Shown here piece by piece: positions 1 to 64,000 of a stretch of 64,000 nt of DNA (positions are counted from its first letter, which is position 1; each line of letters starts with the position of its first letter). A model generated the notes under the pieces. That model was not told the origin of the DNA and made no database searches. It saw only the letters and a list, made by a program, of their open reading frames with translations. The DNA is from Sphingomonadales bacterium (lineage in GTDB: Bacteria; Pseudomonadota; Alphaproteobacteria; Sphingomonadales; Sphingomonadaceae). The stretch lies in contig JACXVD010000017.1 in NCBI GenBank assembly GCA_014763545.1, forward strand, positions 1-64,000, in the 5' to 3' direction. Both the position numbers and the translations under genes were made by a program.

Positions 1-103
1 CGGCCGGCGATTTTTCCCGACCATCGCAAGACGCAGCGCCAGCACCGCGCACCAGCATGCGCGTGGTCGGCTCTTCGGGGGTCGGCGCGCGGAATTGTGC
101 CGT

Positions 104-1486
<1,383 letters not shown>

Positions 1487-1598
1487 CGCCGCGCGTCGAT
1501 GCGCCCGATGGCACTGCCGGTCAATCTGATTTCAATTGCAACCGTCGCGCGCAGGCCCGGCCGATGCTAGGCCGCAGCAAACAGAGTGGAGAGATGCG

Positions 1599-2421
1599 AT
1601 GAAATATGGCTGGCTGGCAATGGCGGGGCTCGCGCTGGCAGGCGCAGCGCAAGCGGGTGCAGCGCAGGCGGGTGATGCGGGAGTGGGCGATGCGGCGGGG
1701 GCCCCGCCGCGCGTCGTGCTGGCGATCTTCGCCCATCCCGACGACGAGCTGGTCGTCTCCCCCGCGCTCGCCGCCGAAGCGCGCAAGGGCGCGCAGGTGC
1801 GGATCGTCTATGCCACGCGCGGCGATGCCGGGCCGGGGGTCAGCAGCCTGCCCAAGGGCGCCGAACTGGCGGCGGTGCGCAGCGGCGAGGCGCAATGCGC
1901 CAGCGCCGCGCTGGGGCTGGATGCGCCGCTGTTCCTCGATTTCGGGGATGGCGAATTGTGGCGCTATGCACGCGGGCAGAGCGGCGAGACGGACGCCGCC
2001 ATGCGCAACCTGGCCGGCGCGATTGCCGATGCCATCGCCGCCGCGCATCCCGCTGTGATCGTCACCTGGGGGCCGGACGGCGGCTATGGCCACGCCGACC
2101 ACCGGATGGTGAGCGACCTCGTGACCCAGATCGTGCAGGCGATGCCCTCCGCCACGCGCCCGCAGTTGCTCTATCCCGGCATCCCGGCGGGCAGCTTGCC
2201 GCCGGTGCCCGAAATGCAGAGCTGGGCGGTGACCGACCCCGGCCTGCTCGACGTGGCGATTGCCTATGACAAGGGCGATCTCGGCGCCGCGACCAAGGCG
2301 ACGCAGTGCCATGCGACGCAATTCGATGCCCCCACCCGCGCCGCCCTGGCGCCGCTGTTCGACCAGTCGATCTGGCGGGGCGCGGTGCATTTCCGCCGCG
2401 CCCTGCCCGATGCCGGGGAAG

Positions 2422-2441
<20 letters not shown>
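1599..2441 (+). CDS. PIG-L family deacetylase (LmbE-like), exported
   Basis: Zinc-dependent N-deacetylase of the PIG-L/LmbE family; the natural substrate cannot be told from sequence, but the family acts on N-acetylglucosaminyl conjugates. The reading frame opens upstream at 1536, but ATG 1599 is preferred because it follows a GTGGAGAG ribosome-binding site and begins a signal peptide (MKYGWLAMAGLALAGAAQA). The zinc-binding AHPDDE motif lies near residue 48 and the third-ligand segment GHADHRM near residue 165. It overlaps the convergent M20 peptidase by 20 bp at its 3' end. Export suggests a periplasmic role in sugar-conjugate turnover. Confidence 0.88.
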
Positions 2442-6488
<4,047 letters not shown>

Positions 6489-6508
6489 TCAGTCGCCTGA
6501 AAAGGATG

Positions 6509-6540
6509 GACCGGCGGCACTCGGTGGGGCGCCGCCGGTC
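6509..6540 (+). terminator. Hairpin after gyrB
   Basis: A perfect 10-bp inverted repeat, GACCGGCGGC and GCCGCCGGTC, is separated by a 12-base loop and starts 20 bases after the gyrB stop. Only a weak pyrimidine run (TCCTTG) follows, so it could be a GC-rich terminator with a poor U tract or a messenger-stabilising stem. It also lies downstream of the small minus-strand gene, so it may serve both. Confidence 0.5.
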
Positions 6541-6584
6541 TCCTTGCCCCGGGGGAACTCCGGGGACTTTGGCTGTGCGGCGGA

Positions 6585-6776
6585 TTACTCCGCCGGTTCG
6601 CTCACCCGCCGACGGGCGGACACCGCATTGTCTGCACGGCCGGCAGAAAGGCGGTGCTCGTCACCGTGGTCACGGAAAATTGGCTTGTTGCGATCGCCCA
6701 GCGCAAGCCAGGCAATCAGGCCGACCGAGACCGCAGCGATGAGCATCAGGGCGAACATGATCGTTTCCTGTTGCAT
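6585..6776 (-). CDS. Small single-pass membrane protein, unknown function
   Basis: A 63-residue frame with one predicted membrane helix (about residues 8-26, FALMLIAAVSVGLIAWLAL) followed by a charged, basic cytoplasmic-type tail. I do not recognise a family. A GAGAGAC ribosome-binding site lies a few bases before the ATG at 6776, which is the best evidence that it is real. An internal ATG (residue 7) would give a 57-residue version. It sits alone between convergent gyrB and the divergent YhiN-type gene. Confidence is limited because short frames are common in GC-rich DNA. Confidence 0.45.
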   Translation of the reverse strand: MQQETIMFALMLIAAVSVGLIAWLALGDRNKPIFRDHGDEHRLSAGRADNAVSARRRVSEPAE

Positions 6777-6874
6777 CGAAGTCTCTCCATTGGCGGCAAG
6801 ACCCCCCGCGTGGTTGCCAGATCAATGATGCAACAGGGCTTCCGGTTCCACGGCACGCGCAGCATAGAGGCCGA

Positions 6875-8050
6875 ATGAGCGAGAATTTCGACGCGATCGT
6901 CCTGGGGGCAGGCGCAGCAGGGCTGTTTTGCGCCGCGCAGGCGGGTCAGCGCGGCCGCCGGGTGCTGGTGATCGAGCGCGCCGGCGAGGTCGGCCGCAAG
7001 ATCCTGATCTCGGGCGGGGGACGCTGCAATTTCACCAATATCGGCGCGGGCCCGGGCAATTACCTGTCGGCCAACCCCCATTTCGCCAAATCCGCGCTCG
7101 CCCGCTACACCCCGCGCGACTTTCTCGAACTGGTCGAAAGCCATGGTATCGCCTGGCATGAAAAGACGCTGGGCCAGCTGTTCTGCGACGGGTCCGCGCG
7201 GCAGGTGGTGGACATGCTGCTGGCCGAATGCGGCAAGGGCGATGTCGCGATCCGCTGCGGGCAGGACATCGCCGCCGTGTCGCACGGCGATGCCGGTTTC
7301 AGCGTGACGACGCAGGGCGGCACCTATACCGCCCCGGCGCTGGTGATCGCCACCGGCGGCCCCTCCATCCCCAAGATGGGCGCGACCGGCTTTGCCTATG
7401 ACCTTGCGCGGCAATTCGGGCTGAAAGTGGTCGAGCCGCGCCCCGCGCTGGTGCCGCTGACGCTGGGGGGCGAGGATGTGCTGTTCCGCGAGCTGTCGGG
7501 CGTCGCCGCCCCGGTCGAGGCACGCTGCGGCAAGGCGGCGTTTCGCGAGGCGGCGCTGTTCACCCATCGCGGGCTCTCCGGCCCGGCGATCCTGCAGATC
7601 AGTTCCTACTGGCGGCGGGGCGAGTGGGTCGAAATCGACTTCCTGCCTGCGCTGCCATCGCGCTGGCTGGTCGGGGCCAAGCGGTCGCACCCGCGCAAGA
7701 GCCTGCGCGCGCTGCTGGCCGACCACCTGCCCGAGCGGCTGGCCACTGTTCTGGCCGAGCGCATCGCGCTGCCGGGCGAGCTTGCCAATCTGCCCGACAA
7801 GGCGCTTCAGGCCGCCGAAGATCGGCTGGCGCGCTGGCCGTTCCACCCCAATGGCAGCGAGGGTTTTGCCAAGGCCGAAGTGACCGCAGGCGGCATCAGC
7901 ACCGCCGAACTGTCGTCGCAGACGATGGCGGCAAAGCGCGTACCCGGGCTCTACGCCGTGGGTGAGGCGGTGGATGTGACCGGATGGCTGGGCGGCTATA
8001 ATTTCCAGTGGGCCTGGGCCAGCGGCCATGCCGCTGGCCAGGCGATCTGA
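6875..8050 (+). CDS. FAD-dependent oxidoreductase, YhiN/HI0933 family
   Basis: Flavoprotein of the HI0933/YhiN (TIGR00275) family, whose physiological substrate is generally unknown. The N-terminus has the dinucleotide-binding motif GAGAAGL (about residues 12-18), followed by the family signature GRKILISGGGRCNFTN. A second nucleotide-binding segment, VIATGGPSIPKMGATG, lies near residue 160. The C-terminus carries the GEAVDVTGWLGGYNFQWAWASG block that closes the FAD site. The 391-residue length is normal. The last 33 bases of the gene are echoed by an imperfect copy just after the stop codon (see the repeat entry). Confidence 0.9.
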   Translation: MSENFDAIVLGAGAAGLFCAAQAGQRGRRVLVIERAGEVGRKILISGGGRCNFTNIGAGPGNYLSANPHFAKSALARYTPRDFLELVESHGIAWHEKTLGQLFCDGSARQVVDMLLAECGKGDVAIRCGQDIAAVSHGDAGFSVTTQGGTYTAPALVIATGGPSIPKMGATGFAYDLARQFGLKVVEPRPALVPLTLGGEDVLFRELSGVAAPVEARCGKAAFREAALFTHRGLSGPAILQISSYWRRGEWVEIDFLPALPSRWLVGAKRSHPRKSLRALLADHLPERLATVLAERIALPGELANLPDKALQAAEDRLARWPFHPNGSEGFAKAEVTAGGISTAELSSQTMAAKRVPGLYAVGEAVDVTGWLGGYNFQWAWASGHAAGQAI

Positions 8051-8093
8051 TCGTTTGGGGGCCAGCGGCCACACCGCCGCGCAGGCGATCTGA
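8018..8093 (+). repeat. Imperfect tandem copy of a gene 3' end
   Basis: The final 33 bases of the YhiN-type gene (8018-8050, starting GCCAGCGGCC and ending GGCGATCTGA) recur at 8061-8093 with 28 of 33 positions identical. The spacing is 43 bases, so the second copy is out of frame with the gene. The second copy would encode a plausible alternative ending (SGHTAAQAI), as if an older gene end had been left behind by recombination or slippage. Confidence 0.75.
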
Positions 8094-8150
8094 CGGGCGC
8101 TCCCGCATTTTGCCTTGAGCCAGTCACACGCGGGCGGCATGACATGCGCC

Positions 8151-9839
8151 ATGCTGCGCAAGACTTTCGCTTTCCTCGCCCTGCCGCTGGCGCTCGCCGG
8201 TTGTGCCACCCTCCCCGCCGCCACCGCGCCCGAAACGGTCCGCGTGCGGATCATCGGGATCAACGATTTCCACGGCAATCTCCAGCCGCTGGGGCGCAAG
8301 CTGACCATCACCGATGCCGACGGAACGCGTGAGGAGGTGCGGGTTGCCGGGGCCGCCGCGCTGGCCAGCGCGATCGAAAGCCACCGCGCGCAGGACAAGT
8401 ATTCGCTGGTGATCTCCGCCGGCGACCTGATCAGCGCCAGCCCGCTGATCTCGTCGCTGTTCCTCGACGAACCCACGATCACCGCGATGAACCGCATCGG
8501 GCTGGACTTCAACGCGGTCGGCAACCACGAATTCGACCGCGGGTGGAAGGAACTGCGCCGCATGCAGGATGGCGGCTGCGACAAGAATACGCTGCGCACG
8601 CCCTGCGCGATCGAACCGTTCGCGGGCGCGAAATTCTCCTTCCTGGCGGCCAATGTCGCCTTCAAGGATAGCGGGCAGACCCTGTTCCCGGCCTCGGCCA
8701 TGCGCAGCTTCGGCAAGGGCAGGGGCGAAGTGAAGATCGGCATCATCGGCCTGACGCTGAAGGACACGCCCATGCTGGTGACCCCCAGCGGCGTGGCGGG
8801 GCTGGATTTTTCGGACGAGGCGAATGCGATCAACGGGCAGGTCGCCCGGCTGGAAGGCGATGGCGCGGATGCGATCGTCGTGGCCATCCACCAGGGATTG
8901 TTCAGCGATCAGCCCTACGACCGGCCGAGCTGCGACGGGATCAATGGCGAGCTGCTCGACATCCTCAAGCGGCTCGATCCGCGGGTCGACCTGGTGATTT
9001 CGGGCCATACCCACCAGTTCTATATCTGCGACTATTCCACCATCGACCCGTCGCGCCATTTCCTCGTCACCAGCGCGGGCTATGGCGGATCGTTCCTGAC
9101 CGACATCGCACTGACGATCGACCCGAAGGCGGGCGATGTGGTGGCCCGCGAAGCGCATAATGTGCTGGTCCGCGCCGACGGGCCGAGCGACCCGGACATC
9201 GCCACCTATGTCGGCAAATATGCCGCCGCCGCGAGCGCCGAGGCGAACCGCGTGGTCGGGCGCGTGTCGGGCGCGGCGGACAAGGCCGGGTCGATGGATG
9301 AAACCGCGCTGGGCAATCTGGTCGCCGATGCGCAGCTGGCTGCGACCCGCGAGGCGGGTGCGCAGATCGCCTTCATGAACAATTCGGGCCTGCGCGCGGC
9401 GCTGGAGCCGGGGGCGGACGGTCAGGTGACCTTCGCCAACATCTATGCCGTCCAGCCGTTCGCCAACACGCTGATCACGCGCAGCTATACCGGCAGGCAG
9501 CTGCTGGCGCTGCTCGAACAGGAATTCGACGACGAGGGGATCCACCAGACCTTTTCGGCCAGCGAAGGCTTCGCGCTCAGCTACGACATGTCGCGCCCGA
9601 TCGGCAGCCGGGTGGTCGGCGCGACGCTGAACGGGCGGGCGATCGACCCCGATGCGACCTATCGCATCACCATGAACAGTTTCCTCGCCGCCGGGGGCGA
9701 TGGCTTCACCGTCTTCAAGGACGGGACGGACACGGTGACCGGGCCGCTCGATCTCGATGCGATGGAGGCCTATTTCGCCACCGCACCGCTCATCCAGCTG
9801 CCAGCGACCGGGCGGATTACCGACCTGACGGCGAAGTGA
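8151..9839 (+). CDS. 5'-nucleotidase / 2',3'-cyclic phosphodiesterase family lipoprotein
   Basis: Two-domain metallophosphoesterase of the UshA/CpdB type, releasing phosphate from nucleotides outside the cytoplasm. ATG 8151 begins a lipoprotein signal with lipobox LAGC, so the protein should be membrane-anchored. Longer in-frame starts at 8115 (TTG) and 8139 exist but weaken the signal peptide. Metal-site motifs are in order: GINDFHGN, AGDLISASP, GNHEFDRG and SGHTHQF. The C-terminal nucleotide-binding domain includes NSGLRA and AGGDGFTVF. It would allow growth on extracellular nucleotides. Confidence 0.9.
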   Translation: MLRKTFAFLALPLALAGCATLPAATAPETVRVRIIGINDFHGNLQPLGRKLTITDADGTREEVRVAGAAALASAIESHRAQDKYSLVISAGDLISASPLISSLFLDEPTITAMNRIGLDFNAVGNHEFDRGWKELRRMQDGGCDKNTLRTPCAIEPFAGAKFSFLAANVAFKDSGQTLFPASAMRSFGKGRGEVKIGIIGLTLKDTPMLVTPSGVAGLDFSDEANAINGQVARLEGDGADAIVVAIHQGLFSDQPYDRPSCDGINGELLDILKRLDPRVDLVISGHTHQFYICDYSTIDPSRHFLVTSAGYGGSFLTDIALTIDPKAGDVVAREAHNVLVRADGPSDPDIATYVGKYAAAASAEANRVVGRVSGAADKAGSMDETALGNLVADAQLAATREAGAQIAFMNNSGLRAALEPGADGQVTFANIYAVQPFANTLITRSYTGRQLLALLEQEFDDEGIHQTFSASEGFALSYDMSRPIGSRVVGATLNGRAIDPDATYRITMNSFLAAGGDGFTVFKDGTDTVTGPLDLDAMEAYFATAPLIQLPATGRITDLTAK

Positions 9840-9861
9840 GCGCACGCCGCTCCCTCAATAA

Positions 9862-9877
9862 AGTTGCAGTTGAAACT
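9862..9877. promoter_or_regulatory. Imperfect palindrome upstream of hppD
   Basis: AGTTGCA-GT-TGAAACT is a 16-base inverted repeat with one mismatch, 53 bases before the hppD start, in an AT-richer stretch than its surroundings. Its place and symmetry suggest an operator for the tyrosine degradation operon. The regulator is not encoded nearby. MarR- or Lrp-type regulators are known to control homogentisate genes in alphaproteobacteria, but I cannot assign one here. Confidence 0.5.
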
Positions 9878-9930
9878 AAATTTGGATAGATTGGGGCAAG
9901 ACCAGAACCAGCTGAGAGGTACCCCACGCA

Positions 9931-11046
9931 ATGGCCGACCTTTTCGAAAATCCCGCCGGGCTCGACGGGTTCGAATTCATCGAATTCTCCGCGCCGGAGA
10001 AGGGGTTGCTCGAACCGGTGTTCGAAACGATGGGCTTCACCCATGTCGCCAACCACCGCAGCAAGGATGTGCAGCTTTGGCGCCAGGGCGGCATCAACCT
10101 GATCACCAATTACGAGCCGAACAGCCCGGCCTGGTTCTTCGCGCGCGAACATGGCGCCGCCGCCTGCGGCATGGGCTTCCGCGTGCGCGATGCGCGATGC
10201 GCCTACAGCCATTTGCTGGCGCAGGGGGCGGAACCGGTCGACGGCAAGGCCGGGCCGATGGAGCTGGTCATCCCCGGCATCCGCGGGATCGGCAATTCGA
10301 TCATCTACCTGATCGACCGCTATGAAGGCGATGCGCATGGCGCGCATTCGCTGACCATCTACGACATCGACTTCGAATTCCTGCCAAATGTCGAACGCCA
10401 CCCGACCGGCGCGGGCTTCCGCGCGATCGATCACCTGACGCACAATGTCTATGGCGGGCGGATGGAGTTCTGGGCCGATTTCTACGAGCGGCTCTTCAAC
10501 TTCCGCGAGATCCGCTATTTCGACATCAAGGGCGAATATACCGGCCTGACCAGCAAGGCGCTGACCGCGCCCGACGGCAAGATCCGCATTCCGCTGAACG
10601 AGGAAGGCAAGAGCGGCGGCGGCCAGATCGACGAGTTCCTGCGCCAGTTCAACGGCGAAGGCATCCAGCATATCGCGCTGATCTGCGACGATCTGCTCGC
10701 CAGCTGGGACGCGCTGAAGAAGCGCGGCGTGCCCTTCATGACCGCGCCGCCGGCCGCCTATTACGAGATGCTCGAAACCCGCCTGCCCGGCCACGGCCAG
10801 CCGGTCGACCAGCTGCAGATGCGCGGCATATTGCTCGACGGGACGACCGACAGCGATTCCCCGCGGCTGCTGCTGCAGATCTTCGCCGAACCGCGGATCG
10901 GCCCGGTGTTCTTCGAATTCATCCAGCGCAAGGGTGACGAGGGTTTCGGCGAAGGCAATTTCAAGGCATTGTTCGAAAGCATGGAACGCGACCAGATTCG
11001 CCGCGGCGCAATCGCGGTGGACGACAGCGTGGGAGAGGAAGCATGA
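9931..11046 (+). CDS. hppD: 4-hydroxyphenylpyruvate dioxygenase
   Basis: Fe(II) enzyme that converts 4-hydroxyphenylpyruvate and oxygen to homogentisate and CO2, the second step of tyrosine breakdown. The 371-residue protein has the two vicinal-oxygen-chelate domains of the family. Iron ligands are visible as His168 (AIDHLTHNV), His247 (GIQHIAL) and Glu329 (FFEFIQR). The C-terminal gating helix region ([20 protein letters not shown]) is present, so it looks fully active. It is the first gene of a tightly overlapping operon; its TGA overlaps the next ATG by 4 bp. Confidence 0.96.
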
Positions 11047-11633
11047 GCCCGGTCAAGCTCGCTGGAATCCACCACACCGCCTATCGCTGCCGCGACGCGA
11101 AGGAGACGGTGGAGTGGTACGGGCGGGTGCTGGGGATGGATTACACCACCGCCTTTGCCGAGGATCACGTTCCCTCCACCGGCGCCTACGATCCCTACAT
11201 GCATGTCTTCCTCGATGCGGGGAACGGCAATGTGCTGGCCTTTTTCGAACTGCCCAACCAGCCCGAAATGGGCCGCGATGCCAACACCCCCGAATGGGTG
11301 CAGCACCTTGCGTTCAAGGTCGGTTCGGAAGACGAGCTGCTGGCGGCCAAGGCGCATATCGAAGGCTGCGGGATCGACGTGCTCGGCCCGACGCATCACG
11401 GCATCTTCAAGTCGATCTATTTCTTCGATCCCAACGGCCACCGGGTCGAACTGGCTGCCGATATCGGCACCGACGAACAATATGCCGAATTGAAGCGTGT
11501 TGCCCCGCTGATGCTGGATGAATGGAGCCGCACCAAGAAGGCCCCGCAGCATGCCGCGTGGCTTCATGAGGAGGCGCTCAAGCAGCAACGCGCTAGCGCA
11601 GACAACGAAGCCAGGAAGGAACACGGCGTTTGA
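11043..11633 (+). CDS. VOC (glyoxalase/extradiol-fold) protein in the tyrosine operon
   Basis: A 196-residue member of the vicinal-oxygen-chelate superfamily with candidate metal ligands His (GIHHTAY), His (WVQHLAF) and Glu (HRVELAAD), the same His-His-Glu order used by extradiol dioxygenases and glyoxalases. A polar, charged tail of about 40 residues follows the fold. It overlaps hppD by 4 bp and maiA by 4 bp, so it belongs to the tyrosine operon, where homogentisate 1,2-dioxygenase would be expected. Its reaction is unknown; an accessory lyase, isomerase or dioxygenase role is possible. Confidence 0.9.
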
Positions 11634-12295
11634 AGCTCCACGCCTATTACCGCAGCTCGACCAGCTACCGGCTGCGTATCGCGCTGAACCTCAAGGGACT
11701 GGATTACGACATCGTGCCGGTGAACCTGCTCCAATCGGAGCAGCGGGGGCAGGCCTTCACCAGCCGCAATCCCTTTGCCGGGGTGCCGATGCTCGAGGCC
11801 GACGGGCGCGACCGGGCGCAGAGCATGGCGATCCTCGAATGGCTCGACGAAGCCTATCCCGACCGCGCGCTGCTGCCGCGCGATGTGGAGGACCGCTTCA
11901 CCGCGCGCGAGCTGGCCTATGCCATTGCCACCGAACTGCACGCGCCGCTCAACCTGTCGTCGCTCAAATATCTCAAGGATCCGCTCGGCCACACGCAGGA
12001 CGAGATCGACAGCTGGTATCGCCACTGGCTGGCCAAGACGCTGGGTGCGGTCGAGGCGCGGCTGGCGCAACTGGGCAGCGGCGATTTCCTGTTCGACGCG
12101 CCCGGCCTGTTCGAAGTGGTGCTGGTCCCGCAGCTGTATAATGCGCGGCGGTTCGCCTTCGACCTGTCCGCCAGCCCGCATATGGTGCGGATCGAGGCAG
12201 CCTGCCTTGCCCTGCCCGCGTTCATCCGGGCCCATCCCGACAACCAGCCCGATACGCCCCCCAATACGCCCCCCAGTACCCCCAAGGACGCCTGA
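11630..12295 (+). CDS. maiA: Maleylacetoacetate isomerase
   Basis: Zeta-class glutathione transferase that isomerises maleylacetoacetate to fumarylacetoacetate, using glutathione as cofactor. The N-terminal motif YRSSTSYRLRIALNLKG (residues 5-21) is the zeta-class glutathione site with catalytic Ser and Tyr, followed by NPFAGVPMLE and an ESMAILEWL-like segment (QSMAILEWLDE). The start is probably TTG 11630, overlapping the previous stop (TTGA), with GGAAGGA about 10 bases upstream. The C-terminus carries an unusual run of proline/threonine repeats (PDTPPNTPPSTP), probably disordered. Confidence 0.93.
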   Translation: MKLHAYYRSSTSYRLRIALNLKGLDYDIVPVNLLQSEQRGQAFTSRNPFAGVPMLEADGRDRAQSMAILEWLDEAYPDRALLPRDVEDRFTARELAYAIATELHAPLNLSSLKYLKDPLGHTQDEIDSWYRHWLAKTLGAVEARLAQLGSGDFLFDAPGLFEVVLVPQLYNARRFAFDLSASPHMVRIEAACLALPAFIRAHPDNQPDTPPNTPPSTPKDA

Positions 12296-12298
12296 AAC

Positions 12299-13306
12299 AT
12301 GAAACTCGCCAGCCTCAAATCGGGCCGCGACGGCCAACTCGTCGTCGTTTCGAAAGACCTCACCCGCTATTGCGTGGCGGATAATATCGCGCCGACCATG
12401 CAGGCCGCGCTGGACGATTGGGACCGCGTCGCCCCCTATCTCGAGGCGCTTTATCGCGATGTCGAACACTGGAGCGTGCCCTGCGGCCGGTTCCACGAAC
12501 ACGATGCGCATTCGCCGCTGCCGCGTGCCTATCAATGGGCGGACGGCAGCGCCTACGTCAATCACGTGGAACTGGTGCGCAAGGCGCGCGGGGCCGAACT
12601 GCCCGACAGTTTCTGGCACGATCCGCTGATGTACCAGGGCGGCTCCGACAGCTTCGTGCCGCCGCGCGATCCGATCCCGCTGAAGGACACCGCCTGGGGC
12701 TGCGACATGGAAGGCGAGATCGCCTGCATCACCGACGATGTGCCGATGGGCGTGACGCCAGAAGCGGCTGCCGGGCACATCAAGCTGCTGATGCTGGTCA
12801 ACGATGTGTCCTTGCGCGGGTTGATCCCGGGCGAGCTGGCCAAGGGCTTCGGCTTCTTCCAGTCGAAACCTGCCAGCGCCTTTTCCCCGGTCGCCGTCAC
12901 GCCCGACGAGCTGGGCGATGCCTGGGCCGATGCGCGGGTGCATCTGCCGCTGATGGTCGATTACAACAACCAGCCCTTCGGCCGCGCCGATGCCGGGGTG
13001 GATGCGACCTTCAGCCTGGCCGACCTCGTCGCCCATGCCGCCAGGACTCGTAACCTCGTCGCCGGCAGCATCATCGGGTCGGGCACCGTGTCCAACCGCG
13101 ATGCCGATGGCGGGCCGGGCAAGCCGGTGGCCGAAGGCGGCAAGGGTTACAGCTGCATCGCCGAAATCCGCATGATCGAAACCATCGCCGGGGGCGAACC
13201 CGCCACCCGTTTCATGGCGCCGGGCGACAGCGTGCGGATCGAGATGCGCGACAAGGATGGCCATTCGATCTTCGGCGCGATCGAGCAGGAAGTGGTCGCC
13301 GCCTGA
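12299..13306 (+). CDS. fahA: Fumarylacetoacetate hydrolase family protein (fumarylacetoacetase)
   Basis: Final enzyme of tyrosine breakdown, splitting fumarylacetoacetate into fumarate and acetoacetate. The protein (335 residues) matches the bacterial FAH-type with metal-site acidic residues in WGCDMEGEIACITDD and a VNDVSLRGLIPGELAKGFGFFQSKP block, and a late SGTVSNRDADG loop. It starts 3 bases after maiA stops and ends the operon. A downstream 24-base direct repeat, rather than a clear terminator, separates it from the next gene. Place and family fit hppD, VOC and maiA as one unit. Confidence 0.93.
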   Translation: MKLASLKSGRDGQLVVVSKDLTRYCVADNIAPTMQAALDDWDRVAPYLEALYRDVEHWSVPCGRFHEHDAHSPLPRAYQWADGSAYVNHVELVRKARGAELPDSFWHDPLMYQGGSDSFVPPRDPIPLKDTAWGCDMEGEIACITDDVPMGVTPEAAAGHIKLLMLVNDVSLRGLIPGELAKGFGFFQSKPASAFSPVAVTPDELGDAWADARVHLPLMVDYNNQPFGRADAGVDATFSLADLVAHAARTRNLVAGSIIGSGTVSNRDADGGPGKPVAEGGKGYSCIAEIRMIETIAGGEPATRFMAPGDSVRIEMRDKDGHSIFGAIEQEVVAA

Positions 13307-13312
13307 CCCCTG

Positions 13313-13353
13313 CCCGCGGCGGCGGACGGAAGCTTCCCCGCGGCGGCGGACGG
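13313..13353. repeat. Short GC-rich tandem repeat
   Basis: CCCGCGGCGGCGGACGG occurs at 13313-13329 and again at 13337-13353, a 24-base period, with a partial third copy (CCCGCG) at 13361. It lies just after fahA. It looks like slippage-prone intergenic DNA; I see no coding or terminator role. Confidence 0.7.
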
Positions 13354-13422
13354 GGGCTTGCCCGCGCGCCGATCATGTCGCACATTCCCTGCCCGAAGGG
13401 CGAGTTTTGGGGAGTGGGTCAC

Positions 13423-16149
<2,727 letters not shown>

Positions 16150-16155
16150 TATAGT

Positions 16156-16283
16156 CCCCTCCCGCCTGCGGGAGGGGTCAGGGGTGGGCGCGCGCAGCGC
16201 TGGGCCGACAGGCCCACTCCGCTGCGACTAACCCTCGCTGGCGCGAGGGCAAGTCTCGCTGCCCCTCCCGCTCGCGGGAGGGG
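16156..16283. repeat. Palindrome-ended intergenic repeat between ligU and ligK
   Basis: A 128-base element begins and ends with perfect palindromes built on CCCCTCCCGC and GCGGGAGGGG (16156-16177 and 16262-16283). The inner part contains further short inverted repeats. A related, degenerate 92-base element sits between ligB and ligC at 21504. The structure fits a non-autonomous repetitive extragenic palindrome (REP/MITE-like) and not a CRISPR, since there are no regular spacers. It may affect messenger stability inside the operon. Confidence 0.8.
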
Positions 16284-16293
16284 AGAGTTGCGC

Positions 16294-16965
16294 TCAGACA
16301 TACTTCAGCCCTTCGGCTGCGAGCCGTTCGCGCATCTTGTACATGTCGAGGCCCAGCACCCCGCTGGCCAGCTTGGCGCGTTTTTCCGCCTCGTTCGCTT
16401 CGCGCGCCTGCGCGGCCTTGAGCACTTCGGCAGCCTTGGCGCGCGGCACGCAGACCACGCCATCGTCATCCGCCACGATCACATCGCCCGGATTGACCAT
16501 GGCCCCGGCGCAGACCACCGGGACATTGACGCTGCCGAGCGTGTTCTTGACCGTGCCCTGCGCGAACACCGCCTTGGACCAGACGGGGAAGTTCATCTCG
16601 GTCAGGTCGCGCACGTCGCGCACGCCCGCGTCGATGATCAGCCCGCGGCACCCGCGTGCCTGCGCGCTGGTGGCGAGCAGATCGCCGAAATAGCCATCCT
16701 CGCACGGGCTCGTCGGCGCGAGCAGCAGCACGTCGCCCGCCTTGAGCTGTTCGATCGCGACATGGACCATCCAATTGTCGCCCGGCGCCGCGCTGATCGT
16801 CACCGCATTGCCCGCGATCCGCGCGCCGGCATAGATCGGGCGCATATAGCTGGCGAGCAGCCCGGTGCGGCCCTGCGCCTCGTGCACGGTGGCGACCCCG
16901 CAGGCGGCGAGGCCATCCACCACATCCATCTCCGCGCGTTCGATATTCTGGACGACGACACCCAT
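16294..16965 (-). CDS. ligK: 4-carboxy-4-hydroxy-2-oxoadipate aldolase / oxaloacetate decarboxylase
   Basis: Class II aldolase of the RraA-like fold that splits 4-carboxy-4-hydroxy-2-oxoadipate into pyruvate and oxaloacetate, the last step of protocatechuate 4,5-cleavage. The divalent-metal/substrate signature is [14 protein letters not shown], preceded by [24 protein letters not shown] 16965 (MGVVVQN) follows a good GGAG site; the longer frame to 17028 has no such site. Length 223 agrees with LigK/ProA aldolases (about 227). It is the first minus-strand gene after the divergent promoter shared with the LysR gene. Confidence 0.94.
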
Positions 16966-17080
16966 CGGCTGCTCCTGTCGCGACAATGCAATCCTGCAAG
17001 CAAAACGCCATGTCCCCGCCCCCGGCAAGCGGCCAATGCGAAGTTGTGCGGAGATATAAAAAATTGCTAATCATCTTGCC
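16966..17080. promoter_or_regulatory. Divergent promoter region between ligK and the LysR gene
   Basis: A 115-base gap separates the two divergent starts. Its right half is markedly AT-rich (around 17050-17075, ATATAAAAAATTGC) in contrast to the surrounding GC-rich DNA. LysR-type regulators usually bind such shared spacers, so this is the likely control region for ligK-ligU-ligI and for the regulator itself. I could not identify a convincing T-N11-A box by eye. Confidence 0.6.
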
Positions 17081-18232
17081 ATGCTCGAACGGCTGCCGAA
17101 TATCCGCCACCTTGCCGCGCTGGCCGCCACGGTGCGCCATGGCACGGTCACGCGCGCCGCGCGGGCGGTGAACCTGACCCAGCCGGCGCTGACCCAGGCG
17201 ATCGCCCGGCTCGAAGCCGAACTGGAGTGCCGCCTGTTCGAGCGCAGTGCCGCGGGGATGAGCGCCACCGCACCCGCCAATCTGCTCGCGCCGCGTGCCG
17301 AACGGGCGATCGAACTGATCGGCAGCCCGCGCGTCACCGCAACGCAAATGCGCGCCTTCCTCGCACTGGCACGCGGCGGCAGCTATGCCGCGGCAGCGGA
17401 CGCGACCGGCCTGTCGCCCGCCTCGCTGCACCGGGCGGTGGCCGATTTGTCGGTCGCGCTGGGCCAGCGGCTGGCGGACAAGCGCGGGCGCCATGTCACG
17501 CTGACCCCGGCAGGCGAGCGGCGCGCACGCGGCTTCAGCCTCGCCCTCGCCGAATTGCGCGCCGGGCTGGACGAGGTCGCCGCCTGGCAGGGCAAGCGCG
17601 CCGGGCGGGTGACCATCGGCGCAATGCCGCTCAGCCGGGCAGAGTGGCTGCCGCAGGCGCTGATGCGGTTCATGCACAGCCACCCGGGGGTGGATGTCAG
17701 CGTCGTCGAGGGCAGCCACGCCGAACTCGCCGCGCCGCTGCGCGATGGCGAGGTGGATTTCCTGCTCGGCGCGATGCGCGAGATCGATCCCGAGGGGCTG
17801 GAACAACACCCCGCCTTCATCGACCGCCCGCAGGTGATCGCGCGGGCCGGACATGCGATCTTTGCCGGTCCGCCGCCCGATGGCCACGCACTGGCGCAGC
17901 AGGACTGGATCCTGCCCGGCGCCGACACCCCGCTGCGGATCTATTGGGAGGAGATGCTGCGCGCCTCCGGCGCCGCCCCGCCGCATGTCGCGATCGAATG
18001 CGGATCGGTGATCACCATCCGCGAACTGCTGCTGGGCGGCGATGCGCTGACCCTGCTGTCGCCGTCGCAGATGCGGGTGGAGCTGGAGGCCGGGCTGGTT
18101 GCCGCGCTGCCCCCGCCCTGCCCGGTAACGCGCGAGATCGGGGTGACCACCCGCCAGGGCTGGCGCCCCACGCGCCCGCAGGCCGCGCTGTTCGCCCTGC
18201 TGCTCGCCATCGGCAGGGAGATCGATTCGTAA
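17081..18232 (+). CDS. LysR-type regulator with two N-terminal HTH domains
   Basis: Predicted regulator of the protocatechuate cluster. Residues 5-64 form a classic LysR winged HTH (HGTVTRAARAVNLTQPALTQAIARLE), but residues 88-150 form a second complete LysR-like HTH (LARGGSYAAAADATGLSPASLHRAVADL, then the wing VTLTPAGERR). A LysR substrate-binding domain follows from about 175 (GRVTIGAMPLSRAEWLP). The total of 383 residues is about 80 more than a normal LysR protein (about 300), as expected for the duplicated domain. It is divergent from ligK and directly upstream of the plus-strand lig genes. Confidence 0.9.
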   Translation: MLERLPNIRHLAALAATVRHGTVTRAARAVNLTQPALTQAIARLEAELECRLFERSAAGMSATAPANLLAPRAERAIELIGSPRVTATQMRAFLALARGGSYAAAADATGLSPASLHRAVADLSVALGQRLADKRGRHVTLTPAGERRARGFSLALAELRAGLDEVAAWQGKRAGRVTIGAMPLSRAEWLPQALMRFMHSHPGVDVSVVEGSHAELAAPLRDGEVDFLLGAMREIDPEGLEQHPAFIDRPQVIARAGHAIFAGPPPDGHALAQQDWILPGADTPLRIYWEEMLRASGAAPPHVAIECGSVITIRELLLGGDALTLLSPSQMRVELEAGLVAALPPPCPVTREIGVTTRQGWRPTRPQAALFALLLAIGREIDS

Positions 18233-18245
18233 AAATTTATGGCGG

Positions 18246-18269
18246 GCGCGGCCTATTCATTGGCCGCGC
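18246..18269 (+). other. Hairpin between the regulator and the lig operon
   Basis: GCGCGGCC and GGCCGCGC form a perfect 8-bp stem around the AT-rich loop TATTCATT, directly before the next start codon. There is no U tract, so it is not a standard terminator. It may limit read-through or translation of the following gene. Confidence 0.5.
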
Positions 18270-18272
18270 GCG

Positions 18273-19157
18273 ATGGCGCTGCGCATGGATGGCGCGATGG
18301 AGAGCACCGTTGCCCTGATCGGATTCGGCGAGGCCGGTTCGACCTTTGCCCGCGCAGCGGGCTGGGGCACCGCGGCCTGCGGATATGACATCGACCCCGC
18401 GCGCGAACCGGCGATGGCGGACCATGGCGTGCGCCCCGGTGCGTCTGCCGCCGAGGCCGTGCGGGATGCGCCGATCGTGCTGTCGCTGGTCACCGCCGAT
18501 GCCGCGCTCGCCGCCGCGCGCGATTATGCGCCCTTGCTCGCCCCCGGCACGATCTGGTGCGACATGAATTCGGTCGCCCCCCAGACCAAGCGCGAAGCCT
18601 GCGAGGCGGTCACGGCGGCCGGCGGGCGCTATGTCGATTGCGCGATCCTCGCCCCGGTGCAGCCGGGCGCGCTGGCGGTGCCGTTGCTGCTCGCCGGGCA
18701 GGCCGCGGCGGATGCCGTGACGATGCTCGCCGCGCTGGGCTTCACCAACCTGCGCGTCGTCGGCGACGAAGTAGGGCGCGCGAGCACGATCAAATTATGC
18801 CGCTCGGTCGCGGTCAAGGGGATCGAGGCGATCTGCGCCGAGATGGCGCTGGCCGCCGCCCGCGCGGGCGTGCTCGACGAGGTGCTGGCATCGCTCGACG
18901 CCAGCGAGAAGCCGCAGAGCTGGGCGCAGCGGGTCGACTACAATCTCGACCGCATGCTGCTCCATGGCCGTCGCCGCTCGGCCGAAATGTTCGAAGCGAG
19001 CGAGATGCTGCGCGACCTTGGCATCGCCCCGCTGGTCACCGACGGGACGGTGCAATGGCAGGAAGGGATCGGCGAACTGGGTATCGCCCCGCCTGCCGGG
19101 CTTGCGGCAAAGCTGGAGGCGATTGTGCAATCGCCCGAATTCAAGGGAGAGATCTGA
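18273..19157 (+). CDS. NAD(P)-binding dehydrogenase with DUF1932 domain
   Basis: Member of the 6-phosphogluconate/3-hydroxyisobutyrate dehydrogenase superfamily. A Rossmann motif ALIGFGEAG (about residues 14-22) is followed by WCDMNSVAPQTK and the catalytic-lysine segment ASTIKLCRSVAVKGIEA, and then a DUF1932 C-terminal domain (from about 190). In-frame ATGs at 18285 and 18297 give shorter forms; 18297 (MESTVALIGFG) is equally plausible. It precedes ligJ by 4 bases and so is part of the operon, but no standard step of protocatechuate 4,5-cleavage needs it. It may act on a side intermediate or an alternative substrate such as gallate-derived acids. Confidence 0.85.
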   Translation: MALRMDGAMESTVALIGFGEAGSTFARAAGWGTAACGYDIDPAREPAMADHGVRPGASAAEAVRDAPIVLSLVTADAALAAARDYAPLLAPGTIWCDMNSVAPQTKREACEAVTAAGGRYVDCAILAPVQPGALAVPLLLAGQAAADAVTMLAALGFTNLRVVGDEVGRASTIKLCRSVAVKGIEAICAEMALAAARAGVLDEVLASLDASEKPQSWAQRVDYNLDRMLLHGRRRSAEMFEASEMLRDLGIAPLVTDGTVQWQEGIGELGIAPPAGLAAKLEAIVQSPEFKGEI

Positions 19158-19161
19158 CCCC

Positions 19162-20183
19162 ATGAGCCTGGTTATCGACTGCCACGGTCACTACACGGTG
19201 CTCCCCAAGGGGCACGATGCGTGGCGCGAGGAACAGAAGGCGGCGTACAAGAACGGCACCGCCTGCCCGCCTTATCCCGATATTTCCGATGACGAGATCC
19301 GCCAGACGATCGAGGACAACCAGCTCAAGCTGGTCAAGGAACGCGGCGCGGACTTCACGATCTTTTCCCCCCGCGCCAGCGCGATGGCACCGCATGTCGG
19401 CGACCAGGCGGTGGCCAGCGAATGGGCGCGCCGCTGCAACGACCTGATCTATCGGGTCACCCGGCTGTTCCCCGACACCTTCATCGGCGGCTGCATGCTG
19501 CCGCAGAGCCCGCAGTCGGACATGGCCGAAAGCGTGCGCGAACTGCGCCGCTGCGTCGAGGAACTGGATTTCGTCGTATGCAACCTCAACCCCGATCCGG
19601 GCGGCGGCCATTTCACCCATCCCCCGCTGACCGACGAATACTGGTTCCCGATCTACGAGGCGATGTGCGAACTGCAGGTGCCCGCGATGATCCACGTGTC
19701 CGGGAGCTGCAACCCGTCGATGCATGCCACGGGCGGCTATTACATCGCCGCCGATACGATCGCCTTCATGCAATTGCTGCAGGGCGACCTGTTCAGCCGC
19801 TTCCCCGAACTGAAGCTGATCATCCCGCATGGCGGCGGTGCGGTGCCCTATCACTGGGGGCGGTATCGCGGGCTGGCCGACATGCTGAAGCAGCCGGATA
19901 TCGAACAGCACCTGATGAACAATGTGTTCTTCGACACCTGCGTCTACCACCAGCCGGGCATCGACCTGCTGGCCGACGTGATCGCCAACAAGAACATCCT
20001 GTTCGGCAGCGAAATGGTCGGCGCGGTGCGCGGGATCGACCCGCAGACCGGGCATTATTTCGACGATACCAAGCGTTACATCGATGCGCTCGACATCAGC
20101 GAAGAGGAACGGCACGCGATCTTCGAGGGCAATGCCCGCAAGGTCTATCCGCGCCTCGACGCGATCCTCAAGGAGAAGGGCCT

Positions 20184-20187
<4 letters not shown>
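19162..20187 (+). CDS. ligJ: 4-oxalomesaconate hydratase
   Basis: Hydrates 4-oxalomesaconate to 4-carboxy-4-hydroxy-2-oxoadipate, the substrate of LigK. It is a metal-dependent amidohydrolase-fold protein: IDCHGHY (His8 and His10), then MIHVSGSCNPSMHATG, IIPHGGGAVPYHWGR and FDTCVYHQPGIDLL, ending in FGSEMVGAVRGIDP. The 341 residues equal SYK-6 LigJ in length, with near-collinear sequence from memory. A longer frame reaching back to 18964 overlaps the previous gene and is discarded. Its stop codon overlaps the GTG start of ligA. Confidence 0.96.
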
Positions 20188-21495
<1,308 letters not shown>

Positions 21496-21503
21496 GAATC
21501 CAT

Positions 21504-21595
21504 CCCTCCCGTTCGCGGGAGGGGCAGGGGGCGGCCCAGCGACGGCTTGCCTCCATTCCGATCCAACCCTAGCCCTTCCCCAAGGCGGGAGGGGG
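21504..21595. repeat. Degenerate palindromic repeat between ligB and ligC
   Basis: The left end is a perfect stem, CCCTCCCG-TTCG-CGGGAGGG (21504-21523), followed by GGGGCAGGGGGCGG. The right end is an imperfect stem (21573-21594) with GGCGGGAGGGG. The design and core words match the element at 16156-16283. It spans most of the 114-base ligB-ligC gap and ends just before the ligC ribosome-binding site (AAGGAG). Confidence 0.75.
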
Positions 21596-21609
21596 ACAAG
21601 GAGAACGAC

Positions 21610-22566
21610 ATGCGTATCGCCCTCGCCGGCGCCGGTGCCTTCGGTGAAAAGCACCTCGACGGACTCATGAAGATCGACGGGGTGGAAGTCGCCTCGGTCA
21701 TTTCGCGCCGGGCCGACCAGGCCGCCGAAGTCGCCGCGAAATATGGCGCGGCCCATTCGGGCACCGAATTGTCCGAAGCGCTGGCGCGCGACGATGTCGA
21801 TGCGGTGATCCTGTGCACCCCCACCCAGATGCACGCCGAACAGGCGATCGCCTGCATGGAGGCGGGCAAGCATGTGCAGGTCGAAATCCCGCTGTCCGAC
21901 AGCTGGGGCGATGCGCAGGCGGTGGCCGACAAGGCCAGGGAAACCGGCCTCACCTGCATGGTCGGCCATACCCGCCGGTTCAATCCCAGCCACCAATATG
22001 TCCATAACCGGATCGTGGCGGGCGAATTCGCCATCCAGCAGATGGACGTCGAAACCTATTTCTTCCGCCGCAAGAACATGAACGCCAAGGGCGAACCGCG
22101 CAGCTGGACCGACCATCTGCTGTGGCACCACGCGGCGCACACGATCGACCTGTTCGCCTACCAGGCGGGCAGGATCGTGAAGGCCAATGCGATCCAGGGG
22201 CCGAAGCATCCCGATCTGGGCATCGCGATGGACATGTCGATCCAGCTGAAGGCGGAAAGCGGCGCGATTTGTACCCTGTCGCTGAGCTTCAACAACGACG
22301 GGCCGCTGGGCACTTTCTTCCGCTATATCGGCGACACCGCGACCTATATCGCGCGCTACGACGATCTGGTGACGGGCAAGGAAGAACCGATCGACCTGTC
22401 GGGCGTCGCCGTATCGAACAACGGGATCGAACTGCAGGACCGCGAATTCGTGGCCGCGATCCGCGAAGGGCGCGCACCCAACAGCTCGGTCGGCCAGGTG
22501 CTCGATTGCTATCGCGTCATCGGCGAACTGGCCGCCAGCCTCGAGGAACAGGACGGCTGGAGCTGA
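21610..22566 (+). CDS. ligC: 4-carboxy-2-hydroxymuconate-6-semialdehyde dehydrogenase
   Basis: NAD(P)-dependent enzyme of the Gfo/Idh/MocA family that oxidises the hemiacetal of the LigAB product to 2-pyrone-4,6-dicarboxylate. The N-terminus MRIALAGAGAFGEKHLDGL holds the Rossmann glycines. A central CTPTQMHAEQAIACMEAGKHVQVEIP block and a C-terminal sheet domain with WHHAAHTIDLF and GTFFRYIGDT follow. ATG 21610 has AAGGAG nine bases upstream; the frame open to 21547 lies in repeat sequence. The 318 residues match LigC (about 315). Confidence 0.95.
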   Translation: MRIALAGAGAFGEKHLDGLMKIDGVEVASVISRRADQAAEVAAKYGAAHSGTELSEALARDDVDAVILCTPTQMHAEQAIACMEAGKHVQVEIPLSDSWGDAQAVADKARETGLTCMVGHTRRFNPSHQYVHNRIVAGEFAIQQMDVETYFFRRKNMNAKGEPRSWTDHLLWHHAAHTIDLFAYQAGRIVKANAIQGPKHPDLGIAMDMSIQLKAESGAICTLSLSFNNDGPLGTFFRYIGDTATYIARYDDLVTGKEEPIDLSGVAVSNNGIELQDREFVAAIREGRAPNSSVGQVLDCYRVIGELAASLEEQDGWS

Positions 22567-22571
22567 GCACG

Positions 22572-23567
22572 ATGCAACGTATGCTGGCCGGGCGCGCGGT
22601 CAATCCCATCGGGCTGGGCTGCATGAATGTCGCCTGGGCCTATGCCGCACCGCCCCCGCGCGAGGACGCGGTGCGGCTGTTCCGCCGTGCGCTCGACCTC
22701 GGCTACGATCATTTCGACACGGCCAATATCTATGGCAAGGGCGTCTCGGAAGAAATCCTGGGCGAAGCGATCATGGACCGGCGCGGCGAGTTCCTGCTCG
22801 CCAGCAAGACCGGGATCGTGGTCGACGGGCCACGGCGCGGGATCGACTGTTCGCCCGGCGCGATCGCCGAAAGCCTCGACGCCAGCCTCAAGCGGCTGCG
22901 GACCGATCATATCGACCTGTTCTACATGCATCGCTTCGACCCCAAAGTGCCGATTGCCGACAGCGTGGGCGCGATGGTGCGGGCGATCGAGGCGGGCAAG
23001 ATCGGCGCCTATGGCGTGTCCGAATGGTCGAGCGCGCATATCCGCGAGGCGCATGCCGTCCACCCGATGGCGGCGGTGCAGCCCGAATATTCGCTGTGGA
23101 CGCGCAATGTCGAACTGGGCGTGCTGGAAACCACCCGCGAACTGGGCATCGCGCTGGTCGCCTTCAGCCCGGTGGCGCGCGGCGTGCTGGGCGGCGAGAT
23201 GAAAGACCCGCAGGCTCTCGGCGAAAACGACCTGCGCCGCAGCCACCCGCGGTTCCAGCCCGATACATGGCCGCACAACCTGGCCCTGGTCGAGCGGTTC
23301 GACGCGATCGCCGCGCGCGAGGGGATCGCCCCGGCGCAGCTGGCGCTGGCCTGGGTGCTGTCGCGCGGCGAGCATGTGCATGCGATCCCCGGGACGACCA
23401 GCTTCGCCCATCTCGAACAGAATATCGCCGCACCGCAGGTCGCGGTCGCGCCAGCGGTGCTCGACGAGGTCGGCGCGCTGATCAACCAGCAGACCGTCAC
23501 CGGCCACCGCTATCCCGAGGTGATGCGCGCGACCATCGACACCGAGGATTTCGCCCCGGCCGACTAA
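22572..23567 (+). CDS. Aldo/keto reductase
   Basis: NADPH-type TIM-barrel oxidoreductase of 331 residues. Catalytic tetrad segments are visible: FDTANIYGKG (Asp and Tyr), LASKTGI (Lys) and FYMHRFD (His). The cofactor-binding C-terminal motif is AIPGTTSFAHLEQN. It starts 5 bases after ligC ends, so it is the last gene of the lig operon. Its role is not part of the known pathway. It could reduce reactive semialdehydes or aromatic aldehydes to less toxic alcohols. It converges with the dienelactone-hydrolase-like gene with a 4-base gap. Confidence 0.88.
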   Translation: MQRMLAGRAVNPIGLGCMNVAWAYAAPPPREDAVRLFRRALDLGYDHFDTANIYGKGVSEEILGEAIMDRRGEFLLASKTGIVVDGPRRGIDCSPGAIAESLDASLKRLRTDHIDLFYMHRFDPKVPIADSVGAMVRAIEAGKIGAYGVSEWSSAHIREAHAVHPMAAVQPEYSLWTRNVELGVLETTRELGIALVAFSPVARGVLGGEMKDPQALGENDLRRSHPRFQPDTWPHNLALVERFDAIAAREGIAPAQLALAWVLSRGEHVHAIPGTTSFAHLEQNIAAPQVAVAPAVLDEVGALINQQTVTGHRYPEVMRATIDTEDFAPAD

Positions 23568-23571
23568 GCGC

Positions 23572-24456
23572 TCAGCCTTTCAGCGTGCGGCCGTAGAGGT
23601 CGAGCAACCGCGCCCAGGCACGTTCGGCCTCCGGCTTGTCGTAGCTCGGCGAATCCAGCACGCACCAGCCGTGGTCGGCGTTGTAGACCTCGATCTCTGC
23701 CTTTACGCCGACCGCGTCGGCGGCCTCGCGCAGCACATCCTTGTCGCCCGGCGCCTTGGCATCGTCGTTCTTGGCGATGCAGATCAGATATTGCGCCTTC
23801 GCCTCGCCGAAGGTCGTGTGCGGGCTCATCGCGCCCTGGCGCACCAGCCCGCCGCCATGGAAACTGCCGACCGCGCGGACATGCGGCACATCGGCCACCG
23901 CCGTGAACATCGCGAAGCTGCCGGTCATGCAATAGCCCTGCGACCCCATCCCGCGGGTTTCATCGACGCTGTCCTGCTGCGCCAGCCAGCCGGTCGCGGC
24001 CCCGGCATCGCGCAGGATCGCCTCGGGCACCAGTTTCTCGCGCCAGGGGCCGACTTTCTGGAAGCCCGAATTTGCCATGAAATCGGCAAAATCCTTGAAC
24101 TGTTCGCCCTTCACATCGCGGTAGTAGGGATTGGCGAGGAACACCGCATAGCCCTCGCTCGCCAGCCGCCGCGCCATCGACCGCTTGGCTTCGCGCACGC
24201 CGGCAATGTCGGGCCAGAACAGCACCGCCGGGTGCTTGCCCGCTGCCGGGCGGACGAAATAGCCGTCCATCGTGCCGTCAGGCGTAGCGAAGCTGACCTC
24301 GCCTTCTTCCAGCATGTTCTCGCTCGCTTCGCCCTTTTGCGGGGTGGTGCAGGCGGCGATCGCCCCGGCTGCCCCCAGGACCGCGAACTGCCGACGATTG
24401 ACCCCGGCCCCGCGCGCGCTTTGCGCGAACCGCGCCATGTCCTGTTCGTCACACAT
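23572..24456 (-). CDS. Dienelactone hydrolase family protein, Tat-exported lipoprotein type
   Basis: Alpha/beta hydrolase of the dienelactone hydrolase family. The N-terminus has a twin-arginine motif NRRQFAVLG (about residues 21-29) followed by a hydrophobic stretch and a lipobox-like IAAC, so it is probably exported folded and lipid-anchored. The nucleophile is Cys in GSQGYCMTGSFA, with Asp in AKNDD and His in ADHGW completing a Cys-Asp-His triad. GGAGAG precedes ATG 24456. It follows the LigD-like dehydrogenase gene by 65 bases on the same strand and may be co-transcribed. The substrate is unknown. Confidence 0.88.
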   Translation of the reverse strand: MCDEQDMARFAQSARGAGVNRRQFAVLGAAGAIAACTTPQKGEASENMLEEGEVSFATPDGTMDGYFVRPAAGKHPAVLFWPDIAGVREAKRSMARRLASEGYAVFLANPYYRDVKGEQFKDFADFMANSGFQKVGPWREKLVPEAILRDAGAATGWLAQQDSVDETRGMGSQGYCMTGSFAMFTAVADVPHVRAVGSFHGGGLVRQGAMSPHTTFGEAKAQYLICIAKNDDAKAPGDKDVLREAADAVGVKAEIEVYNADHGWCVLDSPSYDKPEAERAWARLLDLYGRTLKG

Positions 24457-24521
24457 TGCATCTCTCCATGTCGGCCCCGTCCGCAGGGCAGACTAGCGAT
24501 GCCGTGGCATGCCGCAAGCGC

Positions 24522-25448
24522 TCAGGTCAGGTCGTCCAGCCCGATCGCCATGCCCGCTTCCGCCGCGCGCATCGCCTCGCGCCGCAAGTGTTCGATATGC
24601 AGCCGCGCGGGCGGCGCATCCTCCTGCGGCAGCGCGGCCATGACCCGGGCGTGGATTTCCTCGAAGTCGGGCCCGTGTTCGGGATGGGTCAGGATCAGCG
24701 CATCGTTGCGGGTCATCCCGGCGAGGATCTTGCTGCCCACCTCGTAGGGCTCCATCCCGGCATCGAACGCGGTGCCGAATTGTTCCAGCTCCGCCTTGTC
24801 CGCGGGCTTGAACCCGCTGTCGCCGAAATTGTCCGGCCGCTTGAGCGCGCTGGTCCAGGCGTTGGTCCTGGTCAGCGCCGGGCAGCACAGCGAACAGCCG
24901 ATGCCGTGGGGGAAGAGATTGTAGCGCAGGCTTTCGGTCAGGCCGCGCACCGCGAATTTGCTGGCGGTGTAGATCCCCGCCTGCGGGCCGGGCAGGAACG
25001 CGGCCATGCTGGCGACATTGACGACGTGGCGCCGCCCCTCGCTCGCCTTCAGCTTGGGCAGGAAGGAAACCAGCCCGTTGACCACTCCGCCGAAATTGAC
25101 CCCCATGATCCAGTCGTAATCGGCATAGCTTGCCTCGTCGGTCGGGCCGAAGACCGAAACGCCGGCATTGTTGACCAGCACATGGGCCGCGCCGAAATGC
25201 GCCTCCACCTCGTCCGCCGCCCGCGCGAAGGCGTCGCGATCGGTCACGTCGAGCTTCACGAACAACGGTGCTTCGTAACCCTTGGCGGCGAACCATTCGG
25301 CGGTCCGCGCCCGGTCATCCTCGTTGCGGTAGCTGAGCGCGAGCCGCATCCCGGCGTCGGCAAAGGCTTGCGCCACGCCCAGCCCGATACCGGTCACCGC
25401 GCCGGTGATGAAACCCACCCGGCCGCGCCATTCTTCGCCCATCGCCAT
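24522..25448 (-). CDS. Short-chain dehydrogenase resembling LigD/LigL-type C-alpha dehydrogenases
   Basis: NAD-dependent alcohol dehydrogenase of the SDR superfamily, 308 residues. Cofactor motif TGAVTGIG at 15-22, NNAG at 93-96, catalytic Ser147, Tyr160 and Lys164. The segments RDAFARAADEVEAHFG and FGPTDEASYADYDWIMGVN read closely like SYK-6 LigD as I recall it, which oxidises the alpha-carbon alcohol of beta-aryl ether dimers. Other SDRs share parts of this, so the substrate is inferred. ATG 25448 follows GAGAGGA; the frame to 25499 runs through the operator. It is divergent from the NTF2/LigW-like operon across a shared control region. Confidence 0.85.
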   Translation of the reverse strand: MAMGEEWRGRVGFITGAVTGIGLGVAQAFADAGMRLALSYRNEDDRARTAEWFAAKGYEAPLFVKLDVTDRDAFARAADEVEAHFGAAHVLVNNAGVSVFGPTDEASYADYDWIMGVNFGGVVNGLVSFLPKLKASEGRRHVVNVASMAAFLPGPQAGIYTASKFAVRGLTESLRYNLFPHGIGCSLCCPALTRTNAWTSALKRPDNFGDSGFKPADKAELEQFGTAFDAGMEPYEVGSKILAGMTRNDALILTHPEHGPDFEEIHARVMAALPQEDAPPARLHIEHLRREAMRAAEAGMAIGLDDLT

Positions 25449-25467
25449 TTTTCCTCTCGCCTTATTT

Positions 25468-25497
25468 CTAACGATTGTTAGTGTTGCATACAAAATC
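25468..25497. promoter_or_regulatory. Operator-like palindrome in a divergent promoter
   Basis: CTAAC-GATT-GTTAG (25468-25481) is a perfect inverted repeat and contains TAACGATTGTTA, which fits the consensus TAACGNNYGTTA seen at two more promoters in the window. Read on the minus strand, bases 25497-25473 also give ATTTTGTATG-N4-ACTAACAATC, the same composite found before the TonB receptor gene. It lies 19 bases from the dehydrogenase start and 35 from the NTF2-like start, so one regulator could control both directions. Confidence 0.7.
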
Positions 25498-25516
25498 ACG
25501 CAATGGGAGAGTCGAA

Positions 25517-26212
25517 ATGGCAGATGTCGAGAGCCGCCTCGCGCAGCTGGAAAACCGGGTTGGCGAGTTGGAGGATATCAACGCGATCCGGCGGCTGCAC
25601 TGGGCCTATGGCTATTACATCGATTTCAACCGGGCGAAGGACGTGTCGGAACTTTTCGCCGAGGATGGCGAAGTGATCTTCCTGTCGGGCATCTATCGCG
25701 GGCGCGATTCGGTGTTCCGGCTGTACGGCACCTGGTTCCAGAACCTGTTCCTCGAAAACGGGGGCGAAGGGCCGGTGGACGGGTTCCTGCTCGACCATTT
25801 CCAGATGCAGGACATCGTCACCGTCGCGCCCGACCGGCAGACCGCTAAGGGGCGCTTCCGCGGCATGTTGTTCGGCGGCAGCCACGAAAGCCGGGCGTGG
25901 AAGCCCGAAGGGCTGCCGCTGCAGTTCATGGAAGCCGGGATCTACGAGAACGACTACGTCAAGGAAGACGGGATCTGGAAGATCAAGCGGCTCGATTACA
26001 TGATGCAGTGGCAGGGCGAGTACGAGCAGGGGTGGTCGAAAACGATCAGCCACCTCCAGCCGCTCGACACATGCTATCCTGAAAACCCCATCGGGCCGGA
26101 CGAAATCCGCAGCGAGGAAATCCGTCAGACCTGGCCCTATCGCCACGATGTGCCGATGCATTTCGCGCATCCCAAATTCGGGGCGATGCTCGCCGGGATG
26201 GAGCCGGGCTGA
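25517..26212 (+). CDS. NTF2/SnoaL-fold protein, possible lignin-dimer lyase
   Basis: A 231-residue cytoplasmic protein of the nuclear transport factor 2-like superfamily, with the typical opening helix LEDINAIRRLHWAYGYYIDF and core sheet segments (GEVIFLSGIYRGRDSVFRLYGTW as two blocks, and KEDGIWKIKRLDY). The cofactor-free diarylpropane lyase LdpA of Novosphingobium has this fold, so a deformylase/lyase role on lignin dimers is possible; I cannot confirm close kinship. ATG 25517 follows GGGAGAG. Its TGA overlaps the next gene's ATG. The LigD-like dehydrogenase across the promoter supports a catabolic role. Confidence 0.85.
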   Translation: MADVESRLAQLENRVGELEDINAIRRLHWAYGYYIDFNRAKDVSELFAEDGEVIFLSGIYRGRDSVFRLYGTWFQNLFLENGGEGPVDGFLLDHFQMQDIVTVAPDRQTAKGRFRGMLFGGSHESRAWKPEGLPLQFMEAGIYENDYVKEDGIWKIKRLDYMMQWQGEYEQGWSKTISHLQPLDTCYPENPIGPDEIRSEEIRQTWPYRHDVPMHFAHPKFGAMLAGMEPG

Positions 26213-26688
26213 TGCGCGGGCTCCTGCCGGCGCTCGCCGCCCTGGCCGCGCTGGCCCTGCCGGGCGGGGCGCAGGCGGCAGAGGCAGGCACCGCCGCCGT
26301 GCCGCCACCCTGCACGATGAGCGCGCGGCAGGTGGTCGATGCCTTCATCCCGCTGTTCTACCAGCAGCGCAACGCGACCGAGGCATTCGCCCGCTGGGTC
26401 GCGCCGGGGTACAGGCAGCACAACCCCAATGCGCCCGATGGCGCGGCGGCGGCGGTGGCGTTTCTCCAACCGTTTTTCGATGCCAACCCGCAGATGCGCT
26501 ACACCGTCAAGCGCGTGTTCGGGTCCGACGGGCTGGTGGCAGTCCATTACCATTGGCAGCTGAATCCCGAAGACCGGGGCACGGCAGTGGTCGACATCTT
26601 CCGCGTGGCCGATTGCAAGATCGTGGAACATTGGGACGTGATCCAGCCCGTCCCCGAAACCAGCGCCAACGACAACACGATGTTCTGA
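26212..26688 (+). CDS. Exported NTF2/SnoaL-like protein
   Basis: A 158-residue protein with a signal peptide (hydrophobic residues 5-20, cleavage near GAQAAEA), so it is periplasmic. The mature part is a small SnoaL-like fold: VVDAFIPLFYQQRNATEAFARWV, then YRQHNPNAPDG and a C-terminal VDIFRVADCKIVEHWDVIQP, the usual ending of this family. Two cysteines (PPCTMS and ADCK) could form a disulfide. Its start overlaps the previous stop by one base, placing it in the operon. Pairing a cytoplasmic and a periplasmic NTF2-like protein is unusual; the reaction is unknown. Confidence 0.83.
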   Translation: MRGLLPALAALAALALPGGAQAAEAGTAAVPPPCTMSARQVVDAFIPLFYQQRNATEAFARWVAPGYRQHNPNAPDGAAAAVAFLQPFFDANPQMRYTVKRVFGSDGLVAVHYHWQLNPEDRGTAVVDIFRVADCKIVEHWDVIQPVPETSANDNTMF

Positions 26689-26711
26689 GCGGCGCGAGCC
26701 GGGAGAAAGCC

Positions 26712-27839
26712 ATGCCGAAACTGCCCGACGGGAGCGAGAAGGGCCTGCGCGGCCATGCCGAGGAACGCGGCGTGCGCGCGCGCATCGGCATGGCGCCGCG
26801 CGCGGGCCATATCGACCGCGACGCGGCCTATAAACGGATCGCCACCGAAGAAGCCTGGACCTTCCCCGATCTCGTCAAGGCGCAGCTCGCCTATCTCGAC
26901 AGCGGCGAGGCGCATGACGATTCGCTGCGCATGGCGGGTATGTTCGCCAGCATGCCGCGGTTGCAGGACATGCTGCAGGACCTGGGCGAGCTACGCCTGG
27001 CGCATATGGACGAATATGGGATCGACCGGCAGTTGCTGCTGCTGACCAGTCCCGGCGTGCAGGTGGTGCGACCGGGCGAGGGGACGGCGCTGGCCCGGCA
27101 GGCGAACGACATTGCCGCCGACGCCTGCGCGCGCCACCCCGATCGCTTCTCTGCGCTCGCCGCTTTCGATCCGCGTGACGTGCCCGGTTCGGTGACAGAA
27201 ATCGAACGGGCGATGGCCACGCTCGGCCTCAATGGCGCGGTGCTGAATTCGCATTTCCAGGGTCATTATCTCGACGAGGCGGCCTATTGGCCGATCCTCG
27301 AAGCGCTCGAGGCGCATGACGCGGCGCTCTATATCCACCCGACCGCGCCGTTCAACGCGCCGCATTACAAGGATCGCGGGTTCTTCGGCGCGCTCGGCGG
27401 CTTCCCGCACGATGTGTGGCTGCACACGATGGGGCTGATCTTTTCCGGCGCCTTCGACAGGTTTCCCAGGCTGCGGCTGGTGATCGGCCATCTCGGCGAA
27501 TGCCTGCCGCTGCATCTGTATCGCTTCGACTGGATGCAGGATAATGCCGATGGCGTGCCGGGCCTGCGCGGCGGCCAGCCGGCGGTGAAGCTCAAGCACC
27601 CGGTGAGCCATTATTTCCATCACAACATCTGGATCACCACCAGCGGCGTCGGCTGGGAACCGGCGATCAAGTTCTGCATGGAGGTGATGGGGCCCGAACG
27701 CGTGCTCTATGCGATGGACTACCCCTACCAGCAATCGAGCGACGAGGTCGCCGCCTACGACCGGCTCTCGATCAGCGCCGAGCATAAGAAGATGCTGATG
27801 GAAGGCAACGCCCGGCGGGTCTTCAACCTGCCCGCCTGA
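26712..27839 (+). CDS. LigW-like amidohydrolase, probable aromatic acid decarboxylase
   Basis: Member of the ACMSD/LigW branch of the amidohydrolase superfamily, whose known members decarboxylate 5-carboxyvanillate, gamma-resorcylate or 2,3-dihydroxybenzoate without oxygen. Segments shared with LigW from memory include RIATEEAW (Glu46-Glu47), LTSPGVQ, NSHFQGHYLDE, LYIHPTAP, IGHLGECLP and TSGVGWEPAIKFC, ending in YAMDYPYQ with the metal Asp. Length 375 compares with about 334 for LigW; the extra part is an N-terminal extension of some 40 residues. GGGAGAAAG precedes ATG 26712. A frame extending back to 26148 overlaps real genes and is rejected. Confidence 0.88.
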   Translation: MPKLPDGSEKGLRGHAEERGVRARIGMAPRAGHIDRDAAYKRIATEEAWTFPDLVKAQLAYLDSGEAHDDSLRMAGMFASMPRLQDMLQDLGELRLAHMDEYGIDRQLLLLTSPGVQVVRPGEGTALARQANDIAADACARHPDRFSALAAFDPRDVPGSVTEIERAMATLGLNGAVLNSHFQGHYLDEAAYWPILEALEAHDAALYIHPTAPFNAPHYKDRGFFGALGGFPHDVWLHTMGLIFSGAFDRFPRLRLVIGHLGECLPLHLYRFDWMQDNADGVPGLRGGQPAVKLKHPVSHYFHHNIWITTSGVGWEPAIKFCMEVMGPERVLYAMDYPYQQSSDEVAAYDRLSISAEHKKMLMEGNARRVFNLPA

Positions 27840-27894
27840 CCCGGCGCGGGGGCCGCGCGAAATGTGACTTTTGTGCACCAGACACGAAACATCG

Positions 27895-27950
27895 TAACGG
27901 GCGTTATCTAAAGCTTGCCAATTCGAATTTTGTATGTCTTACTAACAATC
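27895..27950. promoter_or_regulatory. Operator-like elements upstream of the TonB receptor gene
   Basis: TAACGGGCGTTA (27895-27906) fits the consensus TAACGNNYGTTA. Further down, 27927-27950 reads ATTTTGTATG-N4-ACTAACAATC, the composite that also precedes the LigD-like gene in the same orientation relative to the coding strand. An 8-base palindrome ATTCGAAT (27921-27928) lies between them. The block ends 40 bases before the receptor start. The shared words suggest common control with the neighbouring catabolic genes. Confidence 0.7.
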
Positions 27951-27990
27951 CGAGCGCCACAGGCGCCGTGTTTCGAGGAGGGGAGTCCCA

Positions 27991-30321
27991 ATGAAATTCA
28001 CGCAACAATTGCGCCTTCGTTCCGCCTTCGCGGTGGGCGTTTCCGCCATGGCTATGCTCGCCGCGCCCGCGATGGCGCAGGACGATGCCAAGTCGAAGGA
28101 GGACAACCAGGGTCGCAATCCCGAAATCGTCGTGACGGCGCAGTTCCGCGAACAGGCGCTGCAGGATACGCCGCTGTCGATCACCGCGGTCGATTCGGCC
28201 CTGCTCGAAGCGCGTAACCAGACCGATCTGGCACAGGTAGCCAACCAGGCCCCGAACGTGACGCTCAATTCGATGGGCGGCGCCTACGGCGCCTCGCTCG
28301 GCGCGTCGATCCGCGGCATCGGCCAGTTCGACTTCAACCCGGCCTACGAGCCGGGCGTCGGCCTCTATATCGACGATGTCTATTACCCGACGCTGACCGG
28401 CGCCAACTTCGACCTGCTCGATCTCGATCGCGTCGAAATCCTGCGCGGCCCGCAGGGCACGCTGACCGGGCGCAACTCGATCGGCGGCGCGATCAAGATG
28501 TTCTCCAAGAAGCCCGACGGCAACACCGGCGGATATGTCGTCGCCGGTTACGGCACGCGCGATTATCTCGAACTGCGCGGCTCGTTCGACGTGGCGCTGA
28601 CCGACAGCCTGTTCATGCGCGTGTCGGGCGTCCACAAGCAGCAGGACGGCTACGTCCAGCAGATCGACTATGGCTGCGCCAATCCGGGCAATTCCGACGG
28701 TATCCTGCCCGCCACCGGCAACCAGGATTGCGTGGTCGACGATCTCGGCAATGTGAATTATTCGGGTGTCCGCGCCTCGCTGCGCTACGCCGATGGCGGC
28801 CCGATCGAAGTGATGGTGATCGCCGACTATATCGACGAGAAGCGCAATAGCGCGGCCGAAGTCGTCAGCCTCACCGGCACCGGCACCGGGGGCGTCAACA
28901 CCGCACCCTATGCCTGCGGCCCCTATTGCACCTATGCCAGCTGGTACTTGCCCGCAGGCGGACAGACCGGCGCGTGGAGCCCGGGCAACGACATGCGCTT
29001 CACCGGCTGGGGCCTGTCGGGCCACATCGACATCGAGCTGGCCGACAACCTCCAGCTGCAGTCGATCACCGCCTATCGCGAATACAACAACACCTGGGGT
29101 ACCGATGACGATTTCGGTCCCAACCCGACCAATGGCGCGCAAGGCTACAACGATCTCGACTTCTGGTTCTTCAGCCAGGAACTGCGCCTCAACGGTTCGA
29201 TCGGCGACCTGCTGGATTACACCGTCGGCGGGTTCTATTCCGACCAGCGCAGCACCTATGCCACGCGGCAGGACATTCGCTATATCGCGCCGGGCCTGAA
29301 CTTCCAGTTCGACGGCAACGACCCGATCAACGCCGACAGCAAGGCGGTGTTCGCCACCGTGATCGCGCATCCGGTGGAAGCGATGTCGATCACCGGCGGC
29401 ATCCGCTATACCGACGAGCACAAGGATTACACCTTCGTCCGCAAGAATTACGACGGGACCACGTCGACCTTCCTGGGCGCGCTCGACGGGCTGACCGCCA
29501 CCTATGACGGCAGCAAGTGGGACTATCGCATTTCGGCCGACTACCGCTTCTCGCCCCAGGTGCTGGTCTATGCCAACGTCGGCACCGGCTTCAAGGGCGG
29601 CGGCGTGACCGCCCGTCCGTTCGACGCGGCCCAGGCGCTCAACGGCAGCTTCGGCCCGGAAACGGTCACTGCCTATGAGCTGGGGCTGAAGACCGACCTG
29701 CTCGACCGCCGCCTGCGGCTGAACCTGGCCGGCTTCATCAACGACTACAAGGACATCCAGCTGCCGCTGATCAGCTGCGCCTCGCTCGGCTCGAATGCGC
29801 CGTGCGGTGCCCGCCAGAACGCAGGCGACGGCCGGATCAAGGGCTTCGAAGCCGAACTGATGGCCGAACCGACCGACGGGCTGATGATCGACGGTTCGCT
29901 GAGCTACATCACCGGCAAGTTCACCCGCATCGATGCCGCGGTGGGCAATGCCATCCTTGCCAGCGATCCGCTGACCACGCCGAACTGGAAATGGAGCTTC
30001 GGCATCCAGTACAAGGTGGATCTCGGCAATGCCGGCACGCTCACGCCGCGGTTCGACATGAGCTACACCGGCAAGACCAGCGCGGGCCGCATCTCGGCCG
30101 GCCAGCCGATCGAATATTTCGACAGCTACACGCTCGCCAACGCGCGGATCACCTGGTCCAACGCGGATGACGATTTCGAAATTTCGCTCGAAGGCCGCAA
30201 CATCTTCGACAAATACTACACCCCGTTCCGCTTTGTGTCGGTCTATGCCTTCTCCGGCACGGGCTACAGCCAGGTCGGGCGCCCGCGCGAGTGGATGCTC
30301 ACCGCCAAGAAGACCTTCTGA
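27991..30321 (+). CDS. TonB-dependent outer-membrane receptor
   Basis: Energy-coupled outer-membrane importer, 776 residues with a signal peptide ending APAMAQ. A TonB-box-like stretch (PEIVVTAQFRE) comes next, then a plug domain (QVANQAPNVTLNSMGG, RVEILRGPQGTLTGRNSIGGAIK) and a 22-strand-type barrel that ends with the terminal aromatic (KKTF). Sphingomonads use such receptors for lignin-derived aromatics, such as DdvT of SYK-6. The setting between a LigW-like decarboxylase and a VAO-type oxidase supports an aromatic substrate over a siderophore. A GAGGAGGGG ribosome-binding site precedes ATG 27991. It is monocistronic, ending in a strong terminator. Confidence 0.94.
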   Translation: MKFTQQLRLRSAFAVGVSAMAMLAAPAMAQDDAKSKEDNQGRNPEIVVTAQFREQALQDTPLSITAVDSALLEARNQTDLAQVANQAPNVTLNSMGGAYGASLGASIRGIGQFDFNPAYEPGVGLYIDDVYYPTLTGANFDLLDLDRVEILRGPQGTLTGRNSIGGAIKMFSKKPDGNTGGYVVAGYGTRDYLELRGSFDVALTDSLFMRVSGVHKQQDGYVQQIDYGCANPGNSDGILPATGNQDCVVDDLGNVNYSGVRASLRYADGGPIEVMVIADYIDEKRNSAAEVVSLTGTGTGGVNTAPYACGPYCTYASWYLPAGGQTGAWSPGNDMRFTGWGLSGHIDIELADNLQLQSITAYREYNNTWGTDDDFGPNPTNGAQGYNDLDFWFFSQELRLNGSIGDLLDYTVGGFYSDQRSTYATRQDIRYIAPGLNFQFDGNDPINADSKAVFATVIAHPVEAMSITGGIRYTDEHKDYTFVRKNYDGTTSTFLGALDGLTATYDGSKWDYRISADYRFSPQVLVYANVGTGFKGGGVTARPFDAAQALNGSFGPETVTAYELGLKTDLLDRRLRLNLAGFINDYKDIQLPLISCASLGSNAPCGARQNAGDGRIKGFEAELMAEPTDGLMIDGSLSYITGKFTRIDAAVGNAILASDPLTTPNWKWSFGIQYKVDLGNAGTLTPRFDMSYTGKTSAGRISAGQPIEYFDSYTLANARITWSNADDDFEISLEGRNIFDKYYTPFRFVSVYAFSGTGYSQVGRPREWMLTAKKTF

Positions 30322-30343
30322 TCCACCTCCCGGATCGGACATG

Positions 30344-30375
30344 AAAGGGCGGCCCCTGCGGGCCGCCCTTTTTCT
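30344..30375 (+). terminator. Strong rho-independent terminator after the TonB receptor gene
   Basis: A perfect 12-bp stem, AAAGGGCGGCCC and GGGCCGCCCTTT, with loop CTGC, is followed by a T-rich tail (TTTCTT). It begins 22 bases after the receptor stop codon and isolates that gene from the downstream flavoprotein operon. Confidence 0.92.
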
Positions 30376-30408
30376 TTGGCGCGCAGCGATTGACACCGGC
30401 AAGTCGCC

Positions 30409-30428
30409 CGTTATTGTAACGGTCGTTA
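30409..30428. promoter_or_regulatory. Overlapping operator half-sites upstream of the flavoprotein operon
   Basis: Three alternating half-sites follow one another: CGTTA (30409-30413), TAACG (30417-30421) and CGTTA (30424-30428). They create two overlapping palindromes, CGTTA-TTG-TAACG and TAACG-GT-CGTTA; the second fits the TAACGNNYGTTA consensus. The site ends 24 bases before the start codon, over the likely promoter, as expected for a repressor of the TetR kind. Confidence 0.7.
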
Positions 30429-30452
30429 TAAATAAGGGAGGAGGGGCTGCGC

Positions 30453-32027
30453 ATGGAATTGCGGTTGCCGCCACGCGTTTCGCCGGAAGATTTCCAACGT
30501 GCCAGCGACGCCTTCGCCGGGGTCGTCGGCAAGGATTGGGTGCTGGTCGAGGATGAGGATCGCGACGCCTATTCCGATGCCTATGCCCCCGGCCCCAAGG
30601 AACAATGGCCGCCTTCGGGCGCGGTCGCGCCGGGCAGCGTCGAGGAAGTGCAGGCGCTGGTCCGCCTGGCCAACGAACACCGCATCCCGCTGTGGCCGGT
30701 CAGTCGCGGCAAGAACCTGGGCTATGGCACCGCCGCGCCGCGCCTGCCCGGTGCGATGGTGCTCGACCTCGGGCGGCTGAACAAGGTGCTCGATCTCGAT
30801 CCCAAGCTGGCCTACGCGGTGGTCGAACCGGGCGTTTCCTTCTTCGACCTGTTCGACCATATCGCGCGCGAAAAGGCCCCGCTGTGGATGAGCGTGCCGG
30901 GCAATGGCTGGGGTTCGGTGCTGGGCAATGCGCTGGAACACGGCATCGGCTACACCCCCTATGGCCTCCACGCACGCAACCTGTGCGGGATGGAACTGGT
31001 CACCCCCACCGGCGACCTGGTGCGGACCGGCATGGGCGCGATGGATGGCAACCATGCCTGGCACCTGTTCCCCTTCAGCTTCGGCCCGACCTGGGAACTG
31101 GCGATGACCCAGTCCAGCCTGGGCGTGGTGACCAAGGCGGGGCTGTGGCTGCAACCCGAACCGGAAAGCTCGCTCGAACTCAGCTGGGACATTCCCAAGG
31201 AAGAAGACATCGGCTGGGTGATCGACACGCTCGCCCCGATGAAGATTTCCGGGCTGATCGAACAGAACATCTTCATCCCCAGCTGGCTGGGCAAGGTCGT
31301 GCTGAAGGGCCAGCGCAAGGACTTCTGGGACAAACCCGGCGCGATCCCCGAATGGCGGGTGCAGGAACTGCTCGACCAGTACAAGCTCGGCTACTGGAAG
31401 GTGCAGATCCGGCTGTATGGCGACAAGGCAGTCAACGAAGCCAAGGCCGCGGTGATCAAGGCGGCGATGAAGCGCCACCTTGCCGCCCCGCCCGAAGAGG
31501 TCTGGTGGCACGCAGGCGACAGCCGCAGCGCGGTCGACACCACGATGGGCGTGCCCAGCGCGATCCCGCTGCAGATGGGCGACTGGATCGGCGGTGCGGG
31601 ATCGCACATGGGCTTTTCCCCCGTGGTCCCGGCGACCAGCGAACATGTGCTCGGCCAGCTCAAGCGCAGCCGCAAGATCATCGCCGATCACGATATCGAC
31701 TTCTACGCCAGCTTCACCATCGGCGGGCGGTTCGCGAACAACATCAACATGCTGATGTTCGACCGCACGCAGCAGGCCGAGGTCGACAATACCAAGAAGC
31801 TGTTCGACGCGCTGATCGCCGAAACGGCCAAGGCGGGCTACGGCGAATATCGCACCCACCTGGGCTGGATGGACCCGGTGATGGCGACCTTCGATTTCAA
31901 CGATCATGCGCTGCGCCGGATGAACGAGAAGGTGAAGGACGCGCTCGACCCCAACGGCATCATCGCACCGGGCAAGCAGGGCGTCTGGCCTGCCGCCTAT
32001 CGCGACCTGGCAGGAGCCCGCGCATGA
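30453..32027 (+). CDS. VAO-type FAD phenol oxidase / 4-alkylphenol hydroxylase flavoprotein
   Basis: Flavoprotein of the vanillyl-alcohol oxidase / 4-cresol dehydrogenase / eugenol hydroxylase family, oxidising para-substituted phenols at the benzylic carbon. The PP-loop FAD motif is PVSRGKNLGYG, and the C-terminus GEYRTHLGWMDPVM followed by DPNGIIAPGKQGVWP is strongly VAO-like. The histidine that links FAD covalently in VAO lies in an MHH motif; here the aligned residues read F427-A-N429-N430, and the tyrosine used by 4-cresol dehydrogenase aligns with Phe417 (Tyr418 is next). FAD may thus be non-covalent or differently attached. The downstream cytochrome is the likely electron acceptor. GGGAGGAGGGG precedes ATG 30453. 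Confidence 0.92.
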   Translation: MELRLPPRVSPEDFQRASDAFAGVVGKDWVLVEDEDRDAYSDAYAPGPKEQWPPSGAVAPGSVEEVQALVRLANEHRIPLWPVSRGKNLGYGTAAPRLPGAMVLDLGRLNKVLDLDPKLAYAVVEPGVSFFDLFDHIAREKAPLWMSVPGNGWGSVLGNALEHGIGYTPYGLHARNLCGMELVTPTGDLVRTGMGAMDGNHAWHLFPFSFGPTWELAMTQSSLGVVTKAGLWLQPEPESSLELSWDIPKEEDIGWVIDTLAPMKISGLIEQNIFIPSWLGKVVLKGQRKDFWDKPGAIPEWRVQELLDQYKLGYWKVQIRLYGDKAVNEAKAAVIKAAMKRHLAAPPEEVWWHAGDSRSAVDTTMGVPSAIPLQMGDWIGGAGSHMGFSPVVPATSEHVLGQLKRSRKIIADHDIDFYASFTIGGRFANNINMLMFDRTQQAEVDNTKKLFDALIAETAKAGYGEYRTHLGWMDPVMATFDFNDHALRRMNEKVKDALDPNGIIAPGKQGVWPAAYRDLAGARA

Positions 32028-32494
32028 ACGCCCGGCTGACGATCGCCCCCGCCGCACTCGGCTGCGCGCTGCTGCTGGCTGCCTGCAATTCCGACGTCGG
32101 CAAGGGCGACACCGCCGCGCCGCCCGAAGGTGCCAAGGGCGCTGCGGGCGCAGCGGCAGCCCCGCCGATGGGCCCACCGCCGTATATCACCCGCGACCAG
32201 GCCCCGGCCGGCAACCGGCTGGCGGTCGCACGCGATCCCAAGGCGGTGTTCCAGCATGCCTGCGGCTATTGCCACCTCGAAGCCGGGATGGGCACCAACC
32301 TGCTGGTCAAGCAGCGGATCGCCGCGGGCGCCCCGCCCGAAACCGCGCTGCTCGCCAATCGTGACGATTTGACCGCCGACTACGTCAAGCAGGTGGTGCG
32401 CCAGGGCAAGAACGCGATGCCGCCGCAGACCAGGGTCGACATCACCGATGCCGAACTGGACGAGGTCGCCAAATGGCTGGCGAAGGGCAAGTGA
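32024..32494 (+). CDS. Cytochrome c lipoprotein, partner of the flavoprotein
   Basis: A 156-residue c-type cytochrome with a lipoprotein signal (LLLAACN), an Ala/Pro-rich linker and one haem site, CGYCH, near residue 83. The probable axial Met is in KNAMPPQTR. It overlaps the flavoprotein stop by 4 bp (ATGA), the arrangement seen for the PchC/PchF and eugenol hydroxylase pairs, so it should carry electrons from the reduced flavin to the respiratory chain on the periplasmic face. The flavoprotein itself shows no signal peptide, so its own location is open. Confidence 0.92.
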   Translation: MNARLTIAPAALGCALLLAACNSDVGKGDTAAPPEGAKGAAGAAAAPPMGPPPYITRDQAPAGNRLAVARDPKAVFQHACGYCHLEAGMGTNLLVKQRIAAGAPPETALLANRDDLTADYVKQVVRQGKNAMPPQTRVDITDAELDEVAKWLAKGK

Positions 32495-32892
32495 TGCGCC
32501 TGACCCGTCGCCACGCGCTGACCGCGGGCGCCGCGCTGGGCGCCGCCACCGCCCTGCCGTTGGCCGGTGCCCGCCTCGCCGCGCGCCCGGCGCTGCTGGT
32601 GCACGACAGCCGGCTGGCCGAATCCCCCGCCTTCCTCGCAGCGCATCCGGCGACCCGCCGGTTCGACATCGCGGGCGAGGCGGCGCAGCAGTGGCGCGGG
32701 CTGCGCGGTGACGGCCTTGCCCGGATGGCGCGCGGCCCCGTCTCCGGCCTCACCCGCTGGAGCGACTGGGTGCAGTTGCGCGGCGCGCTGGAGGCGCAGG
32801 GCCTGCGCCTTGCCAGCGAGCGCATCCTGCGGCCGACCGCCGGTTTCAGGCACGATCTGGTGCTGTGGGCGATGCGCCCCCGGCAGGGATGA
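32494..32892 (+). CDS. Small Tat-exported protein of unknown function
   Basis: A 132-residue protein starting at ATG 32494, which shares one base with the cytochrome stop (TGATG). The N-terminus carries a twin-arginine motif (TRRHALTAG) and an alanine-rich hydrophobic stretch, so export by Tat is likely. The mature part shows no cofactor motif that I recognise; residues such as RFDIAGEAAQQWRGL and GLTRWSDWVQLRGALEAQG hint at a small helical domain. Tight coupling suggests it helps assemble, carry or export the flavocytochrome, perhaps hitchhiking the flavoprotein through Tat. Confidence 0.8.
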   Translation: MRLTRRHALTAGAALGAATALPLAGARLAARPALLVHDSRLAESPAFLAAHPATRRFDIAGEAAQQWRGLRGDGLARMARGPVSGLTRWSDWVQLRGALEAQGLRLASERILRPTAGFRHDLVLWAMRPRQG

Positions 32893-32943
32893 TCGCGCTG
32901 CCCGAACCTGCCGATTGACCGCTTGACCGACTCCCCCGGGTGA

Positions 32944-32962
32944 TTGTAAGCATTGCTTACAA
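32944..32962. promoter_or_regulatory. Perfect palindrome upstream of the GST operon
   Basis: TTGTAAGCATTGCTTACAA is a 19-base palindrome with 8-bp arms and a 3-base centre, 37 bases before the GST start, followed by AAAATGA. It differs from the TAACGNNYGTTA class, so the GST-ligase-dehydrogenase operon seems to answer to a second regulator. Confidence 0.72.
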
Positions 32963-32999
32963 AATGACGGAGCAGAGACTCCGCGCGAGAGGAGAGGAA

Positions 33000-33764
33000 A
33001 TGGCCGATATCGCGCTCTACCATTGGGAGCCGAATGCCAATTCGGGCAAACCGATGCTGGCGCTCGCCGAAAAAGGCGTGGCGTGGGACAGTCACTACAC
33101 CGACCTGCTCAATTTCGACCAGCACAAGCCGGCCTATCTGGCGATGAACCCGCAAGGGACGATCCCGGTGATGACCCATGGCGACCTGGTGCTGACCGAA
33201 AGCACGGCAATGATGGAATATGTCGACGAAGCCTTCGCCGGGCCCGAACTGATGCCGGCCGATCCGCGCGATCGCTGGCGGGTGCGCTGGTGGATGAAAT
33301 TCATGGACCAGTGGCTCGGCCCCAGCTTCTCGATGATCGGCTGGTCGATGTTCGTCGGCCCCTCGGTGCGCCAGAAAGACCCCGCCGAACTGGAGGCCGC
33401 GATCGAGCGCATCCCGCTGCCCGAACGCCGCGTGGCCTGGCGCAAGGCGATCAGCGGCAGTTTCAGCCCCGAGGAAATGGCCGAGAGCCGCCGCCGCGTG
33501 GCGCAGGGCGTCGCGCTGCTGGAAGAGGAACTGGGCAAGCGGCCCTATGTCGGGTCGAACCAGTATACGCTGGCCGACATCAACATCTTCAATTCGACCT
33601 ATTCGCTCCCGCTCGGCCAGCCCGACCTCGCCGGGCCGGACAAGACCCCCAACATCATGGCCTGGCTCAAACGCTGTTACGACCGGCCCGCCGTGGCCGA
33701 AGTGTGGGCAATGGGCCGGACCGACCTCGCCAAGCGGGTTTCCGCGATGATGGAGCTGCTGTGA
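33000..33764 (+). CDS. Glutathione S-transferase resembling beta-etherase LigF
   Basis: A 254-residue two-domain GST. The N-terminal thioredoxin-like part reads PNANSGKPMLALAEKGV, then NPQGTIPVMTHGDLVLTESTAMMEYVDEAF; the C-terminal helical part has SMIGWSMFVGP, where SYK-6 LigF has a similar STIGW stretch by memory. LigF-type enzymes cleave beta-aryl ethers with glutathione. The Ser/Asn-rich ANSG motif is at the LigF active-site position. ATG 33000 follows GGAGAGGAA; the frame from 32940 runs through the palindrome and is rejected. It heads a five-gene operon. Confidence 0.88.
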   Translation: MADIALYHWEPNANSGKPMLALAEKGVAWDSHYTDLLNFDQHKPAYLAMNPQGTIPVMTHGDLVLTESTAMMEYVDEAFAGPELMPADPRDRWRVRWWMKFMDQWLGPSFSMIGWSMFVGPSVRQKDPAELEAAIERIPLPERRVAWRKAISGSFSPEEMAESRRRVAQGVALLEEELGKRPYVGSNQYTLADINIFNSTYSLPLGQPDLAGPDKTPNIMAWLKRCYDRPAVAEVWAMGRTDLAKRVSAMMELL

Positions 33765-34549
33765 TGGGTGCGATCCTCTACCACGGGCAGCCCAACGGCC
33801 CCAGCTTCAGCGTGCTCGCCGCGCTGGCCGAAAGCGGGCTGGCCATCGAAACCCGCAGCATCGACCTGCTGGCGGGCGAGCGCCACACGATCCCCGGCCT
33901 TGCCGAACCGCTGGCCCGCGACATGGGGCTGGAGGGCGAAGGCCCGGTGCTGGTCGCCGATGGCGAGGCGATGACCGACGCCGTGTTCCTGGCGCAATAT
34001 TTCGACGAGGCTGCCGGCGGCTGCGGCTTGCAGCCCGCCGATCCCTATGCCCATTGGGAAATGATGATGTGGTGCCGCCAGCTGACCGAACGGCTGGCCC
34101 CGGCGGCAGCCTGCCTCGGCACGCTGGCCCATGCGCAGCCCGCACTGGCGGCGCTGGGGGGCGATGCGTTCGCCGCGCTCGCCGCCAATATCGCCAGCGA
34201 AGATCTGCGCGCGCGGTGGCAGGATCTGCACGATGGCGCGTTCGACACGGCCAAGCTGGCAGACAGCAAGGCCAAGGTCGCCCAATTCGCCCAGCGCACG
34301 GAAGACCGGCTGGCCGACGGGCGCGACTGGCTGATGGGCGATTTTTCCATCGCCGATTTCGAAACATACGGCTGGATGGCCGGGATGCGCGCGCTCGAAC
34401 CGGAAGCCTTCGCAGGCAAGCCGCATCTCACCGCCTGGTTCGCGCGGATCGAGGCGCGTCCGGCCACGCAGGCGGCACTGGCGCATGCCACCGTCGCCGA
34501 CCCGTCCGCCGCCTGGGCCCCCGGCCCCGAAATCAACCGCTGGGGCTGA
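33764..34549 (+). CDS. Divergent GST-like protein
   Basis: A 261-residue protein with weak GST features: ILYHGQPNGPSFSVLAALAESGL at the N-terminus, EAMTDAVFLAQYFDE where the glutathione-binding Glu-Ser pair is normally found, and a helical C-terminus with DWLMGDFSIADFETYGWMAGM. The usual NP-x-G-x-VP cis-proline loop is replaced by a longer Leu/Ala/Arg stretch (GLAEPLARDMGLEGEGPVLV), so glutathione binding may be altered. It overlaps the LigF-like gene by one base. Possibly a partner subunit of a heterodimer, as known for some etherases; unproven. Confidence 0.8.
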   Translation: MGAILYHGQPNGPSFSVLAALAESGLAIETRSIDLLAGERHTIPGLAEPLARDMGLEGEGPVLVADGEAMTDAVFLAQYFDEAAGGCGLQPADPYAHWEMMMWCRQLTERLAPAAACLGTLAHAQPALAALGGDAFAALAANIASEDLRARWQDLHDGAFDTAKLADSKAKVAQFAQRTEDRLADGRDWLMGDFSIADFETYGWMAGMRALEPEAFAGKPHLTAWFARIEARPATQAALAHATVADPSAAWAPGPEINRWG

Positions 34550-34555
34550 ACCGCC

Positions 34556-36136
34556 ATGCGTTCCATCGACTATTTCGACCGCGGGCACGATCGCGACCCG
34601 ACGCGCAGTTGCATCATCGATACCGCGACCGGGCTCGAGCTGACCTTTGCCGAAGTGCGCGAGCTGACCTTCCGCATCGCCGCCGCGCTGCAGAAGAACG
34701 GCTTCGAAAACCAGGACCTGCTGGGGCTTTACGGCCCGAACGACGGGATGCTGCTGGTCGTGATCCTCGCCATGTGGCGCGCCAACGGCAAATGGATCCC
34801 GGTCAACACCCGCAACGAGATCGACGCGAACGCCGCCTATCTCAACTATGTGCGCTGCAAGTGGATGGTCTATCATTCGAGCAAGGCCGAAGAGGTTGCC
34901 CGGCTGCGCAGCCTGTGCCCGGGGCTGACCCATTTCATCTGCCTCGACCGGCCCTGCGACACCGGCGGCACCGCCACCGACCCCTCGCTCGACCAGCTGC
35001 TCGACGGGGTGAGCGCGGCTGACTTCACCGAGGTCGAGATCGACGCTTTCGGCAATCTGTTCGACCTCGTCGGCATCTTCCCCACCGGTGGCACCACCGG
35101 GCCGAGCAAGGGCGCGAATGTCACCAACCTCGGCTGGGGGACGATGATCGAAACCGCCGCCGATGCGATGGGCGGGCGGACCGACCAGCCGGTGGCGCTG
35201 GTTTCCGCGCCGATCACCCATGCCGCCGGGCCGATCGCGCTGTCGACGCTCAGCCTGGGCGCGACGCAGGTCATCCTGCCCGGCTTCGATGCCGAGCGCG
35301 TGCTGCGCTCGATCGAGCAATACCGCATTACCCACATGTACCTGCCGCCGACCGCGCTCTACCAGCTGCTGGCGAGCCCGGAGATCGGCGAGCACGATTA
35401 TTCCAGCCTCAGGATCTTCATCCTCGTCGGCAGCCCGTGCAGCCCGGAAAAGCTGCGGCTGGCGGTGGAAACGTTCGGACCGTGCATGTGCCAGAGCTAT
35501 GGCCAGGTCGAATGCCCGATGATCGTCGCCTGGTTCCCGCCCGAAGATGTCGCCAAATTCGCCTATGAAGCGCCGGAAAAGCTCGCCGCCTGCGGCAAGG
35601 TGACGCGATCGGTGAAGGTCGCGCTGCTCGACGACGACGGCAACGAGGTGCCGCGCGGCGAGGCTGGCGAGATCTGCGCGCGCGGTGCGCTGGTGACCCA
35701 TTCCTATTTCGAAAAGCCCGAAGCCACGGCGGAAATCCGCCAGTTCGGCTGGCACCACACCGGCGATGTCGGCAAGTTCGACGAGGATGGCTACCTCTAC
35801 ATCGTCGATCGCAAGAAGGACATGGTCGTCACCGGCGGCTTCAACGTCTTCACCGCCGAGGTCGAAGCCGCGATCACCGAACTGCCGCAGGTCCGCGAGG
35901 CCGCAGTGTTCGGCATCCCGCACGAGAAATGGGGCGAACAGGTCCACGCGGTCGTCGTCGCCGAGGGGATTTCCGATACCGAGATCATCGCCCACGCCAA
36001 GGCGCGGCTCGGCGGCGTGAAGGCCCCCAAAACAGTTGCATTTCTAGACTCGATTCCACGCACCGCAGCAGGCAAGATGGACAAGAAGAAGCTGCGTACC
36101 CCCTATTGGGGCGAGAATGCGCGGATGGTGAACTGA
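34556..36136 (+). CDS. AMP-forming acyl/aryl-CoA ligase
   Basis: ANL-superfamily ligase that activates a carboxylic acid with ATP and CoA. The phosphate loop PTGGTTGPSKG lies near residue 180, followed by QSYGQVEC, the hinge/adenylate motif GWHHTGDVGKFDEDGYLYIVDRKKDM and the C-terminal lysine segment IPRTAAGKMDKK. At 526 residues it is of normal length. Substrate choice (fatty acid, phenylpropanoate, feruloyl-type) cannot be read from sequence, though the operon suggests an aromatic side-chain acid. It starts 6 bases after the divergent GST gene. Confidence 0.9.
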   Translation: MRSIDYFDRGHDRDPTRSCIIDTATGLELTFAEVRELTFRIAAALQKNGFENQDLLGLYGPNDGMLLVVILAMWRANGKWIPVNTRNEIDANAAYLNYVRCKWMVYHSSKAEEVARLRSLCPGLTHFICLDRPCDTGGTATDPSLDQLLDGVSAADFTEVEIDAFGNLFDLVGIFPTGGTTGPSKGANVTNLGWGTMIETAADAMGGRTDQPVALVSAPITHAAGPIALSTLSLGATQVILPGFDAERVLRSIEQYRITHMYLPPTALYQLLASPEIGEHDYSSLRIFILVGSPCSPEKLRLAVETFGPCMCQSYGQVECPMIVAWFPPEDVAKFAYEAPEKLAACGKVTRSVKVALLDDDGNEVPRGEAGEICARGALVTHSYFEKPEATAEIRQFGWHHTGDVGKFDEDGYLYIVDRKKDMVVTGGFNVFTAEVEAAITELPQVREAAVFGIPHEKWGEQVHAVVVAEGISDTEIIAHAKARLGGVKAPKTVAFLDSIPRTAAGKMDKKKLRTPYWGENARMVN

Positions 36137-36171
36137 AGGGCCGCAGCCGGGCGGCGAGGAGAGGAACGAAT

Positions 36172-38286
36172 ATGCGTCTTGCTTTGGGATTGGTGGCGGC
36201 GCTCGCCCTGCCGCTGGCGGCCTGCAACAAGGGGCCTGCCAGCCCCACCCTCGCGACCGAGGGCGTCACCGATGCGATGATCACCAGCCAGCCGCAGGGC
36301 GAATGGCTGACCTATGGCGGGACGTACGACGAACAGCGCTTCTCGCCGCTGACGCAGGTGAACGACGGCAATGTCGGCGAGTTGGGCCTCGCCTGGAGCC
36401 ACGATCTCGACACCGCGCGCGGGCAGGAAGCGACGCCGCTGATGCATGACGGCGTGCTCTATGTCTCGACCGCGTGGAGCAAGGTGCTGGCCTTCGATGC
36501 GAAGACCGGGGCGCTCAAATGGTCCTACGATCCGCAAGTGCCGCGCGAAACGCTGGTGCGCGCCTGTTGCGATGCGGTGAACCGCGGCGTCGCGCTCTAT
36601 GGCAACAAGCTCTATGTCGGCACGCTCGACGGGCGACTGGTCGCGCTCGACCAGGCCAGCGGCAAGGAAGTGTGGTCGAAAGTCGTGGTCCCCGACCAGG
36701 TCAATTATTCGATCACCGGCGCCCCGCGCATCGCCAAGGGCATGGTGCTGATCGGTTCGGGCGGCGCGGAATACAAGGCGCGCGGCTATCTCGCCGCCTA
36801 TGACGCGCAGACCGGCGAGGAAGTGTGGAAATTCCACACCGTGCCCGGCAATCCCGAAGACGGGTTCGAAAACGACGCGATGAAGAAGGCCGCCGAAACC
36901 TGGACCGGCGAATGGTGGAAGCTGGGCGGCGGCGGCACGGTGTGGGATTCGATCACCTACGATCCCACCACCAACCTCGTGCTGTTCGGCACCGGCAATG
37001 CCGAGCCGTGGAACCCCGCCGTCAGCGGGCGCGAGGGCGACAGCCTCTATACTTCCTCGGTCGTTGCGGTGGATGCCGATACCGGCGAATATCGCTGGCA
37101 TTTCCAGGAAACCCCGGAAGATCGCTGGGATTTCGATTCCGACGCGCAGATCACCATCGCCGACCTCCAGATCGACGGCAAGCAGCGCCACGTGGCCCTG
37201 CACGCGCCGAAGAACGGCTATTTCTACGTGCTCGACGCCAAGACCGGCGCGTTCATCTCCGCTGGCAGCTTCGTGCCGCAGAACTGGACCACCGGAATCG
37301 ACCCCAAGACCGGGCGCCCGACGATCAACCCCGAGGCGCGCTACGAACAGACCGGCAAGCCGTTCATCTCGATGCCCGGCGCGGGCGGCGCGCACAGCTG
37401 GCAGCCGATGAGCTTCAGCCCCAAGACCGGCCTCGTCTATATCCCGGCCAATATCGCCGCCTTCCCCTATATGGCGGCAAAGGACTTCCAGCCGAGCGAC
37501 ATCGGCTTCCAGACCGGGCTCGACGGCGCGGCGGTGGCCATGCCGGCCAACAAGGAAGCCCGCGCCGGCGCGCTGGCGGCGACCACCGGGGCGCTGATCG
37601 CGTGGGATCCGGTGGCGCAAAAGCCCGCCTGGACGGTGCCGCAGACCAGCCCGTGGAACGGCGGCACGCTGGCGACCGCGGGCAATCTGGTGTTCCAGGG
37701 CGACGCGACCGGCAATTTCAACGCCTACAGCGCCGACAGCGGCAAGCAATTGTGGTCCTTCCCGGTGCAGACCGGGGTGATCGCCGCTCCGATGACCTAT
37801 GAGGTGGACGGCGAACAATATGTCGCCATCCTCGTCGGCTGGGGCGGCGTGTGGGACATCGCCACCGGCGTTCTGGCGCACAAGGGCGGCGCGACCAAGA
37901 ACATCAGCCGCCTGCTGGTGTTCAAGCTGGGCGGCACGGCCAAGCTGGCCGAAGCGCCGCGTTCTGCCGACCGCGTGCTCGATCCGCCGCCCTTCACCGG
38001 CACGCCCGAACAGGTCGCCGCGGGCGCCGCCACCTATGGCCGCTATTGCTCGGTCTGCCATGGCGACGCGGCGGTGGCGGGCGGGGTCAACCCGGACCTG
38101 CGGCACTCGCCGGTGCTCGGCAAGGCCGACACGTTCAAGGCGATCGTGATCGACGGGGCGCTGTCGCAGGGCGGCGGCAACGGCATGGTGTCCTTCGCCA
38201 CCGCGATCAAGCCGGAACAGGCCGAGGATGTCCGCCAATATGTGATCAAGCGCGCCAATGAGGACAAGGCGCTGGGCGACAAGTGA
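36172..38286 (+). CDS. PQQ-dependent quinohemoprotein alcohol dehydrogenase, lanthanide-type motif
   Basis: Periplasmic type II alcohol dehydrogenase with an eight-bladed PQQ propeller fused to a C-terminal cytochrome c. Lipoprotein signal LPLAACN; adjacent cysteines Cys132-Cys133 for the PQQ-site disulfide; haem motif CSVCH at 626-630. The catalytic segment is WDFD (319-322): Asp320 plus Asp322 make the Asp-x-Asp pair that in XoxF and PedH-type enzymes marks lanthanide use, where calcium enzymes have Ala, Ser or Thr at the second position. GAGGAGAGG precedes ATG 36172. Substrate inferred to be an aromatic or phenylpropanoid alcohol. Confidence 0.92.
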   Translation: MRLALGLVAALALPLAACNKGPASPTLATEGVTDAMITSQPQGEWLTYGGTYDEQRFSPLTQVNDGNVGELGLAWSHDLDTARGQEATPLMHDGVLYVSTAWSKVLAFDAKTGALKWSYDPQVPRETLVRACCDAVNRGVALYGNKLYVGTLDGRLVALDQASGKEVWSKVVVPDQVNYSITGAPRIAKGMVLIGSGGAEYKARGYLAAYDAQTGEEVWKFHTVPGNPEDGFENDAMKKAAETWTGEWWKLGGGGTVWDSITYDPTTNLVLFGTGNAEPWNPAVSGREGDSLYTSSVVAVDADTGEYRWHFQETPEDRWDFDSDAQITIADLQIDGKQRHVALHAPKNGYFYVLDAKTGAFISAGSFVPQNWTTGIDPKTGRPTINPEARYEQTGKPFISMPGAGGAHSWQPMSFSPKTGLVYIPANIAAFPYMAAKDFQPSDIGFQTGLDGAAVAMPANKEARAGALAATTGALIAWDPVAQKPAWTVPQTSPWNGGTLATAGNLVFQGDATGNFNAYSADSGKQLWSFPVQTGVIAAPMTYEVDGEQYVAILVGWGGVWDIATGVLAHKGGATKNISRLLVFKLGGTAKLAEAPRSADRVLDPPPFTGTPEQVAAGAATYGRYCSVCHGDAAVAGGVNPDLRHSPVLGKADTFKAIVIDGALSQGGGNGMVSFATAIKPEQAEDVRQYVIKRANEDKALGDK

Positions 38287-38299
38287 TCCAATGCAATCG

Positions 38300-38322
38300 G
38301 GCGGCGCCGGGTGGGCGCCGCC
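38300..38322 (+). other. Intercistronic hairpin
   Basis: A perfect 9-bp stem, GGCGGCGCC and GGCGCCGCC, with loop GGGTG, sits between the alcohol and aldehyde dehydrogenase genes and just before the ribosome-binding site GGAAAGGAAG. With no U tract it is more likely an mRNA-stability or processing element than a terminator. Confidence 0.6.
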
Positions 38323-38338
38323 GGGAAAGGAAGCAGCG

Positions 38339-39853
38339 ATGAACGAAGTAACCAGTATCGACCGCACGCAACGCGAATATTCGGCCGCTGTGAAGCAGGC
38401 TCTTGCCCGCGCGCCGCAGCTCTACATCAACGGCGAATGGGTCGATTCATCGGGCGAGGCGACGATCGACGTCGAAGACCCGTCTTCGGGCAAGGTCGTC
38501 GCCAGCATCGTCGAGGCGACCGACAAGGATATCGACCGCGCCGTGGCCGCCGCCCGTGCCGCCTTCGACAGCGGCGTGTGGCGCGAGATGCCGCCGGTCG
38601 CGCGCGAGAAGATCATGCACCGCCTCGCCGACCTGATCGAGGCCCATGCCGACGAACTGGCCGAACTGGAAGCGATCGACGTGGGCAAGCCCAAGGGGAT
38701 GGCCGCCGCAGTCGACGTGCCGGGTGCGGCCAACCACATCCGCTACATGGCGGGCTGGGCCGGCAAGATCAACGGCGAGACGATCGCGCCCTATTCGCTG
38801 CCGGGCGGGATGATGTTCGCCTATACGCTCAAGGAACCGGTCGGCGTCTGCGCGCAGATCGTGCCGTGGAACTTCCCGCTGCTGATGGCCTGCCTCAAGA
38901 TCGGCCCGGCACTCGCAGCGGGCTGCGCCACCATCCTCAAGCCCGCCGAACAGACCAGCCTCACCGCGCTGCGGCTGGCCGACCTGGTGCATGAGGCAGG
39001 CGTGCCGCCGGGCGTGTTCAACCTCGTCACCGGTTATGGCCATACCGGCGGCGACCGGCTGGTGAAGCACCCCGATGTCGACAAGGTGGCCTTCACCGGT
39101 TCGACCGAAATCGGCAAGCTGATCAACCGCAACGCCACCGAAACGCTCAAGCATGTGACGCTCGAACTGGGCGGCAAGAGCCCGGTGGTGGTGATGCCCG
39201 ACGTCAACCCGGCGGAAGCCGGGCCGGGCGTGGCGGGCGCGATCTTCTTCAATTCGGGCCAGGTCTGCGTCGCCGGTTCGCGCCTCTATGCGCACAAGAG
39301 CGTGTTCGACGAGGTCGTCGAAGGCATGGCCGCGACCAAGGATTTCTGGGCCCCGCGCCCCTCGCTCGATCCCGAGGCCCACATGGGCCCGCTGGTCAGC
39401 AAGGAACAGCACGAACGGGTGCTCGGCTATATCGAGGCGGGCAAGCGCGACGGCGCCAGCGTGCTGATGGGCGGCGATGCCCCGGCGAGCGACGGCGGCT
39501 ATTACGTCAACCCGACCATCCTGACCGATGTGAACCCGCAGATGAGCGTAGTGCGCGAGGAAATCTTCGGCCCCGTCGTCGTGGCCCAGCGCTTCGAGGA
39601 TCTCGACGAAGTGGTCCGCGATGCCAACAACACGCAATATGGCCTGGCCGCGGGCGTGTGGACCAAGGATGCCAGCGCCATCCACAAGATCGCCAGCAAG
39701 CTGCAGGCCGGCACCGTCTGGGCCAATTGCCATGCGATGATCGACGTGGCGATCCCCTTCGGCGGCTACAAGGAAAGCGGCATCGGCCGCGAACAGGGCC
39801 GCGAAGGGGTGGAAGCCTATATGCAGACCAAATCGGTCATCATGAAGCTGTGA
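38339..39853 (+). CDS. NAD(P)-dependent aldehyde dehydrogenase
   Basis: Oxidises the aldehyde expected from the upstream alcohol dehydrogenase to an acid. Classic ALDH features are present: PWNFPLLMACLKIGPALAAGC (oxyanion Asn and cofactor loop), the FTGSTEIGKLI nucleotide loop, ELGGKSP with the general-base Glu, NSGQVCVAGSR with the catalytic Cys, and EEIFGPVV. The 504 residues are typical of the phenylacetaldehyde/vanillin/coniferyl-type class, but the class cannot be fixed. ATG 38339 is chosen because AAAGGAAG lies nine bases upstream. It ends the operon with a terminator. Confidence 0.92.
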   Translation: MNEVTSIDRTQREYSAAVKQALARAPQLYINGEWVDSSGEATIDVEDPSSGKVVASIVEATDKDIDRAVAAARAAFDSGVWREMPPVAREKIMHRLADLIEAHADELAELEAIDVGKPKGMAAAVDVPGAANHIRYMAGWAGKINGETIAPYSLPGGMMFAYTLKEPVGVCAQIVPWNFPLLMACLKIGPALAAGCATILKPAEQTSLTALRLADLVHEAGVPPGVFNLVTGYGHTGGDRLVKHPDVDKVAFTGSTEIGKLINRNATETLKHVTLELGGKSPVVVMPDVNPAEAGPGVAGAIFFNSGQVCVAGSRLYAHKSVFDEVVEGMAATKDFWAPRPSLDPEAHMGPLVSKEQHERVLGYIEAGKRDGASVLMGGDAPASDGGYYVNPTILTDVNPQMSVVREEIFGPVVVAQRFEDLDEVVRDANNTQYGLAAGVWTKDASAIHKIASKLQAGTVWANCHAMIDVAIPFGGYKESGIGREQGREGVEAYMQTKSVIMKL

Positions 39854-39869
39854 TCGGCTGACCTATTCG

Positions 39870-39908
39870 GGCCCGCCGCCGGTTACGTCGGGGCGGGCCT
39901 GTTTATTC
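39870..39908 (+). terminator. Terminator after the aldehyde dehydrogenase gene
   Basis: GGCCCGCC (39870-39877) pairs with GGCGGGCC (39892-39899) across a 14-base loop and is followed by TGTTTATT. It closes the GST-to-aldehyde-dehydrogenase operon. Confidence 0.75.
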
Positions 39909-39920
39909 GGGGGAAGTACG

Positions 39921-40106
39921 ATGGAGGTTCCCGAGGGTATTTTCGCCATCACCGACCTTGCTCGAGCGGTCGGCGTGAACGAGAAGACTGCTCGTGCTCG
40001 GTTGCGCAAGCACTTTGGCGGTACATTGGCCGATCTCGGGAAGCGGCGTTGGACTTATGGACCTGAGGACCGAGCCAGGATTCTTGCGATAATTTGTGGA
40101 GGCTGA
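39921..40106 (+). CDS. Small putative HTH protein
   Basis: A 61-residue frame beginning ATGGAGGTTCCC. The sequence FAITDLARAVGVNEKTARARLRKHF reads like a helix-turn-helix with a basic recognition helix, and RRWTYGPEDRARI could be a wing or a short helix. Its codon use is less G/C-biased at third positions than the neighbours. No known family is recognised; it might be an excisionase-like or MerR-like fragment, or a genuine small regulator of the downstream amidohydrolase operon. A clear ribosome-binding site is missing (GGGGAAGTACG). Confidence 0.5.
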   Translation: MEVPEGIFAITDLARAVGVNEKTARARLRKHFGGTLADLGKRRWTYGPEDRARILAIICGG

Positions 40107-40141
40107 GCCTTCAAGAATCGTCGCTCATCAGAAAGCTGCAT

Positions 40142-41014
40142 ATGCCCATCGACCTGAACAAGATCCGCGCCATCGACGTGCATGTGCATGCGGAGATTTC
40201 CTGCCACGATCCGGAAGACCCGGTGATGGGCGAATTCTTCGACGCGGCCAGCGCCTACTTCAAGGCCCCGCGCGAACGGCCCAAGATGCCCGAGATCATC
40301 GAACTCTATCGCGAGAGCCAGATCGCCTTCTGCATGTTCACCGTCGATGCCGAGAGCGGCATGGGCGCCAAGCGCGTCTCGAATTACGAAGTGGCCGAAA
40401 TCGCCAACAAGAACGACGATATCTGCATCCCCTTCGCCAGCATCGACCCGCACAAGGGCAAGCTGGGCGCGCGCGAAGCCCGCGATTTGGTCGACAACCA
40501 CGGGGTCAAGGGCTTCAAGTTCCACGGCATCGCGCAGAATGCGCACCCCGCCGACCGGATGGCCTGGCCGATCTACGAGGTGATCAACGAATACAAACTG
40601 CCCGCGATCTTCCACACCGGCCATTCGGGCATGGGCACGGGCATGCGCGGCGGCGGCGGGATGCGGCTGAAATTCGGGCAGCCGATCCTGATCGACGATG
40701 TCGCGGTGGAATTCCCCGACATGAAGATCATCCTCGCCCATCCCAGCTGGCCCTGGGTGGACGAAAGCCTGTCGATGGCGCTGCACAAGGACAATGTGTT
40801 CATCGACCTGTCGGGCTGGAGCCCCAAATATTTCCCCAAGCAGGTGATCACCTACGCCAACACGCAATTGCGCAAGAAAATGCTGTTCGGCAGCGACTTC
40901 CCGCTGATCCATCCCGACAAATGGATCGCCGCCGCACAGGAAGTGGGCTTCCGCGAAGAGGTGATGCCCGGCATCATGAAGGACAATGCCGCGCGGGTGC
41001 TTGGCCTCGCCTGA
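40142..41014 (+). CDS. Amidohydrolase family protein (ACMSD-like)
   Basis: A 290-residue metal-dependent amidohydrolase_2 protein. Metal-site segments are in order: IRAIDVHVHAE (HxH), KGFKFHG, AIFHTGHSG, IILAHPSWPW and FGSDFPL with the catalytic Asp. The family includes decarboxylases, hydratases and lactonases such as LigI, LigJ and LigW; this one is a distinct branch and its reaction is unassigned. A glycine-rich insertion (GMGTGMRGGGGMR) follows the third histidine. It starts an operon of seven genes, and its ATG lacks a strong ribosome-binding site. Confidence 0.87.
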   Translation: MPIDLNKIRAIDVHVHAEISCHDPEDPVMGEFFDAASAYFKAPRERPKMPEIIELYRESQIAFCMFTVDAESGMGAKRVSNYEVAEIANKNDDICIPFASIDPHKGKLGAREARDLVDNHGVKGFKFHGIAQNAHPADRMAWPIYEVINEYKLPAIFHTGHSGMGTGMRGGGGMRLKFGQPILIDDVAVEFPDMKIILAHPSWPWVDESLSMALHKDNVFIDLSGWSPKYFPKQVITYANTQLRKKMLFGSDFPLIHPDKWIAAAQEVGFREEVMPGIMKDNAARVLGLA

Positions 41015-41472
41015 TGGGCGACCCGAGCGACATTCGCGGGTGGCAGCGGCTTGATGCGGCCACCACCACCTCGGGTCGGCTGGAGGAGCATGATCCCGCA
41101 CGGCTCGCGGCCATCGGTGTGCGCCATGTCGTCAACCTTGCGCTGGCCGATCATCCCGAGGCGCTGGCCGACGAAGGCGGGAAATTCGCCGCGCTGGGGA
41201 TCGGCTACAGCCACATCCCGGTGCCCTTCGATGCGCCGGACGACAGCCACTTCGCCGCCTTTGCCGCCGCGCTCGATGCGGCGGACGGGCCGGTGCATGT
41301 CCACTGCATCATGAACTGGCGCGTCTCGGCCTTCTTCTATCGCCGCCATCGCGAACAGGGGATGGACGATGCGCAGGCCAGCGCGCTGATGCGCCAGCAG
41401 TGGGATCCGCGCAGCCATGACGATGCGCGCGCCCCCGTCTGGGCGCGGTTCATCGGCGGTGGACAGGATTGA
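41014..41472 (+). CDS. DUF442/tyrosine-phosphatase-like protein with altered active loop
   Basis: A 152-residue protein with the fold and motif order of small phosphatase-like (DUF442 / beta-lactamase-hydrolase-like) proteins: TTTSGRLEEHDPARLAAIGVRHVVNLAL, then YSHIPVPFDAP and the loop VHVHCIMNWRVSAFF. DUF442 members usually carry HCxxGxRS; here Asn-Trp replaces the Gly position (Cys-Ile-Met-Asn-Trp-Arg), so activity may be changed or lost. It shares one base with the genes on each side (TGATG overlaps), so it is part of the catabolic operon, where a phosphatase is not expected. Confidence 0.75.
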   Translation: MGDPSDIRGWQRLDAATTTSGRLEEHDPARLAAIGVRHVVNLALADHPEALADEGGKFAALGIGYSHIPVPFDAPDDSHFAAFAAALDAADGPVHVHCIMNWRVSAFFYRRHREQGMDDAQASALMRQQWDPRSHDDARAPVWARFIGGGQD

Positions 41473-42215
41473 TGGACTTCGCGGGCCGCCATGTCGTCGT
41501 CACCGGCGCGTCCACCGGAATCGGCCGGGCAACCGCCGAGCACATCCTGGGAAGCGGCGGCAAGGTCACGCTGATTGCCCGCAGCGCCGACAGGCTGGCG
41601 GAACTGCGCGAGCTGCACGGCGATGCGGCCCATGTCGCCCCTGCCGATGTCGCCGACGCGGAGGGGCTGACCGCTGCGCTCGATGCCGCAGAGGCCTTCG
41701 CGCCGATCGACGGGCTGTTCTGCAACGCCGGGACCGGCGGCAGCTTCGCCCCGCTGGAAGATTACGCGGCGGATGATTTCGACGCGCTGATGGCGGTCAA
41801 CATGCTGGGCGCGCTGCGCGCGGTGCAGCAGGTCTATCCGCGGATGAAAGCCCGGCGGAAGGGTGCGATCCTGATCACCGGCAGCCTGGCCAGCGAACGC
41901 GGGATGGCGATGAACGTCGCCTACGTAATGAGCAAGCACGCCGTGCTCGGCCTCGCGCGGGCGGCGGCGGTGGAGGGTGCGCCGTTCGGCGTGCGTGCCA
42001 ATTGCCTGATCCCCGGCTTCATCGACACGCCGCTGATGGACGGGATACCGCCAGAGCAGCTCGGCCATCTCGCACAGAAAGTCCCGCAATTGCGGCTCGG
42101 CAGCAGCGCGGAAACGGCCGCGGTGGCCGCCTTCCTGCTGTCCGATGCCGCGAGCCATGTGACGGGGCAGAGCTGGGCGGTCGACGGCGGCGTGCTGGGC
42201 ACACTGCGGGTTTGA
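41472..42215 (+). CDS. SDR family oxidoreductase
   Basis: Classical short-chain dehydrogenase of 247 residues: TGASTGIG near residues 11-18, NAG in LFCNAGTGG, a serine in ILITGSLAS, and Tyr151-x-x-x-Lys155 (YVMSK). The C-terminus GQSWAVDGGVLG is typical of the family. It is less like LigD than the dehydrogenase at 24.5 kb and more like general 3-ketoacyl/alcohol dehydrogenases. Its ATG overlaps the previous stop (TGATG). A role in oxidising a side-chain alcohol is inferred from the operon. Confidence 0.88.
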   Translation: MDFAGRHVVVTGASTGIGRATAEHILGSGGKVTLIARSADRLAELRELHGDAAHVAPADVADAEGLTAALDAAEAFAPIDGLFCNAGTGGSFAPLEDYAADDFDALMAVNMLGALRAVQQVYPRMKARRKGAILITGSLASERGMAMNVAYVMSKHAVLGLARAAAVEGAPFGVRANCLIPGFIDTPLMDGIPPEQLGHLAQKVPQLRLGSSAETAAVAAFLLSDAASHVTGQSWAVDGGVLGTLRV

Positions 42216-42228
42216 GGAGAGGGGAACG

Positions 42229-43008
42229 ATGGCGCTCAGATATTACCACGCCGAACCGCTGGCCAATTCGCTCAAGTCGATGATCCCGCTGGTGGAGAAA
42301 GGCCTCGCCTACGAGAGCATCTATGTCGATCTGCACAAGTTCGAACAGCATTCGGACTGGTTCACCGCGATCAATCCCGAAGGGCAGGTCCCCGTGCTCG
42401 ACCATGACGGGACGATCGTCACCCACACCACGGTGATCAACGAATATCTCGAGGATGTCTTTCCCGATGCCCAGCCCGCCAGCGGCCCGCTGCGCCCGCG
42501 CGATCCGGCCGGCGCGGCGCGGATGCGGTACTGGAACAAATTCGTCGACGAACATGTGATGAATTACGTCTCGATGCACGGCTGGCACCGGCTGGTGCGG
42601 GTGATCGCCAGCGCGATCGAGGATGACCGCTTCGAAGAACTGATGAGCCATGTGCCGCTGCCCGACCAGCGCCGCAAATGGATGACCGCGCGCAGCGGGT
42701 TCGAACAGAAGGATCTCGACCACGCGACCGGCAAGATCACCTATGCGCTGGACAAGATCGAGGCGCATCTGGGCGAGAATGCCTGGCTCGCAGGGGACAG
42801 CTACGGCCTCGCCGACATCAATTTCTATGCCCATTGCGGGCTGATGGTCGACCGCATGTTCCCCGATCTCAGGGTCAACGAAACGCGGCCCAACATCGCG
42901 GCCTGGCGCGACGCGATCGGCGATCGCCCCGCGGTGAAACAGGCGCTGGCGAGCGAGGATCGCACCCAGCCGGGCCTGCGGACATGGAGCGGCGACGGAC
43001 GCGAATAG
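42229..43008 (+). CDS. Glutathione S-transferase resembling beta-etherase LigF
   Basis: A 259-residue GST that reads very like SYK-6 LigF from memory: PLANSLKSMIPLVEKGL, then YVDLHKFEQHSDWF, INPEGQVPVLDHDG and the NEYLEDVFP helix. The C-terminal domain shares HVPLPDQRRKWMTARSGF. LigF cleaves beta-aryl ether bonds of alpha-keto dimers, attaching glutathione. The ANS motif at residues 11-13 matches the LigF active-site region. GAGGAGAGGGGAACG precedes ATG 42229. With the LigD-like dehydrogenase and LigM in the same window, a beta-O-4 role is credible, though related GSTs do other work. Confidence 0.9.
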   Translation: MALRYYHAEPLANSLKSMIPLVEKGLAYESIYVDLHKFEQHSDWFTAINPEGQVPVLDHDGTIVTHTTVINEYLEDVFPDAQPASGPLRPRDPAGAARMRYWNKFVDEHVMNYVSMHGWHRLVRVIASAIEDDRFEELMSHVPLPDQRRKWMTARSGFEQKDLDHATGKITYALDKIEAHLGENAWLAGDSYGLADINFYAHCGLMVDRMFPDLRVNETRPNIAAWRDAIGDRPAVKQALASEDRTQPGLRTWSGDGRE

Positions 43009-43034
43009 GGCAAGGCGCCACAAGTGGAGAGGTG

Positions 43035-44048
43035 ATGATGCGCGCATGGATGCTGCCCGCGGGCTGCGACGGGTTCGACAAGCTGTTCCTGAAGGATGAT
43101 GTGCCCGATCCCACGCCCGGATATGGCGAAGTGGTGGTCGCCCCCCGCGCATGGTCGATCAACTATCGCGATTTCGCCGTGGCCAGCGGGCAATATTTCG
43201 GCGGTGTGCTGAAAGCCGACGCGGTGCCCCTGTCCGATGGCGCGGGCGAGGTCGTCGCACTGGGCGAAGGTGTCACCGGGCTGGCCGTGGGCGACCGGGT
43301 CCAGTCGAGCTTCTTCCCCCATTGGGTGGAAGGACCGGCCCGCATGGGCCCGGCGCTGGGCGACGGCACCGGCGCCGGCATGCTGGCGGAACGGGTGGTG
43401 CTGCCCGCCAGCGGCGTGGTGCCGATGGCCCGCACGCTCGATTTCGCGCAGGCCGCCTGCCTGCCCTGCGCCGGGGTGACCGCGTGGAACGCGCTGTGCG
43501 AAGGCGGGCGCCCGGTACAGGCGGGCGACACGGTGCTGGTACTGGGCAGCGGCGGGGTTTCGACCATCGCCATGGCCATCGCCCGGGCCAGCGGCGCGCG
43601 GGTGATCGCCACATCCTCCTCCGACGACAAGCTCGCCCGGCTGCGCGAACTGGGGGCCAGCGAAACGGTCAATTACCGCGAAATCCCCGACTGGGGCGCA
43701 CATGTGAAGCAGGCATTCGGCGGGGCCGACAAGGTGGTCGAGGTCGGCGGCACCGGCACGCTCGGCCAGAGCTTCGCCGCGCTCGGCTTTTCCGGCGAGG
43801 TTGCCCTGATCGGCGTGTTGAGCCATGGCGAGCCGCCCAGCCCGCATGCGCTGATGATGGTCGGCGGCACCCTGCGCGGGATCTTCGTCGGCTCCGCCGC
43901 CATGGCGCGCAAGCTCAACGCCGCGATCGACGCCAATGGGATCAAGCCCGCGATCGGTCGCCGCTTCGCCTTCGAAGATGCCCCCGCCGCCTATGCCCAC
44001 GCCTGGAGCAGTGACAGCTTCGGCAAGACGGTGATCGAGCTGCGCTGA
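43035..44048 (+). CDS. Zinc-type NAD(P)-dependent alcohol dehydrogenase (MDR family)
   Basis: Medium-chain dehydrogenase/reductase of about 337 residues. SINYRDFAVASGQYFGG and VPLSDGAGEVVALGEGVTGLAVGDRV form the catalytic domain; the Rossmann motif VLVLGSGGVSTIAMAIA forms the cofactor site. The usual structural-zinc four-cysteine lobe is absent, as in quinone-reductase-like MDRs, so a zinc-free reductase is possible. ATG 43035 or 43038 both follow GTGGAGAGG. It lies between the LigF-like GST and an MFS transporter. Substrate unknown. Confidence 0.87.
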   Translation: MMRAWMLPAGCDGFDKLFLKDDVPDPTPGYGEVVVAPRAWSINYRDFAVASGQYFGGVLKADAVPLSDGAGEVVALGEGVTGLAVGDRVQSSFFPHWVEGPARMGPALGDGTGAGMLAERVVLPASGVVPMARTLDFAQAACLPCAGVTAWNALCEGGRPVQAGDTVLVLGSGGVSTIAMAIARASGARVIATSSSDDKLARLRELGASETVNYREIPDWGAHVKQAFGGADKVVEVGGTGTLGQSFAALGFSGEVALIGVLSHGEPPSPHALMMVGGTLRGIFVGSAAMARKLNAAIDANGIKPAIGRRFAFEDAPAAYAHAWSSDSFGKTVIELR

Positions 44049-44059
44049 GGCGCGGCGAC

Positions 44060-45304
44060 GTGGCGATGGCCGGCACCGCTCCCCCGCGCGACCCGCGCTA
44101 CGAACTGGGCCTGCTGGCCCTGTTGACGCTGGCCAATGGCGTGGTCGCGTTCGACCGGCTGACGGTCGCCTTCCTCGCGCCCTATATCGTCAAGGATCTG
44201 GGGCTGAGCAATGCCGAGGTCGGCTGGCTGGCCGGCGCGCTGTCGGGCGCGGTCGCATTGTCGGCCTTCTTCGGCGGGCGGCTGGCGGACAGCACGGGCA
44301 AGCGCAAGGCGATCCTGATCGCCTGTACCGTGCTGTTCTCGCTCGGTTCGGGCGCGGGCGGGCTGGCGCTGACCTTCGCCGTGCTGTTCGCCGCGCGTTT
44401 CGTGCTGGGCATCGCCGAAGGTCCGATGGTTCCGGTCAGCCAGACGGTGATGGCCGACACCAGCGAGCCCGAACGCCGGGGCATGAACATGGGGATCATG
44501 CAGATGGCGGGCGCCTTCGGGCTGGGCGCGATGCTCGGCCCGATCGTGGCGACGCAGGTGGCGGATAGCCATGGCTGGCGCGTGGCCTTGTTCCTTTCCG
44601 CCGCGCCGGGCCTGTTGCTGGCCGCGATCATGGCGCTGTACATGAAGCGCGACCCCGCGCCGGATCGGGCAACGGCAGCGCAAGGCGGTTCGGCCCTCGC
44701 CGCGCTCGCTGCCCTGCTCCGCATTCCCAACATGCGCGTGTCGCTGGGGGTGGCGGCGCTGTTCACCGCCTGGCTGGTGCTGCAGAACACCTTCCTCGCG
44801 CTCTACCTGACCGATGTGAAGGGCCTGGCGCCGACCACGGTGGGCGGAGTGCTGTCGATGGGCGGGCTCGCCGGGATTGCCGGGGGCGTGGGCCTGCCAC
44901 TCCTGTCCGACCGGATCGGGCGAAGGCCGGTGGTGATCGGGGCGACGCTCGCCGGGGTGCTGTGCCCCGCTGCCCTGCTGCTGCTGCCGGGCGACCCGCT
45001 GCTGCTGGGCGCGGCGATCCTGATCGGCTGGCTGCCGCTGGGCATCGCCCCGCTCTATTGCGCAACGATCCCGACCGAGAGCGTCAGCCCGGCCATGGCG
45101 ACCACCGCTGTCGGCCTGTCGATGGGCACGGCAGAGCTGGCCGGCGGGGTGATCGCCCCCGCGCTGGCCGGGCCGGTAGCCGATGCGCATGGCCTCGCCA
45201 GCGTGCTGTACATCTGCATCGGGCTGGCGCTGGCGGCGATGGCGGTGGCGCTGTTGCTGCAGGAAACCGCGCCCTGCATCCGGGGCGCCACGGGGAAGGA
45301 GTGA
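44060..45304 (+). CDS. MFS transporter
   Basis: Inner-membrane major facilitator protein with about 12 helices. The loop-2 signature GGRLADSTGKRKAIL and the mirrored loop GLPLLSDRIGRRPVVIG are clear, plus ALGLGAML-type helix 5 glycines. A GTG start (44060) places GAGG ten bases upstream; ATG 44066 would shorten it by two residues. It is embedded in the amidohydrolase-GST operon, so uptake of a small aromatic acid or efflux of a product is likely. Substrate cannot be read from sequence. Confidence 0.9.
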   Translation: MAMAGTAPPRDPRYELGLLALLTLANGVVAFDRLTVAFLAPYIVKDLGLSNAEVGWLAGALSGAVALSAFFGGRLADSTGKRKAILIACTVLFSLGSGAGGLALTFAVLFAARFVLGIAEGPMVPVSQTVMADTSEPERRGMNMGIMQMAGAFGLGAMLGPIVATQVADSHGWRVALFLSAAPGLLLAAIMALYMKRDPAPDRATAAQGGSALAALAALLRIPNMRVSLGVAALFTAWLVLQNTFLALYLTDVKGLAPTTVGGVLSMGGLAGIAGGVGLPLLSDRIGRRPVVIGATLAGVLCPAALLLLPGDPLLLGAAILIGWLPLGIAPLYCATIPTESVSPAMATTAVGLSMGTAELAGGVIAPALAGPVADAHGLASVLYICIGLALAAMAVALLLQETAPCIRGATGKE

Positions 45305-45308
45305 CACC

Positions 45309-46208
45309 ATGTGGGAAGTTCGCGTCAGCCCGAGCGGCGAATTCGGCAATCATCCGCTGCACTTCGCCCAGTTCCACACCGCCCCGCTGGCCGCCGCGAT
45401 GGGGGCGGAGGTGGTCGGCGTGCGGCTGACCGAGCTGGATGAACAGGGCCTCGCCGATTTCAAGCAGGCGCTCTACCATCACAAGATGCTGTTCATCCGC
45501 GACCAGCACCTGACCCATGCCGAACACGAGGCATGGGCTGCCCGGCTCGGCCCCTTCGCCGTCGATGCCTATACGCAAGGGGTGCCCGGGCACCGCGAGG
45601 TCCACCCGATCATCAAGGAAGCGCAGACCAGTTCGAAGGCGCTGTTCGGCGGCGGCTGGCATACCGACAGCCCGTTCCTGCCGATACCGCCCGCGATCAC
45701 CACGCTGCGCCAGGTGGAGGGGCCGCCCTATGGCGGCGACACGACCTGGGCCAATTGCGCGCTGGCGCTGCGGCACCTCTCGCCCGCCTATCGCGAGATG
45801 TTGCGCGGGCTGAACGTCTGGATGAGCGCGGCGAACAATTTCGCCACGCAAGAAAAGCTGCTGGGCGGTGCGATCCAGTTCGCCGACCGCGAACAATTCG
45901 AACAGGGCCAGCGCGGCACCATGCACCCGCTGATCCGCAAACATCCCGAGACCGGCGAGGAATCGCTCTACATCTGCGACACCTATGCGGCGGGGATCGA
46001 GGGGATGACGAGCCACGAGGCCAAGCCGATCCTCGACTACCTCGTGGCGCACGCGACCCAGCACGCCTTCACCTGCCGCCTGCGCTGGGAACCGGGCATG
46101 GTCGCGCTGTGGGACAACCGGCTGACGATGCACCTCGGCCCGAACGATTACGACGGCTACCGGCGGGAGATGTACCGGACGACGACGGCTGGGGGTGTGG
46201 CAGAGTAG
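45309..46208 (+). CDS. TauD/TfdA family Fe(II)/2-oxoglutarate dioxygenase
   Basis: A 299-residue dioxygenase of the TauD/TfdA group. The iron site is visible as GWHTDSPF (His and Asp) and a C-terminal WDNRLTMHLGPNDYDGYRREMYRTT with the second His and the 2-oxoglutarate-binding Arg. The family hydroxylates carbon next to sulfonate or ether oxygen; TfdA cleaves aryloxyacetates this way. A role in breaking an aryl ether or methoxy group here is inference only. It begins 4 bases after the MFS gene and ends the operon, with no clear terminator. Confidence 0.9.
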   Translation: MWEVRVSPSGEFGNHPLHFAQFHTAPLAAAMGAEVVGVRLTELDEQGLADFKQALYHHKMLFIRDQHLTHAEHEAWAARLGPFAVDAYTQGVPGHREVHPIIKEAQTSSKALFGGGWHTDSPFLPIPPAITTLRQVEGPPYGGDTTWANCALALRHLSPAYREMLRGLNVWMSAANNFATQEKLLGGAIQFADREQFEQGQRGTMHPLIRKHPETGEESLYICDTYAAGIEGMTSHEAKPILDYLVAHATQHAFTCRLRWEPGMVALWDNRLTMHLGPNDYDGYRREMYRTTTAGGVAE

Positions 46209-46312
46209 GGACGCGCGGCTGAGATGGGGCAAGCACCGGGTTAGGCGGCTCGTCCGGTTTGGGGTGGATTCCAGACGCGACTCCTGATGAGATTTCAACT
46301 ATTCAAGCCCGT

Positions 46313-46729
46313 ATGCAGGACCGAGTCTACAGCCTTGGCGAGCGATCCTTTTTGGTCGCATCTCGGCTGTTTGCCACCGCAACACTTACTGGACTCATCG
46401 GTGCGGTTCTCAATTCCCTTTATGAAAGATTTTTCGATCCCGAAGCTTATTCTGCAGGTCCGCCACTTGCGCGTGGATTGTTCGCATTTGTATGGACGAT
46501 CCCATTCATCATAGTGGCACTGATTTTCTTAGGTCTCCCAAGCTCTTACTTGATTCGTCGTCTAGGATGGGAAAACTGGCCGACATATTCGCTTGTCGGC
46601 GCTGCGCTTGGCGCAGGTTTCCTTTACGCGCTTTTCCCAAGCCTCACTCCTTATGGGATAAGCCTTGGTGCAATTTACGGCAGTGTCTGCGCTGCGATCT
46701 GGTTTGCTTTGCGACGAATGGTGCACTGA
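46313..46729 (+). CDS. Small polytopic membrane protein in an atypical-composition patch
   Basis: About 138 residues with three to four hydrophobic helices, for example ATLTGLIGAVLNSLY, FAFVWTIPFIIVALIFLGL and LVGAALGAGFLYALF. I do not recognise a family. The frame extends back to TTG 46259, but ATG 46313 (MQDRVYSLG) is the first standard start. The whole patch from about 46260 to 46850 has much lower G/C at third positions than its neighbours, which suggests separate origin or a rarely expressed gene. It has no evident link to catabolism. Confidence 0.6.
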   Translation: MQDRVYSLGERSFLVASRLFATATLTGLIGAVLNSLYERFFDPEAYSAGPPLARGLFAFVWTIPFIIVALIFLGLPSSYLIRRLGWENWPTYSLVGAALGAGFLYALFPSLTPYGISLGAIYGSVCAAIWFALRRMVH

Positions 46730-46788
46730 CTGCTTCCCCTGAAATCTCGCCCTGAATCACCGTGCCGCAGCACCGCGAATTTTTGGCC

Positions 46789-46817
46789 CCAGGACAGTGT
46801 AACATGCGGTCCATGTC
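46789..46817 (+). repeat. Dispersed palindromic repeat, copy 1
   Basis: Bases 46789-46817 read CCAGGACAGTGTAACA, two variable bases, then CGGTCCATGTC. The reverse complement of 62608-62640 has the same sequence with 27 of 29 positions identical, and a short T-run lies just before both copies on this strand. It sits in the gap between the membrane protein gene and the convergent VOC gene. Confidence 0.75.
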
Positions 46818-46846
46818 TCCCGCTCACACACAGTCCATCCCCCGAA

Positions 46847-48753
<1,907 letters not shown>

Positions 48754-48778
48754 TCCCCGCATGAACGGCTGGATTTCG

Positions 48779-48810
48779 GGGGGAGGTCTCGCAAGGGGCC
48801 TCCCCCGTTT
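48779..48810 (+). terminator. Hairpin after ligM
   Basis: GGGGGAGG (48779-48786) pairs with CCTCCCCC (48799-48806) across a 12-base loop and is followed by GTTTC. It begins 26 bases after the ligM stop and ends just before the ribosome-binding site of the next gene, so it likely attenuates read-through. Confidence 0.6.
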
Positions 48811-48827
48811 CGTCGAAGGAGCAGGAC

Positions 48828-49505
48828 ATGGCCAGTTTCGTGTGCATCCACGGCGCCTGGGGCGGCGCCTGGACCTGGGGCGACATACCTGCGCGGCTGC
48901 GCGCGCTCGGGCATGCGGTGCTGTGCCCCGACCTGCCCGGCATGGGCGAGCGGGTCGATGAGAAACATCCCGGGATCACCCTTGGCGACCATGTGGCCGA
49001 TGTCTGCGCGCAGATCGCGGCGGCAGGCTTCGACCGTTTCATCCTCGCGGGCCATTCCTATGGCGGCATGGTCATAACCGGCGTCGCATCGCGGCTCGGC
49101 GCACGGATCGACGCCATCGCCTATCTCGATGCCTTCCTGCCGCATGACGGGCAGAGCCTGTGGGACGTGACCGGCAGTCACGAACACGACTGGTATGTGG
49201 GCAGCCAGAAGCATACCCCCGGCCTCGTTGCCCCGATCTTCGGCGAGGAAATGCTCGCGCTTCCCGGGTTCAGCCGCCAGCCGCTGCTCACCCTGGTCGA
49301 GGCGGCGGAACGCGGCGCAGCGTGGGATGCCATCCCGCGCAAGTGCTATGTCTTCGCCAGCGCCTGGTCGCCTTCGCCCTTCCCGCGATTCGCAGCGGAG
49401 GTGAAAGGCGATCCGGCGTGGGATTATCACGAACTCGCGTGCAGCCACGCGCTGATGACCGACCTGCCCGACGAAACGCTGGCGATCCTGTCCTCGCTCG
49501 CCTAA
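48828..49505 (+). CDS. Alpha/beta hydrolase (esterase/hydroxynitrile-lyase-like)
   Basis: A compact 225-residue alpha/beta hydrolase: oxyanion motif CIHGAWGGAWTW at the start, nucleophile elbow AGHSYGGMV (Ser near residue 77) and a late CSHALMTDLP histidine. An Asp acid is likely in the segment before it. The short lid and the WYVGSQKHTPGLVAPIFGE loop resemble plant-type esterases and hydroxynitrile lyases widely found in bacteria. It follows ligM by 74 bases, with GAAGGAGCAGGAC as ribosome-binding site. It might de-esterify aromatic esters; unproven. Confidence 0.88.
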   Translation: MASFVCIHGAWGGAWTWGDIPARLRALGHAVLCPDLPGMGERVDEKHPGITLGDHVADVCAQIAAAGFDRFILAGHSYGGMVITGVASRLGARIDAIAYLDAFLPHDGQSLWDVTGSHEHDWYVGSQKHTPGLVAPIFGEEMLALPGFSRQPLLTLVEAAERGAAWDAIPRKCYVFASAWSPSPFPRFAAEVKGDPAWDYHELACSHALMTDLPDETLAILSSLA

Positions 49506-49514
49506 CCGGCGCCG

Positions 49515-50084
49515 ATGGAAGCCTTCCTCACCTCAACCGCGGTCGTCGCACTCGCTGAAATTGGCGACAAGACGATGCTGCTGGCAATCGTGCTCGCCAC
49601 GCGCTTTCGCGCGCCGCTGCCGATCATCGCGGGGATCTTCTTCGCCACCATCGCCAACCACGCGCTCGCCGCATTGCTGGGTGCGACGGCGGCGGAATTC
49701 CTCGCCGGCGACTGGTTCCGCTATCTCGTCGCCGCCAGCTTCATTGTAATGGGGCTGTGGACGCTGATCCCCGACACATTCGACGAAGACGACAAACCCA
49801 AGGACCGCAGCAGCGCCTTCCTGACCACGCTGGTGGCCTTCTTCCTGGTGGAGATGGGCGACAAGACCCAGCTCGCCACCATCGCGCTGGGCGCGCGCTA
49901 TCACGACGTCGCGCTGGTGGCGGCGGGCACGACGCTGGGCATGATGATCGCCAATGTCCCCGCCGTCTATCTCGGCGAGGCACTGGTGAAGCGCGTGCCG
50001 CTCGGCGTGGTCCGCACCATCGCCGCCGCGCTGTTCGTCGCCATCGGCCTGTGGATGCTGGCGGAGGTGGCGGGCTGGATCTAG
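49515..50084 (+). CDS. TMEM165/GDT1 family cation transporter
   Basis: Inner-membrane transporter of 189 residues, six helices in two repeated halves. Each half carries the family signature: ALAEIGDKTMLLA (about residues 12-24) and LVEMGDKTQLATIAL (about 111-125). Bacterial members export Mn(II) or exchange Ca(II)/Mn(II) for protons. Length and motif spacing are normal, so it is probably functional. It is separated by only 9 bases from the hydrolase gene but is likely independent in function. About 200 bases downstream hold no recognisable gene. Confidence 0.92.
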   Translation: MEAFLTSTAVVALAEIGDKTMLLAIVLATRFRAPLPIIAGIFFATIANHALAALLGATAAEFLAGDWFRYLVAASFIVMGLWTLIPDTFDEDDKPKDRSSAFLTTLVAFFLVEMGDKTQLATIALGARYHDVALVAAGTTLGMMIANVPAVYLGEALVKRVPLGVVRTIAAALFVAIGLWMLAEVAGWI

Positions 50085-50286
50085 CGACGATTCACGACCC
50101 TTTCCTACATCCCCGCGAAGCGCCATCATCGCGCCGCTCTTTCGCATTGTCGGTTTTCGGCGTTCGTGCTGGACAAGTGTCAACCGGCTTGAACTGCCTT
50201 TTTTCGCACCCATCCGATTGGTTTTGAAGCGCAATTTTCCCTGCCCGTCTGCCTGTCAGGGTGTCAAATTCGTCAAGCAGATCGGG

Positions 50287-50706
50287 TCAGATTTCCTTGC
50301 CCATGCTGGTTCGTGGTTCCTCGGCATAACCAAGGCCGCGATAGAAACCAGCCACCAGATTGCCTTCCCGGACCTGCAGGTTCACCTTGAGGCAGCCACG
50401 GCGCTTCAGTGCCTGCTCGGCATGGCTGACCAGTTTGCGCCCGATACCCTCGCCCTGCCGCGACGCGCTGACGGCGACGGCATAAAGCCAGCCGCGATGA
50501 CCGTCATAGCCGGCCATGATGGAGCCGACGACGGTCCCGTCCGCGAGTGCAACGAACAGCAATTCGGGTTGCTCGGCCAGCTTGGCGGGAACCGCAATCG
50601 CTGCACGGTTGCGCGCCGGATCGTCCGGAAAGGCTTCGCGCCAGAGCTTGTCGAGCCCGTCGAAATGGTCCGCCTGATAGGGGACTATCGCAACCGGCGC
50701 AGCCAT
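50287..50706 (-). CDS. GNAT family N-acetyltransferase
   Basis: A 139-residue acetyl-CoA-dependent acetyltransferase. The cofactor-binding signature is VSASRQGEGIGRKLVSHAEQAL (written here in two parts: ASRQGEGIGRKLV and SHAEQAL), followed by LKVNLQVREGNLVAGFYRGLGY, typical of the C-terminal half of GNAT proteins. Its ATG overlaps the stop of the nitronate monooxygenase-like gene (TGATG), so it is co-translated with it. Substrate unknown. A longer frame that merges with the upstream gene is an artefact of the shared reading region. Confidence 0.88.
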   Translation of the reverse strand: MAAPVAIVPYQADHFDGLDKLWREAFPDDPARNRAAIAVPAKLAEQPELLFVALADGTVVGSIMAGYDGHRGWLYAVAVSASRQGEGIGRKLVSHAEQALKRRGCLKVNLQVREGNLVAGFYRGLGYAEEPRTSMGKEI

Positions 50707-51713
50707 CACCGCCGCGTCAGCGCCGCTTCGCTTTCTTCCATCAGCTGCGCGATGATGTCGGCGACGGGTTCTTCCTTCGTCACCATGCCGACGCTCTGCC
50801 CAGCCATGATCGAGCCGCTTTCGACATCGCCGTCGATCACCGCGCGGCGCAGCGCACCGGCCCAGAAATGTTCGATCTGCAGCTGGGCCTCGCCCATGTC
50901 GACCTTGCCTTCGTCGAGCAGGCGAGCGACCTCGATCTGCTTGGCGGTGAATTCCTCGGTGCCCTTGTTCTTCAGCGCACGCACGGGAATGACCGGCAGG
51001 CGCGGGTCGACCTGCACGCTGGCCACCGCATCGCGGGCATTGGCGCGGAAAAACGCCTTCTTGAAATCGGGATGGGCGATGCTCTCGCTCGCGCAGGCGA
51101 AACGGGTGCCGAGCTGCACGCCCGATGCGCCCATTTCGAGATAGCCCGCCATCGCCTCGCCGCGGCCGATCCCGCCGGCCACGAACACGACATGCTCTTC
51201 GGCCAGCGCGGGGAGGAATTCCTGGGCCAGCACGCTGGTCGCGACCGGGCCGATATGCCCGCCCGCCTCGCTGCCCTCGATCACCAGCGCATCGCCGCCC
51301 GAACGCAGCAGCTTCTTTGCCAGCGCCAGCGTCGGCGCGAAGACGAGCACCTTGGCGCCGCCCACCTTGATCGCCTCGACGCTGCCCTTGGGCGGAATGC
51401 CGCCGGCCAGCACGACATGCGACACCCCGTGCCGCTTGCAGACCTCGATCAGCTCGAACAGTTGCGGGTGCATGGTGATCAGGTTCACGCCGAACGGCTT
51501 GGCGGTGCGCTTGCGCGTTTCGGCAATCTCGGTGTCGAGCAACTCGGGCGTCATCGCGCCGCAGGCGATCACGCCGAAGCCGCCGGCATTGGAAATCGCG
51601 GAAACCAGGTTGCGCTCGGACACCCAGCTCATCGCGCCGCACAGGATCGCATGCTCGGTGCCGAGGAATTCGGCGCCGCGCGCCATCAGGTGGGTCGTCT
51701 TGGGATAGCTCAT
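50706..51713 (-). CDS. Nitronate monooxygenase / FabK-like FMN protein
   Basis: FMN-dependent TIM-barrel protein of 335 residues in the nitronate monooxygenase (2-nitropropane dioxygenase) family, which also includes the enoyl-ACP reductase FabK. Features: ILCGAMSWVSERNLVSAISNAGGFGVIACG near residue 25-53 (in segments), VEAIKVGGAKVLV, the phosphate-binding GSEAGGHIGP and FVAGGIGRGEAMAGYLEMGASGVQLGTRF. The His in GGHIG corresponds to the catalytic base of class I enzymes. Physiological role unknown; may detoxify propionate-3-nitronate-like compounds. First gene of a pair with the acetyltransferase. Confidence 0.9.
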   Translation of the reverse strand: MSYPKTTHLMARGAEFLGTEHAILCGAMSWVSERNLVSAISNAGGFGVIACGAMTPELLDTEIAETRKRTAKPFGVNLITMHPQLFELIEVCKRHGVSHVVLAGGIPPKGSVEAIKVGGAKVLVFAPTLALAKKLLRSGGDALVIEGSEAGGHIGPVATSVLAQEFLPALAEEHVVFVAGGIGRGEAMAGYLEMGASGVQLGTRFACASESIAHPDFKKAFFRANARDAVASVQVDPRLPVIPVRALKNKGTEEFTAKQIEVARLLDEGKVDMGEAQLQIEHFWAGALRRAVIDGDVESGSIMAGQSVGMVTKEEPVADIIAQLMEESEAALTRR

Positions 51714-51833
51714 CCCGCGCGCTTAGGCTGGGCTGCGCGTCGCGGCAAGTGCGATGCACTACCGGGTCATTTGCGCGGCGGCCCGTGCTGTGCGCGCGGC
51801 CACCGGACGGCGGCGACGCTCACAATCCCATGA

Positions 51834-54113
<2,280 letters not shown>

Positions 54114-54169
54114 GGTCGCGCACTGAAACCCCCGCCGGGGCTCCCTCCCGTCCTGCCCCGGCATCCATA

Positions 54170-54206
54170 CTCCCCGCAGCGCCTTACCGGGCTGCGGGGA
54201 GTTTTT
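54170..54206 (+). terminator. Rho-independent terminator after katG
   Basis: An 11-bp perfect stem, CTCCCCGCAGC and GCTGCGGGGAG, with a 10-base loop, is followed by TTTTT. It ends 4 bases before the stop of the convergent LytTR gene. Confidence 0.92.
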
Positions 54207-54209
54207 CAC

Positions 54210-55010
54210 TTACAGCCAGCCCGCTTCCTTCACGCGGCCGACGGCATCGCGCGCAACGGGCGCAACCACCCCATTGGCCAGCACCAGCCTGACATTGCGT
54301 CCATCGCGCTGAACGGATTCGACTGCCGCCCGCGCGACCCACCAGCTGCGGTGGACCAGCTGGCCATCGACATCCTCCAGTTCGGCCAGCGCATCGCACA
54401 TCCGCATCAGCACCAACGCCGAACCGCCGAGGCCATGCGCGCGGACATAGTGATCCTCCATTTCCAGGGCCAGCAGCCGCTCGGCAATGGCTGGCGGCAG
54501 ACGCTCGAGGAAGCGGGCGCCCGGGCGCTCGTCAGGCCCTGGCGCACCACTTTCGCCAGTCGGCGGATTGTCATCGGCCAGAGCCGAAGTGCGTGATCCG
54601 AGGGCATAGAACAGCGCCGTCACGCTAGCCCCGATCACGAAGACATAGCCGAATGTCGCGATGAGCAAATCGAGCCTGGGCATGTGCAGCGGGCCGGGAA
54701 TTTGCCGCACCAGTTCGACCACCACCGTCATCGGCACGGTGGCAATCACCGTCGCCAGCAGCCACAACAGCGGCTCGGGAAGATGCAGGCGGACGGCCAG
54801 CCGCGAGGCAAGCCCGCCCACCGGTCGATAGAAGGCATAGCCCGCCCAGCCGAGGCCGAGCCAATAGACCAGTCGCTGCGAAAAAGGCAGCGCGAAGCTG
54901 CCGAACGGTCCGACCACTGCGAGCACCACGCCGATCGCGGTCATGATCGACAGGTCGATCACCAGCTTGCGCCAGAATATCACCGCTTCGCCGTTTTCGT
55001 GCCGCTCCAT
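54210..55010 (-). CDS. Membrane-anchored LytTR transcriptional regulator
   Basis: A 266-residue protein with four hydrophobic helices in the first 140 residues (for example LSIMTAIGVVLAVVGPFGSFAL and LLWLLATVIATVPMTVVVEL), then a linker rich in Pro/Gly/Asp, and a C-terminal LytTR DNA-binding domain (LLALEMEDHYVRAH, then HRSWWVARAAVESVQRDGRNVRLVL). It lacks a response-regulator receiver domain, so it probably senses through its membrane part. It is divergent from the DUF2306 gene with 155 bases between, the likely site of action. Confidence 0.9.
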   Translation of the reverse strand: MERHENGEAVIFWRKLVIDLSIMTAIGVVLAVVGPFGSFALPFSQRLVYWLGLGWAGYAFYRPVGGLASRLAVRLHLPEPLLWLLATVIATVPMTVVVELVRQIPGPLHMPRLDLLIATFGYVFVIGASVTALFYALGSRTSALADDNPPTGESGAPGPDERPGARFLERLPPAIAERLLALEMEDHYVRAHGLGGSALVLMRMCDALAELEDVDGQLVHRSWWVARAAVESVQRDGRNVRLVLANGVVAPVARDAVGRVKEAGWL

Positions 55011-55165
55011 CGCGACGAAGTTAGCGCCAACTCACGCTGCGTGAAATGGCAAAGCACCGCAAATGCGCACGTTTCGCGAAGTCTTCGCGCGGCTGGCGCA
55101 TGCGCGCTTGCCCACGAACCGGCCCCTGCCAAACCTCCGGCATCAACCACTTCCGGAGTATCACC

Positions 55166-55687
55166 ATGTCCCAGGCCGCCGCCCGCCACGCCAACCCGTT
55201 CGAGCTGTCCCGCCCCACCCGCGCGCTGGTGGCACTGGCCTGCGTCGGCATGAGCGGGGCTCTGGCGCTCGCGCTGGCTCGCATGGCAACGGGGGTTACG
55301 CCGGATCTGCCGGCCGCGAGGACACTGGCGGTGACGCTCCATATCGCAACCGTCGTCCCCGCTGTTCCCCTGGGTGGATGGCTCCTGCTGGCGCGCAAGG
55401 GCACTGCGAGGCACAAGCTGCTCGGCAAGGTCTGGGTCGCACTGATGGTGGTCACGGCGCTGTCCGCCATCTTCATCCGGCAATTGCACCACGGTGAACT
55501 CAGCTGGATTCACATTTTCGTCCCGCTCACGCTCTTCGGCGCATGGCGTGCGGTCGCGACCGCGCGATCGGGCAATATCGCCGCGCATAAGCGGCAAATC
55601 GTCGGCATGTATCTCGGCGCGCTGCTGATCCCGGGGCTGTTTACCTTCGTCCCCGGGCGCATGATGTGGGTGTGGCTGCTGGGCTGA
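55166..55687 (+). CDS. DUF2306 integral membrane protein
   Basis: A 173-residue protein with four predicted helices and the DUF2306 features: LHIATVVPAVPLGGWLLLARKGTARHKLLGKVW (in segments), HHGELSWIHIFVPLTL and NIAAHKRQIVGMYLGALLIPGLFTF. Conserved histidines within the helices hint at haem or metal binding, but no function is established. ATG 55166 is preferred; the frame from 55046 adds basic sequence with no family character. Its divergent pairing with a LytTR membrane regulator suggests that the regulator controls it. Confidence 0.87.
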   Translation: MSQAAARHANPFELSRPTRALVALACVGMSGALALALARMATGVTPDLPAARTLAVTLHIATVVPAVPLGGWLLLARKGTARHKLLGKVWVALMVVTALSAIFIRQLHHGELSWIHIFVPLTLFGAWRAVATARSGNIAAHKRQIVGMYLGALLIPGLFTFVPGRMMWVWLLG

Positions 55688-55697
55688 ACGCGCCTGT

Positions 55698-56639
55698 TCA
55701 GGCGCACAGCCGGGGCCGCACAGCCAGCTCGTCTTCCCTCGCAACCCGGTTCGCGCCGCGCGCCCGGCCAAGCACCAGCGCCAGTTCGGCGCGCTGCAGC
55801 GTATCGTCGCCCGATCGCGCCAGCCGTGCCACGCCTGCGCTGACCGACAGGCTGACCTCTCCGCCGCCGCTGCCACACGCGGCTCCGCGGGTCGCGCTGG
55901 AGATCGCTTCGACCAGATCGCAGGCGAGATCCTCGGCGGCGACCAGACCGTCTGCCGGCATCAGGGCCGCGAACAATTCGTCGCCGATCCGGGCGACGAT
56001 ATGGTCGCGTCGCAACCCCTCGCGCAGGAAACCGGCGAAGGCGACCAGCAGCCGGTCGCCCTCGCTCGCCCCATGCCGCAAATTGAGCGCGCGGAATTGA
56101 TCGAGCGAGAACAGTGCCAGGCTGCCACAGGCATCGCGGCGCACGAGATGGCGCAGCATGGCGGTGAAGGCGCGGCGATTGGCAAGGCCGGTCAGCGGGT
56201 CGGTCATCGCCGCGGCGAACAGGCGTTCCTCGAGCCGCCGACGATCGTCGATCGAACGCAATATGCCGATCGCTCCGCGGCTGGCGCCGCGCTTGTCGTG
56301 CAGTGCATGCAGCGTCAGCACATACCATGCGGCCTCGCCCGCGACGGTCTGCAGCTCCAGCTCGAGCGACGGGGCGACGCTCTCCCCCCCGATCACCGAC
56401 AGGCAATAGTCGCGCAAGGCGGCGGCGTGGCCGGGTGCCGCGAGATCGGCGATGTGGGGCGCAATCAGCATTTCGCGCGGAGCGAAGCCGAGCCGGGCCG
56501 CACCGGGCGATGCCTGCTCGATAAAACCTGCGCGATCGCATTTGATGAAGATGTCGCTGCCAGACTTGGCCAGCAGGCCATAAAATGCCGCCCCTTCGCG
56601 AAGGGTAAAATGCGCCCCCATATGATATAGTGCCCCCAC
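55698..56639 (-). CDS. PAS-GGDEF protein with a degenerate active site
   Basis: A 313-residue protein with an N-terminal PAS-like sensor (FIKCDRAGFIEQASPGAARLGF) and a C-terminal diguanylate cyclase fold (TDPLTGLANRRAFTAML, then FSLDQFRALN). The GGDEF signature reads R-I-G-D-E-L, so the first Gly is lost and the last Phe is changed. The upstream metal-site Asp is in SLDQFR. Cyclase activity is therefore doubtful; it may bind GTP or c-di-GMP as an effector. An alternative start at 56621 removes six residues. The region upstream is AT-rich and probably the promoter. Confidence 0.88.
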   Translation of the reverse strand: MGALYHMGAHFTLREGAAFYGLLAKSGSDIFIKCDRAGFIEQASPGAARLGFAPREMLIAPHIADLAAPGHAAALRDYCLSVIGGESVAPSLELELQTVAGEAAWYVLTLHALHDKRGASRGAIGILRSIDDRRRLEERLFAAAMTDPLTGLANRRAFTAMLRHLVRRDACGSLALFSLDQFRALNLRHGASEGDRLLVAFAGFLREGLRRDHIVARIGDELFAALMPADGLVAAEDLACDLVEAISSATRGAACGSGGGEVSLSVSAGVARLARSGDDTLQRAELALVLGRARGANRVAREDELAVRPRLCA

Positions 56640-56807
56640 TATAGTCGTTGCCCGTCAGCAACCCGAAAACACAAATTCTATATTATACGCGCTGCTCCGT
56701 CAGGCAGTTAAACAGGTTAACTAACGCGTATAATATTCGAATCATTATGTTTTTTGATTAACCATATTCGAAGTGATGGCGAGTCATTTCGAGCGTCGTC
56801 GGGGTTT

Positions 56808-57461
56808 TCACAACTCGATCATGATCCGCACCTTGTCCGGCACGGTGCCGAAGGCCTGGGCAATGCGTTCACGGCTGCGCGCGACAAGTTCGATCGCCTC
56901 GCTGTCGGGACCGTTTCCGGCGAGCGTTTCCAGCGGTACGTCGAGCGTTCCGGCAATCGCGGAGAGGCGGCTGCCGAGCGGCTTCGCCTTGCCCTGTTCC
57001 CACGCCCACACGGTCGGCTTGCTGACCCCCAGCCGGTCGCCCAATTGTTCGAGCGTCATGCCGCGTTCCTTGCGCAGGCGCTGGAGGCGGGCCCCGAAGG
57101 ATTCGTCGGGCTGGGCCCCCAGCCCCTGCGGAAGCGCGAATTCCGCGTCGCTGCGCAACCGGGTCGCGCTCAGCGCGGCGGCACTGATCGCCTGGTCGAA
57201 CTGGCAGCCGTAAAGCCTTCCGCTGGCCCAGACCACCCGCGCCGGGGTCAGCCCGGCGTGGGGCAGGTCGATGTCGATCACCCCGCCGACCTCCAGCGCC
57301 GCCTCGGTTTCGATCAGCAGGCCGGTGGTCGAGGCATTGTGCAGCTGCACCGGCACCGCCGCGGCCCCTTGCGGCACGCCTTGCGTCTCGAAATGCAGGC
57401 TGCGCCGCGCCTCGCCGCGCTGCCTCGCTTCACCTTCGGTCAGTTGTGCCTTGATTACCAT
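56808..57461 (-). CDS. PilZ domain fused to an XRE-type HTH
   Basis: A 217-residue two-domain protein. The N-terminal part looks like a PilZ domain: basic stretch RQRGEARRSLHFE with spaced arginines, then the NxSxxG motif (HNASTTGLLIE), the usual c-di-GMP-binding elements. The C-terminal part is a clear XRE/cro helix-turn-helix (LQRLRKERGMTLEQLGDRLGVSKPTVWAWEQGKAKP). ATG 57461 is chosen because a longer frame to 57725 overlaps lysC. It could be a c-di-GMP-responsive regulator, and the nearby GGDEF gene supports this. The 193-base upstream gap has an inverted GCTTAC/GTAAGC pair (57509-57541). Confidence 0.85.
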   Translation of the reverse strand: MVIKAQLTEGEARQRGEARRSLHFETQGVPQGAAAVPVQLHNASTTGLLIETEAALEVGGVIDIDLPHAGLTPARVVWASGRLYGCQFDQAISAAALSATRLRSDAEFALPQGLGAQPDESFGARLQRLRKERGMTLEQLGDRLGVSKPTVWAWEQGKAKPLGSRLSAIAGTLDVPLETLAGNGPDSEAIELVARSRERIAQAFGTVPDKVRIMIEL

Positions 57462-57654
57462 TGCTGCAGACTCCTCGTCCGAGCACTCGGCTGGAATGGC
57501 TAAGGCAAGCTTACCCGAAATGGTCAACGCATGCGTAAGCACGCGGACAGGCGCGGTTTGGAGAGACGGCGCAATCCGCGCGATACGCGCGGGCATACGG
57601 CCCGCACCGGGGCCATCGAATGACCGTAAAATGCGAGTGCCCGGTGGGGCGCGA

Positions 57655-58935
57655 TCAGGCCGCTTCGTCGTCCGCGTCGAGGCCGTAGGCGCTATGCAGC
57701 ACGCGCACTGCCAGCTCGGTCTCATCCTCGTCGATCAGCACCGAAACCTTGATCTCGCTGGTGGTGATCGCCTGGATGTTGATCCCGCGATCCGCCAGCG
57801 CCTTGAACATCGTGCTGGCAACGCCGGCATGGCTCTTCATGCCAACGCCGACGACGCTGATCTTGGCGACCTTGCTGTCGGTGATGATGCGGTTGAAACC
57901 GATTTCGCCGCGCCGGTCTTCCAGCAGCGCCTGTGCGCGGGCGAGGTCGGCCTGGGGCACGGTGAAGGTGACGTCGGTCTCGCCCTTGTCGCGGCCCACG
58001 TTCTGGATGATCATGTCGACATTGATCGACGCCTGCGCGAGCGGGCCGAAGATATTGGCCACCGCGCCGGGCTTGTCGGGCACGCGGGTGAGGATCACCT
58101 TGGCCTCGTTCTTGTCATGCGCGATGCCGGTGACGAGCTGGCGTTCCATTTCACCATCCTTCAGCAATTGTTCCATCTCCTCTTCGGAGACGATCATGGT
58201 TCCGGGCAATTCGTCGGCAGGGGTCGCATCGTCGTCGACGAAGCTGGAGAGCACCTGCACGCGCACCCCTTCCTTCATGGCGAGCCCGACCGAGCGGGTC
58301 TGCAGCACCTTGGCGCCCACGCTCGCGAGTTCGAGCATTTCCTCGTAGGTCACTGCCTTCAGCTTGCGCGCGCGCGCCACGATGCGCGGGTCGGTGGTAT
58401 AGACCCCGTCGACATCGGTGTAGATGTCGCAGCGGTCCGCGCCCAGCGCGGCAGCCACCGCCACGGCAGAGGTATCCGAACCGCCACGGCCCAGCGTGGT
58501 CACCCGGCCATCGGCGCTGATGCCCTGGAAACCGGGCACGACGGCGATCTCGCCGCCCGCCATCGCCGCGATCATCGCATCCGCCTCGATCGCCTCGACG
58601 CGCGCCTTGGCATGCGCTTCGACCGTGCGGATCGGCACCTGCCAGCCCAGCCAGCTGCGCGCCTTGCAGCCCATCGCCTGCAGCGTGAGCGCCAGCAAGC
58701 CGCTGGTCACCTGTTCGCCGCTGGCGACGACCACGTCGTATTCGGCCGGGTCGTAGAGCGGGTTCGCCTCGCGGCAGAAATTCACCAGCCGGTCGGTCTC
58801 GCCCGCCATGGCCGAAACGACCACGGCCACCTCGTGCCCGGCAGCCTGCTGCTTGCGCACGATATTGGCCACGCGCCGGATGCGCTCGGTCCCGGCCATG
58901 GAGGTGCCGCCGAATTTCATCACGATACGGGCCAA
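57655..58935 (-). CDS. lysC: Aspartate kinase
   Basis: Phosphorylates aspartate in the first step of lysine, threonine and methionine synthesis. The 426-residue protein has the kinase motif VMKFGGTSMAG at residues 5-15, the substrate segment VVSAMAGETDRL, GRGGSDTSAVAVAAAL and a C-terminal pair of ACT domains (AKVILTRVPDKPG and ISVVGVGMKSHAGVASTMF) for allosteric feedback. A frame overlapping it by the PilZ gene is only the extended, discarded one. It is divergent from ubiG with 53 bases between. Confidence 0.96.
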   Translation of the reverse strand: MARIVMKFGGTSMAGTERIRRVANIVRKQQAAGHEVAVVVSAMAGETDRLVNFCREANPLYDPAEYDVVVASGEQVTSGLLALTLQAMGCKARSWLGWQVPIRTVEAHAKARVEAIEADAMIAAMAGGEIAVVPGFQGISADGRVTTLGRGGSDTSAVAVAAALGADRCDIYTDVDGVYTTDPRIVARARKLKAVTYEEMLELASVGAKVLQTRSVGLAMKEGVRVQVLSSFVDDDATPADELPGTMIVSEEEMEQLLKDGEMERQLVTGIAHDKNEAKVILTRVPDKPGAVANIFGPLAQASINVDMIIQNVGRDKGETDVTFTVPQADLARAQALLEDRRGEIGFNRIITDSKVAKISVVGVGMKSHAGVASTMFKALADRGINIQAITTSEIKVSVLIDEDETELAVRVLHSAYGLDADDEAA

Positions 58936-58988
58936 GCGAAATCGTCCTTACGCTGGAATCGTCAACCGGGCGCTGCTAGCCATGCTGC

Positions 58989-59732
58989 ATGGCCAATGCA
59001 ACTGTCGCAACTGAAACCATCCGTGCAAGCGAAGCTGCCCATTTCGGCGCGCTCGCCCGGGAGTGGTGGGATCCCAAGGGTTCCTCCGCGATGCTCCACA
59101 AGCTCAACCCGGTGCGGCTGGGCTTCATCCGCGATGCGGTGGATTTCCATTGGGGCGGCGACACCGCAGGGGTGCGCCCGCTGGCCGGCAAGCGCGCGCT
59201 CGATATCGGTTGCGGTGCGGGGCTGCTGTGCGAACCGCTGGCGCGGCTGGGCGCGGCGGTCACCGGGGTGGACGCCGCAGCCGAGAGCATCGCGGTGGCG
59301 CGCGACCATGCGGCGGGCGGCGGCCTGGCGATCGATTACCGCGCAGGCGAGCTGGCCGCGCAGGCGCTGGGCCGGTTCGACCTCGTCACCTCGATGGAGG
59401 TGATCGAACATGTCGCCGACAAACCCGCCTTCATCGCCGAACTGGCGCGCCATCTTGCGCCGGGCGGGCTGATGGTGCTGTCGACCCCCAACCGCACCCC
59501 GCAGGCAAAGCTGCTGCTGGTCGAAGCGGCGGAGCGAATCGGCATGGTCCCGCGCGGGACGCATCACTGGGCCGACTTCGTCACGCCGGACGAATTGCTC
59601 GAACTGCTGGCCGACGCAGGCCTGGCGATGGGCGAGCCGATGGGCATTGCCTTCTCGCCGATGAAGGGCCTGCACCTGTCGACCGGCGACCTGTCGCTCA
59701 ACTACATCGTGACCGCGACCGCTCAGGGCTGA
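58989..59732 (+). CDS. ubiG: Bifunctional ubiquinone methyltransferase (2-polyprenyl-6-hydroxyphenol methylase / 3-demethylubiquinol 3-O-methyltransferase)
   Basis: S-adenosylmethionine-dependent methyltransferase of ubiquinone synthesis, acting twice on ring hydroxyls. Features: FGALAREWWDPKGSSAMLHKLNPVRLGFI at the N-terminus (in segments), the SAM motif ALDIGCGAGLLCEPLARLGA near residue 70, FDLVTSMEVIEHV, and GTHHWADFVTPDEL before the C-terminus. The 247 residues match UbiG. It shares a short divergent promoter with lysC and converges with the phosphodiesterase gene, overlapping by 10 bp. Confidence 0.95.
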   Translation: MANATVATETIRASEAAHFGALAREWWDPKGSSAMLHKLNPVRLGFIRDAVDFHWGGDTAGVRPLAGKRALDIGCGAGLLCEPLARLGAAVTGVDAAAESIAVARDHAAGGGLAIDYRAGELAAQALGRFDLVTSMEVIEHVADKPAFIAELARHLAPGGLMVLSTPNRTPQAKLLLVEAAERIGMVPRGTHHWADFVTPDELLELLADAGLAMGEPMGIAFSPMKGLHLSTGDLSLNYIVTATAQG

Positions 59733-60778
59733 TAATCCCCGCTGGCGCGCAGCAGCACCGCGGCGCCGGGATGGTCGGTGAAGATGCCGTCCACTCCGGC
59801 CTTGACCAGCAGGCCCATCAGCACCGGGAAACCGCCGACGCCGGACGGGTTGTCATTACTGCGCAGCGCGGGCGGCATGAAGGCGTTCTCACGCCGCAGC
59901 GTCCAGGCGTGGACCTGCAGCCCGGCTGCATGCGCATCGCCGACAAAGGCGCTCGGCGTGCCATCGGGCTGCAGGATCAGGCGCATGTCCGCCCCCACGG
60001 CATCGGCATAGGTCGCGACCAGCGCCAGCCCCTGCGGCGTCGCCATCTCGGCATAGGTCAGGTCCGGGCGATCCGCCGGGCTGCCTTCGGCCTCCATCAG
60101 CTGCACCAGTTTCAGCTTCGTATGCTGCCGCGCGCGCAGCAGCGGGTCGATCTCGAAGCACTGGATGAACACCGGATCGCCATGCTCGGCATATCCCGCC
60201 GCCGCGAGTTGCGGCAGCAGCGCAGCGACCATGTCGCGGCCCAGCGCGGCCTTGAAATACATCACATGCTTCATCTCGGGATAGATCCCGATCCGGCGAC
60301 CGGTTTCGGCTTCCTTGCGTTTCACCAGCGCGAGGATTTCGGCCAGCGTCGGCACCTCGAACTGCCCGTCATAGGCGGTGTTGTCCGGGCGGATCGCGGG
60401 CAGTCGCTCCTTCGCGCGGAGCGTCTTCAGCTCGGCGAGGGTGAAATCCTCGGTAAACCAGCCGGTGACCTCCTGCCCGTCGATCAGCCTGGTCGCCTTG
60501 CGGTCGGCGAATTCGGGATGGTCGGCAACGTCGGTAGTGCCCGAAATATCGTTCTCGTGCCGCGCGACCAGCACGCCGTCGCTGGTGAAGACAAGGTCCG
60601 GCTCGATATAGTCCGCGCCTTCGTCGATCGCGCGTTCATAGGAGGCGAGCGTATGTTCGGGCCGCTCCCCGCTCGCGCCGCGATGGCCGATGATCAGCGG
60701 CACTGCCGGGTCGGCTGCCGCCGGGAGGGCAAAAAGCGCCGCGGCGATCGCGGCGAGCAGGAGGGTGAGTTGCTTCAT
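59723..60778 (-). CDS. Exported glycerophosphodiester phosphodiesterase
   Basis: Releases glycerol-3-phosphate from deacylated phospholipid headgroups in the periplasm. The protein begins with a signal peptide (MKQLTLLLAAIAAALFALPAAA) and has the GDPD motifs IIGHRGASGERPEHTLASYERAID (in two parts), DYIEPDLVFTSDGVLVARHEND and a late VDGIFTDHPG. ATG 60778 is preferred to 60790 (four residues longer) as it starts the signal peptide cleanly. Length about 351 fits the GlpQ-type periplasmic class (about 358). Neighbours give no functional link. Confidence 0.93.
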   Translation of the reverse strand: MKQLTLLLAAIAAALFALPAAADPAVPLIIGHRGASGERPEHTLASYERAIDEGADYIEPDLVFTSDGVLVARHENDISGTTDVADHPEFADRKATRLIDGQEVTGWFTEDFTLAELKTLRAKERLPAIRPDNTAYDGQFEVPTLAEILALVKRKEAETGRRIGIYPEMKHVMYFKAALGRDMVAALLPQLAAAGYAEHGDPVFIQCFEIDPLLRARQHTKLKLVQLMEAEGSPADRPDLTYAEMATPQGLALVATYADAVGADMRLILQPDGTPSAFVGDAHAAGLQVHAWTLRRENAFMPPALRSNDNPSGVGGFPVLMGLLVKAGVDGIFTDHPGAAVLLRASGDYQP

Positions 60779-60821
60779 CGCGGGCACCATGCGCCGGGTT
60801 GCACCGAGGTCAAGCGGGGGG

Positions 60822-61331
60822 TCAAGCGGTCAGCGCCGCGATCACGCGGCGGACATATTGCTCGCGTGCTGCCCAGTCCCCGGCAATACGGGTGAACGGC
60901 ACCCCGGCGCGCAGCAGCATCTCCTCCGCCACCGCAGCGAAGCGCGCGCGGCCTGCGTCGCTGCCGAACATGCGCGTGCCATCGGCCTGCCATGGCGTGT
61001 CGGCGGCGAACAGCAGGTAGTGGTCCGCCTTGTCATAGGCGAGCAATTCGTCCGGCACTTCGCCGAACAGCATCTGCGCCCAGGCCGACGTCATCAGCGG
61101 GTCGGTGTCGAGCAGGACCAGCGGCGGCCTGTCCGCACAGGCGGCGCGCATCGCCGCATCCTGCCCGCGCGCGATCGCCAGCAGATCGTCCATGGTAAAG
61201 GCGGTGCCATGCTCCTCGGCGTAGGCGCGGCCATATTCGGGCACCCAGGGGCAGCCCAACTCGCGCGCCAGCCGCTCTGCCAGCACCGACTTGCCGGTGC
61301 TTTCCGCGCCGTGGAAACAGATGCGGATCAT
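60822..61331 (-). CDS. NadR-like ribosylnicotinamide kinase
   Basis: A 169-residue P-loop kinase resembling the C-terminal kinase domain of NadR, which phosphorylates nicotinamide riboside. The Walker A motif is HGAESTGKSVLAERLA (residues 7-22), the second signature is WVPEYGRAYAE and a Walker B-like DTDPLMTSAW is present. It lacks the N-terminal HTH and adenylyltransferase domains of enteric NadR, so it acts as a stand-alone kinase. Its ATG overlaps the pnuC stop by 4 bp, which links it directly to nicotinamide riboside import. Confidence 0.9.
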   Translation of the reverse strand: MIRICFHGAESTGKSVLAERLARELGCPWVPEYGRAYAEEHGTAFTMDDLLAIARGQDAAMRAACADRPPLVLLDTDPLMTSAWAQMLFGEVPDELLAYDKADHYLLFAADTPWQADGTRMFGSDAGRARFAAVAEEMLLRAGVPFTRIAGDWAAREQYVRRVIAALTA

Positions 61332-61897
61332 GCCGGCTGCTGCGCCCTTTCAGCCCGCAGCCATTCGACCAGCCCGACCGCCGACAGCAACAGGAACGCA
61401 GCGTAGAGCCCGGCGGTCAGCTGCAGGTCGCGCTGGATATAGAGCGCGATCGAAGCCACATCGATCGCGATCCATAACACCCAGTTCTCGATCCGGCGAA
61501 GCGAGAGCAGCACCTGCGCGACCACGCTGGCGCCGGTGATCGCGGCATCGGCATAGGGCATTGCGGCATCGGTCATGCGGTGCATCGCCATCCCCTGCCC
61601 CAGCGTCCAGGCGACGACCAGCGCCAGCGCGCCGATCCGCGCCGGCCAGCCCATCCGCTGCACCGCCACTGCATGGTCCAGCCCGCCCGCGCGCGCCCAC
61701 AGCAGCCAGCCCCAGCCCTGCACCGCGAAGAAGAAGACCTGCAGCCCCGCCTCGCCATACAGCTTCGCCTCGAAGAAGATCAGCGCATAGAGCGCGACCA
61801 TCGCCATGCCGAAGGGGTAGTTCCAGATGCTGCGCCGCACGAGCAGGCCGATATTGGCCAGCCCGAGCGCCACGGCGATGATTTCCAGCACATTCAC
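61328..61897 (-). CDS. pnuC: Nicotinamide riboside transporter
   Basis: Inner-membrane facilitator of 189 residues with about seven helices: LEIIAVALGLANIGLLVRRSIWNYPFG holds the PnuC helix-1 to -2 junction (WNYPFGM is characteristic), then VFFFAVQGWGWLLW and WVLWIAIDVASIALYIQRD. Import of nicotinamide riboside and its trapping by the overlapping kinase gene supports NAD salvage. Length is slightly below enteric PnuC (239) but normal for alphaproteobacteria. It lies 20 bases after the Spx/ArsC-like gene on the same strand. Confidence 0.93.
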   Translation of the reverse strand: MNVLEIIAVALGLANIGLLVRRSIWNYPFGMAMVALYALIFFEAKLYGEAGLQVFFFAVQGWGWLLWARAGGLDHAVAVQRMGWPARIGALALVVAWTLGQGMAMHRMTDAAMPYADAAITGASVVAQVLLSLRRIENWVLWIAIDVASIALYIQRDLQLTAGLYAAFLLLSAVGLVEWLRAERAQQPA

Positions 61898-61916
61898 CCG
61901 TCAGCCCCCAGCGCGG

Positions 61917-62264
61917 TCAGGCCAGCGCATTGGCCCAGGCGCGCGCGTCGAAGCCGACCAGCAGCCCGCCGGGATGTTCGACCACGGGGCGTTTGATGGT
62001 GGATGTATGCCCGGCCATGATCTCCACCGCCTTGCCGGCGTCGATCCCGTCCTTCAGCTCGTCGGGCAGCGCGCGGAAGGTCGTCCCGCGGCGGTTGAGC
62101 AGCACCTCCCACCCCGCCTCGCCGGCCCAGACCCTGAGCTTCGCCGGATCGACGCCCTGCTTCTTGTAGTCGTGGAAGTCGTAGGCGATCCCCTGCTCGT
62201 CGAGCCATTTGCGCGCCTTCTTGACCGTGTCGCAATTGGGAATGCCGTAGAGGGTGATGGTCAC
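61917..62264 (-). CDS. ArsC/Spx/YffB family protein
   Basis: A 115-residue thioredoxin-fold protein. The N-terminus ITLYGIPNCDTVKKARKWLD has one cysteine in the NCDTVKKA motif of YffB/Spx-type proteins, followed by YDFHDYKKQGVDPAKL and STIKRPVV (the cis-Pro region). YffB members are thought to be glutathione-dependent thiol reductases, not true arsenate reductases. It overlaps the upstream monooxygenase-like gene by 4 bp and comes before pnuC, probably one transcription unit. Confidence 0.9.
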   Translation of the reverse strand: MTITLYGIPNCDTVKKARKWLDEQGIAYDFHDYKKQGVDPAKLRVWAGEAGWEVLLNRRGTTFRALPDELKDGIDAGKAVEIMAGHTSTIKRPVVEHPGGLLVGFDARAWANALA

Positions 62265-62575
62265 GATGGGTCCTTGGCTTCGAAGTGATGGATGCGCGGA
62301 TCGGCGCAGGCGAACAGCGTGTAGCTCGCATAATAGCTATCGCGGCCCCGGCGCTGGACCGCAAGATGCTCTGCCTGCCGCCCCCAGCCGCGCGCCGATG
62401 GCTCGTCCGCCCATTCGGACAGGGCGATTACCTCGCCATCGTCGGAAGTATAGCTCTTGAACGAGCGGAAGCCGGGCTGCACTCGCGCCAGCGCCTCCAT
62501 CGCCGCGGCATCGGCAGCATATGCGGCGGCGTCCATATCGGCGCGCTTGCGGTTGCGGAACACCACCAGATACAT
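62261..62575 (-). CDS. Antibiotic biosynthesis monooxygenase (ABM) domain protein
   Basis: A 104-residue dimeric alpha/beta-barrel type protein: MYLVVFRNRKRADMD, then MEALARVQPGFRSFKSYTSDDGEVIALSEW and HLAVQRRGRDSYYASYTLF, the usual order of ABM domains. Such proteins range from quinol monooxygenases to haem-degrading enzymes; no catalytic residue marks a specific activity here. It is the first gene of a minus-strand set with the Spx-like gene. The 187-base gap upstream holds one copy of a dispersed palindromic repeat. Confidence 0.85.
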   Translation of the reverse strand: MYLVVFRNRKRADMDAAAYAADAAAMEALARVQPGFRSFKSYTSDDGEVIALSEWADEPSARGWGRQAEHLAVQRRGRDSYYASYTLFACADPRIHHFEAKDPS

Positions 62576-62607
62576 CGCTCATCCCCCTTTTGCGGCCCGA
62601 TGATACA

Positions 62608-62640
62608 CCAGGACATGGACCGGGTGTTACACTGTCCTGG
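62608..62640 (-). repeat. Dispersed palindromic repeat, copy 2
   Basis: On the minus strand this 33-base element starts CCAGGACAGTGTAACA and ends CGGTCCATGTCCTGG; its ends pair (CCAGGACA with TGTCCTGG). It matches 46789-46817 at 27 of 29 positions and is followed on the plus strand by CCCGAAAAAA. It lies in the gap upstream of the ABM gene, so it could also be a binding site or an RNA hairpin. Confidence 0.75.
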
Positions 62641-62762
62641 CCCGAAAAAACCTGCCGGGCGCGTGGCGGCGAAAACCGGGCGGCGCTGGCGCTGGTCGGG
62701 GCGGCGGATCATGCCGGGCGTGCTAGCGCAGCCGCGCCGTGTAGGACAGGGGGCCGGCCCGC

Positions 62763-63233
62763 TTATCCCTTCGCCAGATGCGCGTCGGCAATCGCCACCG
62801 CCAGCGCGTCGGCGGCATCGGCCCCGGCCACGGCGATGCCGGGCAGCAACACCTTGAGCATCGCCTGGACCTGCGCCTTTTCCGCCGCACCGGTGCCGAC
62901 CACCGCCTTCTTCACCAGCCGTGCGGCATGTTCGTTGACCGGCAGCGACCCGCGCCCGCAGGCCGCCAGCACCGCACCGCGCGCCTGCGCCAGCTTGAGC
63001 GTGCTCTGCGGGTTCTTGTTGACGAAGACTTCCTCCACCGCCGCGCGGTCGGGCGCATATTGCCCGATCACCGCATGCACCGCGTCGTGCAAGTGGAGCA
63101 GCCGCTCGGCCAGCGGCGCCTTGCTGTCGGTCGCAATCTGGCCGTTGGCGATATGCGCCAGCCGCGCCCCTTCGCTGCGGACGATGCCCCAGCCGGTGCA
63201 GCTGAGCGAGGGGTCGAGGCCGAGGATCAGCAC
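62763..63233 (-). CDS. ruvC: Crossover junction endodeoxyribonuclease RuvC
   Basis: Resolves Holliday junctions with RuvAB during recombinational repair. The 156-residue protein starts [15 protein letters not shown], with the first catalytic Asp at residue 6; the Glu is in [25 protein letters not shown] (segments) and the final acidic pair in [16 protein letters not shown]. All four acidic positions appear to be present. It follows the yebC gene on the same strand, the common yebC-ruvC order in bacteria, with 137 bases between. Confidence 0.95.
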
Positions 63234-63275
63234 CGCCGATCCCGCAAATCGGGCTGGTTCAGGCCTCGGCGAAAA

Positions 63276-63318
63276 CGGTTCTTGCCGAGAACCGGCGCGC
63301 AGTGGACATCAATGTCCA
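63276..63318 (-). other. Two small hairpins between yebC and ruvC
   Basis: CGGTTCT-TGCCG-AGAACCG (63276-63294) and TGGACAT-CA-ATGTCCA (63303-63318) are perfect stems in the 137-base gap. Neither is followed by a T run. They may weaken read-through from yebC into ruvC or mark a promoter for ruvC. Confidence 0.5.
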
Positions 63319-63370
63319 TGAGCACCGGGAGCGCAGGCAAGGACCGTTTGCAGCCCGGCATGAAGCAGCC

Positions 63371-64000
63371 CTAGCCCAGCTTTTCCATCACCTCGTCGGG
63401 GATTTCGTAATTGCCCCACACGGTCTGCACGTCGTCGTCGTCGTCGAGCGTGTCGACCAGCTTGAGCAGCGTTCCGGCGGAGCTTTCGTCCATTGCGACG
63501 GTGATGTTGGGCTTCCACGCCAGCTTGACGCTGTCGGCTTCGCCCAGCACCTTTTCCAGTGCGGCGGCGACTTCGTGCAGCGCATCGACGCTGGTCCAGA
63601 TCGAGTGGCCGCCATCTTCGCCCATGTCGCTTTCGACATCGTCGGCGCCCGCTTCGATCGCGGCTTCGAGCACGGTTTCCTCGTCACCCGCGCCAACCTT
63701 GTATTCGATCAGGCCGAGCCGGTCGAACCCGTGGCTCACCGCGCCGCTGGCGCCCAAATTGCCGCCATTCTTGGAGAAGGCAGTGCGCACATTGGTGGCA
63801 GTGCGGTTGCGGTTGTCGGTCAGCGCCTCGACGATCAGCGCGACGCCGCCCGGGCCGTAGCCTTCGTAGCGCACTTCCTCGTAATCCTCGCCGCCGGCGG
63901 CGGCCGCCTTGTCGATCGCGCGCTGGATATTGTCCTTCGGCATCGACTGCGCCTTGGCCGCGTTGACCGCCAGGCGCAGGCGCGGGTTCATGTCCGGATC
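63371..64000 (-). CDS. yebC: YebC/PmpR family DNA-binding regulator, cut by the window edge
   Basis: Member of the YebC/PmpR family, known as a transcription regulator and, in recent work, as a ribosome-associated factor. The visible 209 residues start inside the gene with [29 protein letters not shown]; the missing first part would hold about 40 residues (AGHSKF...). The end reads [16 protein letters not shown]. Characteristic segments include [24 protein letters not shown] and [20 protein letters not shown] (each family-typical). It is partial only because the sequence stops at 64000, not because it is broken. Confidence 0.94.

Follow-up and report, generated by a model that had tools for sequence, protein, structure and literature searches.

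A BaeAB-type β-aryl-etherase operon of a sphingomonad with a predicted lanthanide-type alcohol dehydrogenase in an exchangeable slot

The operon described here lies within a stretch of 64,000 nucleotides of a Sphingomonadales genome (the window), and is a member of a known family of bacterial gene clusters for breaking the most common bond of lignin. What appears new from the sequences is the lanthanide signature in its alcohol dehydrogenase, together with the repeated exchange of that gene for a calcium-type version while the remaining operon is unchanged. Taken as a whole it is probably a sphingomonad BaeAB-type β-aryl-ether operon, continuing into γ-oxidation of the side chain and CoA activation, with a dehydrogenase slot that can hold either a lanthanide or a calcium enzyme.

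Layout and distribution of the operon

The features are itemized in Table 1. The sequence-only reading had proposed five coupled genes, and all five frames are open on the plus strand in that order. baeA and baeB overlap by 1 base (TGATG), followed by gaps of 6, 35 and 52 bases between successive genes.

Table 1. Features of the BaeAB cluster in the window, with the basis of each assignment
Feature	Position	Strand	Basis
PinW/PinV-like VAO flavoprotein and cytochrome c pair, upstream	30453-32494	+	family and position (PMC12997858)
Putative operator, 19-base inverted repeat	32944-32962	.	sequence; related 19-mers at other baeA genes
GST1 = baeA	33000-33764	+	ORF, Pfam GST
GST2 = baeB	33764-34549	+	ORF, Pfam GST
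AMP-forming acyl/aryl-CoA ligase (FadD8-like)	34556-36136	+	ORF, Pfam AMP-binding
Type II quinohemoprotein alcohol dehydrogenase (PQQ and cytochrome c)	36172-38286	+	ORF, Pfam
Aldehyde dehydrogenase (ALDH), NAD-type, StyD/BADH-like	38339-39853	+	ORF, Pfam Aldedh
GC-rich hairpin past ALDH, probable terminator	39870-39899	+	fold energy
Amidohydrolase-2 family enzyme	40142-41014	+	conserved downstream cluster member
Short-chain dehydrogenase	41475-42215	+	conserved within cluster
LigF-type GST (GST3)	42229-43008	+	position and 75% identity to NaLigF2/DesD (Saro_2865; PMC6369299, PMC12997858)

The palindrome that had been read ahead of the operon was located there (TTGTAAGCATTGCTTACAA, with arms TTGTAAGC-ATT-GCTTACAA). 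It has a single exact match in the 3.07-Mb genome, and its chance expectation in the window is 0.01 with up to three mismatches allowed. Sequence comparison makes it a divergent version of a conserved operator-like 19-mer, which scores ≥14/16 in 41 of 76 other baeA upstream regions and in 0% of shuffles, using a consensus tuned on the same upstream sites that were then scored. These putative operator sites have the form TWGTAWGY-N3-RCWWACAA. The terminator expected at the end of the operon is borne out in part. A stable hairpin is present past ALDH (stem 39870-39877/39892-39899, -28.6 kcal/mol, z -3.5), but its T tract is weak and it was missed by a simple scan for terminators.

The order baeA-baeB-ligase-PQQ dehydrogenase-ALDH-amidohydrolase, with a LigF2-like GST further on, is found in Novosphingobium aromaticivorans, and most of 80 named sphingomonad loci have it in part. 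The cluster is also present in S. xenophagum (L117), a species for which BaeAB has been shown to be active. Among the loci with room downstream (n = 66) the PQQ dehydrogenase is present in 49, the amidohydrolase in 53 and the ligase in 37; a considerable share of the loci lack the ligase, and likewise the ALDH. The search of other genomes suggested by the sequence-only reading thus finds the gene order conserved behind baeAB, where the ligase and PQQ dehydrogenase recur instead of occurring everywhere in unrelated operons. The BaeAB cluster of N. aromaticivorans DSM 12444 (Saro_2876-2865) matches the window in gene content and order, starting at pinW and running through to the LigF2-like GST, with most genes 59-87% identical. 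The window differs in an extra stretch (Zn-ADH, MFS and TauD) before its ligM-like gene, and in its diverged operator sequence. Literature searched by RS locus tags gave unrelated matches only.

The ligase is 83% identical to its N. aromaticivorans ortholog, and the ALDH, in which no signal peptide was seen, 75%. The ALDH ortholog Saro_2869 oxidises DC-L, a β-5 dimer aldehyde (PMC11323797). In 11 loci the ALDH position holds an enzyme of ~39% identity, and the alcohol-to-acid chemistry would therefore be kept while the genes change. The most conserved downstream member is the amidohydrolase (74-93% in relatives). Its AlphaFold model (pLDDT 78) matches 3irs (Z 24) and aromatic-acid decarboxylases/LigW (Z 20); these matches settle the superfamily and not the reaction, so that a role as C-C hydrolase or decarboxylase of a β-keto acid was not adopted. 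Of 74 loci, 33 have the PinW/PinV-like pair upstream of baeAB. A eugenol-type pathway, built from the VAO flavoprotein at 30453 with its cytochrome, an ADH and the ALDH, was set aside because the position and family of the flavocytochrome both point to PinWV and many loci lack it.

The BaeA and BaeB subunits

By sequence, GST1 and GST2 are BaeA and BaeB, the overlapping subunits of the heterodimeric β(R)-aryl-etherase characterised in N. aromaticivorans (Saro_2873/2872; PMC6369299). The published definition asks for >50% identity and >200 bits in both subunits, with baeA immediately before baeB and the two genes overlapping (PMC6369299). Against the N. aromaticivorans DSM 12444 genome the window baeA has 77.3% identity (415 bits) and baeB 65.5% (345 bits), so both subunits lie above these limits; baeA is ahead of baeB and base 33764 is common to both. 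BaeA has Asn14 and Ser15 (BaeA numbering) within an A-N-S motif present in 78/78 homologs. BaeB keeps Ser14 with Asn replaced by Pro, this position being Pro or Ala in 67/67 homologs. The baeA product is predicted to be the catalytic subunit, with the baeB product as its GST partner of non-catalytic type.

The closest PDB match of both subunits is LigF (4xt0). Orthology with LigF, the homodimeric β(S)-etherase, was nevertheless rejected, as both are far closer to the N. aromaticivorans Bae proteins: GST1 is 77% identical to BaeA vs 37% to the GST in the LigF2 position, and GST2 66% to BaeB vs 28%. The LigF-type GST of the cluster is GST3. The system resembles LigF/LigE/LigP/LigG of Sphingobium SYK-6 in its GST-based cleavage of α-keto β-O-4 dimers, but the β(R) isomer is handled by homodimeric LigE/LigP in SYK-6 and would be handled by a heterodimer of BaeAB type here.

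Glutathione-dependent cleavage of β(R)-MPHPV by the heterodimer has been demonstrated for the orthologs of N. aromaticivorans, PP1Y and S. xenophagum, and the characterised BaeAB acts on MPHPV, an α-keto dimer with a free γ-alcohol, with kcat 2.9 per s and Km 20 μM (PMC6369299). The BaeAB orthology upholds the earlier proposal of a lignin-dimer cluster with glutathione-dependent β-aryl-ether cleavage. The accompanying statement that no described pathway has this set is wrong for the GSTs, because the pair is the BaeAB already described (PMC6369299), and the same cluster is present in N. aromaticivorans.

The dehydrogenase slot and its metal signature

The dehydrogenase sequence is that of a lipoprotein-type type II quinohemoprotein, with a PQQ propeller (PF01011), a C-terminal cytochrome c of the CXXCH type (PF13442, heme motif CSVCH) and a lipobox (LPLAAC). 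It aligns with 1kv9 through residues 23-690 of 695 (E 2e-215), and the matches to 1kv9, 1yiq and 1kb0 cover nearly the whole length including the cytochrome c domain. It differs from these in its lipobox and at the metal site, which reads WDFD, whereas 1kv9, 1yiq, 1kb0 and 8gy2 have WDFT or WDYT; the calcium-type D-x-T/S/A of characterised type II quinohemoproteins is absent from the window enzyme. D-x-D is accompanied by the retained Glu and Asn ligands of the lanthanide motif. The window enzyme and 21 further slot members have WDFD or WDYD, and a sister clade from the same operon slot has WDFT or WDYT. The N. aromaticivorans ortholog (Saro_2870, 73% identity) also has WDFD. At the level of sequence the earlier assignment of a lanthanide-type dehydrogenase is thus confirmed.

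D-x-D might be neutral variation in an enzyme that works with calcium as other type II quinohemoproteins do, and metal promiscuity has been discussed for some D-x-D PQQ enzymes (m-GDH, PMC11996626). We consider this unlikely. D-x-D marks lanthanide enzymes among the characterised XoxF and PedH proteins (PMC11996626, PMC5487730), and in the slot the residue is fixed in 22/22 members of its clade along with an altered neighbouring loop (GTGNAEPWN).

In the dehydrogenase tree the D-type and T-type enzymes each fall into a clade of their own. Placed on the BaeAB tree, the slot type requires 6-9 changes, and a single clade is rejected (p 5e-8). The loci L063 and L076 have neighbour genes that are 93-97% identical overall (ligase 97%, amidohydrolase 96%, GST3 97%) vs 55% for the dehydrogenase. 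The slot thus appears to hold an enzyme of either lanthanide or calcium signature, and lineages have repeatedly exchanged one for the other. Pseudomonas putida PedE/PedH are likewise alternative calcium- and lanthanide-type PQQ dehydrogenases of the same chemistry (PMC5487730). P. putida has both genes and switches their expression, whereas the related strains compared here differ in which of the two types occupies the slot, and the operon enzyme is a quinohemoprotein.

Of the genes for PQQ synthesis, pqqC was absent in the 25 genomes checked and pqqE gave nothing over the cut-off in 24; class-wide, as positive control, pqqC is present in 18/115 Alphaproteobacteria.

Proposed pathway and alternatives

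From homology to the characterised enzyme, BaeAB with glutathione would cut the β(R)-O-4 bond of α-keto dimers such as MPHPV to give guaiacol and GS-HPV, from which another GST would remove glutathione. Oxidation at the γ carbon would follow, acting on the C3 side chain of the HPV-type aryl ketone set free or on that of related lignin alcohols. The first oxidation would fall to the lipid-anchored quinohemoprotein, using imported PQQ and, in the D-x-D clade, a lanthanide; ALDH would form the acid, which the AMP-ligase would convert to a CoA thioester so that C2 can be removed. The likely role of these three genes is to oxidise the C3 side chain that BaeAB sets free and to activate it with CoA. 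The proposed pathway has to carry its intermediate from a periplasmic dehydrogenase to a cytoplasmic ALDH, which counts against it, as do the loci that lack ligase or ALDH and the absence of Saro_2870 from the extracts with DC-A activity (PMC11323797). HPV growth of N. aromaticivorans derivatives is wholly HpvY-dependent (PMC11837543), and therefore the operon dehydrogenase does not replace HpvY under those conditions; this deletion phenotype weakens the dehydrogenase as sole HPV oxidase. SYK-6 differs in oxidising HPV by HpvZ, followed by ALDHs, VceA and VceB (PMC11837543).

The same enzymes could act in other ways. The ligase, dehydrogenase and ALDH may together serve aromatic side-chain alcohols in general (coniferyl, dihydroconiferyl, DC-A), sharing their regulation with baeAB without taking part in the ether pathway. 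The activity of Saro_2869 on DC-L speaks for this, as does the adjoining pinVW for β-β dimers, the cluster serving several dimer types. Set against it are the conserved position directly behind baeAB and Saro_2870, missing from the extracts that showed DC-A activity in an assay whose text names no lanthanide (PMC11323797), and we regard a general module as possible but rather doubtful. γ-Oxidation might instead come first, the PQQ dehydrogenase acting on intact periplasmic dimers, with BaeAB cleaving after ALDH and ligase have formed the CoA thioester. The lipobox predicts an exported dehydrogenase, which would therefore meet substrates before uptake, and the ligase and GST genes are contiguous. 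However, some BaeAB loci lack the ligase, and since BaeAB acts directly on MPHPV with its free γ-alcohol the dimer need not be oxidised beforehand; cleavage followed by oxidation is the simpler sequence, and the reverse is quite improbable.

The isoprene pathway with IsoI/IsoJ has a comparable set of enzyme classes. A route of this type, in which one GST adds glutathione, ADH, ALDH and CoA steps follow and a second GST removes it, would account for the similar classes in the operon. The BaeAB orthology rejects it: the catalytic Asn is missing from GST2 and from every one of its homologs, GST2 belongs to a characterised heterodimer (PMC6369299), and a ligase takes the place of the CoA transferase, leaving such a route with very little probability.

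The preferred reading, cleavage by BaeAB followed by side-chain oxidation, bears on a widespread bacterial route that cuts lignin's commonest bond, for which the Novosphingobium enzymes acting on the freed side chain have been described as yet to be discovered (PMC11837543). We tentatively suggest that lanthanides and imported PQQ may control a step of lignin-dimer catabolism, the lanthanide- and calcium-requiring alternatives having been swapped as a single gene, at least six times, in BaeAB operons that are otherwise fixed. A lack of La/Ce and PQQ might then explain part of the apparent inactivity of Saro_2870 and perhaps also of the HPV bottleneck that N. aromaticivorans shows in laboratory media. 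If true, a dehydrogenase needing a rare-earth ion and a vitamin-like cofactor that the cell is unable to synthesise would go unnoticed in ordinary media and in assays of recombinant enzyme, and exchange between calcium and lanthanide types within one operon would be a natural experiment on the selection of metal choice.

Layout of the operon

The five genes lie on the forward strand, at the positions and with the tight spacing proposed by the sequence-only reading (see table), and the palindrome it placed before them is present. A terminator at the end of the operon is less clear: a GC hairpin does follow the aldehyde dehydrogenase (ALDH) gene, but its T tract is weak and it is absent from the list of a simple terminator scan. 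The small ORF between pinV and baeA is conserved at that position in many loci (37–50% identity).

Features of the operon and its surroundings in the window
Feature	Position	Strand	Description
LysR regulator, PrpF, RraA-like aldolase, amidohydrolase, LigB dioxygenase, LigC-like dehydrogenase, dienelactone hydrolase	15091-24456		Gallate/protocatechuate-type module
Operator-like 19-mer TWGTAWGYNNNRCWWACAA	25475-25493		Precedes SnoaL-type gene
Operator-like 19-mer	27930-27948		Precedes TonB receptor
Small ORF	32497-32892		Twin-arginine-like N-terminus; no Pfam match
19-base palindrome	32944-32962		Exact sequence once in 3.07-Mb draft genome
GST1 (baeA)	33000-33764	+	Pfam GST
GST2 (baeB)	33764-34549	+	Pfam GST; one-base overlap with GST1
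Ligase	34556-36136	+	Pfam AMP-binding and AMP-binding_C; gap 6
PQQ dehydrogenase	36172-38286	+	Pfam PQQ and cytochrome c; gap 35
ALDH	38339-39853	+	Pfam aldehyde dehydrogenase; gap 52
GC hairpin	39870-39899		-28.6 kcal/mol, z -3.5
61-codon open frame	39921-40106		Resembles small DNA-binding protein by eye
Amidohydrolase-2 protein	40142-41014		Nearest folds 3irs and LigW-type decarboxylases
Operator-like 19-mer	47289-47307		Precedes LigM-like demethylase gene

The palindrome before the operon is one of a family, TWGTAWGY-N3-RCWWACAA, whose members are located 36–111 bases 5′ of baeA in 41 of 76 loci. The three further copies of the 19-mer TWGTAWGYNNNRCWWACAA in the window suggest that baeA and the SnoaL-type, TonB receptor and LigM-like genes may share one regulon. 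The gallate/protocatechuate-type module makes the window a lignin-aromatics island.

A conserved BaeAB cluster

The same order is found in a comparison genome that we take to be Novosphingobium aromaticivorans DSM 12444 (chromosome, pNL1 and pNL2). It runs pinW, pinV, small ORF, baeA, baeB, ligase (83% identical to that of the window), PQQ dehydrogenase (73%), ALDH (75%), amidohydrolase (86%), phosphatase-like gene, SDR (59%) and LigF-type GST (75%), with LigM-like (87%) and DesC-like genes further on. Published tags (PMC12997858, PMC6369299, PMC11323797), with order used to infer those of the unlabelled genes, place this stretch at Saro_2876 to about Saro_2861.

SYK-6 LigF (4xt0) is the best solved relative of both GST1 and GST2, as was also reported for BaeA and BaeB of N. 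aromaticivorans, which form a heterodimeric β(R)-etherase; there BaeA acts via Asn14 together with Ser15, and BaeB carries Ser14 but lacks the Asn (PMC6369299). Inspection of the window sequences finds N14-S15 in GST1 and P13-S14 in GST2. The A-N-S triplet is present in 78/78 BaeA homologs, and the Asn is absent from 67/67 BaeB homologs. Homologs have been defined by >50% identity and >200 bits, with baeA directly upstream of baeB and usually overlapping it (PMC6369299); the overlapping pair in the window, at 77% and 415 bits for baeA and 66% and 345 bits for baeB against DSM 12444, therefore falls within that definition.

Scanning named genomes with an alignment of BaeB yielded 80 loci, almost all from sphingomonads, with baeA immediately 5′ of baeB in 77 of 79. 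Among the 66 loci with ≥6.5 kb of downstream sequence, PQQ dehydrogenase is found in 49, SDR in 40, ligase in 37, LigF-type GST in 34 and ALDH in 32; the amidohydrolase is the best conserved downstream gene (53 loci, 74–93%). BaeAB from S. xenophagum proved active in assays (PMC6369299), and the locus in that species (L117) reads baeA-baeB-ligase-PQQ dehydrogenase-amidohydrolase. The order thus recurs in DSM 12444 and partly across the loci scanned, so the cluster is conserved and partly described, and the GSTs being BaeAB homologs, the earlier view of a gene set without a described pathway is not upheld for them.

Metal signature and exchange of the dehydrogenase

The dehydrogenase aligns over nearly its full length with type II quinohemoprotein alcohol dehydrogenases (1kv9, E 2e-215), with a CSVCH heme site and an LPLAAC lipobox. 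Its metal site is WDFD, where 1kv9, 1yiq, 1kb0 and 8gy2 have WDFT or WDYT; WDFD is also found in 6zcv, a PQQ ethanol dehydrogenase. By accepted usage D-x-D marks lanthanide enzymes and D-x-A/T/S calcium enzymes (PMC11996626, PMC5487730), so the motif agrees with the proposed lanthanide-type enzyme. Dehydrogenases in the position behind baeAB form two clades in a tree built without the motif columns: a D-x-D clade of 22 rows (SH-aLRT 96) and a D-x-T clade of 36 (SH-aLRT 92). The loop at the metal-binding Asn reads GTGNAEPWN in the D clade, and almost every T-clade member has GVGNGSPWN there; the DSM 12444 enzyme has WDFDSAQQIT.

On the BaeA+BaeB tree the type requires nine changes, at least six forced by starred branches, a count that baeAB recombination could inflate; a topology that groups all D types in one clade is rejected (AU p 5e-8). 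The pairwise pattern is unaffected by such recombination. Locus L076 (T) and locus L063 (D) share 97% identity in ligase, 96% in amidohydrolase, 97% in the downstream LigF-type GST and 93% in both ALDH and BaeA, but only 55% in the dehydrogenase, where same-type pairs share 90–94%; such opposite-type pairs show the replacement of a single gene. In 11 loci (L063, L065, L067, L070, L073, L076, L078, L079, L082, L083 and L084) the ALDH position is likewise taken by another ALDH, sharing about 39% identity with that of the window. The alcohol-to-acid chemistry is thus retained although the genes themselves are replaced.

Upstream of pinW lies a further PQQ dehydrogenase, a paralog, which has D-x-T in the majority of Novosphingobium loci but D-x-D (WDYDATA) in L067 (from 2731), L107 (from 3) and L116 (from 3754); as read from the motif, this is an independent calcium/lanthanide change in the same neighbourhood. 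Elsewhere in the genome of the window (L140, G000:C88:59548-61341) a PQQ dehydrogenase gene that encodes the lanthanide motif WDFDGVNE but is interrupted by two in-frame stops is apparently a broken PedH/ExaF-like gene.

Cofactor supply and order of steps

Searches for pqqC were negative in 24 genomes (that of the window and 23 others carrying the cluster) and in DSM 12444, and pqqE gave nothing above cut-off in the same 24; the identical pqqC search was positive in 18 of 115 Alphaproteobacteria. On that basis the dehydrogenase must obtain its PQQ by import, a process known in Gram-negative bacteria (PMC12124388). Extracts of Saro_2870, the N. aromaticivorans ortholog, were tried with PQQ on the side-chain alcohol DC-A and do not appear among those reported active; the main text of that paper mentions no addition of lanthanide or calcium (PMC11323797). 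Since its site is D-x-D, this negative carries no decisive weight; another possible cause is E. coli lacking cytochrome maturation.

Orthologous BaeAB converts the α-keto lignin dimer β(R)-MPHPV with glutathione into the adduct GS-HPV and guaiacol (PMC6369299). The sequence-only reading placed γ-oxidation before ether cleavage; this order is possible, but it is not needed, because BaeAB accepts the free γ-alcohol. With cleavage first, the dehydrogenase would oxidize the γ-alcohol of the freed aryl ketone HPV, or of related lignin alcohols, to the aldehyde, the ALDH would form the acid and the ligase its CoA thioester; Saro_2869, the orthologous ALDH, oxidizes the aldehyde DC-L (PMC11323797). 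Such a route would fit the stated gap in the HPV pathway of N. aromaticivorans, which has no VceA/VceB homologs (PMC11837543). The need for HpvY in growth of that species on HPV (PMC11837543) speaks against a simple HPV role for the operon dehydrogenase, although under the conditions used an enzyme that requires a lanthanide and has no PQQ would show no activity. Both the substrate and the pathway order are predictions.

The operon adds a new member to the known BaeAB clusters, and its dehydrogenase is the variant feature that makes it interesting. This quinohemoprotein bears the lanthanide signature and is interchangeable with a calcium-type one across operons, the metal dependence being predicted from the motif.
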